Part shown: piece by piece, positions 1-64,000 of the stretch
Layout of the letters: each line of letters opens with the position of its first letter
How positions within the stretch are numbered: the stretch's first letter is position 1
Assembly: GCF_037911135.1 (NCBI RefSeq)
Contig: NZ_JBBLYU010000001.1
Span: forward strand, 2,046,001 to 2,110,000
DNA: 64,000 nt
Source of the DNA: Phaeobacter sp. A36a-5a
GTDB taxonomy: Bacteria; Pseudomonadota; Alphaproteobacteria; Rhodobacterales; Rhodobacteraceae
Reading direction: 5' to 3'
Translations under genes and position numbers: made by a program
The notes under the pieces: generated by a model
Seen by the model: the letters and a program-made list of their open reading frames with translations, nothing else
What the model was told of the DNA's origin: nothing
Database searches by the model: none

Positions 1-64
1 CCATCCCCGCCTGCGCCAGAAAGCACGCTAATAAGGGTTGCGAGGTCGCAGCAAATGCGCAAAC

Positions 65-82
65 CTTGAATGACAATTCAAG
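65..82. promoter_or_regulatory. Inverted repeat upstream of the ABC operon
   Basis: Two perfect 7-bp arms, CTTGAAT and ATTCAAG, are separated by four bases and lie about 40 bases before the chosen start of the binding-protein gene. The position fits an operator for a transcriptional regulator or the base of a leader hairpin. No regulator gene lies in the visible flank, so the function is inferred from symmetry and position only. Confidence 0.3.
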
Positions 83-123
83 AAATGACGTGTTCAGCGT
101 CTAGATACGACAGGGAGTCCGCA

Positions 124-1710
124 ATGAAAGACCAGATTGATTTCATGACGCAAAGCGTCACCTCCGGGAAAATGACCCGGCGTGAATTCATGGGCAAAAC
201 CGCCGCACTCGGCATCAGCGCCGCAGTAGCAGGCAGCCTGTTTGCCCGCGCCGTCGAGGCCGCAGGCCCGGTCAAAGGGGGCACGCTGAAGCTCGGCTCC
301 ATCGGCGGCGGCAGCACCGACTCGCTCGATCCCGCCGTGGCCGCAAGCCAGGTGCCCTACCACAACCTCAACCAGTTCGGTGAGACCCTGGTCAACGTCA
401 CCGAGAACGGCACCATCGAAAACCGCTTGGCAGAAAGCGTCGAGGCAAGCGCCGACGCCAAAACCTGGACCTTCAAGATCCGCAAAGGTGTTGAGTTCCA
501 CAACGGCAAGGCGCTGACGGCCGAGGACGTGATGCGCACCATGGAGCGCCACTCCAACGAGGACAGTAAATCGGGTGCGCTCGGCATCATGCGCGGTATC
601 GAAGGCATGAAAGTCGATGGTGACAACTTCATCGTCGAGTTGGGCACCGCCAATGCCGATCTGCCCTATCTGATGGCCGACTATCACCTGATGATCCAGC
701 CCAATGGTGGTTTCGACAACCCCGCAGAGGGCGTTGGCACCGGCGCCTATATGCTGGTCGCGGACGAACCGGGCGTGCGCCATGCCTACAAGAAGAACCC
801 CAACTACTGGGATGACACCCGCGGCCATGTCGATGAAGTCGAAATCGTGGTGATTAACGACGCCACCGCCCGTATGGCGGCGCTGCAATCGGGTCAGGTG
901 CATATCGCCAACCGTGTTGAGCCGAAGGTGGCAGGGCTCCTCGACCGTGCACCGAACCTCACAGTGCACTCAACCGCAGGTCCGGGCCACTATGTGTTCA
1001 TCATGCATTGCGACACCGCGCCGTTTGACAACAACGAGCTGCGTCTGGCGCTTAAATATGCCATCAACCGTCAAGAAATGGTCGATAAGGTTCTGCGCGG
1101 CTATGGCTCCGTCGGGAACGACATGCCGATCAACTCCGCCTATCCGCTGTTTGATGACAGCATCCCGCAGCGCCCGTTTGATCCGGCCAAAGCGGCAGAG
1201 CACTACAAGAAATCCGGCCATGACGGCAGCCCGATCATCCTGCGGGTGTCGGATGTGGCCTTCCCGGGTGCATTGGATGCAGCCCAGCTGTTCCAGCAGT
1301 CGGCCAATGCCGCCGGTATCCCGCTGGAACTGAAGCGCGAGCCCGGTGATGGTTACTGGTCCGAAGTCTGGAACGCCCAGCCGTTCTGTGCCTCCTACTG
1401 GGGGGGGCGTCCGGTGCAGGACCAGATGTATTCGACCGCTTATCTGTCGACCGCAGACTGGAACGACACCCGCTTCAAGCGCGAAGACTTTGACGCCCTG
1501 CTACTACAGGCCCGAGGTGAGCTGGATGAAGCCAAGCGCAAGGCGCTCTACAGCCAGATGGGCATGCTGGTCCGCGACAATGGTGGCTTGATCTGCCCGA
1601 TGTTCAACGACTTCATCGACGCCACAAGCAACAAGGTCCAGGGCTGGATCTCTGACCCAACCGGCGACGTGATGTCCGGCAAGTGGTCCCACAAGTGCTG
1701 GTTGGCCTGA
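124..1710 (+). CDS. ABC transporter substrate-binding protein, peptide/opine family (SBP_bac_5)
   Basis: This is a periplasmic solute-binding protein of an importer for peptides or similar compounds. I chose the ATG at 124 (528 aa) because GGGAG lies just upstream and because it gives a clean Tat signal: a twin arginine in TRREF at residues 19-20, a hydrophobic stretch, and an ARAVEA cleavage region near residue 45. An in-frame ATG at 70 would add 18 residues that do not look like a signal. The mature part has family-5 features, such as WTFKIRKGVEFHNGKALTAEDV near residue 140 and the long C-terminal lobe, and the length is normal for the family. Two permeases and a fused ATPase follow directly, forming a complete importer operon. 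The substrate cannot be read from the sequence; dipeptides, oligopeptides, opines and glycosides all use this family. Confidence 0.9.
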   Translation: MKDQIDFMTQSVTSGKMTRREFMGKTAALGISAAVAGSLFARAVEAAGPVKGGTLKLGSIGGGSTDSLDPAVAASQVPYHNLNQFGETLVNVTENGTIENRLAESVEASADAKTWTFKIRKGVEFHNGKALTAEDVMRTMERHSNEDSKSGALGIMRGIEGMKVDGDNFIVELGTANADLPYLMADYHLMIQPNGGFDNPAEGVGTGAYMLVADEPGVRHAYKKNPNYWDDTRGHVDEVEIVVINDATARMAALQSGQVHIANRVEPKVAGLLDRAPNLTVHSTAGPGHYVFIMHCDTAPFDNNELRLALKYAINRQEMVDKVLRGYGSVGNDMPINSAYPLFDDSIPQRPFDPAKAAEHYKKSGHDGSPIILRVSDVAFPGALDAAQLFQQSANAAGIPLELKREPGDGYWSEVWNAQPFCASYWGGRPVQDQMYSTAYLSTADWNDTRFKREDFDALLLQARGELDEAKRKALYSQMGMLVRDNGGLICPMFNDFIDATSNKVQGWISDPTGDVMSGKWSHKCWLA

Positions 1711-1724
1711 TAGAGGTCCATGCC

Positions 1725-2681
1725 ATGCACCCCGTTTTGAAACTTGTGTCCCAGCGCCTCGCGCTGGGACTGATTCTCTTGATCGCCGCATCCGTGCTCA
1801 TCTTCATGGGCACCTTGATCCTGCCCGGCGATGTGGCGCAGTCCATTCTGGGCCAGTCGGCCACGCCCGAGGCACTTGCCAACCTGCGCGAGGAACTGGG
1901 GCTGAATGAACCGGCTGTTCTGCGCTATTTCGACTGGCTGTTCGGCGCCCTGCAAGGTGATCTGGGCACCGCCCTGACCAATGGTCAGGACATCGCAACC
2001 AGCATTGGCCGCCGTCTTGGCAACACGCTGTTCCTGGCGTTCTGGGCCGCCGTGATCTCGGTTCCCTTGGCGATCTTCCTGGGCCTTCTGGCGGTACGTT
2101 ACCGCGACCGCTGGCCTGACAAACTGATCTCGGCCGTGACATTGGCCTCGATCTCGATCCCGGAATTCCTGATCGGCTATCTGCTGATCTATTTCGTTGC
2201 GGTGCAGATGGGCTGGTTCAGCTCGGTCGCAATGATCAATGAATCCATGAGCCTGCTGGAAAAACTGAACGCCATTGCCCTGCCCGTCGCGGTGCTGACA
2301 CTGGTGGTTCTGGCGCATATGATGCGCATGACGCGGGCGGCGATCCTCAACGTGATGCAATCGGCCTATATCGAGACGGCGGAGCTGAAGGGGCTGAGCA
2401 CCTTCAACGTGATTGCCCGTCACGCCTTTCCCAATGCCATCGCACCGATCGTCAATGTGGTGATGCTGAACCTCGCCTATCTGGTGGTCGGCGTCGTGGT
2501 GATCGAGGTGGTGTTTGTCTACCCCGGCATGGGCCAGTATCTGGTCGACCACGTGTCCAAGCGTGACGTCCCGGTGGTGCAGGCCTGCGGTCTGATCTTT
2601 GCCGCCGTCTACATCGTGCTGAACATGATTGCCGACATCGTGGCGATCCTGTCGAACCCGCGTCTGAGGCATCCGAAATGA
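1725..2681 (+). CDS. ABC transporter permease, DppB/OppB type
   Basis: Inner-membrane subunit of the peptide-type importer (BPD_transp_1 family), 318 aa from the ATG at 1725, which has AGAGG about nine bases upstream. An ATG at 1683 is in frame but overlaps the end of the binding-protein gene. The protein begins with a membrane segment (LALGLILLIAASVLIFMGT), contains the periplasmic loop typical of DppB with LREELGLNEP, and has the cytoplasmic EAA-like loop around TAELKGLSTFNVIARHAFPNA that contacts the ATPase. It overlaps the next permease by four bases (ATGA), so the two are translationally coupled. Confidence 0.92.
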   Translation: MHPVLKLVSQRLALGLILLIAASVLIFMGTLILPGDVAQSILGQSATPEALANLREELGLNEPAVLRYFDWLFGALQGDLGTALTNGQDIATSIGRRLGNTLFLAFWAAVISVPLAIFLGLLAVRYRDRWPDKLISAVTLASISIPEFLIGYLLIYFVAVQMGWFSSVAMINESMSLLEKLNAIALPVAVLTLVVLAHMMRMTRAAILNVMQSAYIETAELKGLSTFNVIARHAFPNAIAPIVNVVMLNLAYLVVGVVVIEVVFVYPGMGQYLVDHVSKRDVPVVQACGLIFAAVYIVLNMIADIVAILSNPRLRHPK

Positions 2682-3493
2682 AGAATATCCCTATCTCTGC
2701 AATGATTGGGCTGTTCTTCACGGCCCTCTACTTCCTGATGGCGATCTTTGCACCGCTACTGGCCCCCTATGGGATGGCTGAAATTGTCGGTGACGTATGG
2801 GAGCCGCGCTCGGCTGAGCATCTCCTTGGCACCGACAATATCGGTCGTGATCTTCTCAGCCGGATGATCTATGGCGGACGCACCACCATCTTCATCGCCA
2901 CTGCGGCCACCATCCTGTCCTTTGTCACCGGATCGGTGCTGGGCTTCTTTGCCGCCGTTGCCGGTGGCTGGGTGGATCAGGTGATGTCGCGGCTGGTCGA
3001 TCTGGTGATGTCGATCCCGACGCTGATCTTTGCCCTTGTGGTGCTGTCGGTGATGCCGGTGACCGTGCCGGTTCTGATCGTGGTCATGGGTCTGCTGGAC
3101 TCCACCCGCGTCTATCGTCTTGCCCGTGCGGTTGCGGTGGATATCGAGGTGATGGACTACGTCGAAGCCGCGCGTCTGCGGGGTGAGAAAACCGCCTGGA
3201 TCATCTTCCGCGAAATCCTGCCCAACGCGCTGTCACCGCTGGTGGCCGAAATGGGCCTGCGGTTCATCTTCATGGTGCTGTTTGTCTCGACGCTCTCTTT
3301 CCTCGGCCTTGGCGTGCAACCGCCAGAAGCCGACTGGGGCGGGATCGTGAAAGAAAACAAGGAAGGCATCGTCTATGGCATTCCGGCGGCACTGCTGCCT
3401 GCCATCGCCATCGCCACCCTTGCGATCTCGGTCAACCTTGTCGCGGACTGGGTCCTGAACCGCACAACCTCGCTGAAAGGAGGCCGCGGATGA
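2678..3493 (+). CDS. ABC transporter permease, DppC/OppC type
   Basis: Second inner-membrane permease of the importer, 271 aa. It has the N-terminal membrane helix, the DppC signature LLGTDNIGRDLLSRMIYGGR near residue 50, and the ATPase-contact loop EAARLRGEKTAWIIFREILPNA near residue 165. The C-terminal end carries FLGLGVQPPEADWG, which is highly characteristic of this family. The start overlaps the previous stop (ATGA), and the stop overlaps the ATPase start by four bases. Length and order are standard for an Opp/Dpp operon. Confidence 0.93.
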   Translation: MKNIPISAMIGLFFTALYFLMAIFAPLLAPYGMAEIVGDVWEPRSAEHLLGTDNIGRDLLSRMIYGGRTTIFIATAATILSFVTGSVLGFFAAVAGGWVDQVMSRLVDLVMSIPTLIFALVVLSVMPVTVPVLIVVMGLLDSTRVYRLARAVAVDIEVMDYVEAARLRGEKTAWIIFREILPNALSPLVAEMGLRFIFMVLFVSTLSFLGLGVQPPEADWGGIVKENKEGIVYGIPAALLPAIAIATLAISVNLVADWVLNRTTSLKGGRG

Positions 3494-5127
3494 GCGAACC
3501 TCTTATGAAAGTGCGCAATCTCAAGATCGGCGCAACTGTCTACCCGCCGGGGGAAAAGCCCCATGACATCGAAATCGTGCATGGTGTCAGCTTTGATCTG
3601 CAACCGGGCAAGGTGCTGGGGCTGATCGGCGAATCCGGCGCCGGAAAATCCACCATCGGTCTGGCCTCCATGGCCTATGGCCGGGGCGGTGTGAAGATCA
3701 CCGGCGGCGAGGTCTGGGTGAATGGCCGCGATATCCTGCAATCCAAACTGCGCGATATCCGTCGCCTGCGCGGCGGCGAGGTCACCTATGTCTCGCAATC
3801 GGCGGCGGCCTCGTTCAACCCGGCCAAGAAGATCATGGAACAGGTGATCGAAGCGGCGGTTGAACAGGGCAAGTTCTCCAAGAAAGAGGCCGAAGCCCGC
3901 GCCCGCGCGCTTTTTGCCAAGCTGGGTCTGCCCGATCCCGACAATATCGGCGAGCGCTATCCGCATCAGGTCTCAGGCGGTCAGCTGCAACGCTGCATGA
4001 CGGCGCTGGCGCTCTGCCCGGAGCCGGATCTGGTGGTCTTTGACGAGCCGACAACGGCGCTGGATGTGACGACCCAGATCGAGGTGCTGATGGCGATCAA
4101 GGAAGCCATCCGCGACACGGGTGTGGCTGCACTCTATATCACCCATGACCTTGCGGTGGTGGCACAGGTGAGCGACGACATCATGGTGCTGCGCCACGGC
4201 AATATGGTGGAATACGGCCCCGTCGATCAGATCATCAACGCCCCGCAGGAGGAGTACACACAGGCGCTGGTCTCGGTGCGCTCCATCACCCATGAGGAAA
4301 AGGCCCCGACCTCGGAGCCGGTGCTGAGCGTGCGCAATATCACCGCGCGCTACCAGGGCACCAAATTCGATGTGCTGCATAATGTGAACGTCGACCTGCA
4401 CCCCGGTCAGACGCTGGCCGTGGTCGGAGAATCCGGCTCTGGTAAATCGACACTGGCACGGGTGATCACCGGGCTATTGCCACCGCGCGAGGGTGATATC
4501 GAGTTTGCCGGGCGCCGGCTGTCCTCCGATCTGGCGGGACGCACCCGCGAGGATCTGCGCGAATTGCAGATGATCTATCAGATGGCGGATGTGGCGATGA
4601 ATCCGCGCCAGACCGTCGGTACGATCATCGGCCGTCCGCTGGAGTTCTACTTTGGCATGAAGGGCGCCGAAAAGCGCAAACGGATAATCGAACTGCTGGA
4701 TGAGATCGAGCTGGGCGAAAGCTTCATCGACCGTTACCCGGCGGAGCTGTCGGGCGGACAGAAACAGCGGGTGTGTATTGCACGAGCGCTGGCGGCGAAG
4801 CCCAAGATGATCATCTGCGACGAGGTCACCTCGGCGCTGGATCCACTGGTGGCCGATGGCATTCTGAAGCTGTTGCTGGAACTGCAAAAGATCGAGAATG
4901 TCGCCTATCTGTTCATCACCCACGATCTCGCCACGGTGCGGGCGATTTCGGATAATATCGCGGTGATGTATCAGGGCCGCGTCCAGCGCTATGGCGGCAA
5001 GACCGAAGTGCTGTCGCCCCCCTTTGACGATTACACCGATCTGCTGCTCAGCTCGGTGCCGGAAATGCGGCTCGGGTGGCTGGAAGAGGTCATCGCCAAC
5101 CGCAAGATGGAAAGTGCGGGCAACTAG
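3490..5127 (+). CDS. ABC transporter fused double ATPase, DppD-DppF type
   Basis: Cytoplasmic energising subunit in which the two ATPases of a Dpp/Opp system are joined in one 545-aa chain. The first half has Walker A GESGAGKST near residue 48, signature VSGGQLQR, and Walker B VVFDEPTTALD. The second half has GESGSGKST, LSGGQKQR and MIICDEVTSALD. Both halves therefore keep complete catalytic motifs, so both ATP sites should work. In many relatives these are two genes. The start overlaps the permease gene (ATGA), and the operon ends at a hairpin terminator about 50 bases beyond the stop. Confidence 0.93.
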   Translation: MSEPLMKVRNLKIGATVYPPGEKPHDIEIVHGVSFDLQPGKVLGLIGESGAGKSTIGLASMAYGRGGVKITGGEVWVNGRDILQSKLRDIRRLRGGEVTYVSQSAAASFNPAKKIMEQVIEAAVEQGKFSKKEAEARARALFAKLGLPDPDNIGERYPHQVSGGQLQRCMTALALCPEPDLVVFDEPTTALDVTTQIEVLMAIKEAIRDTGVAALYITHDLAVVAQVSDDIMVLRHGNMVEYGPVDQIINAPQEEYTQALVSVRSITHEEKAPTSEPVLSVRNITARYQGTKFDVLHNVNVDLHPGQTLAVVGESGSGKSTLARVITGLLPPREGDIEFAGRRLSSDLAGRTREDLRELQMIYQMADVAMNPRQTVGTIIGRPLEFYFGMKGAEKRKRIIELLDEIELGESFIDRYPAELSGGQKQRVCIARALAAKPKMIICDEVTSALDPLVADGILKLLLELQKIENVAYLFITHDLATVRAISDNIAVMYQGRVQRYGGKTEVLSPPFDDYTDLLLSSVPEMRLGWLEEVIANRKMESAGN

Positions 5128-5180
5128 CAGCCCAGCACCTGATATCCCCCCGTCGCAGGCAACTGCGGCGGGACGCACTC

Positions 5181-5219
5181 AAAGGCGGTCGCAGGAACAC
5201 TCCTCACGGCCGCCTTTTT
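5181..5219 (+). terminator. Intrinsic terminator after the ABC importer operon
   Basis: An 8-bp stem (AAAGGCGG paired with CCGCCTTT) encloses a 21-base loop and runs into TTTTT. It lies between the importer ATPase and the phosphodiesterase gene, so the latter probably has its own promoter or depends on read-through. Confidence 0.75.
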
Positions 5220-5250
5220 AACTCACCTTTACAAGACCTTGGGTTCTGCG

Positions 5251-6087
5251 ATGGACAACAAACTTCTCCTTATCATCTTGGACGGGGTGCCGTGGCGCAA
5301 CTTCCGTCGGCTGTTTGGCAACCTGGAAGGCTGGGTCGACAGCGGCGAAGCGCGGGTCTGGAAACACCGTTCGGTGCTGCCCTCGATCTCCGCCAGCTGC
5401 TATGCCTCGATCCACACAGGTGTTGCCCCCGCCGAACATGGCTGCACCGGCAATGGCAATGTCTTCCGCTTGGGCCACAAGGATGTGTTCAGCCAGGTTC
5501 GCGAGGGCGGCGGCGTAACCGGTGCGGTGGCGCATAGTTTCTGGTCCTCCTTCTTCAACCGCCACCCCTATGACCCCGTGCGCGACGTTGAATATGACGA
5601 ACCGGACAGCGCCACGATCAATCACGGGCGGTTCCATTCGATGACCGGCTACGGGCTGGACAACCAGATGACCCCGTCGGACGTCGATCTGTTTGGCACG
5701 CTGACAAACCTCTGCCTGCGGTTCGGGCTGAACTACGGAATGCTGCACACCTGCACGCTGGACAGCATGGGGCACCGGTTTTTCCACGATTGCCAGCAAA
5801 TGGACCACGCCTGTTTCGTCATGGATGAGATGCTGGCGCCGTTTATCTTCAAATGGCGCGAAATGGGCTATGAGATCATCGTCACCGCCGATCACGGGCA
5901 GGATGATCGCGGCCACCACGGCGGGCGCAGCGCCCTGCAACAGGAAACCGCGCTGTATTATTTTGGCCCGGCCGAAGGTCCGGCGGAAGATGTGGTGATC
6001 GACCAGCGCCAGCTGGCGCCTACCATCCTCAGCCGCCTTGGTGCGCCCATCGCCGACACGATGAAGGCAAAATCTTTCCTCGGCTGA
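5251..6087 (+). CDS. Alkaline-phosphatase-superfamily phosphodiesterase/pyrophosphatase
   Basis: This is a metal-dependent hydrolase of the alkaline phosphatase superfamily (type I phosphodiesterase/nucleotide pyrophosphatase branch), 278 aa from the ATG at 5251; a TTG at 5239 is also in frame. Visible landmarks are an N-terminal metal-ligand aspartate in LIILDGVPWRN, a nucleophile region SVLPSISASCYASIHTGVAP, a central MGHRFFHDC segment, and the C-terminal metal-binding TADHGQDDRGHHGG. No signal peptide is seen, so it is probably cytoplasmic. It follows the importer operon in the same direction beyond a terminator, which suggests but does not prove that it processes an imported phosphorylated compound. 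The substrate is unknown. Confidence 0.8.
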   Translation: MDNKLLLIILDGVPWRNFRRLFGNLEGWVDSGEARVWKHRSVLPSISASCYASIHTGVAPAEHGCTGNGNVFRLGHKDVFSQVREGGGVTGAVAHSFWSSFFNRHPYDPVRDVEYDEPDSATINHGRFHSMTGYGLDNQMTPSDVDLFGTLTNLCLRFGLNYGMLHTCTLDSMGHRFFHDCQQMDHACFVMDEMLAPFIFKWREMGYEIIVTADHGQDDRGHHGGRSALQQETALYYFGPAEGPAEDVVIDQRQLAPTILSRLGAPIADTMKAKSFLG

Positions 6088-6138
6088 GGATCCATGGCAG
6101 GCTTATCGGACCGCCGCCGCGATCAACAGGAGCCTGCC

Positions 6139-6702
6139 ATGCCCATCCGCTATCTTACACTACTGTTAACGCTGCTGCCCTTGCCCGCGTTTGCACAGGA
6201 CGGCTGCGATGATCTGTGGTTCACGCGAAATCTGATCATGGACCGTGCCGGCTATTGTTTTGGAACGGTGCTGGGCCAAAGCGTTTTCGACAATAGCGAT
6301 TGCCTCGGAAAATCCGTCGCGCTTGACCCGCAGAGCAACCGGCAGGTGCAGGACATCCGCGCGCTGGAGAAGTATCACGGCTGCAAGGTCAACACCGGGC
6401 GCAGGCAGTTGACGCTGAACGATACGCATCTGCGGCGGTTGCTGGTGGATCTGCCGATCCGCGATGAATTTGAAGGCGCCTGTCTGGGTTGGCTTGGCGC
6501 TCCGGTCCCGCTCCATTCCGGCCATAGTGCGGGCACCGCCCGTATCGGCACGATCCAACCCGGCGACACTATCGGCTATGCGCATCTTCCAGTGGGCAAC
6601 TGGTCCTATGTCACCACCCACAGCAGCGACTGGCGGGTCAAGAGCGGCGGCTGGTACAACCGCGCAGCCGCCCCTGAAAACTGCCGCGATTTCGCAGGCT
6701 GA
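6139..6702 (+). CDS. Secreted YARHG-like (DUF4453-like) protein
   Basis: A 187-aa protein starting at the ATG at 6139, preceded by AGGAG. The N-terminus is a clear signal peptide (a hydrophobic core of leucines ending PLPAFAQ), so the product should be periplasmic. Just after it, DDLWFTRNLIMDRAGYCFGT resembles the YARHG motif seen in small extracytoplasmic proteins of Rhodobacteraceae (DUF4453), and several cysteines could form disulfides. The C-terminal part (GDTIGYAHLPVGNWSYVTTH) may be a small beta domain. Its function is unknown. It follows the phosphodiesterase gene by about 50 bases on the same strand and could be cotranscribed. Confidence 0.65.
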   Translation: MPIRYLTLLLTLLPLPAFAQDGCDDLWFTRNLIMDRAGYCFGTVLGQSVFDNSDCLGKSVALDPQSNRQVQDIRALEKYHGCKVNTGRRQLTLNDTHLRRLLVDLPIRDEFEGACLGWLGAPVPLHSGHSAGTARIGTIQPGDTIGYAHLPVGNWSYVTTHSSDWRVKSGGWYNRAAAPENCRDFAG

Positions 6703-6733
6703 TCATGTGCCAGGGGCCGGGCGACGACAGCGC

Positions 6734-7660
6734 TCACTCATAGGGCCAGAGCCCCTGCCCCAGCGCCTCCACGGCGACGGAGATCCGTTCGAAACTGTCA
6801 CGGGCGCGGCCGACGCTGTGGCGGGCGCGCAGATAGCCATGGACCAGCCCCTGTTCGTTGATCCAATGCGCTTTGCCACCGGCGGCCATGATCTTGTCGC
6901 GGTAATGGCGGGAATCATCGCGCACCGGATCACAGTCGGCAGTGATCAGCACCGTTGCGGGCAGGTTGGAAAAATCGGTATCGGCCAGCGGTTCGAGGGT
7001 CGGATCGCCCGTCGCCTGCGTGCCTTCCGGGCGGCGAATTGACCCGTAGTAGAGGATATCATCCCGTGTCAGCATCGGCGCCTGCGCATGTTCCAGATAA
7101 GAGCCCTGATTGATATCGCCACCAAAGGCGCCGTAGATCAGCACCTGCCCCACCAGCCCGTCAATACGTCCGCGCGCATGATGCGCCACGGCTGCACAGA
7201 GATTGGCACCGGCGCTGTCACCAGCCAGAACCAGATCCCCCTCAAAACTGTCGCGGATCCACTGCAAGACCGCCCAGGCGTCCTCAAAGGCCGCAGGGTG
7301 GCGATGTTCTGGGGCCAGACGGTAATCCACCGCCACAACGCGATAGCCGCTCTGGGCGCAAAGCTCGGCGCAGACGTCATCGTGGCTGTCCAATCCACCA
7401 ACGACAAAGCCGCCGCCATGGCAGTACATCACCGTGCAGCCCGGCTCTCCGGCGGTGTAGATCCGCACCGGCACCGCCCCCACCAGCCGATCCTCGCAGC
7501 GGACCACATCCGGGCGCGCGACACGGAATTCAGCGGCCATGTCATCATAGACCTTGCGCTGTTCCGTGATCGACAGATCCACCGCATCATCCGGGTAACA
7601 TTCGCCGGTTTTGCGGATAAAGGCCCAGGTTTCTTCGTCGATCAGCCGCTCGTAGTTCAT
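6734..7660 (-). CDS. Alpha/beta hydrolase, acetyl-esterase (HSL-like) family
   Basis: A cytoplasmic carboxylic-ester hydrolase of 308 aa. It has the oxyanion-hole motif YCHGGGFVVGG near residue 80, the nucleophile elbow GDSAGAN near residue 150, a likely acid in TADCDPVRDD, and the catalytic histidine in GLVHGYLRAR. These place it in the hormone-sensitive-lipase-like alpha/beta-hydrolase 3 family. No signal peptide is visible. It converges with the YARHG-like gene and is transcribed in the same direction as the acyl-CoA synthetase upstream, but a terminator lies between them. Confidence 0.88.
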   Translation of the reverse strand: MNYERLIDEETWAFIRKTGECYPDDAVDLSITEQRKVYDDMAAEFRVARPDVVRCEDRLVGAVPVRIYTAGEPGCTVMYCHGGGFVVGGLDSHDDVCAELCAQSGYRVVAVDYRLAPEHRHPAAFEDAWAVLQWIRDSFEGDLVLAGDSAGANLCAAVAHHARGRIDGLVGQVLIYGAFGGDINQGSYLEHAQAPMLTRDDILYYGSIRRPEGTQATGDPTLEPLADTDFSNLPATVLITADCDPVRDDSRHYRDKIMAAGGKAHWINEQGLVHGYLRARHSVGRARDSFERISVAVEALGQGLWPYE

Positions 7661-7736
7661 CTCACCGGTTCCCTATCTTCATAGTCCGTCGAATGAGATT
7701 AGCAGCGCCGAAATCAAAAACCATGCTTTACAAATG

Positions 7737-7762
7737 AAAAAAGCGCCCGCGTGGGGCGCTTT
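7737..7762 (-). terminator. Intrinsic terminator of the acyl-CoA synthetase gene
   Basis: On the minus strand a 9-bp stem (AAAGCGCCC paired with GGGCGCTTT) has a 5-base loop and runs into a T tract. It lies 40 bases beyond the stop of the acyl-CoA synthetase and upstream of the hydrolase, so it separates the two transcription units. The A and T runs on both sides may let it act in both directions. Confidence 0.85.
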
Positions 7763-7802
7763 CTGATGCTGGGGTGGCGCAGTGCCATCCGCCGCTCTGG
7801 GA

Positions 7803-9698
7803 TCAGCCCTTTGGCATCGGCTCCCAGGGGCGGGTAAAGACACCAAGCACATCCGAAATATCGGAGGCCGAGGCGCCATTGGCCTCAACCTGGGCGACCA
7901 GACCGCGGCTTTTGTCGTCGACCACATGTTCGACGCGCGCAGGCAGGCCGGCCTTCAGCAGGGCCTCATTGTAGATCCGGGTGATGGCATTCTTGCGCAG
8001 ATCAGGTTTGAACACCTTGCCCACGGCCGTCTTCGGCAGCTCATCCATCACCGTGACATGTTTCGGGATTGCCGCGCGTTCATGCACGTGGATCTTGCAA
8101 TAGGCCAAAAGATCCTCCGGCGTCACGCTTGCACCATCCACCAGCTCGACAAAGGCACATGGCACCTCGCCGGCATGGGCATCCGGCTGGCCGATTGCAC
8201 CCGCAAAGGCGACGGCCTCATGCCCCAGCAGCGCCTCTTCGATTTCGGCCGGATCAATATTATGGCCGCCGCGGATGATCAGATCCTTCGCCCGGCCTGT
8301 GATCCAGAGATAGCCATCCGCATCCAGACGGCCCAGATCGCCGGTGCGCAGATAGGTGTCCTTGTAGAACAGACCTTCGTTCTTCTCGACCTCGGTATAG
8401 GTATGACCGGCATAGACGCCGGGGCTCGAGATACAGATCTCACCGATCTCATCCACACCCAGCTCGACCATATCGCCATTGGTTGCCTTCACGATCTTGA
8501 CGTCAGTGTAGGGCAGCGGAATGCCGATCGAGCCGATCTTCTTTTCGCCCTGAACCGGGTTGCAGGAGACCAGGCAGGTCGCCTCGGTCAGGCCGTAGCC
8601 TTCGACAATGCTGACGCCCGTTGCGCTTTCGAACCGTTTGAACAGTTCGACCGGCAGTGGCGCCGAGCCGGAGAAGGCCGTCTTCACGGTCGAGACATCG
8701 GCATCGACGGGCCGCTGCATCTTGGCCGAAATTGCAGTGGGCACGGTGATGATAAAGGAAATCTTCCAGCGTTCGATCAGCTTCCAGAAATTGTCAAAGA
8801 CACCCTCGCCGCGATAGCCCTGCGGTGTCGGGAACACTACATGCGCCCCCGAGGCCACCGCCGCCATCAGGATCACATGGCAGGCAAAGACATGGAACAG
8901 CGGCAGCGGGCACATGATATTGTCATCTGCGGTAAACAGCAGCTTACTGCCCAGCCAGCCGTTGTAGTTCATGCCGGAATAGGTGTGCTGCGCCACTTTG
9001 GGCATCCCGGTGGTGCCGCCGGTGTGGAAATAGCAGGCCACCCGGTCGCTGTCGGAATCCGCGAACGTCAGCTCGGTCGGATGCTTGCGCAGCTCTTTGT
9101 TGAAATTCTTGTAATCCGCATGGGCCAGCTTGTCCTTGCCCTCAAGCTTGGGGCGGATCATCGGTACAATCCAGGATTTTGGCGGCGTCAGATAGCGGTT
9201 GAGGTCGATTTCCAGAACCGTGTTCACCTTGGGCGCATGGCGCACCGCCTCCGCCACCTTCTGGGCGACGTCGGTCTTGGGGAAAGGCTTCAGGGTCACC
9301 ACCACCTTCGCCCCGGTTTCGCGCAGGATCGAGGCGATCTGCTCCGGCTCAAGCAGAGGGTTGATCGGATTGGCGATGCCTGCCACAGCGCCGCCGAGCA
9401 GGGTCACGACGGTTTCATTGCAGTTCGGCAGGATATAGGCGACCACATCCTTTTCACCGATCCCCATGGACCGGAACATATTCGCCGCCTGGGTCACCTT
9501 GTCCTTCAGCTGGCGCCAGGTCAGGGTCTCGGCCTTATCCTTGGGACCAGAGAAAATCTGGTAGCTCACCGCGTTGTTGTCGGGAAATTTCCCGGCCGTA
9601 CGGGACAGCAACCCATAAAGCGTCGTCGGCATATTCCGCTGCCCAAAAGGCATCTCGTTCGTTAGTGCCAAGCAGTCCGCAGCCGTGGCAAATCCCAT
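7803..9698 (-). CDS. Long acyl-CoA synthetase (AMP-forming)
   Basis: An adenylate-forming ligase of 631 aa that should activate a carboxylic acid, probably a fatty acid, to its CoA thioester. The start has GGAGG seven bases upstream. The P-loop-like AMP motif reads HTGGTTGMPKVAQH near residue 225. The A5-type motif VEGYGLTEAT is near residue 370, and the hinge YLWITGRAKDLIIRGGHNIDP is near residue 475. A conserved lysine lies in PKTAVGKVFK near the C-terminus. The N-terminal 60 residues precede the usual core, making it longer than many FadD proteins. It is monocistronic, bounded by a downstream terminator. The chain-length preference cannot be deduced. Confidence 0.88.
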   Translation of the reverse strand: MGFATAADCLALTNEMPFGQRNMPTTLYGLLSRTAGKFPDNNAVSYQIFSGPKDKAETLTWRQLKDKVTQAANMFRSMGIGEKDVVAYILPNCNETVVTLLGGAVAGIANPINPLLEPEQIASILRETGAKVVVTLKPFPKTDVAQKVAEAVRHAPKVNTVLEIDLNRYLTPPKSWIVPMIRPKLEGKDKLAHADYKNFNKELRKHPTELTFADSDSDRVACYFHTGGTTGMPKVAQHTYSGMNYNGWLGSKLLFTADDNIMCPLPLFHVFACHVILMAAVASGAHVVFPTPQGYRGEGVFDNFWKLIERWKISFIITVPTAISAKMQRPVDADVSTVKTAFSGSAPLPVELFKRFESATGVSIVEGYGLTEATCLVSCNPVQGEKKIGSIGIPLPYTDVKIVKATNGDMVELGVDEIGEICISSPGVYAGHTYTEVEKNEGLFYKDTYLRTGDLGRLDADGYLWITGRAKDLIIRGGHNIDPAEIEEALLGHEAVAFAGAIGQPDAHAGEVPCAFVELVDGASVTPEDLLAYCKIHVHERAAIPKHVTVMDELPKTAVGKVFKPDLRKNAITRIYNEALLKAGLPARVEHVVDDKSRGLVAQVEANGASASDISDVLGVFTRPWEPMPKG

Positions 9699-9879
9699 TG
9701 GTTTCCTCCCCTAGTCCCCTTGTGCCGGGGAATTTCAGTTAACACAAAATGATTTGAAACGACCCGCCGCGCAAGCGCGCCGACAGGGTCACGTCAAGGA
9801 AGCCTGCGCTTTGACGCAGCGACATTTGAAGTTTTTCGACCTTGAAGCCGAAATTCGGCTCATTTGAGACCGGGTCTGC

Positions 9880-11679
9880 CTATTCCGCAGCCAGCCCATC
9901 GGTGAACTGAAGGCGTGCAAGACGCGCGTAAAGCCCGCCTTCGGCAACCAGCTGATCGTGGCTACCGGTGGCCACGATACGGCCCTCTTCCATCACCACG
10001 ATGCGATCTGCCTTTTTCACGGTTGCCAGTCGATGCGCCACGATCAAGGTGGTGCGGCCCTGGCTCAGCTCATCGACAGCGGCCTGTACCAGTCGTTCGC
10101 TTTCGGCATCCAGTGCGGATGTGGCCTCATCCAGCAACAGCACCGGCGCGTCGCGCAGAATCGCGCGGGCGATGGCGATCCGTTGTTTCTGACCGCCCGA
10201 CAGCATCACGCCACGTTCCCCGACCTGGCTGTCATAGCCCTCTGGCAGCCGAGTGATAAAGTCATGGGCGGCGGCCGCACGAGCGGCGGCCTCGACCTCA
10301 GCGTCGCTGGCCTCGGGACGACCAAAGCGGATATTGTCCCGCGCCGAGGCGGCAAAGATCACCGGGTCCTGAGGCACCAGCGCGATATGCCTGCGGAAAG
10401 CATCCCGTTGCAGGTCCCGCAACGAGACACCATCCAGACAGACCGCACCATCAGTGGGATCGTAGAACCGCTGGATCATCTGGATGATGGTTGTCTTGCC
10501 CGCGCCGGAGGGGCCGACAAAGGCAACCGTCTCGCCCGGCTTCACCGTCAGGGAGACGTCGCTCAGGGCCGGAATCAGCGGACGGGCGGGATAGCGGAAG
10601 GACACATTGTCAAATCGGATTTCGCCCCGCACCGGTTCGGCCAGCGCCTGCGGACGCGACGGATCCTGCACCTCATCCACCGCCGTCAGCAGCTCCACCA
10701 GACGTTCGGTTGCGCCAGCGGCCCGTTGCAATTCGCTCCAGATCTCTGACAGCGCCGCTACCGAGCCTGCTACCAGCACCGCATAGATCACGAACTGGAC
10801 CAGGGTGCCTTCGGACATGACCCCGGCGCGCACATCGTTTGCGCCCATCCACAGGACGCCAACCACGCCGGAGAACACCAGAAAGATCACGATCACGGTC
10901 AGGAAGGCACGGGTCTGGATCCGCCGCATTGAAACGTCAAATGCGGTTTCGGTCATCCGGCTGAATTCGCCCCGGCTGGCGCTCTCATGCGTATAGGCCT
11001 GAACCGTCTGTACCGCGCCCAGCGCCTCACCCGCGTTGCCGGAAGAGGCCGCGATCCAATCCTGATTCTCGCGGCTGATCTTGCGCAGCCGCCGCCCCAA
11101 CACCAGAATCGGCACGATCACCGCAGGCACGATCAGCAGAACAAGGCTGGTCAGCTTGGCCGAGGTCAGCAGCATCAGCACCAGACCGCCGCCAAAGATC
11201 AGCATATTGCGCAGGGCAATCGACACCGACGAGCCCAGCACCGACTGGATCAGCGTTGTATCCGTGGTGATCCGGCTCAGCACCTCTCCGGTCATGATCT
11301 GCTCGAAAAACGCCGGGCTCATGCCGATGACGCGGTCAAACACCGCCTTGCGGATATCTGCAACCACCCGCTCTCCCAGCCGCGTGACCAGCGCATAGCG
11401 CAGGCCCGTGCCCACCGCCAGCAGCGCCGCAATCACCAGAGCAGCGGCGAAATACTGGTTCAGCAGCTCAGCATCGGAAACCCGGAAGTTATCGACCACC
11501 CGGCGAACCGCCAGCGGCAGCGTCAGCGACAGGCCCGCGGTGAGCACGAGTGCTAGCGTCGCGGTGGCCATCAACAGGCGGTAGGGGCGCATAAACGGCC
11601 AGAGGGCAGACAGGACACCAATCTTGCGCGATTTCTCGCGCTCTACATCCGCAGTCGGGACCGCTTGATTGCCCGCCAT
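9880..11679 (-). CDS. ABC exporter, fused membrane domain and ATPase (MsbA/ABCB-like)
   Basis: A half-transporter of 599 aa that dimerises to export lipids or drugs. The start at 11679 is chosen because AAGGAG lies five bases upstream; an upstream in-frame start would add 34 residues with no membrane character. Six membrane segments occupy about residues 35-330. The C-terminal ATPase has Walker A GPSGAGKTT, a Q-loop in LVPQDPVIF, signature LSGGQKQR, Walker B VLLLDEATSALD and the switch histidine in IVAHRLAT. A 15-bp GC-rich hairpin lies about 20 bases past the stop but lacks a T tract. The substrate is unknown. Confidence 0.9.
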   Translation of the reverse strand: MAGNQAVPTADVEREKSRKIGVLSALWPFMRPYRLLMATATLALVLTAGLSLTLPLAVRRVVDNFRVSDAELLNQYFAAALVIAALLAVGTGLRYALVTRLGERVVADIRKAVFDRVIGMSPAFFEQIMTGEVLSRITTDTTLIQSVLGSSVSIALRNMLIFGGGLVLMLLTSAKLTSLVLLIVPAVIVPILVLGRRLRKISRENQDWIAASSGNAGEALGAVQTVQAYTHESASRGEFSRMTETAFDVSMRRIQTRAFLTVIVIFLVFSGVVGVLWMGANDVRAGVMSEGTLVQFVIYAVLVAGSVAALSEIWSELQRAAGATERLVELLTAVDEVQDPSRPQALAEPVRGEIRFDNVSFRYPARPLIPALSDVSLTVKPGETVAFVGPSGAGKTTIIQMIQRFYDPTDGAVCLDGVSLRDLQRDAFRRHIALVPQDPVIFAASARDNIRFGRPEASDAEVEAAARAAAAHDFITRLPEGYDSQVGERGVMLSGGQKQRIAIARAILRDAPVLLLDEATSALDAESERLVQAAVDELSQGRTTLIVAHRLATVKKADRIVVMEEGRIVATGSHDQLVAEGGLYARLARLQFTDGLAAE

Positions 11680-11877
11680 GTCAGCTCCTTCGACGTTCCG
11701 TGTGGCAGGCTCTGTCGCCTGCGCATCGCCAAGGTTCATGACCCCGCAAACCCCTGAGGTCAAGCGCACAGAGGCCGTCAAAGCCTGTCATACCGCCGCA
11801 TGAATGGTTCGGGACCGCCCTGAACACCCCAGAGAGATCTTCTGCGCGGCTACCGGTCTAATCTATGTCGGAAATCC

Positions 11878-11951
11878 TGGAGCGGGTAGCGGGAATCGAA
11901 CCCGCACCTTAAGCTTGGAAGGCTCTTATGATACCATTTCACCATACCCGC
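11878..11951 (-). tRNA. tRNA-Gly (anticodon TCC)
   Basis: On the minus strand the acceptor arms GCGGGTA and TACCCGC pair over seven bases, the T-loop reads GTTCGATTC, and the anticodon loop is CTTCCAA, giving anticodon TCC (reads GGA/GGG). The CCA end is encoded (positions 11880-11878), with discriminator T at 11881. All arms are intact. Confidence 0.97.
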
Positions 11952-12072
11952 TCAGGGAATTTGGTCTATAAATCGGTGCTTTCGGAGCGTCAAGCGGCTG
12001 TGGCGTGAAATCGTGAAATTTCATCTGGAAGAGCCGGATTAACCGGCATCTCTCCCCTGACCACCTGTCCGC

Positions 12073-12621
12073 TCAATTGCCAAGCACCCGGCCAATCCAG
12101 CCTTTGCGCGGCGCCTCGTCCTGGCTGGCGTCGGGTGTCCCGGCCTCCTCCGCTGAGGCATCTGTTTCGACCGAACTATCCCCTTCGACGGCGGTCTGGA
12201 ACCGCTCGAAGAACTGGTCGGCCATCTTTTTGGCAAACCCGTCGATGATCCGGCTTCCAAGCTGGGCGAGTTTGCCGCCGACCTTGGCCTCGACCTCATA
12301 AGTCAGCAGGGTATGCCCGTCCTCACCATCGCTCAGCGTCACATGGGCGTCGCCCTTGGCGAACCCAGCCGCGCCGCCCTTGCCCTCCCCCCGCAGGGTC
12401 AGACTATTGGGCGCATCTAGATCGGACAGGGTCACAGTGCCACGGAATGTCGCCTTAACCGGGCCGACCTTTTGTACCACAACCGCCGTGAAACCCTCCT
12501 CGGCCGATCCCTCCATTTCCTGGCAGCCGGGCACCGCATCCTTCAGCGTTTCGGCATCCAGAAGCCCCTGCCAGACCTCGGCGCGCGGGGCAGCGATGCT
12601 GCGGGTATCGGCAAGTTTCAT
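12073..12621 (-). CDS. CoxG-like SRPBCC protein
   Basis: A 182-aa protein of the carbon-monoxide-dehydrogenase subunit G (CoxG) branch of the START/SRPBCC lipid-binding fold. The start at 12621 has AAGGAA eight bases upstream; an in-frame ATG 75 bases further out lacks a good site. The fold opens with KLADTRSIAAPRAEVWQGLLDAETLKDAVPG and includes the family motif ITDGF-like RIIDGFAKKMADQFFERF near residue 130. The acidic C-terminal tail is low complexity. CoxG takes part in carbon-monoxide-dehydrogenase maturation, but no cox genes are visible here, so a general role in molybdo-flavoenzyme maturation or membrane association is equally possible. Confidence 0.8.
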   Translation of the reverse strand: MKLADTRSIAAPRAEVWQGLLDAETLKDAVPGCQEMEGSAEEGFTAVVVQKVGPVKATFRGTVTLSDLDAPNSLTLRGEGKGGAAGFAKGDAHVTLSDGEDGHTLLTYEVEAKVGGKLAQLGSRIIDGFAKKMADQFFERFQTAVEGDSSVETDASAEEAGTPDASQDEAPRKGWIGRVLGN

Positions 12622-12963
12622 AAGCCTATTCCTTTTGCTGGCGATACATCGTGTTGCGGGCACTGGGACGCCCCTGCTGGCGCCTGCATAACGCAATCCG
12701 GCTGCGCGCCGATATGCGACATTGGTTGCAGATCAGACGGCGACGGTGCGCGCAGCAAGGATAGCACAGGCCTACGCTCCCGCCAGACGCGAAATCACGG
12801 CCGTTGCATCTTCGCGAGCCGTCTTAGACTTTTCGCCTATTGGTCGCGGCTTGCAGGTGCTGCTAGCATGAGCGGCATGGCGGGCGCGTGGCTTTGGCGC
12901 GCGATGTGACCCGCGATTGCCCGGCGCAGACCATGGACCATTGGCATAGGCTTGAGGAGTTTG

Positions 12964-13680
12964 ATGACCCATTCGCCCGCCCCAGATCATCCCCAGCGAC
13001 CTCGCACCCCGGATGCGCAGGACCCGGCAGGCTTTGTGACCGCGCTGATCGTCGAGGATCACCCGCTGTTCTGCGACGCCCTGGCGATGACGCTGCGCGC
13101 CACGGTTGGGATCACCAACATCGCAACCGCCGCGACAGTGGAACAGGCCATTTCCGAGGTTTCGGACACTCCTGCTCCCGATGCAGTGGTGCTGGATCTC
13201 AACCTGCCCGATGCTCAGGGCCTCGACGGGCTGATACGGCTGCACAATGCGACAACCGCGCCGATCCTTGTCGTATCGTCGATGGCGGACAACCGGGTCA
13301 TCAGCGCAGCCATCCACGCCGGTGCCGCCGGCTTTGTGCCCAAGCACAGCCAGCGCGAGATCTATATCGACGCCTTTGGCGCCATCGGCAGGGGCACGCC
13401 TTTCGTCCCGCCCGGCTATGTGCTGCTGCCGCGGGACAGTGAAACGCAGGATGCGACCGGGCGTCTGGCGACGCTGACCAATCAGCAGGCGCGGATCCTG
13501 CAACTGATCTGCGCGGGCAAACTGAACAAGCAGATCGCCTATGACCTGTCGATCGCCGAAACCACGGTAAAGGCGCATGTCACCGCGATCATGCGCAAAC
13601 TCGGGGTCCAAAGCCGGACCCAAGCGGTTCTGATTGCAAAGGAAACAAGCTTTGCAAACGTCTTGCAAGATCTGGGCTGA
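12964..13680 (+). CDS. LuxR/NarL-family response regulator
   Basis: A two-component transcription regulator of 238 aa, starting at the ATG at 12964 behind GAGGAG. The receiver domain (residues 25-145) has the acidic pocket VEDHP and the phospho-acceptor aspartate at about residue 78 in VVLDLNLPD. The C-terminal helix-turn-helix reads QARILQLICAGKLNKQIAYDL...TVKAHVTAIMRKL. It lies immediately upstream of a FIST sensor and a hybrid kinase, with 17 bases to the FIST start, so it is the probable output of that pathway. Confidence 0.9.
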   Translation: MTHSPAPDHPQRPRTPDAQDPAGFVTALIVEDHPLFCDALAMTLRATVGITNIATAATVEQAISEVSDTPAPDAVVLDLNLPDAQGLDGLIRLHNATTAPILVVSSMADNRVISAAIHAGAAGFVPKHSQREIYIDAFGAIGRGTPFVPPGYVLLPRDSETQDATGRLATLTNQQARILQLICAGKLNKQIAYDLSIAETTVKAHVTAIMRKLGVQSRTQAVLIAKETSFANVLQDLG

Positions 13681-13697
13681 GCTGCCTACCATCCGAC

Positions 13698-14951
13698 ATG
13701 ACGCGCCCCGCCCCCTTCCCTGACACGGCTGATCCCCGCGCAACGGCGCAGGCTTCAGACCGGGTCTCTCTGCCCGCCATGGCGGGGGCGCTGCACAATG
13801 CGGATCGCATCACCCGCACGGGACGGGCAGCGGCAGACTCCCCTGATGCGCTGGCGACATTGGCCGGAACGCTGGCGCCGCTGGACGAGCTGGAGCTGGT
13901 CATCCTCTTTGTCTCGCCGCAGGCCGATATCCATGCGCTCAGCGCGACTGCGGCGCAGCAGCTCGCACCGGCCACTGTTGTTGGGTGCACCACCGCAGGC
14001 GAGATCGGCGAAGCGGGCTATACCGACGGGGAGATCATCGCAATCGGCCTGCCGCGCAGCCATTTCTGCGCACGTGTGCTGAGCATCGAAGATCTGAACA
14101 CATATGATGCCCAGTGCCAGATCGACCAGATCATCCGCAACCGCAACGACATGGCGCGAGAGACGCCACAATGGACCTCCGAATTCGCCTTTCTGCTGAT
14201 CGACGGGCTGTCGATCAAGGAGGACGCGCTGACCGCCGATCTCGCACCCGGTCTGGGCCCCGTGCCGCTGTTTGGCGGCTCCGCAGGCGATGGTACCGAT
14301 TTTGGCGCGACCTATGTGCTCTGTGACGGCATCGCGCGCCAGAATGCGGCGGTGTTGCTACAGATCCGCAGCAATTGCCCGGTCAAGGTCTTCAACACCG
14401 ACCATCTGGTGCCCACGGCCCAGCGCATGGTGGTCACCGGTGCCGATCCCGCCCGTCGGCTGGTCTATGAAATCAACGCCGAGCCGGCCGCGCGCGAATA
14501 TGCACGGCTCCTGGGCAAGGATCCTGAACAGCTGACCACTTTCACCTTTGCGGCCCATCCCGTCGTCGTGCGCCTGGGTGGCCAGCACCATGTCCGCGCG
14601 ATTCAGCAGGTCGCTGAGACGGGCGATCTGGTGTTCTTTTCCGCCATCGACGAAGGTGTCGTGCTGACCCTGGCCGAACCCCTGGACATGGTCGATCACC
14701 TCGACCGCGCCCTGACCGCTCTTGGCGAGACACAGACCCCGGATGTGATCCTTGCCTGCGATTGCCTCCTGCGACGGATGGAAGCCCAGCAAAAACAGCT
14801 CACGCCGCAGATCTCATCGCTTCTTGCCAAACATCGTGCTGTCGGCTTCTGCACCTATGGTGAACAGGTGAATTCCATCCATGTGAACCAGACGCTGACA
14901 GGGGTTGCCATCTATCCGCCCCTGGCCTGCGACCCACCGGCACGATCATGA
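13698..14951 (+). CDS. FIST-domain sensory protein (NosP-like)
   Basis: A 417-aa protein with an N-terminal FIST_N region (ELVILFVSPQADIHALSATAAQQL...VVGCTTAGEIGEAGY) and a C-terminal FIST_C region (around residues 240-400). FIST proteins sense small ligands, and one branch, NosP, binds haem and nitric oxide and inhibits a partner hybrid kinase, NahK, in Pseudomonas and Vibrio. Here the stop overlaps the start of a PAS hybrid kinase by four bases, which matches that arrangement. Haem or NO binding by this copy is inferred from gene order, not from a ligand residue I can name. The GGSAGDGTDFGATYV segment near residue 195 is the typical FIST glycine motif. Confidence 0.82.
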   Translation: MTRPAPFPDTADPRATAQASDRVSLPAMAGALHNADRITRTGRAAADSPDALATLAGTLAPLDELELVILFVSPQADIHALSATAAQQLAPATVVGCTTAGEIGEAGYTDGEIIAIGLPRSHFCARVLSIEDLNTYDAQCQIDQIIRNRNDMARETPQWTSEFAFLLIDGLSIKEDALTADLAPGLGPVPLFGGSAGDGTDFGATYVLCDGIARQNAAVLLQIRSNCPVKVFNTDHLVPTAQRMVVTGADPARRLVYEINAEPAAREYARLLGKDPEQLTTFTFAAHPVVVRLGGQHHVRAIQQVAETGDLVFFSAIDEGVVLTLAEPLDMVDHLDRALTALGETQTPDVILACDCLLRRMEAQQKQLTPQISSLLAKHRAVGFCTYGEQVNSIHVNQTLTGVAIYPPLACDPPARS

Positions 14952-17251
14952 CGCAAGGCCTGATTGATCCGCGCGACTCGCTGGAGCGGCAGAACGAAAA
15001 ACTGCTGAAAATCACCGCAACGCTGATGCGCCGGGTGGAACAGAACACCGATGCCTCCGGTCTCGCCTATGCGCAGTTCGAACGCGCCGTTCTGCTGGAA
15101 GAGGAAATCCGCAGCCGCACCCGCGATCTGGAGCGAACGCTGGACCTTCTGAACCTGTCCAATGCCAAACTTGCCGAGGCCAACCGCGAGACCGAGGCGG
15201 CGCGCGCCAATCTCGCCGATGCCATCGAAACCGTGCAGGAGGGGTTTGCCCTCTTTAATCCGCAGGATGTACTGGTGATGTGCAACAGCCGATTTGGGAT
15301 GCACATGCCCGACATCCACGCGCGGCTGCGGCCGGGGCTGGCATTTGAGGCCTATGTCAATCTGGTCAGCGGCAGCTCGGCCCTGTCGCTGCCCGCCGGG
15401 ACCACAGCCGCCGAATGGGCCGCGCGCAGGCTGGCCCGGCATCAGGACCGCAGCGTCATGTTCAACGTTCGCATGACCGGGAACCGCTGGCTTCAGGTCA
15501 GCGAACACCGCACCTCCGACAGTGGCACCGTCATCCTGCAAACCGATGTCACCGACATCATGCGTCTTCAGCACCAGGAACGTGAACGCATCCTCGACGA
15601 TCAGGCCCGGCTCATCCGCGCCACATTGGAACACCTGAACCAGGGGGTCTGCATCTTCGATCAGCAGGCGCGTCTGGTTGGCTGGAACCGGCTCATGGGA
15701 GAGCTGCTGTCCATTCCGATCAGCCGGTTTCGCATCGGCAGCCGCTTCGAGCGGATCTTCGAACATCTGCGGGCGGAGTTCACATTTGAACAGGCCGATA
15801 TGGCCGATCAGGTCACCCTCTGGACCCGGCCAAAAGCAGATCCTGCACCGGATATCCCTTCTGAACGGATACGATCCGGCCCAGCGATACGGGCGCCGCT
15901 TTCCTTCGACGTGCAGCAGGGCATGACACGGGTCCTGACGGTTTTTATGCAGGAAATGCCCGACGGCGGTTTCGTGATCAGCTTCACCGATGTCACCGCC
16001 GAACGGACCGCTGCGCGCGCGATGAGCGAGGCCCGTGACACGCTTGAACAGCGTGTGCTTGACCGAACGCTGGAGCTGGAAGACGCGCTTCAGGCCGCCG
16101 AACGCGCCAATGCCTCAAAGTCGCGCTTTGTGGCCGCCGCCTCCCATGACCTGCTGCAACCGCTCTCGGCGGCAAAGCTCTTTGTCGCAGCGCTGCAGAG
16201 CGAATTGCCGACAGGCGGTTCCCGCGAAACCCTGAACAAGGCGGCAAATGCGCTGGACAGTGTAGAGACACTGGTCTCAGCGCTCCTTGATATTTCGCGA
16301 CTGGATTCCGGCCGCGCCACACGGCATGTGACGTCCGTCGATCTCGACGACCTGCTGCTGCAACTGCATGACGAATTGCGCCCGATGGCAGATGCCAAGG
16401 GCCTCTCGTTCCGCCTCAGGCTCAGCCAGACGCGGGTGCTGAGCGATGTGACCTACCTGCGGCGCATCCTGCAGAACCTGATATCAAATGCGCTGCGCTA
16501 TACCAGCCGGGGGGGTGTGCTTGTCGGCATCCGCCCCCGCCGGGACACGGTCCGGGTTGAGATCTGGGACACCGGGACCGGCATTCCCGACGAGGATCGC
16601 ACGCTGATCTTTGCAGAATTCCAGCGGCTGAACGCCACGGTGAGCGCCGCTGACGGCATGGGCCTTGGCCTTGCGATTGTGGAACGCGCCTGCGGGTTGC
16701 TGGGCCATCCCCTGACGCTCAGATCCCGTGTGGGGCGCGGAACGGTCTTTGCCGTTGATCTGCCCCGTGACACCGCACGGCTGCACCAGTCACATCAGTC
16801 GGAGCTGTCCGGCGCTCGCATGGCCGAGGTCGCCCCTTCCGGGACAGCCTCCCCGGATCCGGCAGCTGTGCCCTTGGGGCAGCTGATCGCGCTGCTGATC
16901 GTCACCGATCCCGATCTGCGCCACGCATTGACCTTGACGATGGAGCAATGGGGGATCGATGTCTTGCCCTGTGCCAGTGAAGAGGATGCCCGCGCCTTGC
17001 TGACGGAAATCGACGTCACACCGGATGTTCTGGTGATTGACCTGCAACTGGGGGCCGACCAGAACGGCGCCGAGGTGATCACCCGCCTCAACCGCGACCT
17101 TGGCGCGCTGCCCGCCTGCCTGATCTCCGCCGACCGCCGCCCGCAGGTCGCCCGGCTTGCCCAAAACACAGGTGCCAGATTGTTCACAAAACCCATTCAA
17201 CCGGAGCAGCTGCGCAGTTTCCTCGACGATCTGCGACAGCCGCCTCAATGA
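14948..17251 (+). CDS. PAS-containing hybrid sensor histidine kinase (NahK-like)
   Basis: A 767-aa cytoplasmic kinase with no membrane segment. In order it has an N-terminal coiled coil (residues 10-90), two PAS-like domains (about 95-205 and 215-350), a second coiled coil, a dimerisation domain with the phospho-acceptor His400 in ASHDLLQPLSAAK, an ATPase domain with NLISNALRYT and the G-box GMGLGLAIVERAC, and a C-terminal receiver with Asp698 in VLVIDLQLGAD. The HDLLQPLSAAKLF motif and soluble PAS layout are shared with NahK/ErcS'-type kinases. It is translationally coupled to the FIST gene (ATGA). The upstream LuxR regulator is a likely phosphotransfer target. Confidence 0.9.
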   Translation: MTQGLIDPRDSLERQNEKLLKITATLMRRVEQNTDASGLAYAQFERAVLLEEEIRSRTRDLERTLDLLNLSNAKLAEANRETEAARANLADAIETVQEGFALFNPQDVLVMCNSRFGMHMPDIHARLRPGLAFEAYVNLVSGSSALSLPAGTTAAEWAARRLARHQDRSVMFNVRMTGNRWLQVSEHRTSDSGTVILQTDVTDIMRLQHQERERILDDQARLIRATLEHLNQGVCIFDQQARLVGWNRLMGELLSIPISRFRIGSRFERIFEHLRAEFTFEQADMADQVTLWTRPKADPAPDIPSERIRSGPAIRAPLSFDVQQGMTRVLTVFMQEMPDGGFVISFTDVTAERTAARAMSEARDTLEQRVLDRTLELEDALQAAERANASKSRFVAAASHDLLQPLSAAKLFVAALQSELPTGGSRETLNKAANALDSVETLVSALLDISRLDSGRATRHVTSVDLDDLLLQLHDELRPMADAKGLSFRLRLSQTRVLSDVTYLRRILQNLISNALRYTSRGGVLVGIRPRRDTVRVEIWDTGTGIPDEDRTLIFAEFQRLNATVSAADGMGLGLAIVERACGLLGHPLTLRSRVGRGTVFAVDLPRDTARLHQSHQSELSGARMAEVAPSGTASPDPAAVPLGQLIALLIVTDPDLRHALTLTMEQWGIDVLPCASEEDARALLTEIDVTPDVLVIDLQLGADQNGAEVITRLNRDLGALPACLISADRRPQVARLAQNTGARLFTKPIQPEQLRSFLDDLRQPPQ

Positions 17252-17414
17252 CGCCCATGGCTTGCCCCCAGCCCCAGCGGTGGCGAGGCCATGGCGGCCC
17301 GCAGAAGATTGATCCAGCGCCCCCGCCCTGCCGTAATGCCATCGAAACACCCGCAGGCGACCCGCAAGGTCGATGCCCTGCCAGCCCCCTCCTACAGCCG
17401 AAAGGCTCTTCCAG

Positions 17415-18179
17415 ATGACCGATCCCGCCCCCCTGCCCCCACATCGCCCGACCGCCGTGATTACCGCGCATGGCCAGCCCTCCGATCCGGCACCCCAGGA
17501 ACGCGCGCTGGCCGATCTGGCCGATGCCGTCGCTGCGCTGTTGCCCGACTGGGATATCCGCTCGGCCACGTTGTCCACAGCTGATCGACTGGAACAGGTG
17601 ACACCAAAGGGCGCGCTGATCTATCCGTTCTTCATGGCCAACGGCTGGTTCACCGGCTCGGTGCTGCCCAAGCGGCTCCATGGGCATGATGTTCACCTGT
17701 TACCCCCCTTCGGTCTGGACCCGGCCCTGCCGGAACTGGCCTGCAAGGCGCTGGCCACGGCCTGCGAGGCACGCGGATGGTCGCTGCCCCGGACCCGCAT
17801 CCTTCTGGCCGCTCATGGGTCGGCCCGGGGGCCCAAGGCCGCCGAAGCCGCCGAGGCCTTTGCAGCCGCCATGCGCCACCACCTGCCGGGCACGGATCTG
17901 GTCACAGGCTATGTCGAGGAAGATCCGCGTATCGCGGACGCCGCCCGCGATCTTGCAGCGGCCAAACCGGAACACCCGACCCTCTGCCTGCCGTTCTTTG
18001 CACAATCCGGCGAACACGTCCGCGACGACATCCCCGAGGCGCTGGCCGATGCCAGTTATCCCGGCGACATATTGCCCGTGCTCGGGGCGCTGCCCGGCGT
18101 CCCCCAGCTGATCGCCGACGCCCTAAGGCAGGCTCTCCTCGGACCAAACCCGGCAGCAGACAAAGCCGGTCGGATCTGA
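17415..18179 (+). CDS. CbiX/SirB-like chelatase family protein
   Basis: A 254-aa protein with two half-domains of the class II chelatase type (CbiX/SirB), which insert cobalt or iron into sirohydrochlorin-type tetrapyrroles. The first half has VITAHGQPSDPA (a metal-binding histidine) near residue 15 and the second LLAAHGSARGPKAAEAAEAFA near residue 132, followed by FFAQSGEHVRDDI. Two similar halves in one chain suit the long form. I chose the ATG at 17415; an in-frame start at 17373 adds 14 poor residues. No other cobalamin gene is visible nearby, so the metal is unknown. Confidence 0.7.
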   Translation: MTDPAPLPPHRPTAVITAHGQPSDPAPQERALADLADAVAALLPDWDIRSATLSTADRLEQVTPKGALIYPFFMANGWFTGSVLPKRLHGHDVHLLPPFGLDPALPELACKALATACEARGWSLPRTRILLAAHGSARGPKAAEAAEAFAAAMRHHLPGTDLVTGYVEEDPRIADAARDLAAAKPEHPTLCLPFFAQSGEHVRDDIPEALADASYPGDILPVLGALPGVPQLIADALRQALLGPNPAADKAGRI

Positions 18180-18409
18180 CCAAACCCGCCCGCAGCCCGG
18201 CGTAACCGTCCCCCGTTGCGACACCCGGCAGGGCTGCCGACAGCCACCAAGGCAGCCTGCCCCGCTGGCGCCCCCGGCAGATCGACACTCAAAGCGGCAC
18301 TCCAGCCCATTGCGGCCGCAGAATTTTTCAAAATTTCCCGCCGGTTCTGCGCACGCCCCCTTGCACCGTCCCCCGGCATGTGATTAATCACGCCTCACAC
18401 CACCGGTAA

Positions 18410-18483
18410 GGCGAGTTGGCGGAGTGGTGACGCAGCGGATTGCAAATCCGTGTACACCGGTTCGATTCCGGTACTCGCCTCCA
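18410..18483 (+). tRNA. tRNA-Cys (anticodon GCA)
   Basis: A complete tRNA: acceptor arms GGCGAGT and ACTCGCC, anticodon loop containing TTGCAAA (anticodon GCA), T-loop GTTCGATTC, discriminator T at 18480 and an encoded CCA at 18481-18483. Its last 19 bases are repeated at 31033, so it is the integration site of the following island and has been kept intact by it. Confidence 0.97.
18465..18483. repeat. attL, left 19-bp direct repeat
   Basis: The sequence ATTCCGGTACTCGCCTCCA forms the T-arm and acceptor end, including the CCA, of tRNA-Cys. It is identical to 31033-31051, and the flanking bases differ on both sides, so the repeat is exactly 19 bp. Confidence 0.92.
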
Positions 18484-18546
18484 CATGTCCATATGGACCT
18501 TATTTCCTTGATAATATAGTCAGAAAGTCTCTGAAGGGACTAGGAC

Positions 18547-18577
18547 TGACATTATGCCTGACACTACAGGCGACATT
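18547..18577. repeat. Left arm-type sites: three TGACATT-like repeats, 12-bp period
   Basis: TGACATT (18547), TGACACT (18559) and CGACATT (18571) follow each other at exactly 12-base intervals between attL and the integrase gene. The same word with the same period occurs just inside attR. This is what arm-type binding sites of a tyrosine integrase look like. They also lie in the integrase leader, so they might be used for autoregulation. Confidence 0.65.
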
Positions 18578-18591
18578 ATCCGAGAGGTGAG

Positions 18592-20085
18592 ATGTTGAAT
18601 TGGCATGCCGCCAGAGTGAGCCGCCGAGGCCAGAAATACTATGTTGTACTAACCGTCCCGAAAGAGGCACGAGCCGCCGTGGGAAGTACGCAACTGAGGA
18701 TTTCTACCGGCACCTCTGATCTTAAGGAAGCAGAGAAGAAACGCTGCGACCTTGAACTGCAGATGCGCCAACAGATCCTGAGGAAGGTTCAAGAGAACCG
18801 GCTTTCAGCAAGAGACAGTGCATTTCAGACAGCAGTAAGAGAACTGGGCCTCACTGACGTGAGCTACCTATTTCCGTATTGCCAGAAAATTGGCGACGTC
18901 GTCCCTCAAACCCTGGCTGATGCACCCCCCAAAGACCGCTATTCAGCCAATAAGGCCATACAGGAACTGTCAAAGGCTGAGACAGAGATACGCCTCGCCT
19001 CACTTCATCCTGAAGATCCCTCCAGGCAATTGATGCTGCTGGAACGCTTTGACATGAAGCCACCATCTCCTGACAAGGCCGCCGAACTCGTCGCGAACGC
19101 GAAGCAGGAGTTGGAACGCTCCTTTGGCGATAGCAAACCCACAGTCACCTTGAGTAGCTACCTTGGTGCATTTGAAAGCTCACTGAACCGTCGCGTAGAA
19201 AACGGGAACTTGCAGGAGAAAACCAGCAATTCAAGACTAAAGAACATTGGACAGTTCATCGACGTGGTTGGAGATCTCGAACTGACGGAACTAGAGGCAA
19301 AACACGCGTATCAGTTTGCAAAGCAACTTGAAGCCGACGGAAAAGCACACAGAACAATTCAGACCCGTATCAGCGACGTCACGACCATGCTGACCGAGGC
19401 CGTCCAAGATGGCGAACTTAAGACTAATCCGTTCAACGGCCTCAAGCTCGCAAGGTTCGGCAAAACGGGTCGAAACTATACCCCGCTAAACGACCGCCAA
19501 TTGGAAGCCCTATTCTCAATCCGTGACCTACCTAAAGATGTGCGGGACATCTGGGCAGTCCTGATTTGCACGGGGATGCGCCTTGATGAGGCCGCGCTAT
19601 GTAGGGTTCGGCAGGTCAGTGAGCGAGACGGAATTCTCTTTATAGATTTGCGCGACGCACGAGTGAAGAACGAGGGGTCGCGAAGGGAGGTTCCAGTTTG
19701 CGACACACTAGCGCCGCTAATCCGCGCAAGGGTAAAGGACAAAAAATCTGACGAGCGGCTTTTCGGGTTCTCCATCAAATCAGACGGGAAGAGCCGCGCC
19801 TCAGAGCAGTGTAGCTACTGGCTACCGCTGGCAAACTTGCCCAAGTTCGCAGACAGCCCAGACGGACTCTATGCAACGCACTCCCTGCGCGGAACGTTCA
19901 AGGACAAGTTGCGTGACGCAGAAGTCAATTTCGAGGTCAACAATGCAATTCTTGGCCATGATCAGCACACCGTGTCTGCGACCTACGGAAGAGGCCCCAG
20001 CCTGCAAGCCAAGAAAGAAGCAGTAAACCGACCAATCCACCGCTATCTGGAGTGGATCTCAGAAGATTATCCGGCCCTGAGTTAG
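18592..20085 (+). CDS. int: Tyrosine recombinase (phage-type integrase)
   Basis: A 497-aa site-specific recombinase. The N-terminus (HAARVSRRGQKYYVVLTVPK) resembles an arm-binding domain, the middle (about 180-290) looks like the SAM-like core-binding domain, and the catalytic domain holds the expected residues: Arg330 in CTGMRLDEA, His430 and Arg433 in THSLRGTF, His456 in LGHDQ and the nucleophile Tyr465 in TVSATYGRG. It starts 109 bases from attL and reads away from tRNA-Cys, the usual layout of an integrative element. GAGAGGTGAG lies just upstream of the ATG. Composition is less GC-rich than the flanking core genes, and it is intact. Confidence 0.95.
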   Translation: MLNWHAARVSRRGQKYYVVLTVPKEARAAVGSTQLRISTGTSDLKEAEKKRCDLELQMRQQILRKVQENRLSARDSAFQTAVRELGLTDVSYLFPYCQKIGDVVPQTLADAPPKDRYSANKAIQELSKAETEIRLASLHPEDPSRQLMLLERFDMKPPSPDKAAELVANAKQELERSFGDSKPTVTLSSYLGAFESSLNRRVENGNLQEKTSNSRLKNIGQFIDVVGDLELTELEAKHAYQFAKQLEADGKAHRTIQTRISDVTTMLTEAVQDGELKTNPFNGLKLARFGKTGRNYTPLNDRQLEALFSIRDLPKDVRDIWAVLICTGMRLDEAALCRVRQVSERDGILFIDLRDARVKNEGSRREVPVCDTLAPLIRARVKDKKSDERLFGFSIKSDGKSRASEQCSYWLPLANLPKFADSPDGLYATHSLRGTFKDKLRDAEVNFEVNNAILGHDQHTVSATYGRGPSLQAKKEAVNRPIHRYLEWISEDYPALS

Positions 20086-20180
20086 CGTCAGCAGAATTCA
20101 CCGCTATCGACTACCCGGCCCGCCACATGCGGGAGCCGGACGAACCATTGCAACCAAAGCAACCATGAAAGGAAATATGA

Positions 20181-20438
20181 ATGTCAATCACCGCTGCAGA
20201 CCGCCAAGAAGCCATCTTCCGCCTGATCTACCCTCAGACAGTTGCCGCATATCACGGAGTAGAGGCTCTGGAACAGCAAGCCAAAGCCCTGCTTCGATCC
20301 ATTTCGACCACGCGTAGAATTGCCGGTGTTCTATCTGGCAACGAGGAACAGCAGGAACGATGCCGGAAGGTACAAGCCGTCCTGACTGAGTTGTCGGAGG
20401 CGTGTTCGAAGGCGCGTCACAATTTCGGACAGATCTGA
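20181..20438 (+). CDS. Small hypothetical protein in the island
   Basis: An 85-aa charged, helical protein with AAGGAAA upstream of its ATG. It has no motif I recognise. The stretch VEALEQQAKALLRSISTTRR followed by glutamine- and glutamate-rich helices suggests a short coiled coil. It lies between the integrase and a small ribbon-helix-helix candidate, all on the plus strand and before a shared terminator, so it is probably part of the integration/regulation operon. It could be an excision or accessory factor, but nothing specific supports that. Confidence 0.6.
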   Translation: MSITAADRQEAIFRLIYPQTVAAYHGVEALEQQAKALLRSISTTRRIAGVLSGNEEQQERCRKVQAVLTELSEACSKARHNFGQI

Positions 20439-20557
20439 TTTCGAGTGCATGCAAAGCAGGTCCAATCAAAGGCGACAGCGTCTGCCGCATAGCAAAGGTA
20501 CGGCGGAGACCTGTGTCTCGCCCCCACTCCCATTAAGCTGAAAAGGAAACAAACTAG

Positions 20558-20728
20558 ATGCCTACACCAAATGAAAAAATCGACCAACCCCTGTCGATGC
20601 GCGGCCCCAAGACCGTAGTCGATCGCTTCAAGGTCATGGCCAAAAGTGAGCGATACTCGCAGTGGGAATTTCTCGAAATCCTGATGGATCGGTTCGAGGA
20701 GACCGGCGGGTTTCACCCCGACAAATAG
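20558..20728 (+). CDS. 56-aa ribbon-helix-helix-like DNA-binding protein
   Basis: A short reading frame from the ATG at 20558 to TAG at 20726-20728, with AAAAGGAA upstream. The segment KTVVDRFKVMAKSERYSQW followed by EFLEILMDRFEE fits a ribbon-helix-helix fold: a short strand, a helix beginning DRFKVMAK, a turn, and a second helix. Such small proteins act as repressors, antitoxins or partition proteins, and in integrative elements sometimes as excisionase regulators. It lies at the end of the plus-strand operon, 120 bases before a strong terminator. The fold is inferred from pattern only. Confidence 0.55.
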   Translation: MPTPNEKIDQPLSMRGPKTVVDRFKVMAKSERYSQWEFLEILMDRFEETGGFHPDK

Positions 20729-20847
20729 CACGTCGCAGCCCCTGTCACCGCACCCCAGAAGCAGGAGCGAAAACAGACAGAGGTTGTGACACTGGCGCAA
20801 TACACATTCCAAATGATGAATGTATCATAGGTGCTGGCCAAGGATCG

Positions 20848-20875
20848 CCCCCACCGTCGAAGTGGGGGTTTTTTT
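20848..20875 (+). terminator. Intrinsic terminator of the integrase operon
   Basis: A 7-bp perfect stem, CCCCCAC with GTGGGGG, has a 7-base loop and a run of seven Ts. It closes the plus-strand block that starts with the integrase and sits 75 bases before the converging end of the large leftward gene. Confidence 0.92.
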
Positions 20876-20949
20876 GATGTGACAGAAACTACAAATCGGA
20901 GCGGGGACGGGTTCCGTGCATCAAAACAGACACAATCCTTGTCACAACC

Positions 20950-23900
20950 TCATCGAAGCCAGTCAGCGGCCTCCTGAACACCCCGACTGACACCCGACAT
21001 GAACCCATTCATCTCCCGCAGAACGTCCAGTTCCTCGTCATCATCCTCGCCTGTCACGCCGTAGTAGAAGCCCCGCGTTAGAAACTTGGCGTAAGCATCG
21101 ATCTTTGCCATGTCACGAGGGGCCTTGTTCACTTCCCGCGCCAATCGCAGGAACTCGTTGGGGTCCATCAAAATGTTGTCCGTGACCTGGTGAAACACCT
21201 CATCGGGCCGCATGACGTCGAGAAACGCGCGAAACACGGTTCGGGCCTGCGTAGCTCCCCTGCTGAGCGGTCCAACGAGGACATTGATCATCCGGTTGGT
21301 GCTTTCCGCAGCAGCTCGTCCGTAGCTCTGTGCGTTGGCCCCCCGGATCGGTTTGGCTCGTGATGCGGAGCTGGTCTGCTGGGCAATCTCGGAAAGACCT
21401 CTGATGGTCTGCATCACCTCTGGGGCATCCTTGAAGATTTCATCCCCGATGCGGAACAGGGCCGTCTGATCGTTGCTGGCACGGACGATGTTTCGACCTG
21501 AGACCGCATTTACACCGCCGGTCCCCTGGGCCGGGTTGATCAGAGCCTCTCGCAAATGGCGGCTGTAGGTGGTTTGCAAACCGCGTTCCAGGATCGCCCG
21601 TCGACCGGCTGGCAAGCCGTCCATATGGCCCCGAAGCTTTTGCAGGGTACCCACAGCTTCCTTGGATCGGAAAATACCCTCAAACGAGGCCGTGGCGTTA
21701 GTCGTCGTCGCCATATCAGCCCCTGCAAAGAAGGTGGACAGCTCCCCCTTCAGGATCTCGTTTTGTCGTCGTTCAGCCTGCGCCGCAGCCTGTTCCAGCT
21801 CCTGGGCAAGCTGGGTCTTGTTGCGGCTCCCATCCTGCATAGCGCGAATGAACTGGTCGAGCTGATCCGCCTGTTCTGGGGCCACTTCTCGTAGCGCCTC
21901 AAGCTTCGGCAGCATCCGGGTTTGCAGATCCCCCAGCGTGGACGCATCCAGGCCCCTCAGTCTGATTTCGGTGCCGTAGCTGTTGACCACGTCGAGCGAT
22001 AGGTAGTTGGCAACCAGGCCATCGCCCTGCCCCGATTTCAATGCACCCTCAAGGCTTCGCAGCTCCGCCGGGTTGGCCTCACTCAAAGCCCCTCGCAACA
22101 GCTTATCGGAACGGATCCCGTAATCAACGCCGCTGCCGGTGCGGCCAAGTGTGCCTTCGTAAATCTCTGCGTATCTGGCCCCTACGCCTTCACGGAACAG
22201 CGGCGCAAATTCTTCCTCATAGAAGCGTTTAGCCTCTCGCGCTGCCTGGGCAATTTCCGGGTTCGACTTGGCCACCTGGTCGACCATATCGCCGTCTATG
22301 AAGGCAATCAGATCACGGGTCAGTTTCCCAGCGCTGCGTGTACTTGGATTGGCAAAAAGATCCTGGGCAAGCCCGGACAATGCAGGTCGCAATTCCCGCT
22401 GGAACCACCCGAAATCCTTGCCATTTTGAGCCATCCACTCAGAGAAGCCAGAAACCCCACCGCCACGGGGATCACGAGCCGATTGGACAGTGGCCAGGAA
22501 GTCGTAGATGGGGCTTTGGTCGCGAAGATATCGCTGGCTGTTCATCACCTCATCCGTCGCCAGGACGCTGAACCGGGACACGACCGAAGAGGCGTCAACA
22601 GATCCGCCCTGGATACGGCTGTACAGCTCATCCTTGCGGGCCTTCATGGTGGTGTAGCCAGTTTCCAGAGCCTCTTGCATGGCACGGATGTTTTCGCCAA
22701 CTGGCGCGGTTACCTCTGTCCCGACCACGTCTCCCAGGCGCTTCACCAGGTCCGGCAAAGTCGGGTCAGAGGATGCATCGGATAGGGCGTTGCGAGTGGC
22801 ATGGTCATAAGCTGCACGGGCCTCATCAACAGACGCAAATGCGCTATCCCGTGCCTCTCTACCTATTTGGGCGAAACCATCCGCAGCGCCGTCCAGCGTG
22901 GCGACCTGGGCAGCGGCATCGCCACCACCCAAAACGCGGGCTTGCTGGTCGAGCTGATCGGCCAAGGTGTCAGCGGCAGAGGTCCGAGAGGCTGCAAACC
23001 CTGTCAATTCTGGATTGTTGGCGAACCCGGCGGCGGTGCCTGCAATACGATTGCGCATCAGACGTTCATTCTCTGGAACCCCGCGCAACATGGCGCTGAA
23101 AGTGTCCAGCGTCGTAGTGACAGTTTCCTCTGCGTTCGTCAGGCTCTTGACCACCGCATCTTTGTTATCGGCTACCATCTGGGCGATATCTTCCACGACT
23201 GCTTGCCGCTCTACCGACGCGGTGGCGGTGTCGATCCCGGAGACCTTGCCGATGATGTCCCAGAAAACGTCCTTTTCCATCGCGTTTGGGCTGGTGACGT
23301 GCCGGTAACTCTCGATGATCTTCGCGCCGGTCGCTCCCCAGACTTGCCGCCCGGTCCACGACAATCCGGCCATCGTGGATCCCAGAGCCACGCCCTCGAT
23401 CATGGTGTTCATTCGGTGGCGGAGAACTTCTTCCGCCTGGTCCGGGTTGGTGGGATCAACACCACGAGAGAAAAGCAGGTCTTCGTCGGAACTCACCGTC
23501 GATGCAGCAGCGGCTTCAGTAGCAAGGAAACCGGAAATGCGGGCAGCAATTTTGGGGACCAAGGCCATGCCGCGTGTGATCGCTGCGATACCTGCCCCAC
23601 CATACACGGAGAAGGCCACAGGAGCGGCAAAATCTGCAATCAGGCTGTCTACCGTGCTGTGGCTCGTATCGTAGTCCAGGGACGCTCTGCGGGCGTCTGA
23701 GAGCAAATCTGTTCCGAAGGCCTTATCCAGGGCGGCGGCCCCCGCCTCTGTAGCGGCACCATAACTCTCTTGGAAACCCCGGTGCAGGTTCTGGCCAACA
23801 GAAACCGTGGCAGGCGGATCAGAGACGTTATCGCGCCATGCATCTGCCAGGGTCACATCGGTGAACGGGGCTTTGGCGGCGTCCCAGAGCAATCCGCCGA

Positions 23901-24339
23901 TGCTGGTGTCGGCCTCTGGTACGGGAATGATCTTGCGCTGGCCAGTGGTAGGGTCGGTGAAGCTGGCCCCCGCCAGTCCATGTTCTACTCGCGGATTTTC
24001 GGTCAGTGTTTTGTAACTCTGCATCGCCTCTTCGAAGGTCATCCCATCCCACATGCGAGAATGGATGGACGCAGGATCCATCTGCCCAGGTACCGGGATG
24101 CCCAATTCACGGAGCTGGTCTCCGGTCAGAGTAACCCGACTAGGTCCCGCCGCCCGCTTCTGCACTGGCGGTCTAGGCTGTTCGACCGGATCCGGCGCGG
24201 ACGGCAGAGGGATCCCCAACTCTTTCAGCTCCTCGCCGGTATATGTGCGACGACCCGTGGGGGTCGCCGGTTTATCTTCTTCCTGCTCGCCAGGGACTGG
24301 GATACCCATAGCGCGGAGCTGTGCTGCAGTGTAGCTCAT
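20950..24339 (-). CDS. Very large Ala-rich protein with N-terminal GIPVP repeats (virion/ejection-protein-like)
   Basis: The largest island gene, 1,129 aa from the ATG at 24339, which overlaps the previous stop in the sequence TGATG. The N-terminus carries three copies of a motif of the form T-x3-L-(R/K)-x2-G-I-P-(V/L)-P at about residues 3-17, 33-46 and 71-84, joined by proline-rich linkers. A hydrophobic stretch follows near residues 215-260 (PVAFSVYGGAGIAAITRGMA). The remainder is mostly alanine-rich, probably helical, with no enzymatic motif I recognise. The composition resembles internal or ejection proteins of tailed phages with short tails, but this is a likeness, not an identification. 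It is the last gene of a leftward block with the 195-aa and palm-like genes. Confidence 0.7.
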   Translation of the reverse strand: MSYTAAQLRAMGIPVPGEQEEDKPATPTGRRTYTGEELKELGIPLPSAPDPVEQPRPPVQKRAAGPSRVTLTGDQLRELGIPVPGQMDPASIHSRMWDGMTFEEAMQSYKTLTENPRVEHGLAGASFTDPTTGQRKIIPVPEADTSIGGLLWDAAKAPFTDVTLADAWRDNVSDPPATVSVGQNLHRGFQESYGAATEAGAAALDKAFGTDLLSDARRASLDYDTSHSTVDSLIADFAAPVAFSVYGGAGIAAITRGMALVPKIAARISGFLATEAAAASTVSSDEDLLFSRGVDPTNPDQAEEVLRHRMNTMIEGVALGSTMAGLSWTGRQVWGATGAKIIESYRHVTSPNAMEKDVFWDIIGKVSGIDTATASVERQAVVEDIAQMVADNKDAVVKSLTNAEETVTTTLDTFSAMLRGVPENERLMRNRIAGTAAGFANNPELTGFAASRTSAADTLADQLDQQARVLGGGDAAAQVATLDGAADGFAQIGREARDSAFASVDEARAAYDHATRNALSDASSDPTLPDLVKRLGDVVGTEVTAPVGENIRAMQEALETGYTTMKARKDELYSRIQGGSVDASSVVSRFSVLATDEVMNSQRYLRDQSPIYDFLATVQSARDPRGGGVSGFSEWMAQNGKDFGWFQRELRPALSGLAQDLFANPSTRSAGKLTRDLIAFIDGDMVDQVAKSNPEIAQAAREAKRFYEEEFAPLFREGVGARYAEIYEGTLGRTGSGVDYGIRSDKLLRGALSEANPAELRSLEGALKSGQGDGLVANYLSLDVVNSYGTEIRLRGLDASTLGDLQTRMLPKLEALREVAPEQADQLDQFIRAMQDGSRNKTQLAQELEQAAAQAERRQNEILKGELSTFFAGADMATTTNATASFEGIFRSKEAVGTLQKLRGHMDGLPAGRRAILERGLQTTYSRHLREALINPAQGTGGVNAVSGRNIVRASNDQTALFRIGDEIFKDAPEVMQTIRGLSEIAQQTSSASRAKPIRGANAQSYGRAAAESTNRMINVLVGPLSRGATQARTVFRAFLDVMRPDEVFHQVTDNILMDPNEFLRLAREVNKAPRDMAKIDAYAKFLTRGFYYGVTGEDDDEELDVLREMNGFMSGVSRGVQEAADWLR

Positions 24340-24926
24340 CAGGCTGCAATCCCCCCGTACTCCGCGCCAGTCAGGAGGCCCACAGCGATCAGCCACCCCA
24401 CCATTGGTTCTAGCGACCGGATACGCGGGGCGTGACTGCGACCTCGTTCATCGGCACCGGCGGCGTACAGCTCAATCCAATTTCGATGCGCGAAGACCCG
24501 GATGACGTTTTTCACACTGGGTGCCTTCAGATTGCTGAACCGCTGCCCCCGCTTATACAGCCCCTCACCGAATGGGATTGCGAGATGTCGGGGCGTATGA
24601 GGGCTGTTCTTTTCGATTTGCACGAGACCGTCGATGATCGGGCAAGCTGCGGCGATGAAGGACGGGGCGTGGGCGGTACGGAGATTTGGGAATTTGCCGT
24701 AGTTCACGGATTTGCCGCCTGCTGTCTGGGCATAGACCGTTTCTCCGACAGCTTCCCATGCCTTTTCATCATCTCGGAACCCGGCGAAAAGCGTCTCTGC
24801 GGCGGCTGTGACCTTTGATTTGTACTCCGGGGTGCCGAAAACGTGCGGGTTCATGCAGGCGTCGCCAGGTAGGTGTGGGACGCAGTTGCCCCAGCCTGAA
24901 GCGGGGCCAGTGTTGGATTTGGTCAT
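24339..24926 (-). CDS. Hypothetical protein coupled to the giant island gene
   Basis: A 195-aa protein of unknown function. AGGA precedes the ATG and the stop overlaps the start of the 1,129-aa gene (TGATG), so the two are translated together. Two cysteines lie near the N-terminus (NCVPHLPGDACMNPH), the middle is aromatic and glycine-bearing, and a hydrophobic segment ends the protein (MVGWLIAVGLLTGAEYGGIAA), which could be a single C-terminal membrane anchor or a buried helix. A consensus promoter lies about 215 bases upstream. It may be a chaperone or structural partner of the giant protein; this is inferred from coupling alone. Confidence 0.6.
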   Translation of the reverse strand: MTKSNTGPASGWGNCVPHLPGDACMNPHVFGTPEYKSKVTAAAETLFAGFRDDEKAWEAVGETVYAQTAGGKSVNYGKFPNLRTAHAPSFIAAACPIIDGLVQIEKNSPHTPRHLAIPFGEGLYKRGQRFSNLKAPSVKNVIRVFAHRNWIELYAAGADERGRSHAPRIRSLEPMVGWLIAVGLLTGAEYGGIAA

Positions 24927-25149
24927 TGGGTTGGTCCTATTGGGGTTTGGGGGTTGGCCCCAGGCACCCGCTCACCAGGAAGGAGGACGCGCCACACGGT
25001 CAGGCACAACTAATGCGCCGCTTGTGCCGGTGGGCTGAACGATGTGAGAGGTGCGAGACAGACGGATTTAATGGCCGGTTGCGGCGCTAGCGTCTGTGTC
25101 TCTGCTGGGGGGTTCGGAAGGGCGATGTGTTTTCGCTGCCTTCCCCAAT

Positions 25150-25178
25150 ATCATACCATAGGGGGCCTATTTTGTCAA
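25150..25178 (-). promoter_or_regulatory. Consensus sigma-70 promoter, leftward
   Basis: On the minus strand a perfect -35 box TTGACA (25178-25173) and a near-perfect -10 box TATGAT (25155-25150) are separated by exactly 17 bases. Transcription would start near 25143 and leave about 215 bases of leader before the 195-aa gene. It is the best-matching promoter I see in the window and would drive the 195-aa and giant genes separately from the palm-like gene upstream. Confidence 0.8.
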
Positions 25179-25186
25179 GCTTTTTC

Positions 25187-25207
25187 AGGGGTATGGTTCG
25201 CACCCCT
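25187..25207. promoter_or_regulatory. Inverted repeat AGGGGT/ACCCCT beside the strong promoter
   Basis: Six-base arms AGGGGT and ACCCCT are nine bases apart and end nine bases upstream of the -35 box. On the minus strand a weak T-poor tail follows, so an operator or activator site is at least as likely as a terminator of the palm-like gene. The word TAGGGGTG at its edge recurs in the tandem repeats near 28360-28397. Confidence 0.4.
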
Positions 25208-25241
25208 AACTGTACGTTTAACTAGGCAGGTAGCCCCCGGA

Positions 25242-26720
25242 TCAGCCCGTCGCACCCCTATTTATCTGGACACCACCCACACCAAACAGATCTTGAAACG
25301 CATCCGACATAACGCCCTTGAGCAGATCGGCCTTGGCTGATTTCACGATAAAACTGTCGTGGATCGGGATCGCAGCCACCCCTTGATCCAACAAGACAGA
25401 GAGAACCCGCAGCGCCAATCGGCTGTCTTTCGCCTGGAGTTCTGCCCACGCCTCATCCATGCCCAAGGCTTCGGGAGACAGACCCTCGTGGCGTGTCCAG
25501 AAGGCGTCATACATCCGCTCTGCCATGTCCATTGGTTCACCTTCTGCTTTCCGTCGATATCGGCCCTGCTGTCTCAGCGCATAGCGGATCGCGTTAATGG
25601 CCTCCGCCCGGCCTGAGCTGCCTACGGACCGGATAAGAACCATCTTCATGTCCGAACGATCAAATCCAGGCACATCGTACAGATCGGCATCATCGGGAAT
25701 GGCTTTGCCCGCGTGGGCGTACAACAATGACATCTGCATCCCACTATAGTCCAGCTCGACCGTGGAGCTGCCATCAATTTTAAGGGTGCCACGGAGGTAT
25801 GCCGGGATCTGTTGGACCCAATGACCATAGAGGCGGCCAGCACGGCCATCTTCCTCACTGAACACGCGGTACAGATCTTTTGACCCTCCCGTCTGGTACC
25901 GTCGACGCCCAGTCGTGAAGTCAAAGCTGCTTTCGTAAGCTCGGTAATCGGGGAAAGTGACCTGGAGCCGCTGGCGACGGAGTAGCTTGTTCAAGGCCGG
26001 TAGGACCGCTTCGTCAGAGTCCAATGGCCGATGGATCACGGTGACCTGGTTGCCGTGGCGTAGGCGCAGGAGCTGGTCGTCGGGGATGGCTTTTGCGCGA
26101 CCCAGACCGGTTGGATGGCCGTGGAAAATTAGGCCACAGGATAGCATCCAGTCCTTGAAGATCCCCAGCGGTCTGATGCGGGTTCTTAGGCGGATGTCGT
26201 TGTCGGCGTCCCCCACCCACATGGGTACAAATTCCAACCAGCCACGGTAGGCCAGCCAGATCACGAGGTTTCTGAACGCGGTATGGCTGATTTCTTCGAG
26301 GGCTTTGCCCTTTGCGAACTGCGCCTTGTCCAAGGTGATCGCCACATAAGACTGGCGCAGCACCTTCCCCTTTTCATCCGTGCGGGCGGGCGTGGACGCA
26401 ATGAAAGCCAGAGAGTGCAAAAGAACTTCTGCGGCACGGACATGAGGTTCCGATCGCGCTTTGGCCATGTCGGGTACGACTGGCTTTTTCTTACCCGGAA
26501 CATCGAGAGATTTGCCGGTTGCTGCCTTTAGGCGGGCATCACGACGAAGATCACGAAGCAGGTCAGAAGATGCTGCCGACAGACGCTCCCGGTAGACCTG
26601 GTCTCCCCGGATTTCCGTCAGCAAAGGAATGCTGTCCCGTGGATCGAGTGGCAGCTTCACGGCGGGCCGGTGCTGAATGAGTTCTGGCGCGTTTTCAATG
26701 AGGTGATCGTCGGCGGTCAT
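25242..26720 (-). CDS. Polymerase-palm-like protein (family A/single-subunit polymerase-like), putative replication protein
   Basis: A 492-aa protein with GGGAG upstream of its ATG. The first 200 residues include a possible winged helix (ALEEISHTAFRNLVIWLAYRGWLEF, about 140-164). The second half has, in order, GRLYGHWVQQIP (295-306), VELDYSGMQM (321-330, like motif A of family A DNA polymerases and T7-type RNA polymerases), a Lys/Arg-rich helix (359-390) at the place of motif B, and IPIHDSFIV (451-459, like motif C, in which these polymerases have HD). Proteins with this GR-(F/L)-YG...DYSG...HDS pattern are, to my recollection, common and mostly unnamed in alphaproteobacterial mobile elements. 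The active-site residues look kept. Replication is the best inference; the first product of the leftward block. Confidence 0.55.
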   Translation of the reverse strand: MTADDHLIENAPELIQHRPAVKLPLDPRDSIPLLTEIRGDQVYRERLSAASSDLLRDLRRDARLKAATGKSLDVPGKKKPVVPDMAKARSEPHVRAAEVLLHSLAFIASTPARTDEKGKVLRQSYVAITLDKAQFAKGKALEEISHTAFRNLVIWLAYRGWLEFVPMWVGDADNDIRLRTRIRPLGIFKDWMLSCGLIFHGHPTGLGRAKAIPDDQLLRLRHGNQVTVIHRPLDSDEAVLPALNKLLRRQRLQVTFPDYRAYESSFDFTTGRRRYQTGGSKDLYRVFSEEDGRAGRLYGHWVQQIPAYLRGTLKIDGSSTVELDYSGMQMSLLYAHAGKAIPDDADLYDVPGFDRSDMKMVLIRSVGSSGRAEAINAIRYALRQQGRYRRKAEGEPMDMAERMYDAFWTRHEGLSPEALGMDEAWAELQAKDSRLALRVLSVLLDQGVAAIPIHDSFIVKSAKADLLKGVMSDAFQDLFGVGGVQINRGATG

Positions 26721-26746
26721 TTCGGCGGCTCCCTATTACGGAGGGG

Positions 26747-26775
26747 GGGATATACTACCAATATTACTCAGTCAA
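26747..26775 (-). promoter_or_regulatory. Probable promoter of the palm-like gene
   Basis: On the minus strand TTGACT (26775-26770) lies 17 bases before TATCCC (26752-26747), in an AT-rich stretch unlike the coding DNA around it. Transcription would begin near 26740, about 20 bases before the ATG. The -10 box is weak at its last positions. Confidence 0.45.
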
Positions 26776-27201
26776 CTTTTCTCGAAATAGCCATATAAAT
26801 AAGGCAAATATGAACTTACACTAAACTCGACATTGGCCCAGATCCGCGCCGCCATCCGCCAGCTTCGAGGTCAGACCCCGACCCGTCCAACCAAGTTGAC
26901 AGAGTTGAAAACCCAATCTCAGGTCGGGGCTGTATACGATACCGGAGGTACCCCCCGGTGGCACTCGCCCGCCCCCCCCTTTCACGAGACCGCAAACAAA
27001 CCCGCCGTGACCTCGGACACCCAGCAACAGGCACAGAGACGCAGACCAGGCAATCGCTGCAGCACCCCGCGCGGAGCCTCCGTTTCTTTTGCCGCCGAAA
27101 TTCTCCGCACCTGTTTGATCTACAACAGCGCAGACCAGAAGACGGCCTCATAGGCTGCACCCCATCAAGTCCGGCAGGTAATCCTACCGGCCAGAAACGA
27201 T
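26776..27201. other. Non-coding stretch between divergent island genes
   Basis: About 550 bases separate the leftward palm-like gene from the rightward serine recombinase (to 27324). A plus-strand frame from a TTG at 26833 (106 codons) begins with a plausible helix (AQIRAAIRQLRGQ) but soon becomes proline- and arginine-rich without a ribosome site, so I do not call it. It may be the decayed start of a former gene. The right-hand third holds the repeats described separately. Confidence 0.4.
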
Positions 27202-27314
27202 GTTCACAGGGTATACCTTAACGAACAACGCAGAACCCCGTGCATGAGTTGCTCATTAGGGCTTGATCTCCCTTGTGAACACCCTTAATCAAAGAACACA
27301 ACCCTTATGAACAG
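27202..27314. repeat. Cluster of TGTGAACA-like half sites before the serine recombinase
   Basis: GTTC and GAAC form an inverted pair 25 bases across (27202-27226). TGTGAACA at 27274 is the inverse of TGTTCACA at 27201. The words GAACACCCTTA (27277) and GAACACAACCCTTA (27294) form a near direct repeat, and a further TATGAAC follows at 27306. The cluster lies 10-120 bases upstream of the recombinase start. This is where a resolvase or invertase crossover and accessory sites, or a self-regulatory operator, would be expected. Confidence 0.4.
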
Positions 27315-27324
27315 GTGATTTGAA

Positions 27325-27963
27325 ATGAGCCAGACAATCCTTTACGCCCGCGTCAGCACCACAGAGCAAACCATTGAACACCAGGAAGCCCAGGCGGTCG
27401 CAGCAGGGTTTCAGATTGATGAGGTGATCGCGGACGATGGTACATCAGGCGTATCCACCCGGCTAGCAGAGCGGCCCGAAGGTAAAAGGCTGTACGACAA
27501 GCTGCGCAAGGGTGATGTGCTGGTGGTACGCTGGGTGGACCGGCTGGGCCGGAACTATCAAGACGTCACAGATACCATCAGGTATTTCATGAAGAAGGGC
27601 ATCGTGATCCGCACCGTGATCAACAACATGACCTTCGACGGAGAAACTACCGACCCGATGCAAGAGGCTGTGAGAGACGCTCTGATCGGGTTCATGGCCG
27701 CGACGGCACAGGCACAGGCGGAAGCCACAAAAGAGGCCCAGAAGGCTGGCATAGCCCATCACAAGGCGACTTCCCCAGAGAAGTTCCGTGGACGTAAGCC
27801 CGCATTCACACGCGAGCAGTTTGACCAGGCACAGATTCTCCTGGCTGCAGGTCAGGGGCATTCGGCAATCGCCAAGGCCACGGGGATGAACCGGAACGCT
27901 GTTATTCGTATCGCCAAGGATCCAGCGAAGGCGGAGGCCGGCCTCTTGCGCTGGGGTCTCTGA
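27325..27963 (+). CDS. Small serine recombinase (resolvase/invertase family)
   Basis: A 212-aa site-specific recombinase. The catalytic domain has the nucleophile Ser11 in YARVSTTEQ, the conserved arginines in RWVDRLGRN near residues 69-77, and the long E-helix region rich in alanine and glutamine. The C-terminal domain is a helix-turn-helix (GQGHSAIAKATGMNRNAVIRIAK). AGGTGA lies before the ATG. It is a second recombinase in an element that already has a tyrosine integrase, and might resolve multimers or invert a segment. Its reading frame is intact. Confidence 0.92.
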   Translation: MSQTILYARVSTTEQTIEHQEAQAVAAGFQIDEVIADDGTSGVSTRLAERPEGKRLYDKLRKGDVLVVRWVDRLGRNYQDVTDTIRYFMKKGIVIRTVINNMTFDGETTDPMQEAVRDALIGFMAATAQAQAEATKEAQKAGIAHHKATSPEKFRGRKPAFTREQFDQAQILLAAGQGHSAIAKATGMNRNAVIRIAKDPAKAEAGLLRWGL

Positions 27964-28051
27964 GCCATTCACTGGACGCACCTCCCTCGCAGTAGGGAAA
28001 TTCGTTGCAGCAATGTCACTCGACCAAATCGGTCAGGTCACGGAGAACTGG

Positions 28052-28144
28052 TTACTTTCTCCGTTCCAGCCACCGAGAAATGAAGTGCCACAGGACACAC
28101 GCCAAGAGACTGACCAAAAGCGAGACGAAGGCTTCCAGAAGCAT
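28052..28144 (-). CDS. 30-aa membrane peptide, type I toxin-like
   Basis: A 31-codon frame on the minus strand starts at 28144 behind a very strong ribosome site, GGAGGAACA-ATG, and ends with TAA at 28054-28052. The peptide has an acidic residue near the start, a hydrophobic core (AFVSLLVSLLACVLWHFI) and a basic end (SRWLERRK). This layout, one membrane helix followed by tryptophan and charged residues, is that of Fst/Ldr-type toxins of type I toxin-antitoxin systems. A hairpin lies 40 bases upstream. No antisense promoter is established. It could instead be a small regulatory membrane protein or a chance frame; the ribosome site argues against chance. Confidence 0.5.
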   Translation of the reverse strand: MLLEAFVSLLVSLLACVLWHFISRWLERRK

Positions 28145-28182
28145 TGTTCCTCCAATGTCATGAATGCCGCTGCTTAGAACGC

Positions 28183-28208
28183 AAAAAACCCCCAGGTTTC
28201 CCTAGGGG
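28183..28208 (-). terminator. Strong intrinsic terminator, leftward
   Basis: On the minus strand CCCCTAGG and CCTGGGGG form an 8-bp stem (one G-T pair) closed by a GAAA tetraloop and followed by TTTTTT. It would stop leftward transcripts coming from the repeat region or from the ATPase gene. It stands directly before the 30-aa peptide, so the peptide would need read-through or a regulated anti-termination. In the plus direction the hairpin is weaker but could end an antisense RNA. Confidence 0.8.
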
Positions 28209-28314
28209 CTTTCGTTCAGGCGCAATACGGCCAACCTCAGTATGTCAAGGGGGCTAGAACTAGTCAAGCGCTAGCGTGGATGCATGGATCTTTTAGCAGG
28301 CTCTGGGGGCTGAT

Positions 28315-28397
28315 TAAGGGTGTACTACAGCACCGTGAGGGGGGCTGACGGAAAAAACATAGGGGTGTATGCAGTAAATAGGGGTGTATGCAGTAAG
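28315..28397. repeat. Iteron-like tandem repeats
   Basis: Two perfect 18-base copies of TAGGGGTGTATGCAGTAA begin at 28360 and 28379, a 19-base period. A degenerate copy, AAGGGTGTACTACAG, lies at 28316. Each type of copy is preceded by a GGGGGCTGA word (near 28304 and 28340). No gene covers this stretch. Tandem repeats of this length resemble replication-initiator iterons or repressor sites of mobile elements. Confidence 0.6.
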
Positions 28398-28975
28398 TAG
28401 GCAACGACCTACGAAACTTGTATATTGAAGCCATGCGTATTTGTCGCATCCTTGAGAGAGCAGCAGCAAGCCTGATTCCCAGGTTTGGTTATGCGCAGCT
28501 CACCCAATGGTTTGATGAGTAATTGACCACTATATAGCGGCCACCGTCCGGGACAACGATTGGTGCCTGACGCACCGGACAGATAGCAACTTCGGCTAGG
28601 GTCGGTATAAGGATGTCGGACCCTCAATTGTGTTCATGGCATGTCGTCGTGTCGTCTTTCAAGGGAAGTGTTTTGTTTCTCGGATACCAGACATTTTTGG
28701 CGATACTTAGCCCACAGCTTAACTCAGCCATCGAATACGATAGGTATCTTTAATGTTTAAACTCTGACCGGCAACCGCATACCCATACCGCCACCACCCC
28801 GCCGAAAGATATCCAAGGACAATCATGTGTGATTGTGGGCTTATGCTAATTCCCAACAGCGAGGAAAAAACCATACCGACGATACCGTCAAAAAGACTCC
28901 AGAAACGTTCTGTCCGGCAAGAAAAAATCGTAACACAATAGCCAATATCTAACCAGAAGCGCCGCTCCTAAAAAC
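28398..28975. other. AT-richer non-coding stretch
   Basis: About 580 bases between the tandem repeats and the end of the leftward ATPase gene have no frame with a ribosome site and plausible composition. A short GC-rich part near 28540-28590 contains opposing GTCCGG and CCGGAC words that could form a long-range stem, so an uncharacterised RNA is possible. I see no terminator close to the ATPase stop. Confidence 0.4.
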
Positions 28976-30592
28976 TCAAGAGCGAATACCCAATGCAGAA
29001 TGCAACATCGGATGGACTCTAATTTTTGTTTGCGCAGTCAGATGGCTATTTGGTAGTGGCTTTTGGGTTTGAAAAAAGAACTGATACGGCAGGTTTACGT
29101 CATATTTCACTCCAACTGCCCCCATCAAATGTAGCTTTTCAATCAACAAGCACGCGAGGTCAAACGGATCTACAGACTTTGATGTAGCGTCCTCCACTAG
29201 TCTCCACAGGGAGTCTTTTGTGTGTTCTGGGACGGCAGGGAAGCAGTTAACCAAATTATCCAGCAAATCGCCAGTACAGAATTCCGCCATCTGGAACACC
29301 TCTCTTTTCCCCCTCAGAAGATCAATCAATGACCCTGCTCCAACTACGACATTCTGCCATTCTTCAATCATCGCGGTTAGCCTATTGGCGGAGTAATCCC
29401 TTTCTGCTTGGCCGAATGCCTTTCGGGTAACTGCAGTATGTCCTTCGGATGCCTCCAGGCACATATTCACAAAATTTATTATATCTCTTGGCCTCATCAA
29501 ACTACGATCAAGGATTGCAGTAAACGGCTTACCTGTATTGGTAACCTTCTCACTGAATATATGCTCAAACATTACATTTTCAGAGTTATACTTCCGGCGA
29601 AAAAGGAAGTTGATCCGTTCATTAATCAACCTCTTCAATAACTTAGCATCCCAACGCAGGCGAATAATGTAGTCCTCATACTTCTCGCTCTGGAAGCCAT
29701 CATTCCGCGTCTCAAGAATAACCTTTTCAAGAAGGTCTGACCTTAAAGCGACCACTGTCTTCAAGTCCCGAATTCTTCTGAGACTCTTCAGGCTCTCAAT
29801 CAACGCTCTAATCAATGGATACTTAATAGAAGGGTCAATCCAATTTTCATCCAACTGATCAATTAAGATATAGCTTGGCTCCGACTTAGTAGCATGCTCG
29901 GCTAGAGTATCTATCACTTTAGCCAGGTCACTCAAAAGCTCCGGCGCAACAAATTTTCTCGCAACTCTCTGAAGTTGAGATTTCTTTTCAGAACTCAATG
30001 TTCGCACATATCCAGATCTCGCATTGAATCTTTCAACCTCTAACCCAAGCTCAGCATTTACAGTTTTCTCAAGGTTTTGAGTAATCTCTCGAATATTCTC
30101 ATCCATTGAAATCCAAAATTTACTCTCCCACTTCCTCAGATACTCAACTCCCCTTTGCTTCCTCTGATCCCTCGCAAACGCTTCGAATATCTGCGAAAAA
30201 ACAAATTTTGACCTCTGCTCATCAGAAACCTGAAATTTTAACCTAATAAACTCAATAAGAATTACATGCTTCCACAAAGCTTGAAAGAAAAGATCTAAAT
30301 TCACATCTATCGAAATCAAAAACTGGATAACATCACTATTCCCTAGATAATCAAGGGCCATCTCATCTAATTGGATCAAGCTCGCGCTAGAGGAGTCTCG
30401 TTCAATCTTTCGAATCAACGCCGTTTTTCCGGATCCAGTGCTGCCTAGTAGCAACATCTTGGGAGACCCTGCCTGCCTGAGTTCAGAAAGCGCAGCCACG
30501 TCGACAAAGCAGTCAAACAAGAACTCCTCGTCCGCTTCAGCAGATATTTTCCCGATCCTCGAACTTGCACTAAAAATAATTGGATTAACCAA
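28976..30592 (-). CDS. AT-rich P-loop ATPase (Sll1717-family-like), probable cargo/defence gene
   Basis: A 538-aa ATPase read from a TTG at 30592 with GGTGGGGTG upstream. It has Walker A GSTGSGKT (residues 50-57), Walker B YILIDQLDE (241-249) followed by the tryptophan in DENW, a sensor-like arginine in VVALRSDLLEKV, and RPRDIINF (367-374). These features match P-loop ATPases described as the Sll1717 family, related to KAP/STAND-type NTPases often found in mobile DNA. The base composition is much richer in A and T than the rest of the window, and the gene is alone at the distal end of the island, the usual place for cargo. A defence role is an inference; the family's function is not established to my knowledge. 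Confidence 0.65.
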   Translation of the reverse strand: MVNPIIFSASSRIGKISAEADEEFLFDCFVDVAALSELRQAGSPKMLLLGSTGSGKTALIRKIERDSSSASLIQLDEMALDYLGNSDVIQFLISIDVNLDLFFQALWKHVILIEFIRLKFQVSDEQRSKFVFSQIFEAFARDQRKQRGVEYLRKWESKFWISMDENIREITQNLEKTVNAELGLEVERFNARSGYVRTLSSEKKSQLQRVARKFVAPELLSDLAKVIDTLAEHATKSEPSYILIDQLDENWIDPSIKYPLIRALIESLKSLRRIRDLKTVVALRSDLLEKVILETRNDGFQSEKYEDYIIRLRWDAKLLKRLINERINFLFRRKYNSENVMFEHIFSEKVTNTGKPFTAILDRSLMRPRDIINFVNMCLEASEGHTAVTRKAFGQAERDYSANRLTAMIEEWQNVVVGAGSLIDLLRGKREVFQMAEFCTGDLLDNLVNCFPAVPEHTKDSLWRLVEDATSKSVDPFDLACLLIEKLHLMGAVGVKYDVNLPYQFFFQTQKPLPNSHLTAQTKIRVHPMLHSALGIRS

Positions 30593-31032
30593 GATTCACC
30601 CCACCTAAAATAAATATTACTATAAAGTAGACAATAGATTCCAGTTTACACAAGGTACCCCCAAACCGCCACTAGTTGAAAGTAAAATGTAGACATTAAC
30701 CCAACGGTGTATGCTCAAAGGCTGCAAGAGATATACATAGCAAGTGTACATTGCTAGCTTGCCCCTTCTAGAAACCGTCAAAGTCGAGCCTCGTTAGGAC
30801 GCACCGTAGGTTCTCGATATCGCCCTCTCCTGGAGAGCCAAATTAGGCCACGGCCACACCAAAGCTCTCGCAAGAGCGGCATAGACCTAGACGGCATTGA
30901 TTTAGGGAAACCAAAACATACGCATGAATGCGATAACGACTGACATTACCGGTGACATTTCACAATCCACCTCATAAAAATTTATATACGAAAAATCAAT
31001 AACTTAAATGAAAATCAGACAAGCAGACGGAC
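30593..31032. other. Right end of the island, non-coding
   Basis: About 440 bases between the ATPase start and attR contain the presumed AT-rich promoter region of the ATPase (a TATAGT box near 30620) and the two TGACATT repeats at 30941-30959. I see no convincing gene. Confidence 0.5.
30941..30959. repeat. Right arm-type sites: two TGACATT repeats, 12-bp period
   Basis: TGACATT at 30941 and 30953 repeat at exactly 12 bases, 75 bases inside attR. The same word and spacing are found inside attL (18547-18577) in the same orientation. This supports use by the integrase and independently confirms the right boundary of the element. Confidence 0.65.
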
Positions 31033-31051
31033 ATTCCGGTACTCGCCTCCA
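31033..31051. repeat. attR, right 19-bp direct repeat
   Basis: A perfect copy of ATTCCGGTACTCGCCTCCA, the 3' end of tRNA-Cys, stands alone here without a tRNA. GC-rich core DNA resumes immediately after it. Confidence 0.92.
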
Positions 31052-31179
31052 GACGTCAGATTTGACAGCGCGATGCGCGACAGCTTTGACTGTTTTGCTC
31101 GCGTCGCCTCTGAAGGCGGATCTGGCACTTCACTCCAGGCGGTCAACTGAACTCATCGGCACTGCGCCTGCCCCCCGGA

Positions 31180-31962
31180 TCAGGCCGATGTGGATGTCGG
31201 CACGCGCTGCCAATAGGCGGGACCGCAGGCGTTTTGTTCCAGAAACCGATAGCGGGCCGTTCGGCGGTCCGGGCTCAGGTGGACCTCCGGTGCGCTGCGC
31301 TCTTCGAAACGGTAGGGCAGCACCGAGCGCAGCTCTTGGGAATGCTCCTCAACTGCCCGGATCACCCAAGGCCGCGTGAACATGACCTCCCGTGTCGCCT
31401 CCTTGGGGCGCTGAAAGCCCTTGGAGGCCGGGAAGCTGATCTCCCCCTCGATCACGATGCCCAATGATCCGAGGAAATCGCGGTAGTCTTCCTTCAGACG
31501 TTCGACCCGGATGATGTGATCGGCGACACAGACACCGTTCACGGAGTAGACATCGAAATCCTGCGGCCAGCGACCGTCGTTGACAAATCTCTTGAAGCGC
31601 GGCTCAACCGGGCGTTCGGGGCGCCTGTTTCCCTTCCAGAAGAATGACGAGATCGCCTTTTCCCACGGGTTCCGCTCGGTGCAAACCACATCATAGTCGA
31701 CGATCTGCTCGCCATATACCCGCAGCGCATCGCTGTATCTGGAATGGTTTTGCAGTTCGATGGTCTCGCCGGAATTGATATTCACGAATTGTGGGTTTTC
31801 GATCCGCGCCGCACAGTCGCCGCGCTGATATTCCTCGCGCGGGCGCAGCCTGGTGATCACATCCTGTGGCCCGCAATAGGCGCTAATGGCCAGCTCGATC
31901 GAACTGCCCGCGGTCTTGCCGGGCTTGACGTAAACAAAGTTGTGCTTGTGGCTTACAATCAT
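31180..31962 (-). CDS. Sulfotransferase-family-like protein
   Basis: A 260-aa protein opening with HNFVYVKPGKTAGSSIELAI, which matches the 5'-phosphosulfate-binding loop of sulfotransferases (often HVPKTGGTS or KTAGTS in related bacterial proteins). Downstream, VVCTERNPWEKAISSFFW near residue 115 matches the 3'-phosphate-binding arginine region followed by the usual aromatic residues. It would transfer sulfate from PAPS to a polysaccharide or small molecule, and the glycosyltransferases that follow on the other strand fit a surface-polysaccharide setting. It is divergent from the fusion gene at 32321. The acceptor is unknown. It is the first core gene after the island. Confidence 0.7.
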   Translation of the reverse strand: MIVSHKHNFVYVKPGKTAGSSIELAISAYCGPQDVITRLRPREEYQRGDCAARIENPQFVNINSGETIELQNHSRYSDALRVYGEQIVDYDVVCTERNPWEKAISSFFWKGNRRPERPVEPRFKRFVNDGRWPQDFDVYSVNGVCVADHIIRVERLKEDYRDFLGSLGIVIEGEISFPASKGFQRPKEATREVMFTRPWVIRAVEEHSQELRSVLPYRFEERSAPEVHLSPDRRTARYRFLEQNACGPAYWQRVPTSTSA

Positions 31963-32320
31963 TTGAACGCGCCCTGAAGGTAGGTTATCGTCCGCTTATG
32001 ACATGTGGGGTCACCTCAGGCAATGATCGCAAGCAGACGGTCAAGTGGCTCCGGTAGTTAGATAAAAACGAGTTTGAGGACGTGCGGGCGGCCTGGGCTG
32101 TCCCTGCTTAATCAGAGGGGCTCTGGTGGCGATACGCCCCTTCGCGAACCTCTCGCAGTCACGAGGATGAGTGTCGAACGGGGCATTGCCGGACAGAAAA
32201 TCGTTTTGCAGGCTCAGCTTTGCAGCTGGCAGCGGTCGCGCGTCGGATCTCGCGGCCCCGGACGGTAGACCAGCGCCCCTTCGACAGTCCCAGAATAAGA
32301 ATGAAGCAGTGCGAAATACT
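31963..32320. other. Divergent intergenic region
   Basis: About 360 bases separate the sulfotransferase-like gene from the start I chose for the fusion glycosyltransferase. The plus-strand frame is open back to 32171, but its translation there is arginine- and proline-rich and has no homology to the domain that follows, so I treat it as leader. No clear promoter or hairpin is seen. Confidence 0.4.
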
Positions 32321-35300
32321 ATGTCTGACCTCCCGGTAATCGCCTCCCTCTGGATTGGTGGCAATCTCAGCTATCTTGAGCAAACCTGTCTGAAATCCTT
32401 TGCCGATCACGGGCATCGCACCCTGCTCTATACCTACGAGACGGTCGACAACTGCCCGCCGGGTGTCGAGCTGATGGATGCAAACCGGATTTTCCCGGCG
32501 TCGGATTTCATCCGCCACAAGGTCTCCGGCTCGCCTGCGGTTCATGCCGACGCCTTTCGCTACAAGATGATTTCCATGCAGAATGTGATCTGGGTGGATG
32601 CCGATGTTCTTTGCGTCAAACCCTGGGATTTTCAGGACCAATGGGTCTTTGGCTGGGAAAAACCGGGACGGCTGGTCTGTAATGCAGTTCTGGGATTGCC
32701 CCGGTTTTCGCGGACGCTACAGCGGTTGAACACATTCTGCGAAAACGAATACCCGATCCCGCCCTGGGTCAAGGGCGAGGAACGCGCGGCCCTGGAGGCG
32801 GCTCATGCGGCTGGCAACCCGGTTCATGTCTCCGAATTGAAATGGGGCGTCTGGGGGCCGTCGGCGCTGACCTATTTCCTGAATGAAACCGGTGAGATGG
32901 CGCATGTGAAACCGCAGATGGCCTTCTTTCAGATCTCTTTCAAAGAACGCCGGAACCTGCTGTCACCGGGCTATACCGTAGAGAAGAAGATCGACGAGGG
33001 CTGCTATGGTGTGCATCTGTGGAACCGTCGGCTGAGCCGACGCCTGATCACCCATGAAGGCGGCATTCCTCATCCCGACAGCTATCTCGGCCGCGCGCTG
33101 GTCCGGCATGATATCGACGCCGCCGCCGCACCGATCCCGGACCGGCCCCCACAGGGCAAACCCACTCAGGCCGAACTTGCCAAAGCCGCGGCTGCAACCG
33201 CAAAAACCCCGGCTCCGGCGCCACGGGCAGCAGCACAACAGACCGCGCATCCCCTGCTCAAAATGCCGCTGGATCGTCTCACGCAGAGCGCCCATTACCA
33301 GCGGGCGATCGACAATCTGGAGCTGCGGACCGAAACACTCGGGGATCGCCTCGCGCCGCTGGCAGAGCCGGTTTCCCACGACAATATCCTGATCCTCACC
33401 TCGATGAAGAACGAGGCCCCGTTCATTCTGGAGTGGATCGCCTATCACAAGGCAATCGGGGCGAAACACTTCCTGATCTACACCAACGACTGCCGCGACA
33501 ATACCGATGAAATGCTGGACCGTCTGGCAGAACTGGGGCTGGTCACCCGCGTTGACAATCCCTGGGATCCGGCCTCCGGCAAGAAGCCCCAGCATGTCGC
33601 GCTGGAGGACGCCATGAGACAGCCTGCCTTCAAGGCTGCGGATTGGGTTTTGACCATTGATGTCGATGAATTTGTGAACATCCATGTCGGTGACGGCAGA
33701 TTTGCCGATCTGTTCAGGGCCGCTGGCGATCCGAATGTGATCTCCTTTACCTGGAAATTCTTCGGCAATGGCGGGGTTGGCACCTATGAAGACCGCCCCA
33801 TTATCGAACAGTTCACCCGCTGCGCGCCCGAGTTCATCCCAAAACCCAGGCTTGGCTGGGGGTTCAAGAGCATGGTGCATAAATCCGCGCCCTACACCAA
33901 GATAGGCGTTCACCGCCCGCTGAAGATCGACAACGAAGACAACGTCTCGCAGGTGCGCTGGGTCAACGGGTCCGGGCGCGTCATGCCTGATATGCTGCTC
34001 ACCAACAACGGCTGGCGCTCCACCAAACGCTCGCTTGGCTATCGGATGGCGACACTGAACCACTATGTGCTGCGGTCGGCCGACAGTTTCCTGGTGAAAC
34101 GGGATCGTGGGCGGATCAACCATACCGAGCAGGATCAGGGGATCGACTATTGGGCGCGCCGCAACTACGCCTCGGAAACCGACGGGCGGATGCTCAATCG
34201 CCTGCCGATGATGCGGGCCGAACTGGATCAGCTGATGGTGGATCCGCAGCTGGCACGCCTGCACAGAGAGGCCGTGCAATGGCATAGGGCCAAAATCGAC
34301 GATCTGAAATCTCAGCCGGAATACGCCAATCTATATGAAAACCTGACCGAGGTCGCGCGCCCGGATGCGATCTACCTCACCAAGCTTGAGGATCAGGCCG
34401 AGGCAGGCACCCCGGCAGGTGTGCAGATCCCCGAACCGGAGGCGCTGCTGCTCTCTCCCGCCCAGATCAAGGCCAAGACCCGGCTGCTGAAAGAGATGGT
34501 GCAGGGCAAGATCCGCGTTGCGGACCTGAAAACACGCGAGGCCGAGCTGGGAGCCGATATCGATATCGCCGACCTCGCCCAGAAGATGCAGCGCCCCTCT
34601 GCGCCTGCGCCTGCCGTCGTCGCGCCTGCCCCGGCGCCTGCCAGCCGCGTGGTCACGATCGCGCCGGCCGCTACCAATGCCCAGATCAAAAATCAGGGCG
34701 CCCTTGATCGTTCCGCCGTCAGGCGTCCGGACGCGCCGGACAGCGCCCAACCGATGACCGGTGATGCACGGTTCACCGACATGCGCGCCCATGCCGCCCA
34801 GCGTGCCGGCTTCTTCTGGGAGGACAAGGACAACGCGCTGTTTTACGAGCCTTCTGGCAAGCGGCTGGTGGTCAGCTTCGACAATATCCATGTCGTCCAG
34901 CAAAAGGAGGGCCAGCGCTGGCCCTGGGGTTACAAGCTGCTGTCGCAGACCATGGGCTGTTCGGTGCTTGGCGTGATCGGCGCCAAGCGGAACTGGTTCC
35001 GCAACCCCTTTGTGCATGACAGCTTTGACCAGCTGCGCGACAGCGGCTTCTTTGCACAATTTGACGAGGTTCTGTTCTATGGCGCCTCCATGGGGGCCTT
35101 TGGCGCACTCACCTATTCGCAATGCGCACCAGGCTCCAAGGTCTTTGCCATCGCGCCGCAGACCACGCTCGACCGTCGCATCCTGCCGGATGACAACCGC
35201 TGGGGCTGGACCGCGCGTCTGGATTGGGAGGACCGCTATGCGGATGCAGCGCAGGCGACCCAGTCGGCAGAGGATGTCGTGGTCCTGTACGACCCCTATT

Positions 35301-35653
35301 TCGCGCCGGATGTGGAACAGGTGAACCGGCTCACAGGTGACAATATCCGCAAGATGAGGATGCCGTTCTTCGGCCACCAGCTGCCACAGGCGCTGGCCAA
35401 TATGAACATCCTCAAACCGATGCTGAACGAAATCTGCGAGGGCCGTTTCACCTCCCAACGGTTCTACCAACTGCTGCGCGCGCGTCGCGATCTGCCCCGA
35501 TACCAGCACGACCTCCTGATGAAGGCCGAGGAGAAAAACCACAGGAAACTGGCCATTCAGGTCTGCGAATACACGCTGAAGAAACGCAATGCGAAAAACA
35601 TTCGCAACTCGCTGGAACGGCTGCGTGCCGAACTCGCCGAGGCAGAGGGCTAG
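32321..35653 (+). CDS. Three-module fusion: sugar transferase, glycosyltransferase 2-like, alpha/beta-hydrolase-like
   Basis: A 1,110-aa protein from the ATG at 32321. Module 1 (about residues 1-290) resembles a Gly_transf_sug-type transferase: PVIASLWIGGNLSYLEQTCLKS and the metal-binding WVDADVLCVK at 91-100. Module 2 (about 355-680) resembles the 'hands-off' glycosyltransferase 2 family: ILTSMKNEAPFILEWIAYHK, the acidic WVLTIDVDEFVNIHVGDG near 448, and KRDRGRINH. Module 3 (about 860-1,110) resembles an alpha/beta hydrolase with nucleophile elbow YGASMGAFGALTY near 922. Alanine/proline-rich linkers join the modules. It should be cytoplasmic. The next gene is a free-standing homologue of module 2, three bases downstream. 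Substrates are unknown. Confidence 0.7.
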   Translation: MSDLPVIASLWIGGNLSYLEQTCLKSFADHGHRTLLYTYETVDNCPPGVELMDANRIFPASDFIRHKVSGSPAVHADAFRYKMISMQNVIWVDADVLCVKPWDFQDQWVFGWEKPGRLVCNAVLGLPRFSRTLQRLNTFCENEYPIPPWVKGEERAALEAAHAAGNPVHVSELKWGVWGPSALTYFLNETGEMAHVKPQMAFFQISFKERRNLLSPGYTVEKKIDEGCYGVHLWNRRLSRRLITHEGGIPHPDSYLGRALVRHDIDAAAAPIPDRPPQGKPTQAELAKAAAATAKTPAPAPRAAAQQTAHPLLKMPLDRLTQSAHYQRAIDNLELRTETLGDRLAPLAEPVSHDNILILTSMKNEAPFILEWIAYHKAIGAKHFLIYTNDCRDNTDEMLDRLAELGLVTRVDNPWDPASGKKPQHVALEDAMRQPAFKAADWVLTIDVDEFVNIHVGDGRFADLFRAAGDPNVISFTWKFFGNGGVGTYEDRPIIEQFTRCAPEFIPKPRLGWGFKSMVHKSAPYTKIGVHRPLKIDNEDNVSQVRWVNGSGRVMPDMLLTNNGWRSTKRSLGYRMATLNHYVLRSADSFLVKRDRGRINHTEQDQGIDYWARRNYASETDGRMLNRLPMMRAELDQLMVDPQLARLHREAVQWHRAKIDDLKSQPEYANLYENLTEVARPDAIYLTKLEDQAEAGTPAGVQIPEPEALLLSPAQIKAKTRLLKEMVQGKIRVADLKTREAELGADIDIADLAQKMQRPSAPAPAVVAPAPAPASRVVTIAPAATNAQIKNQGALDRSAVRRPDAPDSAQPMTGDARFTDMRAHAAQRAGFFWEDKDNALFYEPSGKRLVVSFDNIHVVQQKEGQRWPWGYKLLSQTMGCSVLGVIGAKRNWFRNPFVHDSFDQLRDSGFFAQFDEVLFYGASMGAFGALTYSQCAPGSKVFAIAPQTTLDRRILPDDNRWGWTARLDWEDRYADAAQATQSAEDVVVLYDPYFAPDVEQVNRLTGDNIRKMRMPFFGHQLPQALANMNILKPMLNEICEGRFTSQRFYQLLRARRDLPRYQHDLLMKAEEKNHRKLAIQVCEYTLKKRNAKNIRNSLERLRAELAEAEG

Positions 35654-35656
35654 GTC

Positions 35657-36778
35657 ATGACAACACGCCCTGCAAAGACGGCTCAGCGTCTGATCATCAC
35701 CTGTATGAAAAACGAAGGCCCCTTCATCCTGGAATGGGTCGCCCACCACCGCGCCCTCGGGTTCGATCATATCCTGGTTTTCACCAATGACTGCGACGAC
35801 GGCACTGTCGAGCTGCTCGATGCGCTGGCGGCCCGTGGCTATGTCACCCGGATGGACAACCCTTATCAGGAGATGGGCAGCGGCTATAATCCGCAGAAAG
35901 GTGCGTTGAAATTCGCAGAAGGTCTTGATCTGGTCCGGGAGGCCGAGTGGGTTCTGGTCTCTGATGTGGATGAGTTCGTGAACATTCACGTTGGCGACGG
36001 CGACCTCGACAGCCTTTTTGCTGCCACCGGTGATCCCGACATGATCTCGATGCAATGGCGCCTGTTCGGCAACAGTTTCCGCGATTCCTATGAGGACGTG
36101 CTGCTGACCCAGCAGCATACCTATTGCGCGCCCAAATACTGCCCTGCCCCGATCCAGGCCTGGGGCATCAAAACCCTGTTCCGAACGCGAGGGGACCATG
36201 TCGCCGGAGGCTATGACCGCATTGGCGTCCACCGTCCGCTGAAACGGCGCATAGAGGGGATGCCGAATTGGGTGGCAGGCACGGGAAAACCGGTGCCCGA
36301 GGATATGGCCGATCAGGGCTGGCGTTTCGGCATTCGCGACCACGGCTACGACATGGTGACGCTGAACCATTACGCCGTACGCAGCACCGAGAGCTTCCTT
36401 GTCAAACGCGACCGTGGCCGGGTGAACCATGTGGAGCGCGACCAGGGGCTGGCCTATTGGATGCGCATGAATTTCAACATGGAACAGGATCTCACCATAC
36501 AGCGCCGCCTTCCGGCAACGAAAAAGGAACTGACCCGGCTCAAACGGCTCAAGGGGATCAAGGCGCTGCATGACGCTGCGGTCACCGCCCACCGCAGCAA
36601 GATCACCGAGCTGATGGCGCGCGACGACATGAAGGCCTTCTACGAAGAGATCTCCTCGGCAAAGCTGACGCTGCTTTCACGGCATCTGAATTTCGTCTCC
36701 CGTGCCCAGTTCAACGATGGCCCGGACGCAATCTCTCCCGACCTGATACGGCGGCTGGAACAGGTGCCTGTCCTCTAG
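35657..36778 (+). CDS. Glycosyltransferase family 2-like protein
   Basis: A 373-aa protein closely resembling the middle module of the preceding gene. It shares the N-terminal ITCMKNEGPFILEWVAHHRALGF, the acidic WVLVSDVDEFVNIHVGDG near residue 105, the VRSTESFLVKRDRGRVNH segment near 255 and AYWMRMNFN. It is transcribed with the fusion gene (three-base gap) and probably arose by duplication. It is likely a nucleotide-sugar-dependent transferase acting on a surface glycan; the sugar is unknown. It converges with the catabolic operon that follows, with about 30 bases between the stops. Confidence 0.8.
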   Translation: MTTRPAKTAQRLIITCMKNEGPFILEWVAHHRALGFDHILVFTNDCDDGTVELLDALAARGYVTRMDNPYQEMGSGYNPQKGALKFAEGLDLVREAEWVLVSDVDEFVNIHVGDGDLDSLFAATGDPDMISMQWRLFGNSFRDSYEDVLLTQQHTYCAPKYCPAPIQAWGIKTLFRTRGDHVAGGYDRIGVHRPLKRRIEGMPNWVAGTGKPVPEDMADQGWRFGIRDHGYDMVTLNHYAVRSTESFLVKRDRGRVNHVERDQGLAYWMRMNFNMEQDLTIQRRLPATKKELTRLKRLKGIKALHDAAVTAHRSKITELMARDDMKAFYEEISSAKLTLLSRHLNFVSRAQFNDGPDAISPDLIRRLEQVPVL

Positions 36779-36809
36779 CAGCCGGAATCCCGAGGCGCGG
36801 ATCCCTGCG

Positions 36810-38426
36810 CTACTCCGCTTTCAGGCGAAACCGCTGGATCTTGCCGGTTTCGGTTTTCGGCAGGGCGTCGATGTAGACGATATCGCGGGGATATTTATAG
36901 GGCGCGATGGTCGCCTTGACGTGGTCCTGAAGCGCCTTGGTCAAAACATCCGACGGGCTGCTGCCCTCGGCCAGCACCACATGCGCCTGCACAATCTCTC
37001 CGCGCGCCTCATCCTTGGCGCCAATGACCGCGCATTCGGCCACCGCCTCATGCGACAGCAGCGCCGCCTCGACCTCCGGGCCTGCGATATTATACCCGGC
37101 CGAGACAATCATATCGTCATTGCGCGCCGCAAAATGCAGATAGCCATCAGCGTCCATCACGAAACTGTCACCGGTGATGTTCCAGCCATCGCGCACATAG
37201 CTGTCCTGACGCGTATCCGCCAGATAGCGACAACCCGTCGGCCCCTTGACCGCCAGCCGGCCAATCTCGCCGCGCGGCGCCTCTTTGCCCTCCGCATCCA
37301 GCACCCGCACCTGATACCCCCGGACCGGCTTGCCAGTACAGGCCGGGCGATGATCGTCGAACCGGTTGGAGATAAAGATATGCAGCATCTCCGTCGCCCC
37401 GATCCCATCCAGCATCGGTTTGCCAGTCTGCGCCATCCAATCCTCATAAACCGGCGCGGGCAGCGTCTCGCCCGCAGAAACAGCCGCCCGCAGCGACGAC
37501 AGATCGGCCCCCTCCTCCATCGCGCGCAACATCACCCTGTAGGCGGTTGGCGCGGTAAAACAGACGGTCGCCCGGTATTTCTCAATAATCTCGATGAGAT
37601 TCGGCGGCGAGGCATTCTCCAGCAATGTCGCCGCCGCCCCGAACCGCAGCGGAAAAATCGCAAGCCCGCCAAGGCCGAAGGTAAACGCCAGCGGCGGCGA
37701 GCCGACAAAGATATCTTCGGGCGTCACGCCCAGTACTTCCGCCGCGTAGCCATCCGCAATCATCAACAGATCACGGTGGAAATGCATGGTCGCCTTGGGC
37801 GCGCCGGTGGTGCCCGAGGTAAAGCCCAGCAGCGCCACATCGTCCCGGCCCGTGGCCACAGCCTCGAAACTCACCGGCTTTTCCAGCGCCAGCCGGTCCA
37901 GCTCGGCATCATGGTTGGAGGTGCCATCAAACCCCACAACGGACGTCAGATATGCCGAGGTCTTGGCGCAGCTCACCAACTCCTCCATAAGCCGCGTGTC
38001 GCAGAGCGCATGGCTGATCTCAGCCTTGTCGACGATCTTGGCCAGCTCCCCCGTCCGCAGCATCGGCATGGTGTTAACAACCACCGCCCCCGCCTTGGTC
38101 GCTGCCAGCCAGCAGGCCACCATGGCCGGGTTATTGGCCGAACGGATCAGCACCCGGTTGCCCGGCTTCACCCCCAAATCCTCCACCAGAACATGGGCCA
38201 GCCGGTTGGTCCAATCGGCCAGTTCCTTGTAGGTGCGTCGCCGCCCGTTGCCGATCAGGGCGGTATGGTCGCCAAATCCCCTGGCCACCATGGCATCGGT
38301 CAGTTCGACCGCGGCATTGAGCCGCTCGGGGTAGTCGAACCCCTCCATCAGGAACTCCGGCCACTGATCTGCCGGCGGCAGGTTATCGCGGGTGAATGTG
38401 TCGATATGTGCGCTTGGTCCCAGCAT
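36810..38426 (-). CDS. Aryl-CoA ligase, benzoate/2-aminobenzoate-CoA ligase family
   Basis: A 538-aa AMP-forming ligase. The AMP motif is LLGFTSGTTGAPKATMHFH near residue 190, the aromatic-acid-binding region follows, and YLHFAARNDDMIVSAGYNIAGPEVE near 430 and the catalytic lysine in PKTETGKIQRFRL close the protein. Family membership is benzoate-CoA-ligase-like. With the fused monooxygenase-reductase of this operon it most likely activates 2-aminobenzoate (anthranilate) or a related aromatic acid to its CoA thioester. It is the last gene of the leftward operon, one base after the acyl-CoA dehydrogenase. Confidence 0.85.
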   Translation of the reverse strand: MLGPSAHIDTFTRDNLPPADQWPEFLMEGFDYPERLNAAVELTDAMVARGFGDHTALIGNGRRRTYKELADWTNRLAHVLVEDLGVKPGNRVLIRSANNPAMVACWLAATKAGAVVVNTMPMLRTGELAKIVDKAEISHALCDTRLMEELVSCAKTSAYLTSVVGFDGTSNHDAELDRLALEKPVSFEAVATGRDDVALLGFTSGTTGAPKATMHFHRDLLMIADGYAAEVLGVTPEDIFVGSPPLAFTFGLGGLAIFPLRFGAAATLLENASPPNLIEIIEKYRATVCFTAPTAYRVMLRAMEEGADLSSLRAAVSAGETLPAPVYEDWMAQTGKPMLDGIGATEMLHIFISNRFDDHRPACTGKPVRGYQVRVLDAEGKEAPRGEIGRLAVKGPTGCRYLADTRQDSYVRDGWNITGDSFVMDADGYLHFAARNDDMIVSAGYNIAGPEVEAALLSHEAVAECAVIGAKDEARGEIVQAHVVLAEGSSPSDVLTKALQDHVKATIAPYKYPRDIVYIDALPKTETGKIQRFRLKAE

Positions 38427-38427
38427 C

Positions 38428-39588
38428 TCAGCCCCCTTTTTGAAACGCGGAAATCGCCTGACGGGCGATCACCACACGCTGCACATCCGAAGCCCCCTCG
38501 TAGATCCGCAACGCTCTGATATCGCGATAGAGTTCCTCGACCTTCTGGCCCTGCCGCACGCCGTCACCGCCATGCAGCTGTACCGCCCTGTCGATGACTT
38601 GCTGCGCCTGGTCGGTGGAAAACAGCTTTGCCATGGCGGCCTCGCGGGTGATCCGCGCCGCGCCGCTGTCCTTGGCCCAGGCGGCACGGTAAACCAGCAG
38701 GGCGCTCGCATCCACATCCAGCGCCATATCGGCGATATGGCCCTGTACCATCTGCAAATCCGCCAGCGGCGCGCCCTGCACATGGCGCGTCGTCACCCGT
38801 GCCAGCGCCTCGTCCAGCGCCCGGCGGGCAAACCCCAGCGCAGCCGCCGCCACGGTGGAGCGGAATACATCCAGCACCGACATCGCAATCTTAAAACCGG
38901 CCCCCGCCTCCCCCAGCAGGGCGCTGCGCGGGATCCGGCAATCTGTGAACCTCAGCCTCGCCAATGGATGCGGCGCCAGTGTCTCCAGCCGCTCCACCAC
39001 CTCAAACCCCGGCAGGCCCGCAGGCACCACAAAGGCCGAGAGCCCCTTCGCCCCCGGTCCCTCGCCGGTACGGGCAAACAGAGTATAGACATCGGCAATC
39101 CCGCCGTTGGAGATCCAGGTTTTCTCCCCGTTCAGAACGTAATGATCGCCATCCAGCGTCGCGGTCATGGTGGAATTGGCCACATCCGACCCCGACTGCG
39201 GCTCCGTCAGGGCAAAGGCCGCGATCGCCTTGCCCGAGCGGGTCAGCGGCAACCACTCCTGCCGCTGTGCCGCGCTGCCAAACAGGGAGATCGCCCCGGT
39301 CCCCAGCCCCTGCATCGCAAAGGCGAAATCCGCCAGACCGTCGTGCCGCGCAAGCGTTTCGCGGATCAGGCAGAGCGTGCGCACATCCAGCGCCTCTCCG
39401 GCCATGGCGCCGGAATTCTGCGTCCAGCCGCCTGCACCAAGCGCCGCAACCAGCGCCCGGCAGGCCGCGTCGGTATCGCCGTGATCGATATCCGCCAGCG
39501 CCCCGGCAGCCCAGCTCTCCAGCTCCTCCGCCAGCGCCCGATGGCGTTCTTCGAAAAACGGCCAGCTCAGAAACGTCCTATCCGCCAT
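38428..39588 (-). CDS. Acyl-CoA dehydrogenase
   Basis: A 386-aa flavoprotein of the acyl-CoA dehydrogenase family. It has the FAD/substrate signature [19 protein letters not shown] near residue 135, [17 protein letters not shown] near 165, [20 protein letters not shown] near 215, and the C-terminal [19 protein letters not shown], which holds the usual catalytic acid. In the operon it would oxidise a ring-derived or cyclic acyl-CoA intermediate of aromatic acid breakdown. Length is typical. It follows the enoyl-CoA hydratase after about 100 bases and is one base from the ligase gene. Confidence 0.9.
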
Positions 39589-39690
39589 ATCGCTCCTCCC
39601 GAGACAGGGCAGCGCCTGTCATCTTTCCCCAAATACTCCCGCCGGAGGCCTCTGCGCCCTCCTCCGGCGCCGGGGTCTCCGGGGGTCGGA

Positions 39691-40494
39691 TCAATCCCCT
39701 TCAAACAGGGGTTTTTCTTTCTTCACAAAGGCCTGATAGGCGCGCTCGAAATCGGCCGTCTGCATGCAGATCGCCTGCGCCTGCGCCTCCGCTTCGATGG
39801 CCTGTTCGATCGACATCGACCATTCCTGCGCCAGCATGGTTTTGGTCATCATATGACCAAAATTCGGACCCGAAACGATCCGCTCGGCCCAGTTGCGCGC
39901 CTCAGCCATCAGCTCGTCAGCCGCCACGATACGGTTGTGAAACCCCCAGGCATGGCCCTCATCCGCGCTCATGGATCGCCCGGTATAAAGCAACTCCGCC
40001 GCCCGTCCCTGACCGATGATCCTCGGCAGGATAGCACAGGCGCCCATGTCGCAGCCCGCCAGCCCGACGCGGGTAAACAGAAAGGCCGTCTTGGCCTCGG
40101 GCGTGGCGATCCGGATATCCGAGGCCATCGCGATGATCGCACCGGCCCCGACACAGACGCCGTCCAGCGCGGCGATGATCGGCTTGCCACAATTCACCAT
40201 CGCCTTGACCAGATCGCCGGTCATGCGGGTAAAGGCCAGCAGCTCCTTCATCGACATCTTCGTCAGGGGGCCAATGATATCATGCACATCGCCGCCGGAG
40301 CTGAAGTTGCCGCCGTTGGGTGCAAAAACCACCGCCTTTACGTCGTCATCGTAATGCAGCTCGCGAAACCAGTCGCGCAGCTCGGCATAGCTCTCAAAGC
40401 TCAGCGGGTTCTTCCGCTCGGGCCGGTTCAGCGCAACCGTTGCGACACCCGCGTCAACAGAGCACAGAAAATACTTGGTATCCGTCGAGATCAT
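39691..40494 (-). CDS. Enoyl-CoA hydratase/isomerase family protein
   Basis: A 267-aa crotonase-fold protein. The CoA and oxyanion-hole segments are [22 protein letters not shown] near residue 55 and [28 protein letters not shown] near 105, and the second active-site loop reads [22 protein letters not shown] near 140, with the pair of acids of classical hydratases altered. It probably handles a ring-cleavage or cyclic enoyl-CoA intermediate in the operon's pathway. The start overlaps the MarR stop by four bases (ATGA). A 100-base gap with a family-typical short repeat separates it from the acyl-CoA dehydrogenase. Confidence 0.85.
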
Positions 40495-40949
40495 CCCTTG
40501 CGTCCTTCATTCTCAAGCCGTTTAGCCACCTGATCCAGAGCGTCGGACAGTGTCTGCACCTCCGCCTCCTGCACGCTGTCAAACATCCGGTCGATCCAGG
40601 CCTCATGCGCGGCGGCCTGGCGGGCAAATTCCGCCACCCCCGCCTCGGTCAGCCGCACCCGGCTGGCGCGCCGGTCACCGGGGACCTTTTCACGCTGCAC
40701 GTGGCCATCATCCACCAGCCGCTCGACGATGCCGGTCACATTGCCGTTGGAGACTTTAAGCACGCCGGAGAGTTCACTCATCTTCAGCCCGTCAAGATGC
40801 TGGCTCAGCGCTGCCATCACGTCAAAACGCGGCAAAGTCGTGCTGAACTCCTGCCGCAGGTTCTCGCGGATTTCGCTTTCCACGGCGCGGGTGGCCTTCA
40901 GAACCTTGAGCCACAGCCGCAGCCGGTCCTTGGAGCGGTCGGTCTGCAT
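40491..40949 (-). CDS. MarR-family transcriptional regulator
   Basis: A 152-aa winged-helix regulator. The DNA-binding region reads [40 protein letters not shown] (about 60-100) with flanking dimer helices. It is embedded in the operon it most likely controls, overlapping genes on both sides. A 26-bp palindrome of the size bound by MarR proteins covers the -35 box of the operon promoter at 44056-44082. Regulators of this type in aromatic-CoA operons usually release DNA on binding the aryl-CoA thioester; that ligand is inferred here. Confidence 0.9.
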
Positions 40950-41707
40950 CAGATCTCGCCTCCGGTGATCGGCAGCGCACTGCCATTGATGGATGCGGCA
41001 GCCGTCCCGGCCAGATAGAGCGCGGCATCCGCTACCTCCTCCGGCTGGATGAACCGCCCCTGTGGATTGCCTGCACGCAGGGATTTCGCCGCGTCTTCAG
41101 CGCTCATGCCGGTGGTCGCCACAATGGTGGCGATCGACCGCTCCAGAAGCGGCGTCTCAATGAACCCCGGACAGATCGCATTCACCGTGATCCCGCTGCG
41201 CGCCAGCTCCTGCGCCAGCGCCCGTGTCAGACCGATGACCCCGTGTTTGGCCGCACAATAGCCCGCGACATAGGGGTATCCCTTTAGCCCCGCAGTGGAG
41301 GCCACGGCGATCATCCGTCCCCAGCCTTCGGCCTTCATATCGGGCAGCGCCGCCTGCCACAGGTTGAACACCCCCGACAGGTTGACGGCAAGCGCCGCTG
41401 CGAAATCGCCCTCATCCATTCTGGCAAAGGGCTTGGAAGGCGCCGCACCCGCGTTGGCAATGGCAATGGTGATCGGGCCCTGCTGTTCACGGGCCGCCGC
41501 AAGCGTCTCGCGGACCGCCTCGGCATCGGTGACATCACAGGCCAGTGGCAGGCCATCCACCTCGGCGGCGACCTCCTCCAACGGTGCCTTGCGCCGCCCC
41601 AGCAGCGTTAGCCGCGCGCCCTGCGCCGCAAAGCCCCGCGCAAGGGCGGCACCCACGCCAGAGCCTCCGCCGGTGATTACCACATGTTTCCCGCAGATCT
41701 CGCTCAT
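40949..41707 (-). CDS. Short-chain dehydrogenase, 3-hydroxyacyl-CoA dehydrogenase-like
   Basis: A 252-aa SDR oxidoreductase. The nucleotide-binding glycine motif is [17 protein letters not shown] near residue 12, [10 protein letters not shown] lies near 88, and the catalytic [20 protein letters not shown] near 155 has the Tyr-x3-Lys pair; a serine in VASTAG precedes it. It likely oxidises the 3-hydroxyacyl-CoA made by the hydratase. Its start overlaps the monooxygenase-reductase stop by four bases, and its stop overlaps the MarR start by one base, so the genes are tightly coupled. Confidence 0.9.
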
Positions 41708-43998
41708 GCCCGGATCACCTCCGCCTCACGGTCGGCCAGACGCCAGGCCTGATCGCGCCCGGCCTGATAGGGCAGCGGCCAGTCTGCATGGCGATCACCG
41801 ATCCGCGCCGCCTCATGCAGGGTCCAGTAGGGATCTGCCAGATGTGGCCGCCCGACACAGACCAGATCCGCCCGGCCGGCCATCAGGATCGAATTGGCGT
41901 GATCCGCCTCATAGATATTGCCCACCGCCATGGTCGCAATGCCCGCATCATTGCGGATCCGATCCGAAAACGGTGTCTGGAACATCCGGCCATAGACCGG
42001 CCGTGCCTCGGGTGTGGTCTGTCCGGCGGAGACGTCGATGATATCCGCGCCCGCCGCGGTGAACGCCCGCGCAATCTCGACCGCCTCTTCCGGCGTGACG
42101 CCTTCATCGCCGACCCAATCGTTGGCGGAAATACGCACGGACATCGGCTTGCTTGCAGGCCAGGCTGCCCGCATCGCCTCGAACACCTCCAGCGGGTAGC
42201 GCAGACGGTTTTCCAGCGCGCCGCCATACTCATCGGTTCGAATGTTGGATTTGGGCGAGATGAAGGATGAAATCAGATAACCATGCGCCGCGTGAAGTTC
42301 GATCATGTCAAACCCGGCGCGATCCGCCATCTGAGCTGCGGCCACGAATTGCGCCTTGATGGCCTCCATTTCCTGCGCTGTGATCTCACGCGGGGCCGGA
42401 TTATCCTCAGTCCACGCAAGCGCAGAGGCCGAAACCGTCTCCCAGTTCCCCTCTGGCAGCGGCGCGTCCATGGTCTCCCAGCCCAATTGGGTGGAGCCTT
42501 TGCGGCCCGAGTGGCCGATCTGACAGCAGATCTTGGCGTCGGTCTCGCTGTGTACGAACTCCGTCAGCCGCGTCCAGGCGGCCTCATGCTCGGGCGCGTA
42601 AAGCCCCGGACAGCCGGGCGTGATCCGCCCCTGCGCCGACACACAGGTCATTTCGGTATAGACCAGCCCTGCTCCGCCCTTGGCGCGTTCGCCGTAGTGG
42701 ATCAGATGCCAGTCGGTCGGGCAGCCATCCTTGGCCTTGTACTGCGCCATCGGCGACACCACGACACGGTTCTTCAGCTGCATCTCCCGCAGCCGGTAGG
42801 GGGCGAACATCGGCGGGCGCACCGGGGCATCCTCGCTGGCACCCGCCCGCGTCTGGAACCATTTCTCGGCAGAGGCCAGCCAATCCGCATCCCGCAGGCG
42901 CAGGTTTTCATGGGAAATCCGCTGCGACCGGGTCAGCAGCGAATAGTTGAACTGCACCGGGTCCATATCCAGATAGCGTTCCACATCCTCGAACCACTCC
43001 AGGGAGTTGCGCGCCGCCGATTGCAACCGCAGCACATCCAGCCGCCGCTCCTCCTGATAGCGGACAAAGGCCTGTTCCAACGTCGGTTCGGTGCTGATGA
43101 ACTCCGCCAATGCGATGGCGCTGTCAAAGGCCAGTCGCGTGCCCGACCCGATGGAGAAATGCGCCGTGGCCGAAGCATCGCCCAGCAAGACCACGTTCTG
43201 ATGATACCATGTTTCGCAAAGCACACGGGGGAAGTTGATCCAGACCGCCGAGCCGCGCAGGTGATCCGCGTTGGAAATCAGCGCGTGCCCATCCAGATGA
43301 TCGGCAAAAATCGCCTCGCAGGTGCGCAGGATCTCGTCCTTGCTCATCGCCTCAAAGCCCCAGTTTTCCCAGGTCTGGGCCGAGCATTCAACGATCACCG
43401 TCGCGGTGTCAGCGTCGAACTGATAGGCGTGGATCCACATCCAGCCATGCTCTGTCTTCTCAAAGATAAAGGTAAAGGCATCATCGAATTTCTGCTGTGT
43501 GCCCAACCAGATAAACTTGCAAGGGCGCACATCGACGTTTGGTTTGAAATGCGCGGCAAACTCGGTTCGCACCCGCGAATTCAGCCCGTCGCAGGCCACG
43601 ACCAGATCATAATCCGCCTGATAGCTCGCGGCCGATCCGACTTCGGTTTCGAACCGCAAATCAATACCCAGTTCGCGCGCCCGCTCCTGCAGGATCACCA
43701 GCATCGCCTTGCGACCGATGCCCGCAAACCCATGCCCGCCCGACACGGTCCGCACGCCGTCATGCACCACGGCGATATCGTCCCAATAGGCGAATTTATC
43801 GCGGATCCGCTCGGCGCTGACGGGATCATTGGCAGCCAGATTGTCCAGCGCGTCATCAGACAGCACCACACCCCAACCAAAGGTATCATCGGGCTTGTTA
43901 CGCTCAAAAACCGTGATTTCGGCATCCGGCTGACGCAGCTTGGTCGAAATCGCGAAATACAGGCCAGCGGGGCCGCCTCCCAGACAGGCGATTTTCAT
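41704..43998 (-). CDS. Fused anthraniloyl-/salicylyl-CoA 5-monooxygenase and flavin reductase
   Basis: A 764-aa two-domain flavoenzyme. The N-terminal half (1-385) is an FAD monooxygenase with dinucleotide motif [13 protein letters not shown] at 5-17, the DG-type motif [15 protein letters not shown] near 138 and [20 protein letters not shown] near 275. The C-terminal half (395-745) is an old-yellow-enzyme-type FMN oxidoreductase: [42 protein letters not shown] and [10 protein letters not shown]. This fusion is known for 2-aminobenzoyl-CoA monooxygenase/reductase and the related salicylyl-CoA 5-hydroxylase. It is the first gene of the operon; GGGGAG lies upstream. Neighbours favour anthranilate, but salicylate is possible. 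Confidence 0.9.
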
Positions 43999-44033
43999 GG
44001 TGCCACTCCCCTATTGCGATCAAAGCTAAGCAC

Positions 44034-44061
44034 AGGATAAGCGCACGGCAATAAATTTCAA
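44034..44061 (-). promoter_or_regulatory. Promoter of the aryl-CoA operon
   Basis: On the minus strand TTGAAA (44061-44056) and TATCCT (44039-44034) are 16 bases apart, and the start codon of the first gene follows about 35 bases later. The -35 box is inside the end of the palindrome described next, which suits repression. Confidence 0.55.
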
Positions 44062-44082
44062 GCTTAAACTTTTAAACTTGAA
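44057..44082. promoter_or_regulatory. 26-bp palindrome, probable MarR operator
   Basis: The half sites TTCAAGYTTAAA and TTTAARCTTGAA read the same on both strands with only two symmetric pair mismatches (C/T and the centre). It is 59-84 bases upstream of the first gene of the operon and overlaps its -35 box. The size and position match operators of MarR regulators, and the operon encodes one. Confidence 0.75.
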
Positions 44083-44608
44083 GCTTTTGCCAGACCTGCA
44101 GGAGATCCGAGTTAAGGGAATATTCATCTCCGCTCTGCAATACTGGCAAGAGCATGACTCTTGCCCCGGTTTTCTCGGACGCCATCGCCATGGGCGCGGA
44201 AACCCAAGCTGTTCAGCCATAATTTCCCGATAAATTTCAAGTGGATAAGCCCCACAATTGATGTAGAGAACTTGTCTCAAACGGGTCATCCGATCTCCCG
44301 CAAAACCACAATTAATTCAATGTTTTCAGATAGATAAAACAACCTGTACAACAGGGACGGCGCTGTGGATAAGTTGGGGGACAGTTTGGGCATTCTCAAC
44401 CCAAACGAGACACCTTGCCGGGACATTCAGAACCGACAAAAATATCGAGATAAGTCAAGTTTGGAAGGTATTAACAAAATGTTAAAGAGTAAATTCGATT
44501 GCGCAGTCACGATTCATCAAGACCAAACCAGAGGCACCAGCCAGACCCGTTACCTACGGCTATCCACAACACACTCATAGGCTGCAGCCTCTGACCTGAT
44601 CCTCAGTC
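44083..44608. other. Intergenic region without a convincing gene
   Basis: About 525 bases between the operon promoter and the terminator of ptsP. Short frames on both strands (for example 44026-44289 minus and 44365-44580 plus) lack ribosome sites and family features. The central part is AT-richer than average, with several TTGACA-poor stretches and the words GTTAAAG and GGATAA, so regulatory function is possible. Confidence 0.45.
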
Positions 44609-44638
44609 AAAAAAACCGCGCAGCCTCGGCTGCGCGGT
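44609..44638 (-). terminator. Intrinsic terminator of ptsP
   Basis: On the minus strand CCGCGCAGCC and GGCTGCGCGG form a long GC-rich stem with a minimal loop, followed by seven Ts. It lies 34 bases beyond the ptsP stop. Confidence 0.92.
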
Positions 44639-44671
44639 CCCAATGCAGATTATGGTACGAAGGATCCCGGC

Positions 44672-46912
44672 TCAGAGCTCTCGCAGATATTGCATCACAG
44701 CCGGCCGCACCGTTTGCTCGCCTCGGTGGCGTGCGTCAGCGATGATTTTTCGAATAGCATTCAGATCGACCCGCATCAGCAGCGATTTGACCGGGCCAAC
44801 CGAGGCAGGTCGCATCGACAGTACCCGCAACCCCATGGCCGCAAGGCAGACCGCCTCAATCGGGCGCCCGGCGTCCTCGCCGCAAAAGCTGAGCGGAGTC
44901 CCGGAAATCTCGCAACGCTCAACGATTTGCGCGATAAAGCTCAGGTAGCTCACGTTCAATGTGTCGTAACGCTTGCGCACCCTCTCGTTTTCACGGTCCG
45001 CAGCAAAGAAAAACTGCTTGAGGTCATTGCCGCCGATCGACAGGAATTCGACCTCGTCGAAAAACTTCTGCGGCGCAAAGGCCAGCGACGGGGTTTCCAG
45101 CATGGCCCCGACTTCCAGTTTTTCCGGCAGCGGATGCCCGAGGCGCCGTTCGCGTTCCAGCGTCTTGGCGACCTCGGCCTTGGCGGCGCGGAACTCCTCG
45201 AACTGCGCCACAAACGGGAACATGACCGTCAGCGGACGCCCGTTGGCGGCGCGCATCAGCGCCTGCAACTGCATCCGCATCACACCGGGCTTGTCGAGAC
45301 CAACCCGGATCGCCCGCCAGCCAAGCGCCGGATTCGGCTCATCGGTCGGCTTCATATAGGGCAGCACCTTGTCCGACCCGATGTCCAGCGTGCGGAACAC
45401 CACCCGCTTGCCGCCAGCCGCATCCAACACCCGCTGATACAGCGCCACCAGTTCGGATCGTTTCGGCATCTGGTTGCGGACCAGAAACTGCAATTCGGTT
45501 CGGAACAGCCCGACGCCTTCGGCACCGGAGTTTTCCAGCGACGGCAAATCGGCCATCAGCCCGGCGTTCATCAGCAGGTTCACACGTGTGCCGTCGCGGG
45601 TCAGCGCCTGTTTGTCACGGATCGAGGCATAGCGTTCCTGCGCCTTGGCCTGCATCGCGATCTTGTCGCGAAAGGCCCCCACAACGGTGTCATCCGGCCG
45701 CAGATGCACGACGCCCTGCTCCCCGTCCACCATGATATGGTCGCCGTTCAGCGCCTCGGTGGTGATGCGTTTGGTGTGAACCACCAGCGGAATGGCCAGC
45801 GCGCGGGCAATGATCGCCGCATGAGAGCCGACAGAGCCTTCCTCCAGCACGATGCCACGCAGGTTGCGGCCATATTCCAGCAGCTCACCGGGGCCGATGT
45901 TCCGTGCAATCAGCACCGGGTCCTCGGGCAGCTCTGCACCGGTTTCACGGCCCTGCCCGGTCAAAATCCGTAGCAGCCGGTTGGACAGATCATCCAGATC
46001 GCTCAGCCGCTCACGCAGATAGGCATCCTGCACCTGCCCCATGCGCGCCCGCGCCTGGGACTGTTCTTTCTCCACCGCCGCCTCGGCACTCAGACCGCGG
46101 CCGATGTCCTCTTCCATCCGCCGCATCCACCCTTTGGAATTGGCGAACATCCGGTAGGCTTCCAGCACCTGCAACTGTTCCTTGTCACCGGTCTGGGAGA
46201 CCTCCAGCATCTTGTCGACGCCGACCCGCAGCTCCTCGACCGATTCATGCAGGCGCTCAAGCTCGCGGTGCGGATCATCGGCAATCGGATTGGTCACAAC
46301 AACGCGCGGCTCATGCAGCCAGACGTGGCCTTCAACAGCGCCTTCCTGCGCGATGGTTCCCCGCAGTAGAACCGGTTGCTGGTGCAGGGGCGACAGTGCC
46401 GCGCCCTCGCCAACAAAGGCGCCAAGCTCGGTCATTTCGGCAATCACCATCGCCACCACTTCCAGCGCATAGACCGCATCGGCGGAGAATTCGCGCGCGT
46501 CCTTGGACTGCACCACCAGCACGCCCAGCATCTCGCCAAGCCGCTGAATCGGCACCCCCAGGAAAGAGGCATAACGCTCCTCCCCGGTTTCCGGCATATA
46601 GCGGAACCCCTTGGCGTTGGGGGCATCCGGGGTGTTGACCACCTTGCCATAGCGCGCCACACGGCCCACCAGCCCCTCGCCGATCCGCATACGGGTCTGG
46701 TGTACGGATTCAACGTTCAGACCCTGAGTCGCGCAGAGCTCAAGCGTCTCCTCGTCCCGGAACAGATAGACCGAGCACACCTCGCTGCGCATGCTATCGG
46801 CGATCAGCTGGGTGATCTTGTCCAGCCGGGCCTGACCGGCATCATCACCGGCCATCGCCTCGCGCAAGCGCATCAACAGATTGCGACTTTCGGATTCGGT
46901 CGTCTTTACCAT
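44672..46912 (-). CDS. ptsP: Phosphoenolpyruvate-protein phosphotransferase PtsP (EI-Ntr)
   Basis: A 746-aa enzyme I of the nitrogen-related phosphotransferase system. A GAF domain (about 20-165) precedes the PEP-utilising enzyme core: the phosphohistidine motif GSVGSHAAIIARALAIPLVV near residue 360, TIM-barrel segments EGVGLFRTELQFLVR and FRTLDIGSDKVLPY, and the C-terminal active-site region FFSIGGNDLKQFFFA-like SIGGNDLKQ and FCGEDAGRP. It passes phosphate from PEP to NPr and EIIA-Ntr, linking nitrogen and carbon status to regulation. lysC is about 45 bases upstream on the same strand. Length and order are standard. Confidence 0.95.
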   Translation of the reverse strand: MVKTTESESRNLLMRLREAMAGDDAGQARLDKITQLIADSMRSEVCSVYLFRDEETLELCATQGLNVESVHQTRMRIGEGLVGRVARYGKVVNTPDAPNAKGFRYMPETGEERYASFLGVPIQRLGEMLGVLVVQSKDAREFSADAVYALEVVAMVIAEMTELGAFVGEGAALSPLHQQPVLLRGTIAQEGAVEGHVWLHEPRVVVTNPIADDPHRELERLHESVEELRVGVDKMLEVSQTGDKEQLQVLEAYRMFANSKGWMRRMEEDIGRGLSAEAAVEKEQSQARARMGQVQDAYLRERLSDLDDLSNRLLRILTGQGRETGAELPEDPVLIARNIGPGELLEYGRNLRGIVLEEGSVGSHAAIIARALAIPLVVHTKRITTEALNGDHIMVDGEQGVVHLRPDDTVVGAFRDKIAMQAKAQERYASIRDKQALTRDGTRVNLLMNAGLMADLPSLENSGAEGVGLFRTELQFLVRNQMPKRSELVALYQRVLDAAGGKRVVFRTLDIGSDKVLPYMKPTDEPNPALGWRAIRVGLDKPGVMRMQLQALMRAANGRPLTVMFPFVAQFEEFRAAKAEVAKTLERERRLGHPLPEKLEVGAMLETPSLAFAPQKFFDEVEFLSIGGNDLKQFFFAADRENERVRKRYDTLNVSYLSFIAQIVERCEISGTPLSFCGEDAGRPIEAVCLAAMGLRVLSMRPASVGPVKSLLMRVDLNAIRKIIADARHRGEQTVRPAVMQYLREL

Positions 46913-46957
46913 GGGGGCCGTTCACACAGGTTTCGGTGTCAGGCAGCCAGGTCCAGA

Positions 46958-48196
46958 TCAGGCCGCCTTGTCCAATTCAAAGGCATCATGCAGTGCTTGC
47001 ACTGCAAGTTCCATGTATTTCCGGTCGATCAGAACCGAAATCTTGATTTCGGAGGTGGTGATCACCTTGATGTTGATGCCCTCGTCCGACAGCACCTTGA
47101 ACATCTTGGCTGCAACCCCTGATTGTGAGCGCATACCGATGCCAACCACCGAGACCTTGGCAACATCACGGTCAGCCAGCAATTCGGCGTAGTTCAGCTC
47201 GCCCTTCTGCTTTACCGCCTGCAACGCCTGTTCGGCGCGCGCCACCTGATCGGTCGGGCAGGAGAAGGTCATATCGGTGCGACCCTCGGCCGAGATATCC
47301 TGAACGATCATATCGACGTTCACACCTGCATCGCTAAGCGCGGTAAAGATATGTGCCGCGATGCCGGGACGGTCGGCGACCGATTGCACGGTCAGCTTGG
47401 CTTCGTCACGGGAATAGGCCACACCGGCCACAACATTGGATTCCATGATTTCCTCCTCGTCGCAGACCAGGGTTCCGGCCTCGTCGGACTGTTCCTCAAA
47501 ACTCGACAACACGCGCAGCTTCACCTTGTAGCGCATCGCCAGTTCAACAGAGCGGGTTTGCAGGACCTTGGCGCCCAGCGAGGCCAGCTCCAGCATTTCT
47601 TCAAACGCGATCCTATCCAGTTTGCGCGCCTTATCGCAGATCCGCGGGTCGGTGGTATAGACCCCGTCCACATCGGTATAGATATCGCAGCGCTCCGCCT
47701 CAAAGGCCGCGGCAAAGGCAACAGCGGTGGTATCAGACCCGCCCCGGCCCAGCGTGGTGATACGGCCTTCGGGGCTGATCCCCTGAAACCCTGCAACCAC
47801 GGCGACGCGCATGCCTTCGCCGAACTTCGCATTGATGTTCTCCGGCGGGATCTCTTCGATCCGGGCCTGACTGTGGGCGCTGGTGGTTTTCAGCGGCACC
47901 TGCCAGCCCTGCCAGCTGCGCGCGGGGATATCCATCTCCTGCAGCGTCAGCGCCATCAGACCCGCCGTCACATTCTCGCCCGAGGAGACCACAGCATCAT
48001 ATTCGCGCGCATCAAACAGCGGCGAGGTCTCATTGACCCAGCCGACCAGCTCATTGGTCTTGCCCGACATGGCAGAGACGATAACGATCACGTCATAGCC
48101 CTTGGCCACCTCAACGCCCACGCGTTTCGCCGCGCGGCGGATGCGGTCCAGATTGGCGACAGATGTACCGCCGAATTTCATCACAAGAACGGGCAT
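46958..48196 (-). CDS. lysC: Aspartate kinase
   Basis: A 412-aa aspartokinase that makes 4-phospho-L-aspartate, the entry to lysine, methionine, threonine and diaminopimelate synthesis. It opens with the family motif VMKFGGTSVANLDRI, has the nucleotide-binding TTLGRGGSDTTAVAFA near residue 160, and the DVDGVYTTDPR segment near 185. Two ACT domains (about 265-400) provide feedback control. Monofunctional form, usual length. GGAGAG lies ten bases before the ATG. It precedes ptsP on the same strand. Confidence 0.96.
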   Translation of the reverse strand: MPVLVMKFGGTSVANLDRIRRAAKRVGVEVAKGYDVIVIVSAMSGKTNELVGWVNETSPLFDAREYDAVVSSGENVTAGLMALTLQEMDIPARSWQGWQVPLKTTSAHSQARIEEIPPENINAKFGEGMRVAVVAGFQGISPEGRITTLGRGGSDTTAVAFAAAFEAERCDIYTDVDGVYTTDPRICDKARKLDRIAFEEMLELASLGAKVLQTRSVELAMRYKVKLRVLSSFEEQSDEAGTLVCDEEEIMESNVVAGVAYSRDEAKLTVQSVADRPGIAAHIFTALSDAGVNVDMIVQDISAEGRTDMTFSCPTDQVARAEQALQAVKQKGELNYAELLADRDVAKVSVVGIGMRSQSGVAAKMFKVLSDEGINIKVITTSEIKISVLIDRKYMELAVQALHDAFELDKAA

Positions 48197-48353
48197 TGGG
48201 CAAAACTCTCCGTGCGCTTGCGGGTTTCAACTCCCCGCCTCTTATGCGAGCGGCCCCACAAGGGCAAGCCTGCGGATTGTAGCGATACACGCAGAAACGC
48301 CGGTGCAACACGCAATTTTGATGCGTCAAAGCGGCGCGTTTCGGTCGATCTGC

Positions 48354-49802
48354 CTAGTTGCGCCAAAAACGGATGGTCAGAATGGCATAGACCGCCATCA
48401 GCTCCAGCCGCCCGATCAGCATCGCTGCGCTCAGGATCCACTTGGCCCCATCGTTCAGCGTGGAGAAGTTGCCCGCAGGCCCGATCCGGTCGCCAAGGCC
48501 GGGGCCGATATTGGCCACAGCCGTTGCCGCCCCCGACACCGCCGTCACAAAATCAAGCCCGGTCAGCGCCAGCGCCCAGGCCACGATCCCCAGCGTGACC
48601 ACAAAGAACATGAAAAAGGAGATCACCGAGCTCAGCACCTCGGCGTCAACCGCCCTGCCCTGATAGCGCGGGACAAACACCCCATGCGGCGAATGAATGC
48701 GCTGGATCTGCACCCGGATCGAGGCGAACAGCAGCTGATAGCGGAAAATCTTGACCGAACAGGCGGTTGACCCCGCACAGCCGCCAATCAGCCCGATAAA
48801 GAAGAACAGCATCACCAGAAAGCTGCCCCACTGCATGTAATCAACGCTGGCGTAGCCGGTGCCGGAGATGATCGAGGTGATATTGAACAGCGCCTCGCGC
48901 ACCGCCTGCTCGGGGTGGTGAGGAAACACATAGACCAGCACACAGGCCGTCACCACGACAAGGATCAGGATGGTGGCCAGAAAGGTCTGGATCTGGCTGT
49001 CACGAAACAGCGGCTTGGAATGGCCGTTGACCATCTGCACATAGCGCACAAAGGGCAGCGCCGCGAGGATCATGAACACCGATGCCGCATATTCAGGCGC
49101 GCCCGTAAAGGTGCCGAAAGACGCATCGTAATTGGAGAAACCCCCGGTGGAACATGTGGTCAGCGCATGCACCAGAGCGTCAAAGGGCTGCATCCCCAAC
49201 AGCATATAGACCACCATGCAGGCCACGGTCAGGCCGACGTAGATCAGCGAAATCTGCTTCGCGATTGCCTGCGCGCGCGGCAGGATTTTACCCATCGTAT
49301 CAAAGGCTTCGGAGCGGAAAATCTGCATGCCGCCAACCCGCAGCTCCGGCAGGAACACCATGGCCACCACAATGATGCCGATGCCGCCCAGCCATTGCAG
49401 GATGCCCCGCCACAGCAGCAGTCCGCGCGGCAGACCATCAAGGCCCGAAATCACAGTGGAGCCGGTGGTGGTAAGGCCGGACATCGCCTCGAAGAACGCA
49501 TCGACAAAGCGCAGTTCAGTGGCGCCCAGCATCAGGGGGATCGCCCCGAACACCGGCAGCGCCACCCAGACCAGCGTCGTCAGCAGAAAGGTCTGCTGGA
49601 TCGTCAGCCCCTCGCGCACCCCATTGGCACAGGACAGCGCAATCAGCCCGCCGCCAAGGATGGTGATGACGGCACTTTCGAGAAAGACCGGCCATTCCCC
49701 CTGCCCGTCGTATAGATCGACAGCCAGCGGGAACACCATGGTTGCCCCAAGGATGGCCACCAGAAGGCCAATGACATATCCAACCGGACGCAGATCCAAC
49801 AT
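48354..49802 (-). CDS. TrkH-family potassium uptake protein
   Basis: A 482-aa multi-spanning inner-membrane potassium transporter (TrkH/KtrB superfamily). Four pore loops carry TTTGSTVISGL, TCSTGGFSNYDASFG, ISGTGYASVDY and GCAGSTACSVKIFRY, each with the conserved glycine of the selectivity filter. I chose the ATG at 49802; a TTG at 49838 is in frame. It works with a TrkA-type regulatory protein that is not in this window. The minus-strand gene ends in GC-rich DNA without a clear terminator. Confidence 0.9.
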   Translation of the reverse strand: MLDLRPVGYVIGLLVAILGATMVFPLAVDLYDGQGEWPVFLESAVITILGGGLIALSCANGVREGLTIQQTFLLTTLVWVALPVFGAIPLMLGATELRFVDAFFEAMSGLTTTGSTVISGLDGLPRGLLLWRGILQWLGGIGIIVVAMVFLPELRVGGMQIFRSEAFDTMGKILPRAQAIAKQISLIYVGLTVACMVVYMLLGMQPFDALVHALTTCSTGGFSNYDASFGTFTGAPEYAASVFMILAALPFVRYVQMVNGHSKPLFRDSQIQTFLATILILVVVTACVLVYVFPHHPEQAVREALFNITSIISGTGYASVDYMQWGSFLVMLFFFIGLIGGCAGSTACSVKIFRYQLLFASIRVQIQRIHSPHGVFVPRYQGRAVDAEVLSSVISFFMFFVVTLGIVAWALALTGLDFVTAVSGAATAVANIGPGLGDRIGPAGNFSTLNDGAKWILSAAMLIGRLELMAVYAILTIRFWRN

Positions 49803-49866
49803 GCGCGCAGCGTTGGCCTCCACCGGGCGGAGTGTCAAGAGACTGCGCGACTGTTGCGACCCGGGG

Positions 49867-50631
49867 TTAGGGTTTTGTCGACTTCTGTGACACCGTGCCG
49901 ACTTTCGCCGTCATCGCACTGGCCGACGTGCCGCCCCCCCCGCCCTGACCGGTCATCAGCGCCTGAGTGCTGGTGGTTCCGGCCTGTTTCGCGCCAACCG
50001 GCGACAGCGGAGTCCGCGCAGCGGGCTGCGATGCAGGCGAAGATGCCGGGGCCGGATCCTTGGCGGGCATCGCTGCCGGTTTCGACGGCGCGCGGGTGGT
50101 TTTGCGGCTTGGTCCGGCGGCGGCGGCCTTGGCGGCGGGCGTATCGGGTGTCACGGCAGCAGCAGCGGCAGGGGCCGCAGGTTTTGCCACATCCGCTTCG
50201 CTCGTCGCGACCTTGCGCTTGCTGGAAAAATCGGACGCCCCGGCTGTATCCGCCTTGTCGGTGGGCTGCGGCGTTGGCGCAACCGTCGGCGTGCTGGTCG
50301 CCGCCTTGGTCCGTGCCGGGCGGGTTTTCTTGCGGGCAGGCTTGCGCTGCGGGGCGGGCTTTGGTTTTGCGGCCGCAGGTTTCTCCGCAGCGGTTGCGGC
50401 AGGCTCGGCACTGCGGCTGGCTGCCTCCGTGCTGCGCGCGGCGGTGGTCTTGACACGGGTCTGGTTCAGCCCCACCGCAATCGCATGGCTGGCAACCGCC
50501 ATCTGCGCGGCGGGCATTGCTCCCATCAGGGCCACGGCCCCACGCCAGAACCGCATCTGGCGCCCAACAAGCGTACCTGCCAATGCAGCAGGTGTCCGGG
50601 GAAGGTCGGTGAAGTCGAGTAGAGGGATCAT
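49867..50631 (-). CDS. Low-complexity Ala/Pro/Lys-rich protein
   Basis: A 254-aa protein from the ATG at 50631 (AGGAGAT upstream; an in-frame ATG 54 bases earlier lacks a site). The first 60 residues are ordered and partly hydrophobic (MIPLLDFTDLPRTPAALAGT...GAVALMGAMPAAQMAVASHA), and the rest is dominated by alanine, proline, lysine and threonine with basic runs such as RKPARKKTRPAR. The composition recalls phasin-like or PHA-granule-associated and histone-H1-like tails, but no family motif is clear. It lies 65 bases downstream of the TrkH start in the divergent-free minus strand. Function unknown. Confidence 0.65.
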   Translation of the reverse strand: MIPLLDFTDLPRTPAALAGTLVGRQMRFWRGAVALMGAMPAAQMAVASHAIAVGLNQTRVKTTAARSTEAASRSAEPAATAAEKPAAAKPKPAPQRKPARKKTRPARTKAATSTPTVAPTPQPTDKADTAGASDFSSKRKVATSEADVAKPAAPAAAAAVTPDTPAAKAAAAGPSRKTTRAPSKPAAMPAKDPAPASSPASQPAARTPLSPVGAKQAGTTSTQALMTGQGGGGGTSASAMTAKVGTVSQKSTKP

Positions 50632-50915
50632 CAAAATCTCCTGTTTGGCGGGTGGCATCCGCCGCGATATGGCTGCGCCAGACATCAGGGCCAGAGATCA
50701 GACGGCCTTGCTGGCGCAGATGAACAAGAGACATTGGTCTGACCATCTTCCGAACCCGGTAAGCTCGGCGCGACAGCCCTGGCACGAGGCCCCCTCCGCC
50801 CCTCGGACAGGGGGAACGACGCAGCGCGCACCCCCACAGGTTGCAACTCTATCTGATTCCTTTTGCATTGCAGCATAAATAATGCCGCATTGCAGAGTCG
50901 CCCGTAAAAAGCGCG
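50632..50915. other. Intergenic region between folE2 and the Ala/Pro-rich gene
   Basis: About 285 bases hold only the presumed promoter of the Ala/Pro-rich gene. An AT-rich patch near 50850-50885 contains the word TGCATTGCAGCAT, whose symmetric TGC...GCA halves resemble a regulator site. No gene is seen. Confidence 0.4.
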
Positions 50916-50942
50916 AAAAACCGCCGCCTAATCAGGCAGCGG
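50916..50942 (-). terminator. Intrinsic terminator of folE2
   Basis: On the minus strand CCGCTGCC and GGCGGCGG form an 8-bp stem (one mismatch) with a 6-base loop, followed by TTTTT. It lies 60 bases beyond the folE2 stop. Confidence 0.75.
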
Positions 50943-51001
50943 TGTCGGGTCTATGTCGGAAAATGGGGCGACAGGCACGATTGGCGTCCTGCGCGCCCGG
51001 A

Positions 51002-52105
51002 TCACCCCTGATGGATCAGGGTTGCGAACATCCGTGGGTCGATGCTGCGCGCCGCAAAGGTCGGCCCCTGCGTCAGCACGCTGATCGCATCATGGCTGTG
51101 CAGGCTCTCCTGATGGCTGGCCACCACCCGGAAGTCGCCGATACGGGAATCCGATTGCAGCGCCTCGCAGAACAGCCGCGCGGCATCTTCGACAAAGATC
51201 GGATTGGCCGCGTTCAGCTCGGCAAAGGCCTGCTCATCCTCGCGCTTGACCATGACCTGGGTCTCGGTCGGCACCGCGCGGCGGCAATGGTCGATCACAT
51301 CCTCGAACCACAGAACCGGCGCGCCCGGCTCCTGCACCAGCGAAATCCGCGCCACCGAGCGCTGCGAATGCGGCGTCGCCAGCTGGCCACGGGCACTGCG
51401 GGCATGTTCGCTCAGCTCAAGCGAACAGGGACAGGTCGAGGAATAGACGTAATCCAGATGGATGATCTTCGTCCGCTCGCCATCGTGATCCACGATTTCC
51501 AGAGCGATATCATAGTATTGATAGCCCGACAGGCCCGAACGCAGGCTTTGCACCTTCACCGGGAAGGAAAACCGCATCTGCAAACGTGCATCAAGGCTTT
51601 CGAGATCGGTGAGGTAATCATCAAGCGCCGCTTCCATCACTTCAAAGCTGAAAGTGCGTTCAGCGTGTTTGTAAAACGACCGCATGATCCGGGACATATT
51701 GATGCCCTTCTTGTCGGCATCCAGGCTGACGGTGCCGGTCACGCTGGTTTCCAGCGTCAGATCGCCATTGTCGCGGGTGTGAAAGCGAATCGGCAGGCGA
51801 AAATTGGAAATTCCGACGTGCTGGATCTGCTCATGGGCGCCGCGGATCAGGCTGGACGGCCCGTTCTGCAGGTCCGGCAGGGTCGCACGATAGCTGCTAT
51901 CGGCCTCAAACTCCTCAGGGTAGTGGCGCGACAGATCGGGATAATCACCAACGGGTGCATCCGGCAGAAGCCGTGCAACCACAGGGTTTAGTTGAGCAAT
52001 TTCGGTCTCGGTTGCCGTGCTGGCCCATTTGCGCAACAGCTCGAGTGCATCCTCTGCATCTGCTCGATCAGGCGCCTTGGTCAGATTACGCGAGTGAGAG
52101 TTCAT
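51002..52105 (-). CDS. folE2: GTP cyclohydrolase I, FolE2 type
   Basis: A 367-aa zinc-independent GTP cyclohydrolase IB, which makes 7,8-dihydroneopterin triphosphate for folate and queuosine synthesis. The family signature YSSTCPCSLELSEHARSARGQ near residue 225 contains the active-site cysteine; PHSQRSVARISL follows. FolE2 can replace FolE when zinc is low, and it is the usual type in Roseobacters. It is monocistronic with a terminator downstream and a 220-base gap upstream without a clear zinc-box. Confidence 0.93.
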   Translation of the reverse strand: MNSHSRNLTKAPDRADAEDALELLRKWASTATETEIAQLNPVVARLLPDAPVGDYPDLSRHYPEEFEADSSYRATLPDLQNGPSSLIRGAHEQIQHVGISNFRLPIRFHTRDNGDLTLETSVTGTVSLDADKKGINMSRIMRSFYKHAERTFSFEVMEAALDDYLTDLESLDARLQMRFSFPVKVQSLRSGLSGYQYYDIALEIVDHDGERTKIIHLDYVYSSTCPCSLELSEHARSARGQLATPHSQRSVARISLVQEPGAPVLWFEDVIDHCRRAVPTETQVMVKREDEQAFAELNAANPIFVEDAARLFCEALQSDSRIGDFRVVASHQESLHSHDAISVLTQGPTFAARSIDPRMFATLIHQG

Positions 52106-52329
52106 GAAACAGAGACCTCCGCTGACGCTGCCCGATCATCAGGCAGCAGGATTAGTTTTAGTCTGTTACGCAGCAGATCGCAAAACAGATCATTCAAAAG
52201 CGTCGTGTTTTGCGCATTTACGGCGATTGACGCCAGATCCTCTTGGATCACGCTTGGCATCGGGGGCAGCGGCGACGCGCGCGCCCTGCCCCCTTATCGC
52301 CGTCGCTATTCAGCCGCAGCTTCAGCCGA

Positions 52330-53520
52330 TCAGGCCTCCGCCACCGCCAGGGCCTGTGTCAGATCCGCGATCAGATCGGCGGCATCCTCAAGCCCGACCG
52401 AAAACCGGACCAGACCGGGCGTAATGCCCAGTTCGGCCTTCAGCTCATCAGACAACCGCTGATGGGTGGTGGTGGCCGGATGGGTGGCGATGGATTTCGC
52501 ATCGCCCAGATTGTTGGAAATCACCGGGATGGTCAGCGCGTTCAGGAACCTGAATGCAGCCTTCTTGCCGCCCTTGAGGTCCAGCGACAGCACCGTGCCG
52601 CCTTTGCCGCCCAGCTGGCGCTGCACCAGTGCGTATTGGGCATGGGTCTCCAGGCCGGGATACATCAGCCGGCTGAGTGCGGAATGACCGCTCAGCGCCT
52701 GCGCCAGTTCCAGCGCTGTATCGGCCTGGGCATTGACCCGCAGGGAAATCGTCTCCAGCCCCTTCAGCAGCGTCCAGGCATTGAACGGGCTGAGGCTGCC
52801 GCCGGTGTGCTTCATATAGGGTTCAACGGTGCCCCGGATGAACTCTCGCGTGCCAAGGATGACGCCGCCCAGCACCCGTCCCTGCCCGTCGATATGTTTG
52901 GTCGCGGAATAGATCACCACATCCGCGCCCTGCGCGATGGCATTGGAAAACACCGGCGTCGAAAACACGTTATCGACCACCACAGTGGCCCCGACCTCAT
53001 GGGCCAGCTCGGCCACTGCGGCGATATCGATCACCTCAAGTGTCGGGTTGGACATTGACTCGAAAAACACCGCCTTGGTGTCAGGGCGCAGCGCTGCGCG
53101 CCACTGTTCAAGGTCGGTGCCATCGACAAAGGTCACCTCAACCCCGAACCGGGTCAAGATCGTCTCGAGGATATAGAGACAGGAGCCAAACAGCGCCTTG
53201 GCTGAAACCACATGGTCGCCTGCCTTCAGCATCGAGGTCAGCGCGCCATTGACCGCAGCCATGCCGGATGCGGTGGCAAAGGCGTCCTCGGCCCCTTCGA
53301 GCGCGGCAATGCGCTCTTCGAACATCGCCACCGTCGGGTTGCCATAGCGGGCATAGATGAATTCATCGGGGCCGGTCTCGATAAACCGCGCCTCGGCCTG
53401 TTCGGCGGTGTCGTAAACAAAACCCTGCGTCAGGTAGATCGCTTCGCTGACCTCATTGTACTGGCTGCGGCGGGTACCGCCATGCACCAGTTTGGTACGC
53501 TTGTTCCAGGTCTCGCTCAT
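52330..53520 (-). CDS. metZ: O-succinylhomoserine sulfhydrylase
   Basis: A 396-aa pyridoxal-phosphate enzyme of the Cys/Met metabolism family that forms homocysteine from O-succinylhomoserine and sulfide. The cofactor lysine is in YSATKHIDGQGRVLGG near residue 205, ATASGMAAVNGAL lies near 85, and SNPTLEVIDIAAVAELAHEVG near 155. AAGGAG precedes the ATG. A SAM-II riboswitch and an intrinsic terminator lie directly upstream, the common control of metZ in alphaproteobacteria, so expression should fall when S-adenosylmethionine is plentiful. Confidence 0.95.
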   Translation of the reverse strand: MSETWNKRTKLVHGGTRRSQYNEVSEAIYLTQGFVYDTAEQAEARFIETGPDEFIYARYGNPTVAMFEERIAALEGAEDAFATASGMAAVNGALTSMLKAGDHVVSAKALFGSCLYILETILTRFGVEVTFVDGTDLEQWRAALRPDTKAVFFESMSNPTLEVIDIAAVAELAHEVGATVVVDNVFSTPVFSNAIAQGADVVIYSATKHIDGQGRVLGGVILGTREFIRGTVEPYMKHTGGSLSPFNAWTLLKGLETISLRVNAQADTALELAQALSGHSALSRLMYPGLETHAQYALVQRQLGGKGGTVLSLDLKGGKKAAFRFLNALTIPVISNNLGDAKSIATHPATTTHQRLSDELKAELGITPGLVRFSVGLEDAADLIADLTQALAVAEA

Positions 53521-53549
53521 CTTCTGTCTCCTTGCGCGTGTTGCGCATT

Positions 53550-53581
53550 AAAAAACCCCCGTTCGGCCAAGCGAAAGGGGG
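53550..53581 (-). terminator. Riboswitch-controlled terminator before metZ
   Basis: On the minus strand CCCCC and GGGGG arms with extra pairs inside enclose a loop and run into TTTTTT. It sits about 13 bases after the SAM-II aptamer and 30 bases before the metZ start, so ligand binding probably favours premature termination. Confidence 0.85.
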
Positions 53582-53594
53582 TCCTTCACATCCT

Positions 53595-53650
53595 GACCTC
53601 TTTAGCGGGATTGTTTTACGTGGCCCGCAATCCGGTAACAAATCGCCACG
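53595..53650 (-). ncRNA. SAM-II riboswitch
   Basis: On the minus strand the element shows the SAM-II layout: outer stem CGTGGC with GCCACG, GATTTG in the loop, the CCGGATTGC segment, then TAAAACAATC and the pseudoknot partner CCGCTAAAGAGG at the 3' side. SAM-II binds S-adenosylmethionine and controls methionine genes in alphaproteobacteria. It precedes metZ by about 75 bases, with a terminator between. Confidence 0.93.
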
Positions 53651-53662
53651 ATATATCCGTAT

Positions 53663-53691
53663 CGGATAAGCCCAAACCGCCGTTTGGTCAA
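53663..53691 (-). promoter_or_regulatory. Promoter of metZ
   Basis: On the minus strand TTGACC (53691-53686) and TATCCG (53668-53663) are 17 bases apart. Transcription would start near 53656, six bases before the first riboswitch stem, so the whole leader is riboswitch plus terminator. Confidence 0.7.
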
Positions 53692-53758
53692 GTCCGCAGC
53701 GCGCAGATCGCGACACGCAGCGGCACCACGGGACCGGGTCGCTGCGGCTCTGCCTGCG

Positions 53759-54373
53759 TCACTCGCGCTCGTCCACCTCGGAGTCGGGTAGCCCATAGGC
53801 CTGAAAAACCCGCGCCTGCGTCATGAAAAAGGCAAACATCGCCAGCGACAGGCCAAAGGTCTTGAAATAAACCCAGGTGTCGGTGCTCTGCGTGCGCCAG
53901 GTCAGCTCATTCAGGAGCGCCAGCGCGAAGAAGAAGTAACACAGCCGCCGCGTCAGGATCATCCAGCCTGCGTCCTGCAGCGGCATCAGCTCATCCATCG
54001 CCACCTTCAGATAGCTTTCCCCCCGGATGAGACCGATCGCCAGCGCACCGCCCAGCAGCACATATAGGATCGTCGGCTTCATCTTGAAGAACCGCTCATC
54101 ATTGAACCAGACCGACAGCCCGCCAAACAGGATCACAATCACCAGCGTCCCAACCTGAAGTCTGGAAATATGACCGGTCAGCCGCCACAGTGCCAGGCTC
54201 GACAGCACCATCAGCGGAATGAAGGCCGCCGTCACCACGATAAAGCCCTTGTACTCCTGCCCGCCGATTATCAGCAGCTCATCGCGCAGGCGCAGATAGC
54301 CGACAAAAAACAGCACCAGCGGGCCGTATTCCAGCACCAGTTTAAGGGTTCGGTTGATCGGTTTTCCCGCCAT
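53759..54373 (-). CDS. yciB: YciB-family inner-membrane protein (septation-related)
   Basis: A 204-aa multi-spanning inner-membrane protein. Five or six hydrophobic segments are visible, and the conserved YciB region reads FGGLSVWFNDERFFKMKPTILYVLLGGAL near residue 85 and DAGWMILTRRLCYFFFALALLNELTW near 135. The family is linked to cell-envelope synthesis and septation (formerly IspZ/'intracellular septation protein A'). It follows an EamA transporter gene, about 70 bases downstream on the same strand, and may share its transcript with it and ftsY. Confidence 0.88.
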   Translation of the reverse strand: MAGKPINRTLKLVLEYGPLVLFFVGYLRLRDELLIIGGQEYKGFIVVTAAFIPLMVLSSLALWRLTGHISRLQVGTLVIVILFGGLSVWFNDERFFKMKPTILYVLLGGALAIGLIRGESYLKVAMDELMPLQDAGWMILTRRLCYFFFALALLNELTWRTQSTDTWVYFKTFGLSLAMFAFFMTQARVFQAYGLPDSEVDERE

Positions 54374-54441
54374 TTCTATTCCTGTTTCTACCTAAATTCA
54401 CCGGCGGTGATCGCCGAGGCCTGGCCGCTGTGCCAGCCGGA

Positions 54442-55344
54442 TCAGCCGCCCATCTCCACTATCACGGCCCCCAGCGCGATCAAAGCCATCAGGGCAATCC
54501 GTCGCGGCCCCACGGTTTCCTTCAACACCAGCCAGCCGATAAGCGCGGCAAAGACCGTGGAGGTTTCGCGCAGCACCGCCGCCTCTCCCACCTTGTCCAG
54601 CCGCGTGGCCAGCATGACCGCACCAAAGGAGCCAAAGGCGATAAGCCCCCCCAGCAGTCCCTTGGCCATCAGAGGGCCGGGGTCCGGGCGCGGCACCATC
54701 GCCCGCCAGCGCAGATAGGCATAGGGCGGCATCGCCAGCCCGTCGATGAAGAAGAACCAGGCAAGAAAGGTGAACGGATCCGCCGTCGCGCGAATGCCAT
54801 AGGCGTCATAGGTGGTATAGAGCGCCACAAAGACGCCGGTCGCCACCGCCAGCGCCAGGGCGCTGCCCAGGGTTTCGCGATTGTCGGTCAGATTGCGGTA
54901 ATTGTAGAGCGCCAGTCCGAAAATCCCCGCCAGCAGCACCAGAACCCCCAGCCACTGCACCGCTGTAAAGCCTTCGTCAAACAGCATCGACGCGCCCAGC
55001 ACGGTGAACAGCGGCCCGGTGCCGCGCACCACCGGATAGACCACCGTGTAGCTGCCCTTGCTATAGGCCAGCCCCTGCAGGATCTTGTAGAGCACATGGA
55101 TCAGCCAGACGCCCGCAAAGATCGGCCACATATGCGGCTCGGGCCAGGGCACCACGAACAGCGCCAGCGGCAGGGCCATCAACCCATAGGAGAAATCAAT
55201 TGCACCGCGCGACAGCCAGGGGTCATATCGCCCCTTTTGCAGCGCTCCGAACACCGCGTGCAGGATCGCCGCCATCAGCGCCAGCGCAAGCGCCGCATGA
55301 TGCCCCGCCTCGGTCCCCTCCAGAGAGATCAGCCAGTCGCTCAA
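54442..55344 (-). CDS. EamA/DMT-family transporter
   Basis: A 300-aa inner-membrane protein with about ten membrane helices arranged as two EamA repeats, for example AALALALMAAILHAVFGALQKG at the start and VFAALIGWLVLKETVGPRRIALMALIALGAV near the end. The family exports or imports small metabolites. The substrate is unknown. It stands between ftsY (about 95 bases upstream) and yciB, all minus-strand; a gene like this is often linked to ftsY in Rhodobacteraceae. Confidence 0.88.
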   Translation of the reverse strand: MSDWLISLEGTEAGHHAALALALMAAILHAVFGALQKGRYDPWLSRGAIDFSYGLMALPLALFVVPWPEPHMWPIFAGVWLIHVLYKILQGLAYSKGSYTVVYPVVRGTGPLFTVLGASMLFDEGFTAVQWLGVLVLLAGIFGLALYNYRNLTDNRETLGSALALAVATGVFVALYTTYDAYGIRATADPFTFLAWFFFIDGLAMPPYAYLRWRAMVPRPDPGPLMAKGLLGGLIAFGSFGAVMLATRLDKVGEAAVLRETSTVFAALIGWLVLKETVGPRRIALMALIALGAVIVEMGG

Positions 55345-55373
55345 CCGCAGTACCTTTGCTCCAGAACAGATCG

Positions 55374-55394
55374 CCGGGGGTTTTCCACCCCCGG
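55374..55394. other. GC-rich hairpin and family-type intergenic motif
   Basis: CCGGGGGT and ACCCCCGG form an 8-bp stem with a 5-base loop between ftsY and the EamA gene. It is followed by CCCCCGAGGATATTTTCAG, a motif I recall from intergenic regions of many Rhodobacteraceae genomes. It may end transcription or be a mobile small repeat. No long T tract is present on the minus strand. Confidence 0.45.
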
Positions 55395-55441
55395 ACCCCC
55401 GAGGATATTTTCAGCCAGAAGATGCGGCTGGCGCGCGCGGC

Positions 55442-56656
55442 TCAGGAGGTTTCCAGCCCGGTCAGGGCGGCCGCAAATTCTTCGGGATCAAACGGGGCAA
55501 GGTCGTCGATCTGCTCGCCCACACCGATGGCATGGATCGGCAGGCCGAATTTATCCGCCAGCGCCACCAGCACACCCCCCTTGGCGGTGCCGTCCAGCTT
55601 GGTCATCACCAGCCCCGACACATCGGCCAGTTTCTGGAAGGTTTCCACCTGATTGAGCGCATTCTGCCCGGTGGTGGCATCCAGAACCAGCAGGGTGTTA
55701 TGCGGCGCGGTCTCGTCCTTCTTGCGGATCACCCTCACAATCTTTGCCAGTTCTTCCATCAGATCGGCGCGGTTCTGCAGGCGGCCAGCTGTGTCGATCA
55801 TCAACAGATCCGCCCCCTCTTCCTGCGCCCGTGTCATCGCATCAAAGGCAAGGCTGGCAGGATCCGATCCCTCGGGCGCGGTCAGGACCGGCACACCTGC
55901 ACGGTCGCCCCAGACCTGCAACTGCTCCACTGCCGCGGCGCGGAAAGTGTCGCCTGCGGCGATCACCACCTTCTTGCCCGCGGCCTTGAACTGGCTGGCC
56001 AGCTTGCCGATTGTGGTGGTCTTGCCGGAGCCATTGACGCCCACCACCAGCACCACCTGCGGGCGTTTCTGGTAGATTGGCATCGGGCGGGCGACCGGTT
56101 CCATGATGCGGGCCACCTCTGCGGCCAGCAGCTCCTTGATCTCACGCGTCGAAAGCCGCTTGCCAAACCGGCCCTCGGCCATATTGGCAGTGACACGCAG
56201 CGCGGTATCGACCCCCATGTCGGCGGCAACCAGAAGATCCTCCAGCTGCTCCAGCATGTCGTCATCCAGCGCGCGGCGCGGCTCATCCGCCTTACCGCGC
56301 CCTATCAGACGCCCCAAAAGCCCAGGCGCTGCCGGAACCGGGTCCTGGGTCGGCGCGGGCATCGGCTTCATCGCCGGTTTCGCCATCGGCTCTGCTGTGC
56401 GGGCGGTCTGTTCGGGTGTCTCTGCGGGGATCTCGGACGGCGCTTCAGACGGCACCTCCACTGGCGGCGCCTCTGGTGCCTCAACAGGCTGTTCAGACGG
56501 CACCTCGACAGGCGGTGCGGATGGCGGCACCTCGGGCGTCTTCTCCGGTGCGGGCTGTTGTGCGGCCGCGCCCTCTTCGACGATGGCATCAAGCCCTTCC
56601 TCAAGCTTGTTCGACGACTTGAACAGCCGGTCCTTCAGTTTTGAGAAAAACGCCAT
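55442..56656 (-). CDS. ftsY: Signal recognition particle receptor FtsY
   Basis: A 404-aa GTPase that docks ribosome-SRP complexes at the inner membrane. An N-terminal acidic, proline/glutamate-rich region (about 20-110, many VPSE-type repeats) replaces the A domain. The NG domain holds the P-loop VVGVNGSGKTTTIGKLA, AAGDTFRAAAVEQL, the DTAGRLQNR G3 region, TKLDGTAKGGVLVAL, and the C-terminal GVGEQIDDLAPFDP. All GTPase motifs are intact. It is the first gene of a likely three-gene minus-strand group. Confidence 0.95.
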   Translation of the reverse strand: MAFFSKLKDRLFKSSNKLEEGLDAIVEEGAAAQQPAPEKTPEVPPSAPPVEVPSEQPVEAPEAPPVEVPSEAPSEIPAETPEQTARTAEPMAKPAMKPMPAPTQDPVPAAPGLLGRLIGRGKADEPRRALDDDMLEQLEDLLVAADMGVDTALRVTANMAEGRFGKRLSTREIKELLAAEVARIMEPVARPMPIYQKRPQVVLVVGVNGSGKTTTIGKLASQFKAAGKKVVIAAGDTFRAAAVEQLQVWGDRAGVPVLTAPEGSDPASLAFDAMTRAQEEGADLLMIDTAGRLQNRADLMEELAKIVRVIRKKDETAPHNTLLVLDATTGQNALNQVETFQKLADVSGLVMTKLDGTAKGGVLVALADKFGLPIHAIGVGEQIDDLAPFDPEEFAAALTGLETS

Positions 56657-56781
56657 GTCGGTCTCCGCATATTGGGTCTGTGCGAGTTGTCACGCGGACA
56701 CCTAATGCGGTTTTGCGGCAAGTGCAAAGCACCTCGGCGCGCCGACCGCCACAAAACCGATGCAAGAGCAGGCCTAAGCCG

Positions 56782-57459
56782 CTACAGAAACGCCAGCAGA
56801 AACCCCGCCTGCGCCCCCCAGTAGAGCGGCCAGACCGCATAGGGCGTGAACCGCCGCGCCGGGTGATCCTCGGCCAGCACAAAGGTTTCAAAGGCCAGAA
56901 CGATATCGGACGCCATGAAGGCGAGCGCCGCAGGCAGTACCAGCGCCAGCCCTTGCAGACTGCCCCCCAGCGGCAGGGTCAGGGCTGCCAGCCCCATGCT
57001 AATGATGATCGGTACATAGGCCAGCACCGGAGCTTTCAGGGCACCGGCACGCGGCGCCAGCAATCGCGCCATGGCGATGCCCGCCAGCGCCAGCACCACA
57101 ACGCCGATCAACTGCGGCATCTGCAATAGCCGCGCGGCCTCGCTGCTGTCCTGACCGAGGAACAGAAACACATAGACCAGATGCCCCGCTGCAAAGGCCC
57201 CGACCCCGGCCATGAAGGCGCCTTCGCCATCCCGCGACAGGCAGAAATCGCCAATGGCACAAAGCCCAAGCGCGAGGGTCAGCAGCACTGGCCCACCGCC
57301 AAGCCAGGCGGCAATCGCCAGCAGCAGCACCGCCAGGGTCTTGGTCGCGCTGCGCAGCACGCTGGTCGGCCGCGCCGTCAGCCCCAGATACACAAGCGCA
57401 AATAGCGCCGCCGCGCCGATCAACGCATCCCCCATAGGGCTGTTTCCCAATTCCGACAT
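56782..57459 (-). CDS. YhhN-family (lysoplasmalogenase-like) membrane protein
   Basis: A 225-aa protein with about eight membrane helices. I chose the ATG at 57459 (a frame opened earlier has a poor N-terminus). Conserved YhhN/TMEM86 features include ALGLCAIGDFCLSRDGEGAFMAGVGAFAAGHLVYVFLF near residue 80 and LAFMASDIVLAFETFVL near 175 with acidic residues in the membrane. In animals the family includes lysoplasmalogenase; bacterial functions are mostly unknown. It lies 120 bases upstream of ftsY, in the same direction. Confidence 0.8.
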   Translation of the reverse strand: MSELGNSPMGDALIGAAALFALVYLGLTARPTSVLRSATKTLAVLLLAIAAWLGGGPVLLTLALGLCAIGDFCLSRDGEGAFMAGVGAFAAGHLVYVFLFLGQDSSEAARLLQMPQLIGVVVLALAGIAMARLLAPRAGALKAPVLAYVPIIISMGLAALTLPLGGSLQGLALVLPAALAFMASDIVLAFETFVLAEDHPARRFTPYAVWPLYWGAQAGFLLAFL

Positions 57460-57710
57460 CCCACTCTCTCCCCTCGCTCTGGCCAATGACCTCAGCCGCA
57501 CCGATCTGCACCAATCTGCACCGGGCAACCACCTGAGGCTGCGGCTTATTTCCACACCGATGTTGCCCAGCACACCGGCCCCGGTCAAAGGTGACGCCGC
57601 GCAACCCTGCGCCCGCGCCGCCCTGCCCGAGGCATCGCGCGATTCTGCCTGTCATCGCCCCCGCTGCGGAAACAATGGTCAGGGCGATACGGCTCTGGCA
57701 CAGTCGATCC

Positions 57711-58124
57711 ATGCGAATGCTCTGTCTGATTCTCTCGGCGATCCTGTTGAGCAGCGCCCTGCAGGGCCGTCCGGCCGCCGCCGGTGCGCCTCTGACAGCG
57801 GATCAGTTCGACCGCTACACCCAGGGCCGCACCCTGTTCTACGGTTTTGATGGCGTGCCCTATGGGGTTGAGCGCTATCTGCCCAACCGCCGGGTGATAT
57901 GGTCGTTTCTGGATGGCCGCTGCCAGAACGGCGAATGGTATCCGCAGGCCGATCAGATCTGTTTTGTCTACGACGAGATCGGCACGCCGCAATGCTGGCA
58001 GTTTTCATTTGGCGACAACGGGTTAATTGCCCAGTTCGAAGGCGACCCGGAGGCAACCGAGCTTTACGAGGCGGAGGAGCTGGGTCAGGAGATGCTCTGC
58101 CTCGGCCCGGACGTCGGCGTCTGA
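57711..58124 (+). CDS. Small secreted protein of unknown function
   Basis: A 137-aa protein from the ATG at 57711 with a signal peptide (CLILSAILLSSALQG, then AAAGAP). The mature part has TADQFDRYTQGRTLFYGFDGVPYGVERYLPNRRVIWSFLDGRCQNG and two possible disulfide cysteine pairs. Earlier in-frame starts (57591, 57675) lack a signal. It resembles small Rhodobacteraceae proteins that I know only as hypothetical. It converges with xseA. Confidence 0.6.
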   Translation: MRMLCLILSAILLSSALQGRPAAAGAPLTADQFDRYTQGRTLFYGFDGVPYGVERYLPNRRVIWSFLDGRCQNGEWYPQADQICFVYDEIGTPQCWQFSFGDNGLIAQFEGDPEATELYEAEELGQEMLCLGPDVGV

Positions 58125-58143
58125 GCGCGTGCCAGAGGCCGGC

Positions 58144-59736
58144 TCAGAACAGGGAGCCTTGATCCCCCGGGCCTGATGTGTCGCGCTTCTGGCTGGTCGA
58201 TTTGGACCGGTCGTCCGCCGATGGCGCAACGGCGACCGCATCGGATTTGACGACAGAGGCTGCTTCGCCGCCTGCGGTCGTTGTTGCGGTCGTTGTCACG
58301 GTTGGGGTCACCTCGATCTCGGCGTCGGCAAATTCGATATGAAGCCGCGCCTGCGATGCCGCCTCTGCGGCGCGGGTGATCACCGTCTCACCGCTGCGCA
58401 CCACCGCATAGCCGCGCCGCAGCGTGGCCTTGTAACTCAGAATATCCAGCTGACGCCCGGTTGCCTCCAGCCGTTGGCGCTGCCGGTCCAACCGCTGTGC
58501 CTGCACGGTATCGAGCCGCTGGGCCAGCTGGCCGAGGCGGTCCTGCTGACGCGCTAGATCCTGCCGGATCGGGCGCAGGCTTAACCTTGAAGAGAGGTTG
58601 CGCAGCCGGTCGCCACGGGTGCTGACCAATTGGCGCAGGGTGCTGGGACGCAGCGCAGCTGCCGCCTCACTCAGCCGCAGGCGGCGACGCTCAACCCCCC
58701 GGATCAGCGCATCGGGCAATTTGTCCCCCCACAGATCCAGCCGCTGACGCGGGGTTTCCAGCAATGTGTCGGGTTTGGGCAGCGCGCGGGCCAGATCATT
58801 GAGCCGCTGGCGCCGCTGCTGCACTGCCAGACCAGCAGACCGCACCAGCCGCGCGCCCTGATTTTCGGTCCAGCCCGTCAGCTCCAGCCGCACCGGCACC
58901 GCCAGCTCCGCCGCCGCCGTCGGTGTCGGCGCCCGGCGGTCGGACACAAAATCAATCAGCGTGGTATCCGTCTCATGCCCCACGGCAGAGATCAGCGGAA
59001 TCTGCGAGGCTGCGGCGGCGCGGGCGACGATTTCTTCGTTGAACCCCCAGAGATCCTCGATCGAGCCACCACCCCGGGCCACGATGATCAGATCGGGCCG
59101 CGGCAGCGCGCCGCCCGGTGTCAGCCGGTTGAAGCCGTCGATGGCGCGGGCCACCTCCGGTGCGCAGGCCTTGCCCTGCACGGCGACCGGCCAGACCAGC
59201 ACCTTGCGCGGGAAGCGGTCGCGCAGCCGGTGCAGGATATCGCGGATCACCGCACCCGATGGCGACGTGACCACGCCGATGATCTGTGGCAGATAGGGCA
59301 GCGGCTTCTTGCGTTCCGGCGCAAACAGCCCCTCGGCCTCCAGCTGCATCTTGCGCTTTTCCAAGAGCGCCATCAGCGCTCCCTGCCCGGCAACCGCCAC
59401 CTCGTCGACGTTCATGTTGTACTTGGACTGCCCGCCAAAGGCCGTCAGCCGACCGGTGACCACGACCTCCAGCCCCTCCTCCGGCACCACCGAAAGGCTG
59501 GAAATCTGCCCCTTCCAAGTGGTGCAGGCCAGCACCGAGCGGTCGTCCTTGATGTCATAGTAAAGATGCCCGGACCGCGCCTTGAATACCCGGCCCACCT
59601 CGCCGCGCACCCGGATCCGCCCGAAAGTGCCCTCCAGCGTGCGTTTCACCTCGCCGGAGATTTCCGAAACGGTGAATTCGGGGGCATTCTGCCCGGGCCG
59701 GTCAGCCGGGGTGGGATCGTCAAACAGGTCGGACAT
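58144..59736 (-). CDS. xseA: Exodeoxyribonuclease VII large subunit
   Basis: A 530-aa nuclease subunit from the ATG at 59736; an earlier in-frame ATG at 59826 adds a doubtful 30 residues. An N-terminal OB fold (TVSEISGEVKRTLEGTFGRIRVRGEVGR) is followed by the catalytic region with GVVTSPSGAVIRDI, IIVARGGGSIEDLWGFNEE, AVGHETDTTLIDFVSDRRAPTPTAAAE, and then long coiled-coil repeats to the C-terminus. Exonuclease VII degrades single-stranded DNA in repair; the small subunit gene xseB is not adjacent. It is divergent from purD, 135 bases away. Confidence 0.94.
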   Translation of the reverse strand: MSDLFDDPTPADRPGQNAPEFTVSEISGEVKRTLEGTFGRIRVRGEVGRVFKARSGHLYYDIKDDRSVLACTTWKGQISSLSVVPEEGLEVVVTGRLTAFGGQSKYNMNVDEVAVAGQGALMALLEKRKMQLEAEGLFAPERKKPLPYLPQIIGVVTSPSGAVIRDILHRLRDRFPRKVLVWPVAVQGKACAPEVARAIDGFNRLTPGGALPRPDLIIVARGGGSIEDLWGFNEEIVARAAAASQIPLISAVGHETDTTLIDFVSDRRAPTPTAAAELAVPVRLELTGWTENQGARLVRSAGLAVQQRRQRLNDLARALPKPDTLLETPRQRLDLWGDKLPDALIRGVERRRLRLSEAAAALRPSTLRQLVSTRGDRLRNLSSRLSLRPIRQDLARQQDRLGQLAQRLDTVQAQRLDRQRQRLEATGRQLDILSYKATLRRGYAVVRSGETVITRAAEAASQARLHIEFADAEIEVTPTVTTTATTTAGGEAASVVKSDAVAVAPSADDRSKSTSQKRDTSGPGDQGSLF

Positions 59737-59870
59737 CGGCGGGCTGCTCTCCTGCGTCACAGGTGGTTCTTGTTTTGAAGTCGCGCGCAGCATAGAACCC
59801 GCCGCAAGCAAGGCAAGCCCCGGCAACCGCCGACGGCGCCATTGGTGCAGGCAGATCGGAGAACACGGAC

Positions 59871-61136
59871 ATGAACATCCTTATCCTCGGCAGTGGCGGG
59901 CGGGAACATGCGCTCGCCTGGGCGGTGATGCAGAACCCCAAATGTGACAAGCTGATCGTGGCACCGGGCAACGCGGGCATCGCCCAGATCGCCGATTGCG
60001 CCACCTTTGATATCGAGGACGGCGGCACCGTGGTGAGCTTTGCCGAGGAAAACGCCATCGACTTCGTCATCGTCGGGCCCGAGGCACCGCTGGCCGCAGG
60101 TGTTGCCGACCGGCTGCGCGAGGCGGGCCTTCTGGTGTTCGGCCCCTCCGAGGCCGCCGCAAAACTGGAAGCCTCCAAAAGCTTCACCAAGGAAATCTGC
60201 GACGCGGCAAACGCCCCGACCGCAGGCTACGGCCATTTCACCGACGCGGACGCCGCCAAGGCGCATGTGCGCGAGCACGGCGTGCCGACAGTGGTAAAGG
60301 CCGACGGTCTGGCCGCAGGCAAAGGCGTCATCATCGCGATGACCGAGGACGAGGCAATGGCCGCCATCGACGACATGTTCGGCGGCGTCTTCGGCGGTGC
60401 CGGCGCCGAGGTGGTGATCGAGGAGTTCATGGAAGGCGAAGAGGCCTCCCTCTTTGTGCTGGTGGATGGCGAGGACGTGCTGGCAATCGGCTCCGCGCAG
60501 GACCACAAGCGCGTCGGCGAAGGCGACACCGGCCTCAATACCGGCGGCATGGGCGCCTACTCCCCCGCACCGGTGCTGTCGGCTGAGGTCGAGGCAAAGG
60601 CGATGGAAGAGATCGTGAAGCCCACCATGCGGGTGATGGCGGAACGCGGGATGCCCTATCAGGGCGTGCTCTATGCGGGTCTGATGATCAAGGACGGACA
60701 GCCGCGGCTGGTGGAATACAACGTCCGCTTCGGCGACCCGGAATGCCAGGTGCTGATGATGCGCCTCGGCGCCCAGGCGCTGGACCTGATGCAGGCCGCC
60801 GCCGAGGGCCGCCTGGGTGACGCGCAGGTAAACTGGGCCGATGACCATGCGATCACCGTGGTGATGGCGGCAGAGGGCTATCCCGGGTCTTACGAAAAAT
60901 TCACCGAGATCAAAGGCCTGGACGCGCTGCCCGAAGACAGCAGCAATATGGTGTTCCATGCGGGCACCAAGGAGCAGGACGGCAAGGTGCTCGCCGTTGG
61001 CGGCCGGGTGCTGAACGTGACCGCCCGTGGCGCTTCACTGCAAGAAGCCCGCGACCGCGCCTATGCGATGGTGGAGGGTGTCAGCTGGCCGCAGGGCTTC
61101 TTCCGCCGCGACATCGGCTGGCGCGCGCTGAAGTAA
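59871..61136 (+). CDS. purD: Phosphoribosylamine-glycine ligase
   Basis: A 421-aa ATP-grasp enzyme of purine synthesis. It has the N-terminal ILGSGGREHALAWAV, the central GLAAGKGVIIAMTEDEAMAAIDDMF, VIEEFMEGEEASLFVL near residue 185, PCQGVLYAGLMIK-type YQGVLYAGLMIKDGQPRLVEYNVRFGDPECQ near 265, all typical of GARS. Length matches the monofunctional enzyme. It is divergent from xseA and stands alone; no terminator with a T tract is seen at its end. Confidence 0.96.
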   Translation: MNILILGSGGREHALAWAVMQNPKCDKLIVAPGNAGIAQIADCATFDIEDGGTVVSFAEENAIDFVIVGPEAPLAAGVADRLREAGLLVFGPSEAAAKLEASKSFTKEICDAANAPTAGYGHFTDADAAKAHVREHGVPTVVKADGLAAGKGVIIAMTEDEAMAAIDDMFGGVFGGAGAEVVIEEFMEGEEASLFVLVDGEDVLAIGSAQDHKRVGEGDTGLNTGGMGAYSPAPVLSAEVEAKAMEEIVKPTMRVMAERGMPYQGVLYAGLMIKDGQPRLVEYNVRFGDPECQVLMMRLGAQALDLMQAAAEGRLGDAQVNWADDHAITVVMAAEGYPGSYEKFTEIKGLDALPEDSSNMVFHAGTKEQDGKVLAVGGRVLNVTARGASLQEARDRAYAMVEGVSWPQGFFRRDIGWRALK

Positions 61137-61498
61137 GACCGGTCGAGCAGGCACTCCCGTCTGTTTCAGAACCATCACAGATGGCTCAACACAGTTGGGC
61201 ATGGCCGGGCGCTGCTGCGCCCGGCGGCGCAAGCGGCAAGCCCCGACGCCCAGTGAGGATACCGCACACCGGGCTGTCCAGACCCGCCCGGTCGAATCCG
61301 ACAGGACACCGCGCAAACTCCCCCCAGTCTGACGTTTTCGGCCACGTGCAGCGGTGGGGCGGGCCCTAGGTTGCAGGCGCGCCAAGGCGAGCCTCCCCTT
61401 TCGGGACCGGCACTCTCAGTTCCCGGTCTCGGATCCCCCGTCAGGCAGCTGCGCAATTGCCCTAGTCCCGCCTTTGAGCGAAGCGGAGTCCACTTTCG
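61137..61498. other. Intergenic region with a GC-rich hairpin
   Basis: About 360 bases between purD and the bestrophin gene. The only clear element is an 8-bp perfect hairpin, CCGGGCGC with GCGCCCGG and a 4-base loop at 61204-61223, 68 bases past purD. It lacks a T tract but may help end the purD transcript. No gene is evident. Confidence 0.45.
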
Positions 61499-62380
61499 AT
61501 GATCCTACGCGACAAACCCGGCCTGATGCAGCTGCTGTTTGCGCTGCGCGGCTCTGTCCTGCCCCGCATACTGCCCCGTATCCTCGGCCTCTCCGCCCTG
61601 TCGGCGCTGGTGCTGTGGATTGACGCCGATATCACCCGCCTGCCCCATACCAATGCCGCGCCTTTTGCGGTCTTTGGCATCGCGCTCTCGCTGTTTCTTG
61701 GGTTTCGCAACAATGCCGCCTATGACCGCTGGTGGGAAGGTCGCAAGCTCTGGGGACAGCTGGTCGCGGACCTGCGCAGCCTCAGCCGTGAGGTGGACCT
61801 GTTTGTTGCCGACCCGCAGAGCCGACGCCGGATCCTGCGGCTGGCCCTTGCGTTTTTGCATCTGCACCGCATCAACCTGCGCAAAGAACGCGACACCAGC
61901 GCCGCAACCCGCTGGGCAGGCGACGATTTCACCACCGCGCCACATCCGCCCTGCGCAGCGCTCGACGCCCTTGCCGCGACGCTGGCCACAGCCGCCGACG
62001 ATGGGTTTGCCCGCAAGGCGCTGGCCGAACGCACCGCCAGCATGGCGCTGGCTCAGGCGGGCTGCGAACGCATTGCCACCACGCCGCTGCCCTATGTTTA
62101 TTCACTGCTGGTGTTTCGCACGACCTACCTCTATTGCCTGCTGCTGCCCTTTGCGCTGATCGACAGCGCGGGCTGGCTGACACCAATTTTCGTCGGCATT
62201 GTCGCCTATGTCTTCTTCGGCCTTGCAGAGGTGACCGAGGAGCTATCTCATCCCTTTGGCGAAACGGTGAACGGCCTGCCGCTGGATGCCATCTGCCGGA
62301 CCGTTGAACGCAGCCTGGCCCCAAAGCTGGGCGAGGAGGTACCGCCACCGCTGCAACCGATCGACTATTACCTCTCCTGA
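61499..62380 (+). CDS. Bestrophin-family ion channel
   Basis: A 293-aa membrane protein of the bestrophin/UPF0187 family. The signature FRNNAAYDRWWEGRKLWGQL near residue 75, the early pair of membrane segments and the C-terminal LTEELSHPFGETVNGLPLD-like VTEELSHPFGETVNGLPLDAICRTVE are characteristic. Bacterial bestrophins are pentameric cation- or anion-conducting channels whose physiological roles are poorly known. It is a monocistronic gene with GAAGCGGAGT upstream. Confidence 0.88.
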   Translation: MILRDKPGLMQLLFALRGSVLPRILPRILGLSALSALVLWIDADITRLPHTNAAPFAVFGIALSLFLGFRNNAAYDRWWEGRKLWGQLVADLRSLSREVDLFVADPQSRRRILRLALAFLHLHRINLRKERDTSAATRWAGDDFTTAPHPPCAALDALAATLATAADDGFARKALAERTASMALAQAGCERIATTPLPYVYSLLVFRTTYLYCLLLPFALIDSAGWLTPIFVGIVAYVFFGLAEVTEELSHPFGETVNGLPLDAICRTVERSLAPKLGEEVPPPLQPIDYYLS

Positions 62381-62526
62381 CACCCCGACAGGATCAGCAT
62401 GCCGGCTGGCAAGCACCTGTTTTCACGCTGCCTTCACTCCGCTAAGATCCTTGTAACAGCGACCGCCCCCGCTCCCGAAGGCTCAGCCCTGCCGCGCAGC
62501 TGCGGTCGCCGCGACAGGCAGGACAT

Positions 62527-63216
62527 ATGCAGGAACAGCAGGACCAGATGACGGCCAATAGCCAGCAGCCCCGCCCCGGCCTCGACGTCGGCACAGCGCC
62601 CATGGGCGATCCCGGCGCCGAGACGCTCGACCAGCTCTTTGCCACCCGTGACCTGATGCAGCTCGCCTATGATTTCCTGCCGGTGGGGATCGTTGTCACC
62701 GAAAACCGGGTCCTGCGCGACTGCAACCGGCGGTTCTGCGAGATGTTCGGCTACACCCGGCTGGACCTGCTCGATCAGCTCTTTGCCTTTCTCTACCCAT
62801 CGCAGGAAGAATTTCTCAACCTGCGCAACCGGGGAAATGAGACTTTGGGAGCCGGCGCGCCCTATTGGGACGAACGGGTGATGCGGCGCAAGGACGGCAG
62901 CCTGTTCTGGGTCCGGGTCCGTGGCCATAGCTTCACACCGCAGGAGCCGCTGGCACGCGCGGTCTGGAGCTTTGCCGATCTGTCCCGATCCCGGCCCTAT
63001 CAGCCCCTGACCCGGCGCGAACGCGAGGTCTATTCGCTGCTGTGCGAAGGCAAGACCAGCAAGGAAATCGCCCGAAGTCTGGAGCTGAGCTACCGCACCG
63101 TCGAGGTTCATCGCGCCCGGCTGTTGAAGAAGGTCGGCGCCAGCAATACCGCCGCGCTTTTCTCCTCTCTGGGTGACATCGACGGCGCCCATGTGGTGGG
63201 CACGCCCAGCCCGTGA
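62527..63216 (+). CDS. PAS-domain LuxR-family transcription regulator
   Basis: A 229-aa regulator from the ATG at 62527 (CAGGACAT upstream; an ATG at 62551 is also in frame). A PAS domain (about 45-145) reads DFLPVGIVVTENRVLRDCNRRFCEMFGYTR and FWVRVRGHSFTP. The C-terminal LuxR helix-turn-helix reads LTRREREVYSLLCEGKTSKEIARSLELS with TVEVHRARLLKKVG. No phosphorylation domain is present, so it probably responds directly to a ligand or redox state. It is monocistronic, with a hexanucleotide repeat tract downstream. Confidence 0.87.
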   Translation: MQEQQDQMTANSQQPRPGLDVGTAPMGDPGAETLDQLFATRDLMQLAYDFLPVGIVVTENRVLRDCNRRFCEMFGYTRLDLLDQLFAFLYPSQEEFLNLRNRGNETLGAGAPYWDERVMRRKDGSLFWVRVRGHSFTPQEPLARAVWSFADLSRSRPYQPLTRREREVYSLLCEGKTSKEIARSLELSYRTVEVHRARLLKKVGASNTAALFSSLGDIDGAHVVGTPSP

Positions 63217-63538
63217 CCGCGTGAAATGCGCTCGCAATCGCGCCGGGGCCCGCAAGATCCAACCGCTGTCACGGGCTGGGTGTGGGTTGCTCCACCATAG
63301 CCCTCCCCGGTTTCGGTTCCGGTTCAGGTTCCGGTTCCGGTTCCGGTTCCGGTTCCGGCAAAGATCGCGCCTCATGCTGCCGAAGTCGATCACGGGGCCG
63401 AGCGTCGGCACAGATTCCGCAGGCGGGGCCGATCAGATCAGCCCGCGTCCCTGATCGTACCGGGTAAGGCGCCAATGTCACGAAGGGTGACCGCAGGGGC
63501 CGACGCTGGCCCGGCACCTTTGTCGCAATGCCCGCGCG
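63217..63538. other. Intergenic region with a hexanucleotide tract
   Basis: About 320 bases separate the PAS-LuxR gene from the convergent DUF1217 gene. Apart from the tandem repeat at 63309-63356 I see no gene or terminator. A short frame over the repeat would encode Gly-Ser runs but has no ribosome site. Confidence 0.5.
63309..63356. repeat. Tandem hexanucleotide repeat, eight units
   Basis: Eight consecutive units of GGTTCC occur; six are perfect and two carry one substitution each (GGTTTC first, GGTTCA third). The tract lies in non-coding DNA between convergent genes. Such tracts can change length by slippage and are useful for strain typing. Confidence 0.95.
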
Positions 63539-64000
63539 CTATCGGAACAGCGTGAAGACCGGATCGCTGAAGCCGCTCGACGCCAGATCACTGTTCAGCC
63601 CGCTCAGCAGCAGGAAGCGGTTTCTGAACTCGTCCAGCTTGTCAGGCTTCAGAAGATCCGCCGGATGGCTGGTGCCAAAAGACGACTGCGCACGTTCTTT
63701 CATTTCATCAACCTGGCGATCCACGTTCAGCTGGCCAAAGCTGGATGGCAGGCCCAATGCCGTCTCAAACACCGCTTTCAGCGGCGGTGAGCCGATGATG
63801 CCGAACCAATGGGCATCTTCGCTGCCACCGGCATCCGCGATCGCTTGCAGCTCGCGCTCCAAGGCAAGGGCAAGACGCATGTTCGGGTCACTCTCCCCGA
63901 TGGCGGCCTCAAAATTCCGATCATTGTATAGACCCGCGATCTCCTCAGCGAAACCAGCGGGATAGGTGCGGTCATTGGTACCGGGGTTAAAAGCAAAGGC
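63539..64000 (-). CDS. DUF1217-family (flagellar-associated) protein, C-terminal part
   Basis: The frame is open from the stop at 63539 to the window edge, so only the last 153 residues are seen and the start is outside. The text reads AFAFNPGTNDRTYPAGFAEEI, then WFGIIGSPPLKAVFETALGLP, FGQLNVDRQVDEMKERAQSSFG and LDEFRNRFLLLSGL. This matches DUF1217 proteins, which in alphaproteobacteria are usually encoded in flagellar gene clusters and may be chaperone or structural partners. The neighbouring genes to the right, which would confirm that, are not visible. Confidence 0.8.
   Translation of the reverse strand, partial: AFAFNPGTNDRTYPAGFAEEIAGLYNDRNFEAAIGESDPNMRLALALERELQAIADAGGSEDAHWFGIIGSPPLKAVFETALGLPSSFGQLNVDRQVDEMKERAQSSFGTSHPADLLKPDKLDEFRNRFLLLSGLNSDLASSGFSDPVFTLFR

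Follow-up and report, generated by a model that had tools for sequence, protein, structure and literature searches.

Which kind of mobile element occupies the tRNA-Cys gene of Phaeobacter sp. A36a-5a, and what might its polymerase-like protein do there? Within the window (the whole 64,000-nucleotide stretch of DNA that was analysed), an earlier note made from the sequence had described a complete 12.6-kb island in tRNA-Cys with 19-bp border repeats, an intact integrase beside the tRNA, a second recombinase, a mosaic composition, and neither virion nor conjugation genes. The features of this island are the following.

18410–18483, + strand: tRNA-Cys (GCA), the integration target (ARAGORN)
18465–18483, + strand: left attachment repeat, formed by the final 19 bases of the tRNA-Cys gene (exact 19-bp direct repeat)
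18592–20085, + strand: tyrosine integrase (INT) with a DUF6538 N-terminal domain (Pfam DUF6538, 7e-10; phrog_1, 9.2e-31)
20181–20438, + strand: small hypothetical ORF of 85 aa, without a Pfam family
20558–20728, + strand: 56-aa possible ribbon-helix-helix regulator (PF23807, E=0.0053, a weak match under the curated cut-off)
20950–24339, − strand: BIG (1129 aa), related to a phage internal-virion/ejection-block protein (CRP-235 gp21, E=2e-12)
24339–24926, − strand: p195, a paralogue of the N-terminal PALM domain encoded on its own (BLASTP to PALM, 7e-10)
25242–26720, − strand: PALM, by motifs, model and profile a divPolA2-family polymerase with an N-terminal domain and a PolA/ssRNAP-type palm
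27325–27963, + strand: small serine recombinase (SER) of the resolvase/invertase type (Pfam Resolvase, 2e-27)
28359–28396, + strand: two perfect 19-bp copies in tandem, in the non-coding stretch separating SER from the ATPase
28976–30592, − strand: P-loop ATPase of the Sll1717 family, TTG start, probable defence cargo (NF047389, 9.6e-63)
31033–31051, + strand: right attachment repeat, exact copy of 18465–18483

Borders and gene content of the island

The 3' end of the tRNA gene is duplicated at the far border and an open tyrosine integrase adjoins the tRNA, as in tRNA-integrating elements. Two copies of the 19-mer from the tRNA-Cys end lie in the window, compared with 5.7e-7 expected from base composition, and these are the only copies in the whole 4.05-Mb genome, which bears out the reading of a complete island. 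The integrase is indeed intact (an open frame of 497 codons; Pfam Phage_integrase, 1.7e-6), the second recombinase is a serine enzyme of the Resolvase family, and the long frames of BIG, PALM, SER and the ATPase are open as well. The mosaic composition is equally evident, with a GC content of 0.43 in the ATPase gene, 0.53 in INT, and 0.58–0.60 in PALM, p195 and BIG. In the congener G846, a copy of the 19-mer occurs no more than about 300 bp from the gene that comes after the island in the window, and this proximity supports the right border; in G847, the one copy in the stretches read is 23 kb away from that gene. Both island flanks are present in G846, G847 and G849, 23–102 kb apart. No empty tRNA-Cys site was found among the seven genus genomes searched, three of which (G075, G848 and G850) gave no match to the right-flank gene, and a search of genome_contigs with this gene gave none either. 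The tandem duplication was considered as an iteron-like origin shared by related elements. This idea was dropped, because the repeat sequence does not recur in relatives and other, unrelated close repeats occur in 4 of the 22 relatives with repeat borders, and repeats are also seen in 5 of 20 controls.

Comparison with known types of element agrees with the earlier statement that the island fits no prophage, ICE or satellite, the last in respect of the one satellite type compared (PICMI). Terminase, portal and major capsid families had no match among the eight island ORFs scanned, nor had relaxase, T4SS or other conjugation families, and a plain prophage and an ICE or mobilizable element were rejected on these grounds; the absence of conjugation genes thus holds for the eight ORFs, the smaller ones lying outside the scan. 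PICMI satellites resemble the island in that they are small and marine and combine an integrase with a gene for nucleic-acid synthesis and defence cargo, but the PICMI model, as set out in PMC10803314, needs AlpA, a DUF3987/DUF5906 primase and a Fis gene, none of which was matched in the ORFs scanned (Pfam), where a small AlpA could be missed because most small ORFs were outside the scan. Pipolins, as portrayed in PMC7385651, are likewise integrative elements with their own polymerase; theirs, however, is a B-family PolB, whereas that of the island is PolA/ssRNAP-like and matches PolA-type structures instead of piPolB; pipolin and PICMI were both rejected. The tycheposons of PMC10872708 share tRNA targeting, a tyrosine recombinase and variable cargo, but span 4–200 kb and carry nutrient cargo, and the main text of that paper names no polymerase.

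The denial of virion genes did not survive. What had been noted as a giant Ala-rich protein, BIG, is related over its full length (25% identity) to gp21 of Roseobacter phage CRP-235, the last gene of the block that holds the phage DNA-ejection protein, and the island is therefore not free of virion-type genes. The two proteins share N-terminal [YFL]T..[EQ]L motifs, recognised by eye. In the phage, gp21 lies in a complete genome, whereas BIG stands alone beside p195, whose stop codon overlaps the ATG of BIG as TGATG, so that the two genes are probably translationally coupled. BIG was not found in 294 other genomes of the family and 239 others of the class, and gave no match in viral_contigs, plasmids or, by sequence, the PDB. 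A relative of CRP-235 gp25 was not found in the host genome in a search run without a positive control. The p195 alignment covers PALM residues 23–198, and a profile of the N-terminal domain matches p195 at 5.2e-7. As a recurrent gene p195 was rejected: eight other N-domain-only frames were seen, several of them pieces of split PALM genes or of contig edges, and none is a demonstrated full free domain. The ATPase scores over the cut-off of NF047389 and reaches 2.3e-16 with DS41_1_antiphage, under the cut-off of that model; its sequence had no match in the PDB.

A putative polymerase of the divPolA2 family

The earlier guess of a palm-like protein was a good one. By its sequence, PALM is a member of divPolA2, a PolA/T7-RNA-polymerase-like family. 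Neither PALM nor its individual relative at locus L048 found a match in viral_contigs as a single query, PALM found none in genome_contigs, and no Pfam or NCBIfam model matched it. A family profile built from the bacterial loci, however, matches the published divPolA2 representative AUR84708 (85.5 bits, 1.3e-27) and also ICP1 gp100, with neither of two ordinary PolA decoys matched, and hhalign relates PALM to AUR84708 at 99.1%. G295, R296, R310, Y348, K359 and D455 are conserved in all 33 sequences compared, E322 and D324 in 32 each, in agreement with a PolA palm whose catalytic residues are conserved. The model (mean pLDDT 75.8; 76–97 per ten-residue block across residues 281–480) has PolA-type A-family DNA polymerases as its best 27 matches in the PDB, followed at rank 28 by the yeast mitochondrial RNA polymerase. 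The N-terminal domain is separate in the models and gave weak matches, the best to a winged helix (E=0.15); exonuclease families are absent from the Pfam matches of the 33 members. Motif C reads HD[SAC] and not HDE in 32 of 33 sequences, the remaining one having N for H; position D+5 in motif A, which we take to be the steric gate, is occupied by one of H, Q, N, Y, S and G in 32 of 33 rows, and the distinction between HDE and HDS is presumably a mark of polymerase class. Tyr is expected in motif B of both DNA and RNA polymerases, and position K+8 here is N, G, H or S.

The family was reported in 2024 from phages (Caudoviricetes) only, and its carriers also have a regular replicative polymerase where described (Yutin et al., PMC11348598); these authors judged that divPolA2 is not the replicase of barbaviruses. 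Phage divPolA2 and PALM have in common the PolA/ssRNAP palm, an N-terminal domain of their own and the lack of an exonuclease, but PALM sits with an integrase in tRNA-bounded bacterial elements (compare PMC11348598). In a tree of 66 tips, which excluded frames below 380 aa and was limited to five phage sequences, the latter form a small nested group together with one element tip (support 0.71). Some PALM genes appear split (L044, L047).

Recurrence across Alphaproteobacteria

The gene set is no one-off: PALM is found again, accompanied by an integrase and next to tRNA genes, in genomes from across the Alphaproteobacteria. The loci comprise 40 stretches, drawn from 33 of 37 further genomes of the family with a match (G006, G013, G224, G281 and some second places were left out), and 28 class or phylum matches (others, such as G302, G435, G533, G455 and G700, were left out); L033, the second contig of G047, is excluded from the count of 67 loci and included in that of 68 used for the serine recombinase. 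An integrase lies near divPolA2 in 48 of 67 loci (28/39 in the family, partly by construction because these loci supplied the sequences for the integrase profile, and 20/28 in the wider set), compared with 1 of 20 control windows placed by hand in the same family genomes. Repeats of a tRNA end, 5.8–17.3 kb apart, enclose PALM in 22 of 67 loci (11/39 and 11/28) and in none of the 20 controls (p=0.0012, pooled). No integrase was seen at 19 of the 67 loci and no enclosing repeat at 45, some of these being contig ends. The tRNA type tracks the PALM tree, with 14 changes on 30 labelled tips against a mean of 21.4 and a minimum of 17 in 2,000 shuffles, each tip being labelled with the tRNA present in its stretch (L064 and L120 are unlabelled); such agreement would follow if PALM and its integrase move together. 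In G047, the integrase adjoining tRNA-Cys is 43% identical to INT and the serine recombinase 68% identical to SER; such recombinases occur in 14 of 68 PALM loci and in none of 20 controls.

Two of three loci on named plasmids have the same pattern, namely those of Paracoccus versutus pBEN (tRNA-Gln, 27-bp repeat, 9.4 kb) and Neorhizobium galegae pHAMBI1141a (tRNA-Leu, 33-bp repeat, 14.5 kb); at the third, on Thioclava pTElox9, there is no tRNA and no integrase by profile, with an annotated integrase about 8 kb away. Small contigs were rejected as free circular episomes, since loci below 15 kb have no exact terminal overlap of 15–400 bp, and no excised circle was seen. In the cargo of relatives, restriction-modification families are the commonest (within the top 25 out of 80 Pfam, 411 PADLOC and 124 PHROG families; the scan took in 117 of the 122 proteins listed, all but two serine recombinases and three short ORFs).

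Proposed working and competing readings

The best explanation of the island takes divPolA2 and a tyrosine integrase as a recurring pair, the remainder being exchangeable and often anti-phage cargo. We consider it fairly probable that the island belongs to a widespread family of tRNA-targeting, polymerase-carrying elements of Alphaproteobacteria, in which INT would excise the element and divPolA2 would initiate synthesis on the resulting circle. INT would recombine the two 19-bp repeats, releasing the circle and leaving tRNA-Cys intact. The N-terminal, possibly winged-helix domain of PALM would then bind element DNA, on which the palm may start synthesis, most likely of an RNA or DNA primer to be extended by the host or a helper phage. 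SER may resolve multimers, p195 could modulate PALM at the same DNA, and BIG might join podovirus virions or interfere with them.

Alternatively, INT may be the sole mobility gene of an ordinary tRNA genomic island, with PALM as cargo, for example as a polymerase-based gene that acts against phages or in competition between elements, along with restriction-modification systems and the Sll1717 ATPase. Defence families are the commonest cargo matches among the families listed, up to three places per phage record match a divPolA2 query, and divPolA2 paralogues lie in variable neighbourhoods (PMC11348598), all of which would suit a cargo gene. Loci of the Sll1717 ATPase itself served as a control (12 places out of 22, without those in the island's own genome, in G092 at a contig start and in eight weak rows). 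They contain an integrase in five cases, a tRNA in five, and enclosing tRNA repeats in two, so that this defence gene is only partly separated from divPolA2: the repeats do not differ significantly from those at PALM loci (p=0.22), but integrases are less frequent (p=0.047). This difference and the agreement of tRNA type with the PALM tree speak against mere cargo, and we regard that reading as rather doubtful. A phage that integrated and then lost the genes for its structural proteins would also leave an integrase, an ejection-type protein and a polymerase of a family found in phages. Such a remnant is highly improbable, given the open long frames, the many loci with the integrase–PALM pair and the small nested position of the phage sequences in the tree.

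Two further readings concern what the polymerase and BIG are for, and we think each unlikely. PALM may be a single-subunit RNA polymerase dedicated to transcription of the element and, in phages, of phage genes, its N-terminal domain reading element promoters and p195 acting as a competing repressor. Motifs A and C point this way under the class marks assumed above, as do weak profile links to mitochondrial RNA polymerase (E 1.3–2.4), matches to Pfam RNA_pol and to phrog_414 RNA polymerase in one of 33 members each, and the fact that Yutin et al. left a role in repair or as an RNA polymerase open (PMC11348598). The top structural matches, however, are DNA polymerases, and the motif B Tyr common to both classes is replaced. 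Equally, the island could be a phage satellite, induced and packaged by a helper podovirus from which BIG derives, with BIG securing ejection of the small genome or spoiling helper virions. The homology of BIG to a gene that closes an ejection block, the shared N-terminal motifs and the related polymerases of phages are consistent with this, but the scanned ORFs lack terminase, capsid, AlpA and DUF3987/DUF5906 primase matches, BIG is missing from the other genomes searched, and the control-free search for a gp25 relative was negative.

Combined with the favoured family of polymerase-carrying elements, these observations allow a wider and more tentative picture, which we put forward as a possibility: an unrecognised class of self-starting alphaproteobacterial elements, whose hallmark would be a thumbless PolA/T7-RNAP-like primase-polymerase (divPolA2) and which might be the reservoir of this gene for large marine phages (barbaviruses, ICP1). 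The present island would have acquired a podovirus ejection protein and coupled it to a free DNA-binding domain of the polymerase, for travel in virions or their sabotage.

To our knowledge, tRNA islands carrying divPolA2 have not yet been described as a group. An orphan phage polymerase of open function thereby gains a biological setting, in tRNA-bounded islands next to an integrase, and a link between these islands and the phages with a relative, including ICP1. PALM also offers a marker with which to find defence-carrying islands that common tools may miss, because it matched no Pfam or NCBIfam model. If a role in priming or transcription is true, divPolA2 would represent a new solution by which small mobile elements replicate autonomously, a counterpart to PolB in pipolins, and its presence in tRNA-bounded islands opens a direct genetic question, namely whether the excised element needs it.

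Borders and content of the tRNA-Cys island

The island is delimited by the following features:

Window 18410-18483: tRNA-Cys, integration target of the island
Window 18465-18483 and 31033-31051: tRNA-end repeat, the last 19 bases of tRNA-Cys and an exact second copy

The direct repeat that the earlier note had placed at both borders was confirmed as exact. The window contains two copies of the 19-mer versus 5.7e-7 expected from base composition, and the host genome (4.05 Mb) contains just these two. Inside the island, the tyrosine integrase described as intact is indeed an open frame, and the proposed mosaic composition is borne out by GC contents between 0.43 (ATPase) and 0.60 (BIG, encoding a 1129-aa protein). 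A serine recombinase and a Sll1717-family ATPase, the latter above the curated cut-off, are also encoded, as are PALM (a palm-like protein), p195, and BIG, in this order and all read leftward. The p195 product is a free copy of the N-terminal domain of PALM (sequence match 7e-10), and since its stop codon overlaps the BIG start (TGATG), p195 and BIG are probably translated together. The serine recombinase and the ATPase are separated by 1 kb of non-coding DNA, which contains a perfect 19-bp tandem duplication (window 28359-28396), a possible site of recombinase action or of replication. Outside the island, an isolated GC dip to 0.517 (window 44001-45000) possibly marks another foreign stretch.

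A query of the joined flanks had matches in all seven genus genomes searched, none with an uninterrupted empty site. In three of them (tRNA-Cys loci L108-L115), the gene to the right of the island lies far from the tRNA. In G846, one 19-mer copy is at the tRNA and another ~102 kb away, less than ~300 bp from the same right-hand gene as in the window, so that the right border is supported by one outside genome. The distance between tRNA and right-hand gene is ~71 kb in G849, with a second 19-mer in between, and ~23 kb in G847, where the stretches read hold a single 19-mer that adjoins an integrase fragment (82% identity to the island integrase over 114 residues). G075 has a different integrase at its tRNA; the right-hand gene was not found in G075, G848, or G850. 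Within this genus, tRNA-Cys is thus a hotspot for islands.

A divergent polymerase family

PALM matches no Pfam or NCBIfam family. All 33 aligned family members, including PALM, match phrog_4756, a PHROG of unknown function. A profile built from bacterial PALM loci also detected ICP1 gp100 (116.7 bits) and AUR84708 (85.5 bits), a published representative of the phage family divPolA2 (Yutin et al., 2024; PMC11348598), and did not match two ordinary PolA decoys. We regard both the island and the family to which its polymerase belongs as firmly established. In the alignment, G295, R296, R310, Y348, K359, and D455 are invariant, and E322 and D324 occur in 32 of 33 sequences. The palm-like fold suspected by the earlier note is supported by an AlphaFold model (mean pLDDT 75.8), for which the best PDB matches are DNA polymerases, namely the Plasmodium apicoplast polymerase, Klenow, and Taq; yeast mitochondrial RNA polymerase ranks 28th, and query-normalised TM-scores among the matches listed are low (~0.2-0.33). 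The best viral-model matches are phage proteins, one of them labelled DNA polymerase (Rheinheimera phage Barba31A, 3.0e-18). The N-terminal part, modelled separately, is mostly confident (~residues 31-200) and has weak PDB matches, the best (E 0.13) being an unrelated plant immune complex. Eleven of the 50 matches listed are plainly other proteins; nearly all others are, by title or presumably, MarR, GntR, PadR, or similar winged-helix regulators.

A-family DNA polymerases carry Glu at the third residue of motif C and at position D+5 of motif A, and T7-like RNA polymerases do not. In the PALM family, all 33 members have S, A, or C as the motif C residue, and the motif A position, read in 32 of the 33 rows, is H (19), Q (4), N (4), Y (3), S (1), or G (1), never Glu. 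By these residue rules, the lack of Glu at both places would favour the use of NTPs. Because the motif B Tyr, which we take to be common to both polymerase classes, is missing too, we infer that PALM may be a primer- or RNA-making polymerase. In two loci (L044, L047), PALM is split over two adjacent frames; such genes are perhaps in decay, or are translated by frameshifting.

Recurrence with integrases, tRNAs, and repeats

Counting the host genome each time, a single-sequence query detected PALM relatives in 38 of 295 family genomes; the profile gave 22 of 289 genomes at class level and 16 of 299 at phylum level, of which G700 alone is outside the class. For 39 loci from the family and 28 wider ones, the surrounding sequence (at most 20 kb) was scored for integrases, tRNAs, and tRNA-end repeats, with 20 hand-placed windows from the same family genomes as control.

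Features near PALM and in control windows (family; wider; control; pooled p)
Integrase: 28/39; 20/28; 1/20; 7.4e-8
tRNA: 19/39; 18/28; 3/20; 0.0013
PALM enclosed by an exact repeat (16 bp or longer): 11/39; 11/28; 0/20; 0.0012

As the integrase profile was built from family loci, the wider figure (20/28, p=2.8e-6) is the fairer integrase count. The 22 bounded elements, their detectable size limited by the stretches of up to 20 kb, span 5.8-17.3 kb (median 10.4 kb) and occupy 11 tRNA types. A family of elements combining PALM with integrase, tRNA, and repeats is well supported. Of three loci on named plasmids, this test classed those of Paracoccus versutus pBEN and Neorhizobium galegae pHAMBI1141a as such elements, but not that of Thioclava pTElox9. 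One 21-kb contig (L135, G398:C14) has two PALM genes ~9 kb apart (7588-9381 and 16537-18330), nearly identical by branch length and perhaps a tandem element. The literature searched contained the term divPolA2 just in PMC11348598 and its preprint, and the words integrase and satellite are absent from the main text of the former. No title or abstract start describing such elements was found in this search, which mostly excluded subscription journals and leaves their absence unproven.

Phage connections and the role of PALM

The earlier note saw no virion genes in the island, but its giant Ala-rich protein, BIG, resembles a phage protein. Among 50,697 phage records (E up to 0.01), BIG had one match, Roseobacter phage CRP-235 (E=2e-12), to whose gp21 it is related over its full length (25% identity). 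This gene is the last of a block that also includes gp22 and gp25, the latter with a match to a family of DNA ejection proteins (9.5e-13). As gp21 and gp22 match no PHROG, an ejection role of gp21 would rest on its position in the block. Further relatives occur on three IMG/VR contigs; on L077, the contig that was read, the BIG relative is preceded by an 897-aa frame, just as gp21 is by gp22. The N-termini of BIG and its phage relatives share, by eye, a repeated short motif, [YFL]T..[EQ]L. BIG was not detected in the 294 other family genomes or, using a three-sequence profile, in the 239 other class genomes searched. One of the genomes without a BIG match is G047; its integrase (43%) and PALM (44%), encoded on a single contig, are the closest ones, and its serine recombinase (68%) is on another contig.

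A query with a phage divPolA2 matched 239 phage records, mainly from Rheinheimera (114) and Vibrio (100) phages, and some phage genomes have two or three divPolA2 places each. Vibrio phage ICP1 gp100 (L166:8101-9768, MW794146.1) is annotated as hypothetical, yet is a divPolA2 relative; an ICP1 review (PMC9040626) names Gp58 as DNA polymerase and reports that no RNA polymerase is predicted. On the PALM tree (FastTree, 66 tips, 272 columns), five phage proteins form one group that includes an element sequence (support 0.71). The latter, the PALM of an element in a different alphaproteobacterial family (L134:9215-10654), lies within the phage divPolA2 clade, a possible case of exchange. Gene flow from elements to phages is allowed by this tree, although five phages do not show it.

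The tRNA type changes 14 times over 30 labelled tips of the tree, compared with 21.4 on average, and never fewer than 17, in 2,000 shuffles, and in the window's clade (support 0.81) five of six members with known tRNA use tRNA-Cys. Such agreement is expected if PALM travels with its integrase. Alternatively, PALM could be plain cargo, in a genomic setting resembling that of the Sll1717 ATPase, a typical island cargo gene that served as our control. An integrase is indeed near 5 of 12 ATPase loci and a repeat encloses 2 of 12, and PALM exceeds these values only modestly (integrase p=0.047, repeats p=0.22); this comparison uses integrase and repeat counts, the tree-versus-tRNA test having been run on PALM alone. 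In the Pfam and PADLOC listings for 117 cargo proteins of bounded relatives, DNA methylases, restriction subunits, and helicases come up most often; there is also a Druantia-type methylase, along with mad2 and one TIR effector. Each defence-type match occurs in 1-4 of the proteins scanned, and families unrelated to defence, FMN reductase (3) among them, are present as well. The window's ATPase fits this defence pattern of the cargo. PALM itself is likely a core gene of these elements, for which our working model is offered as a proposal.
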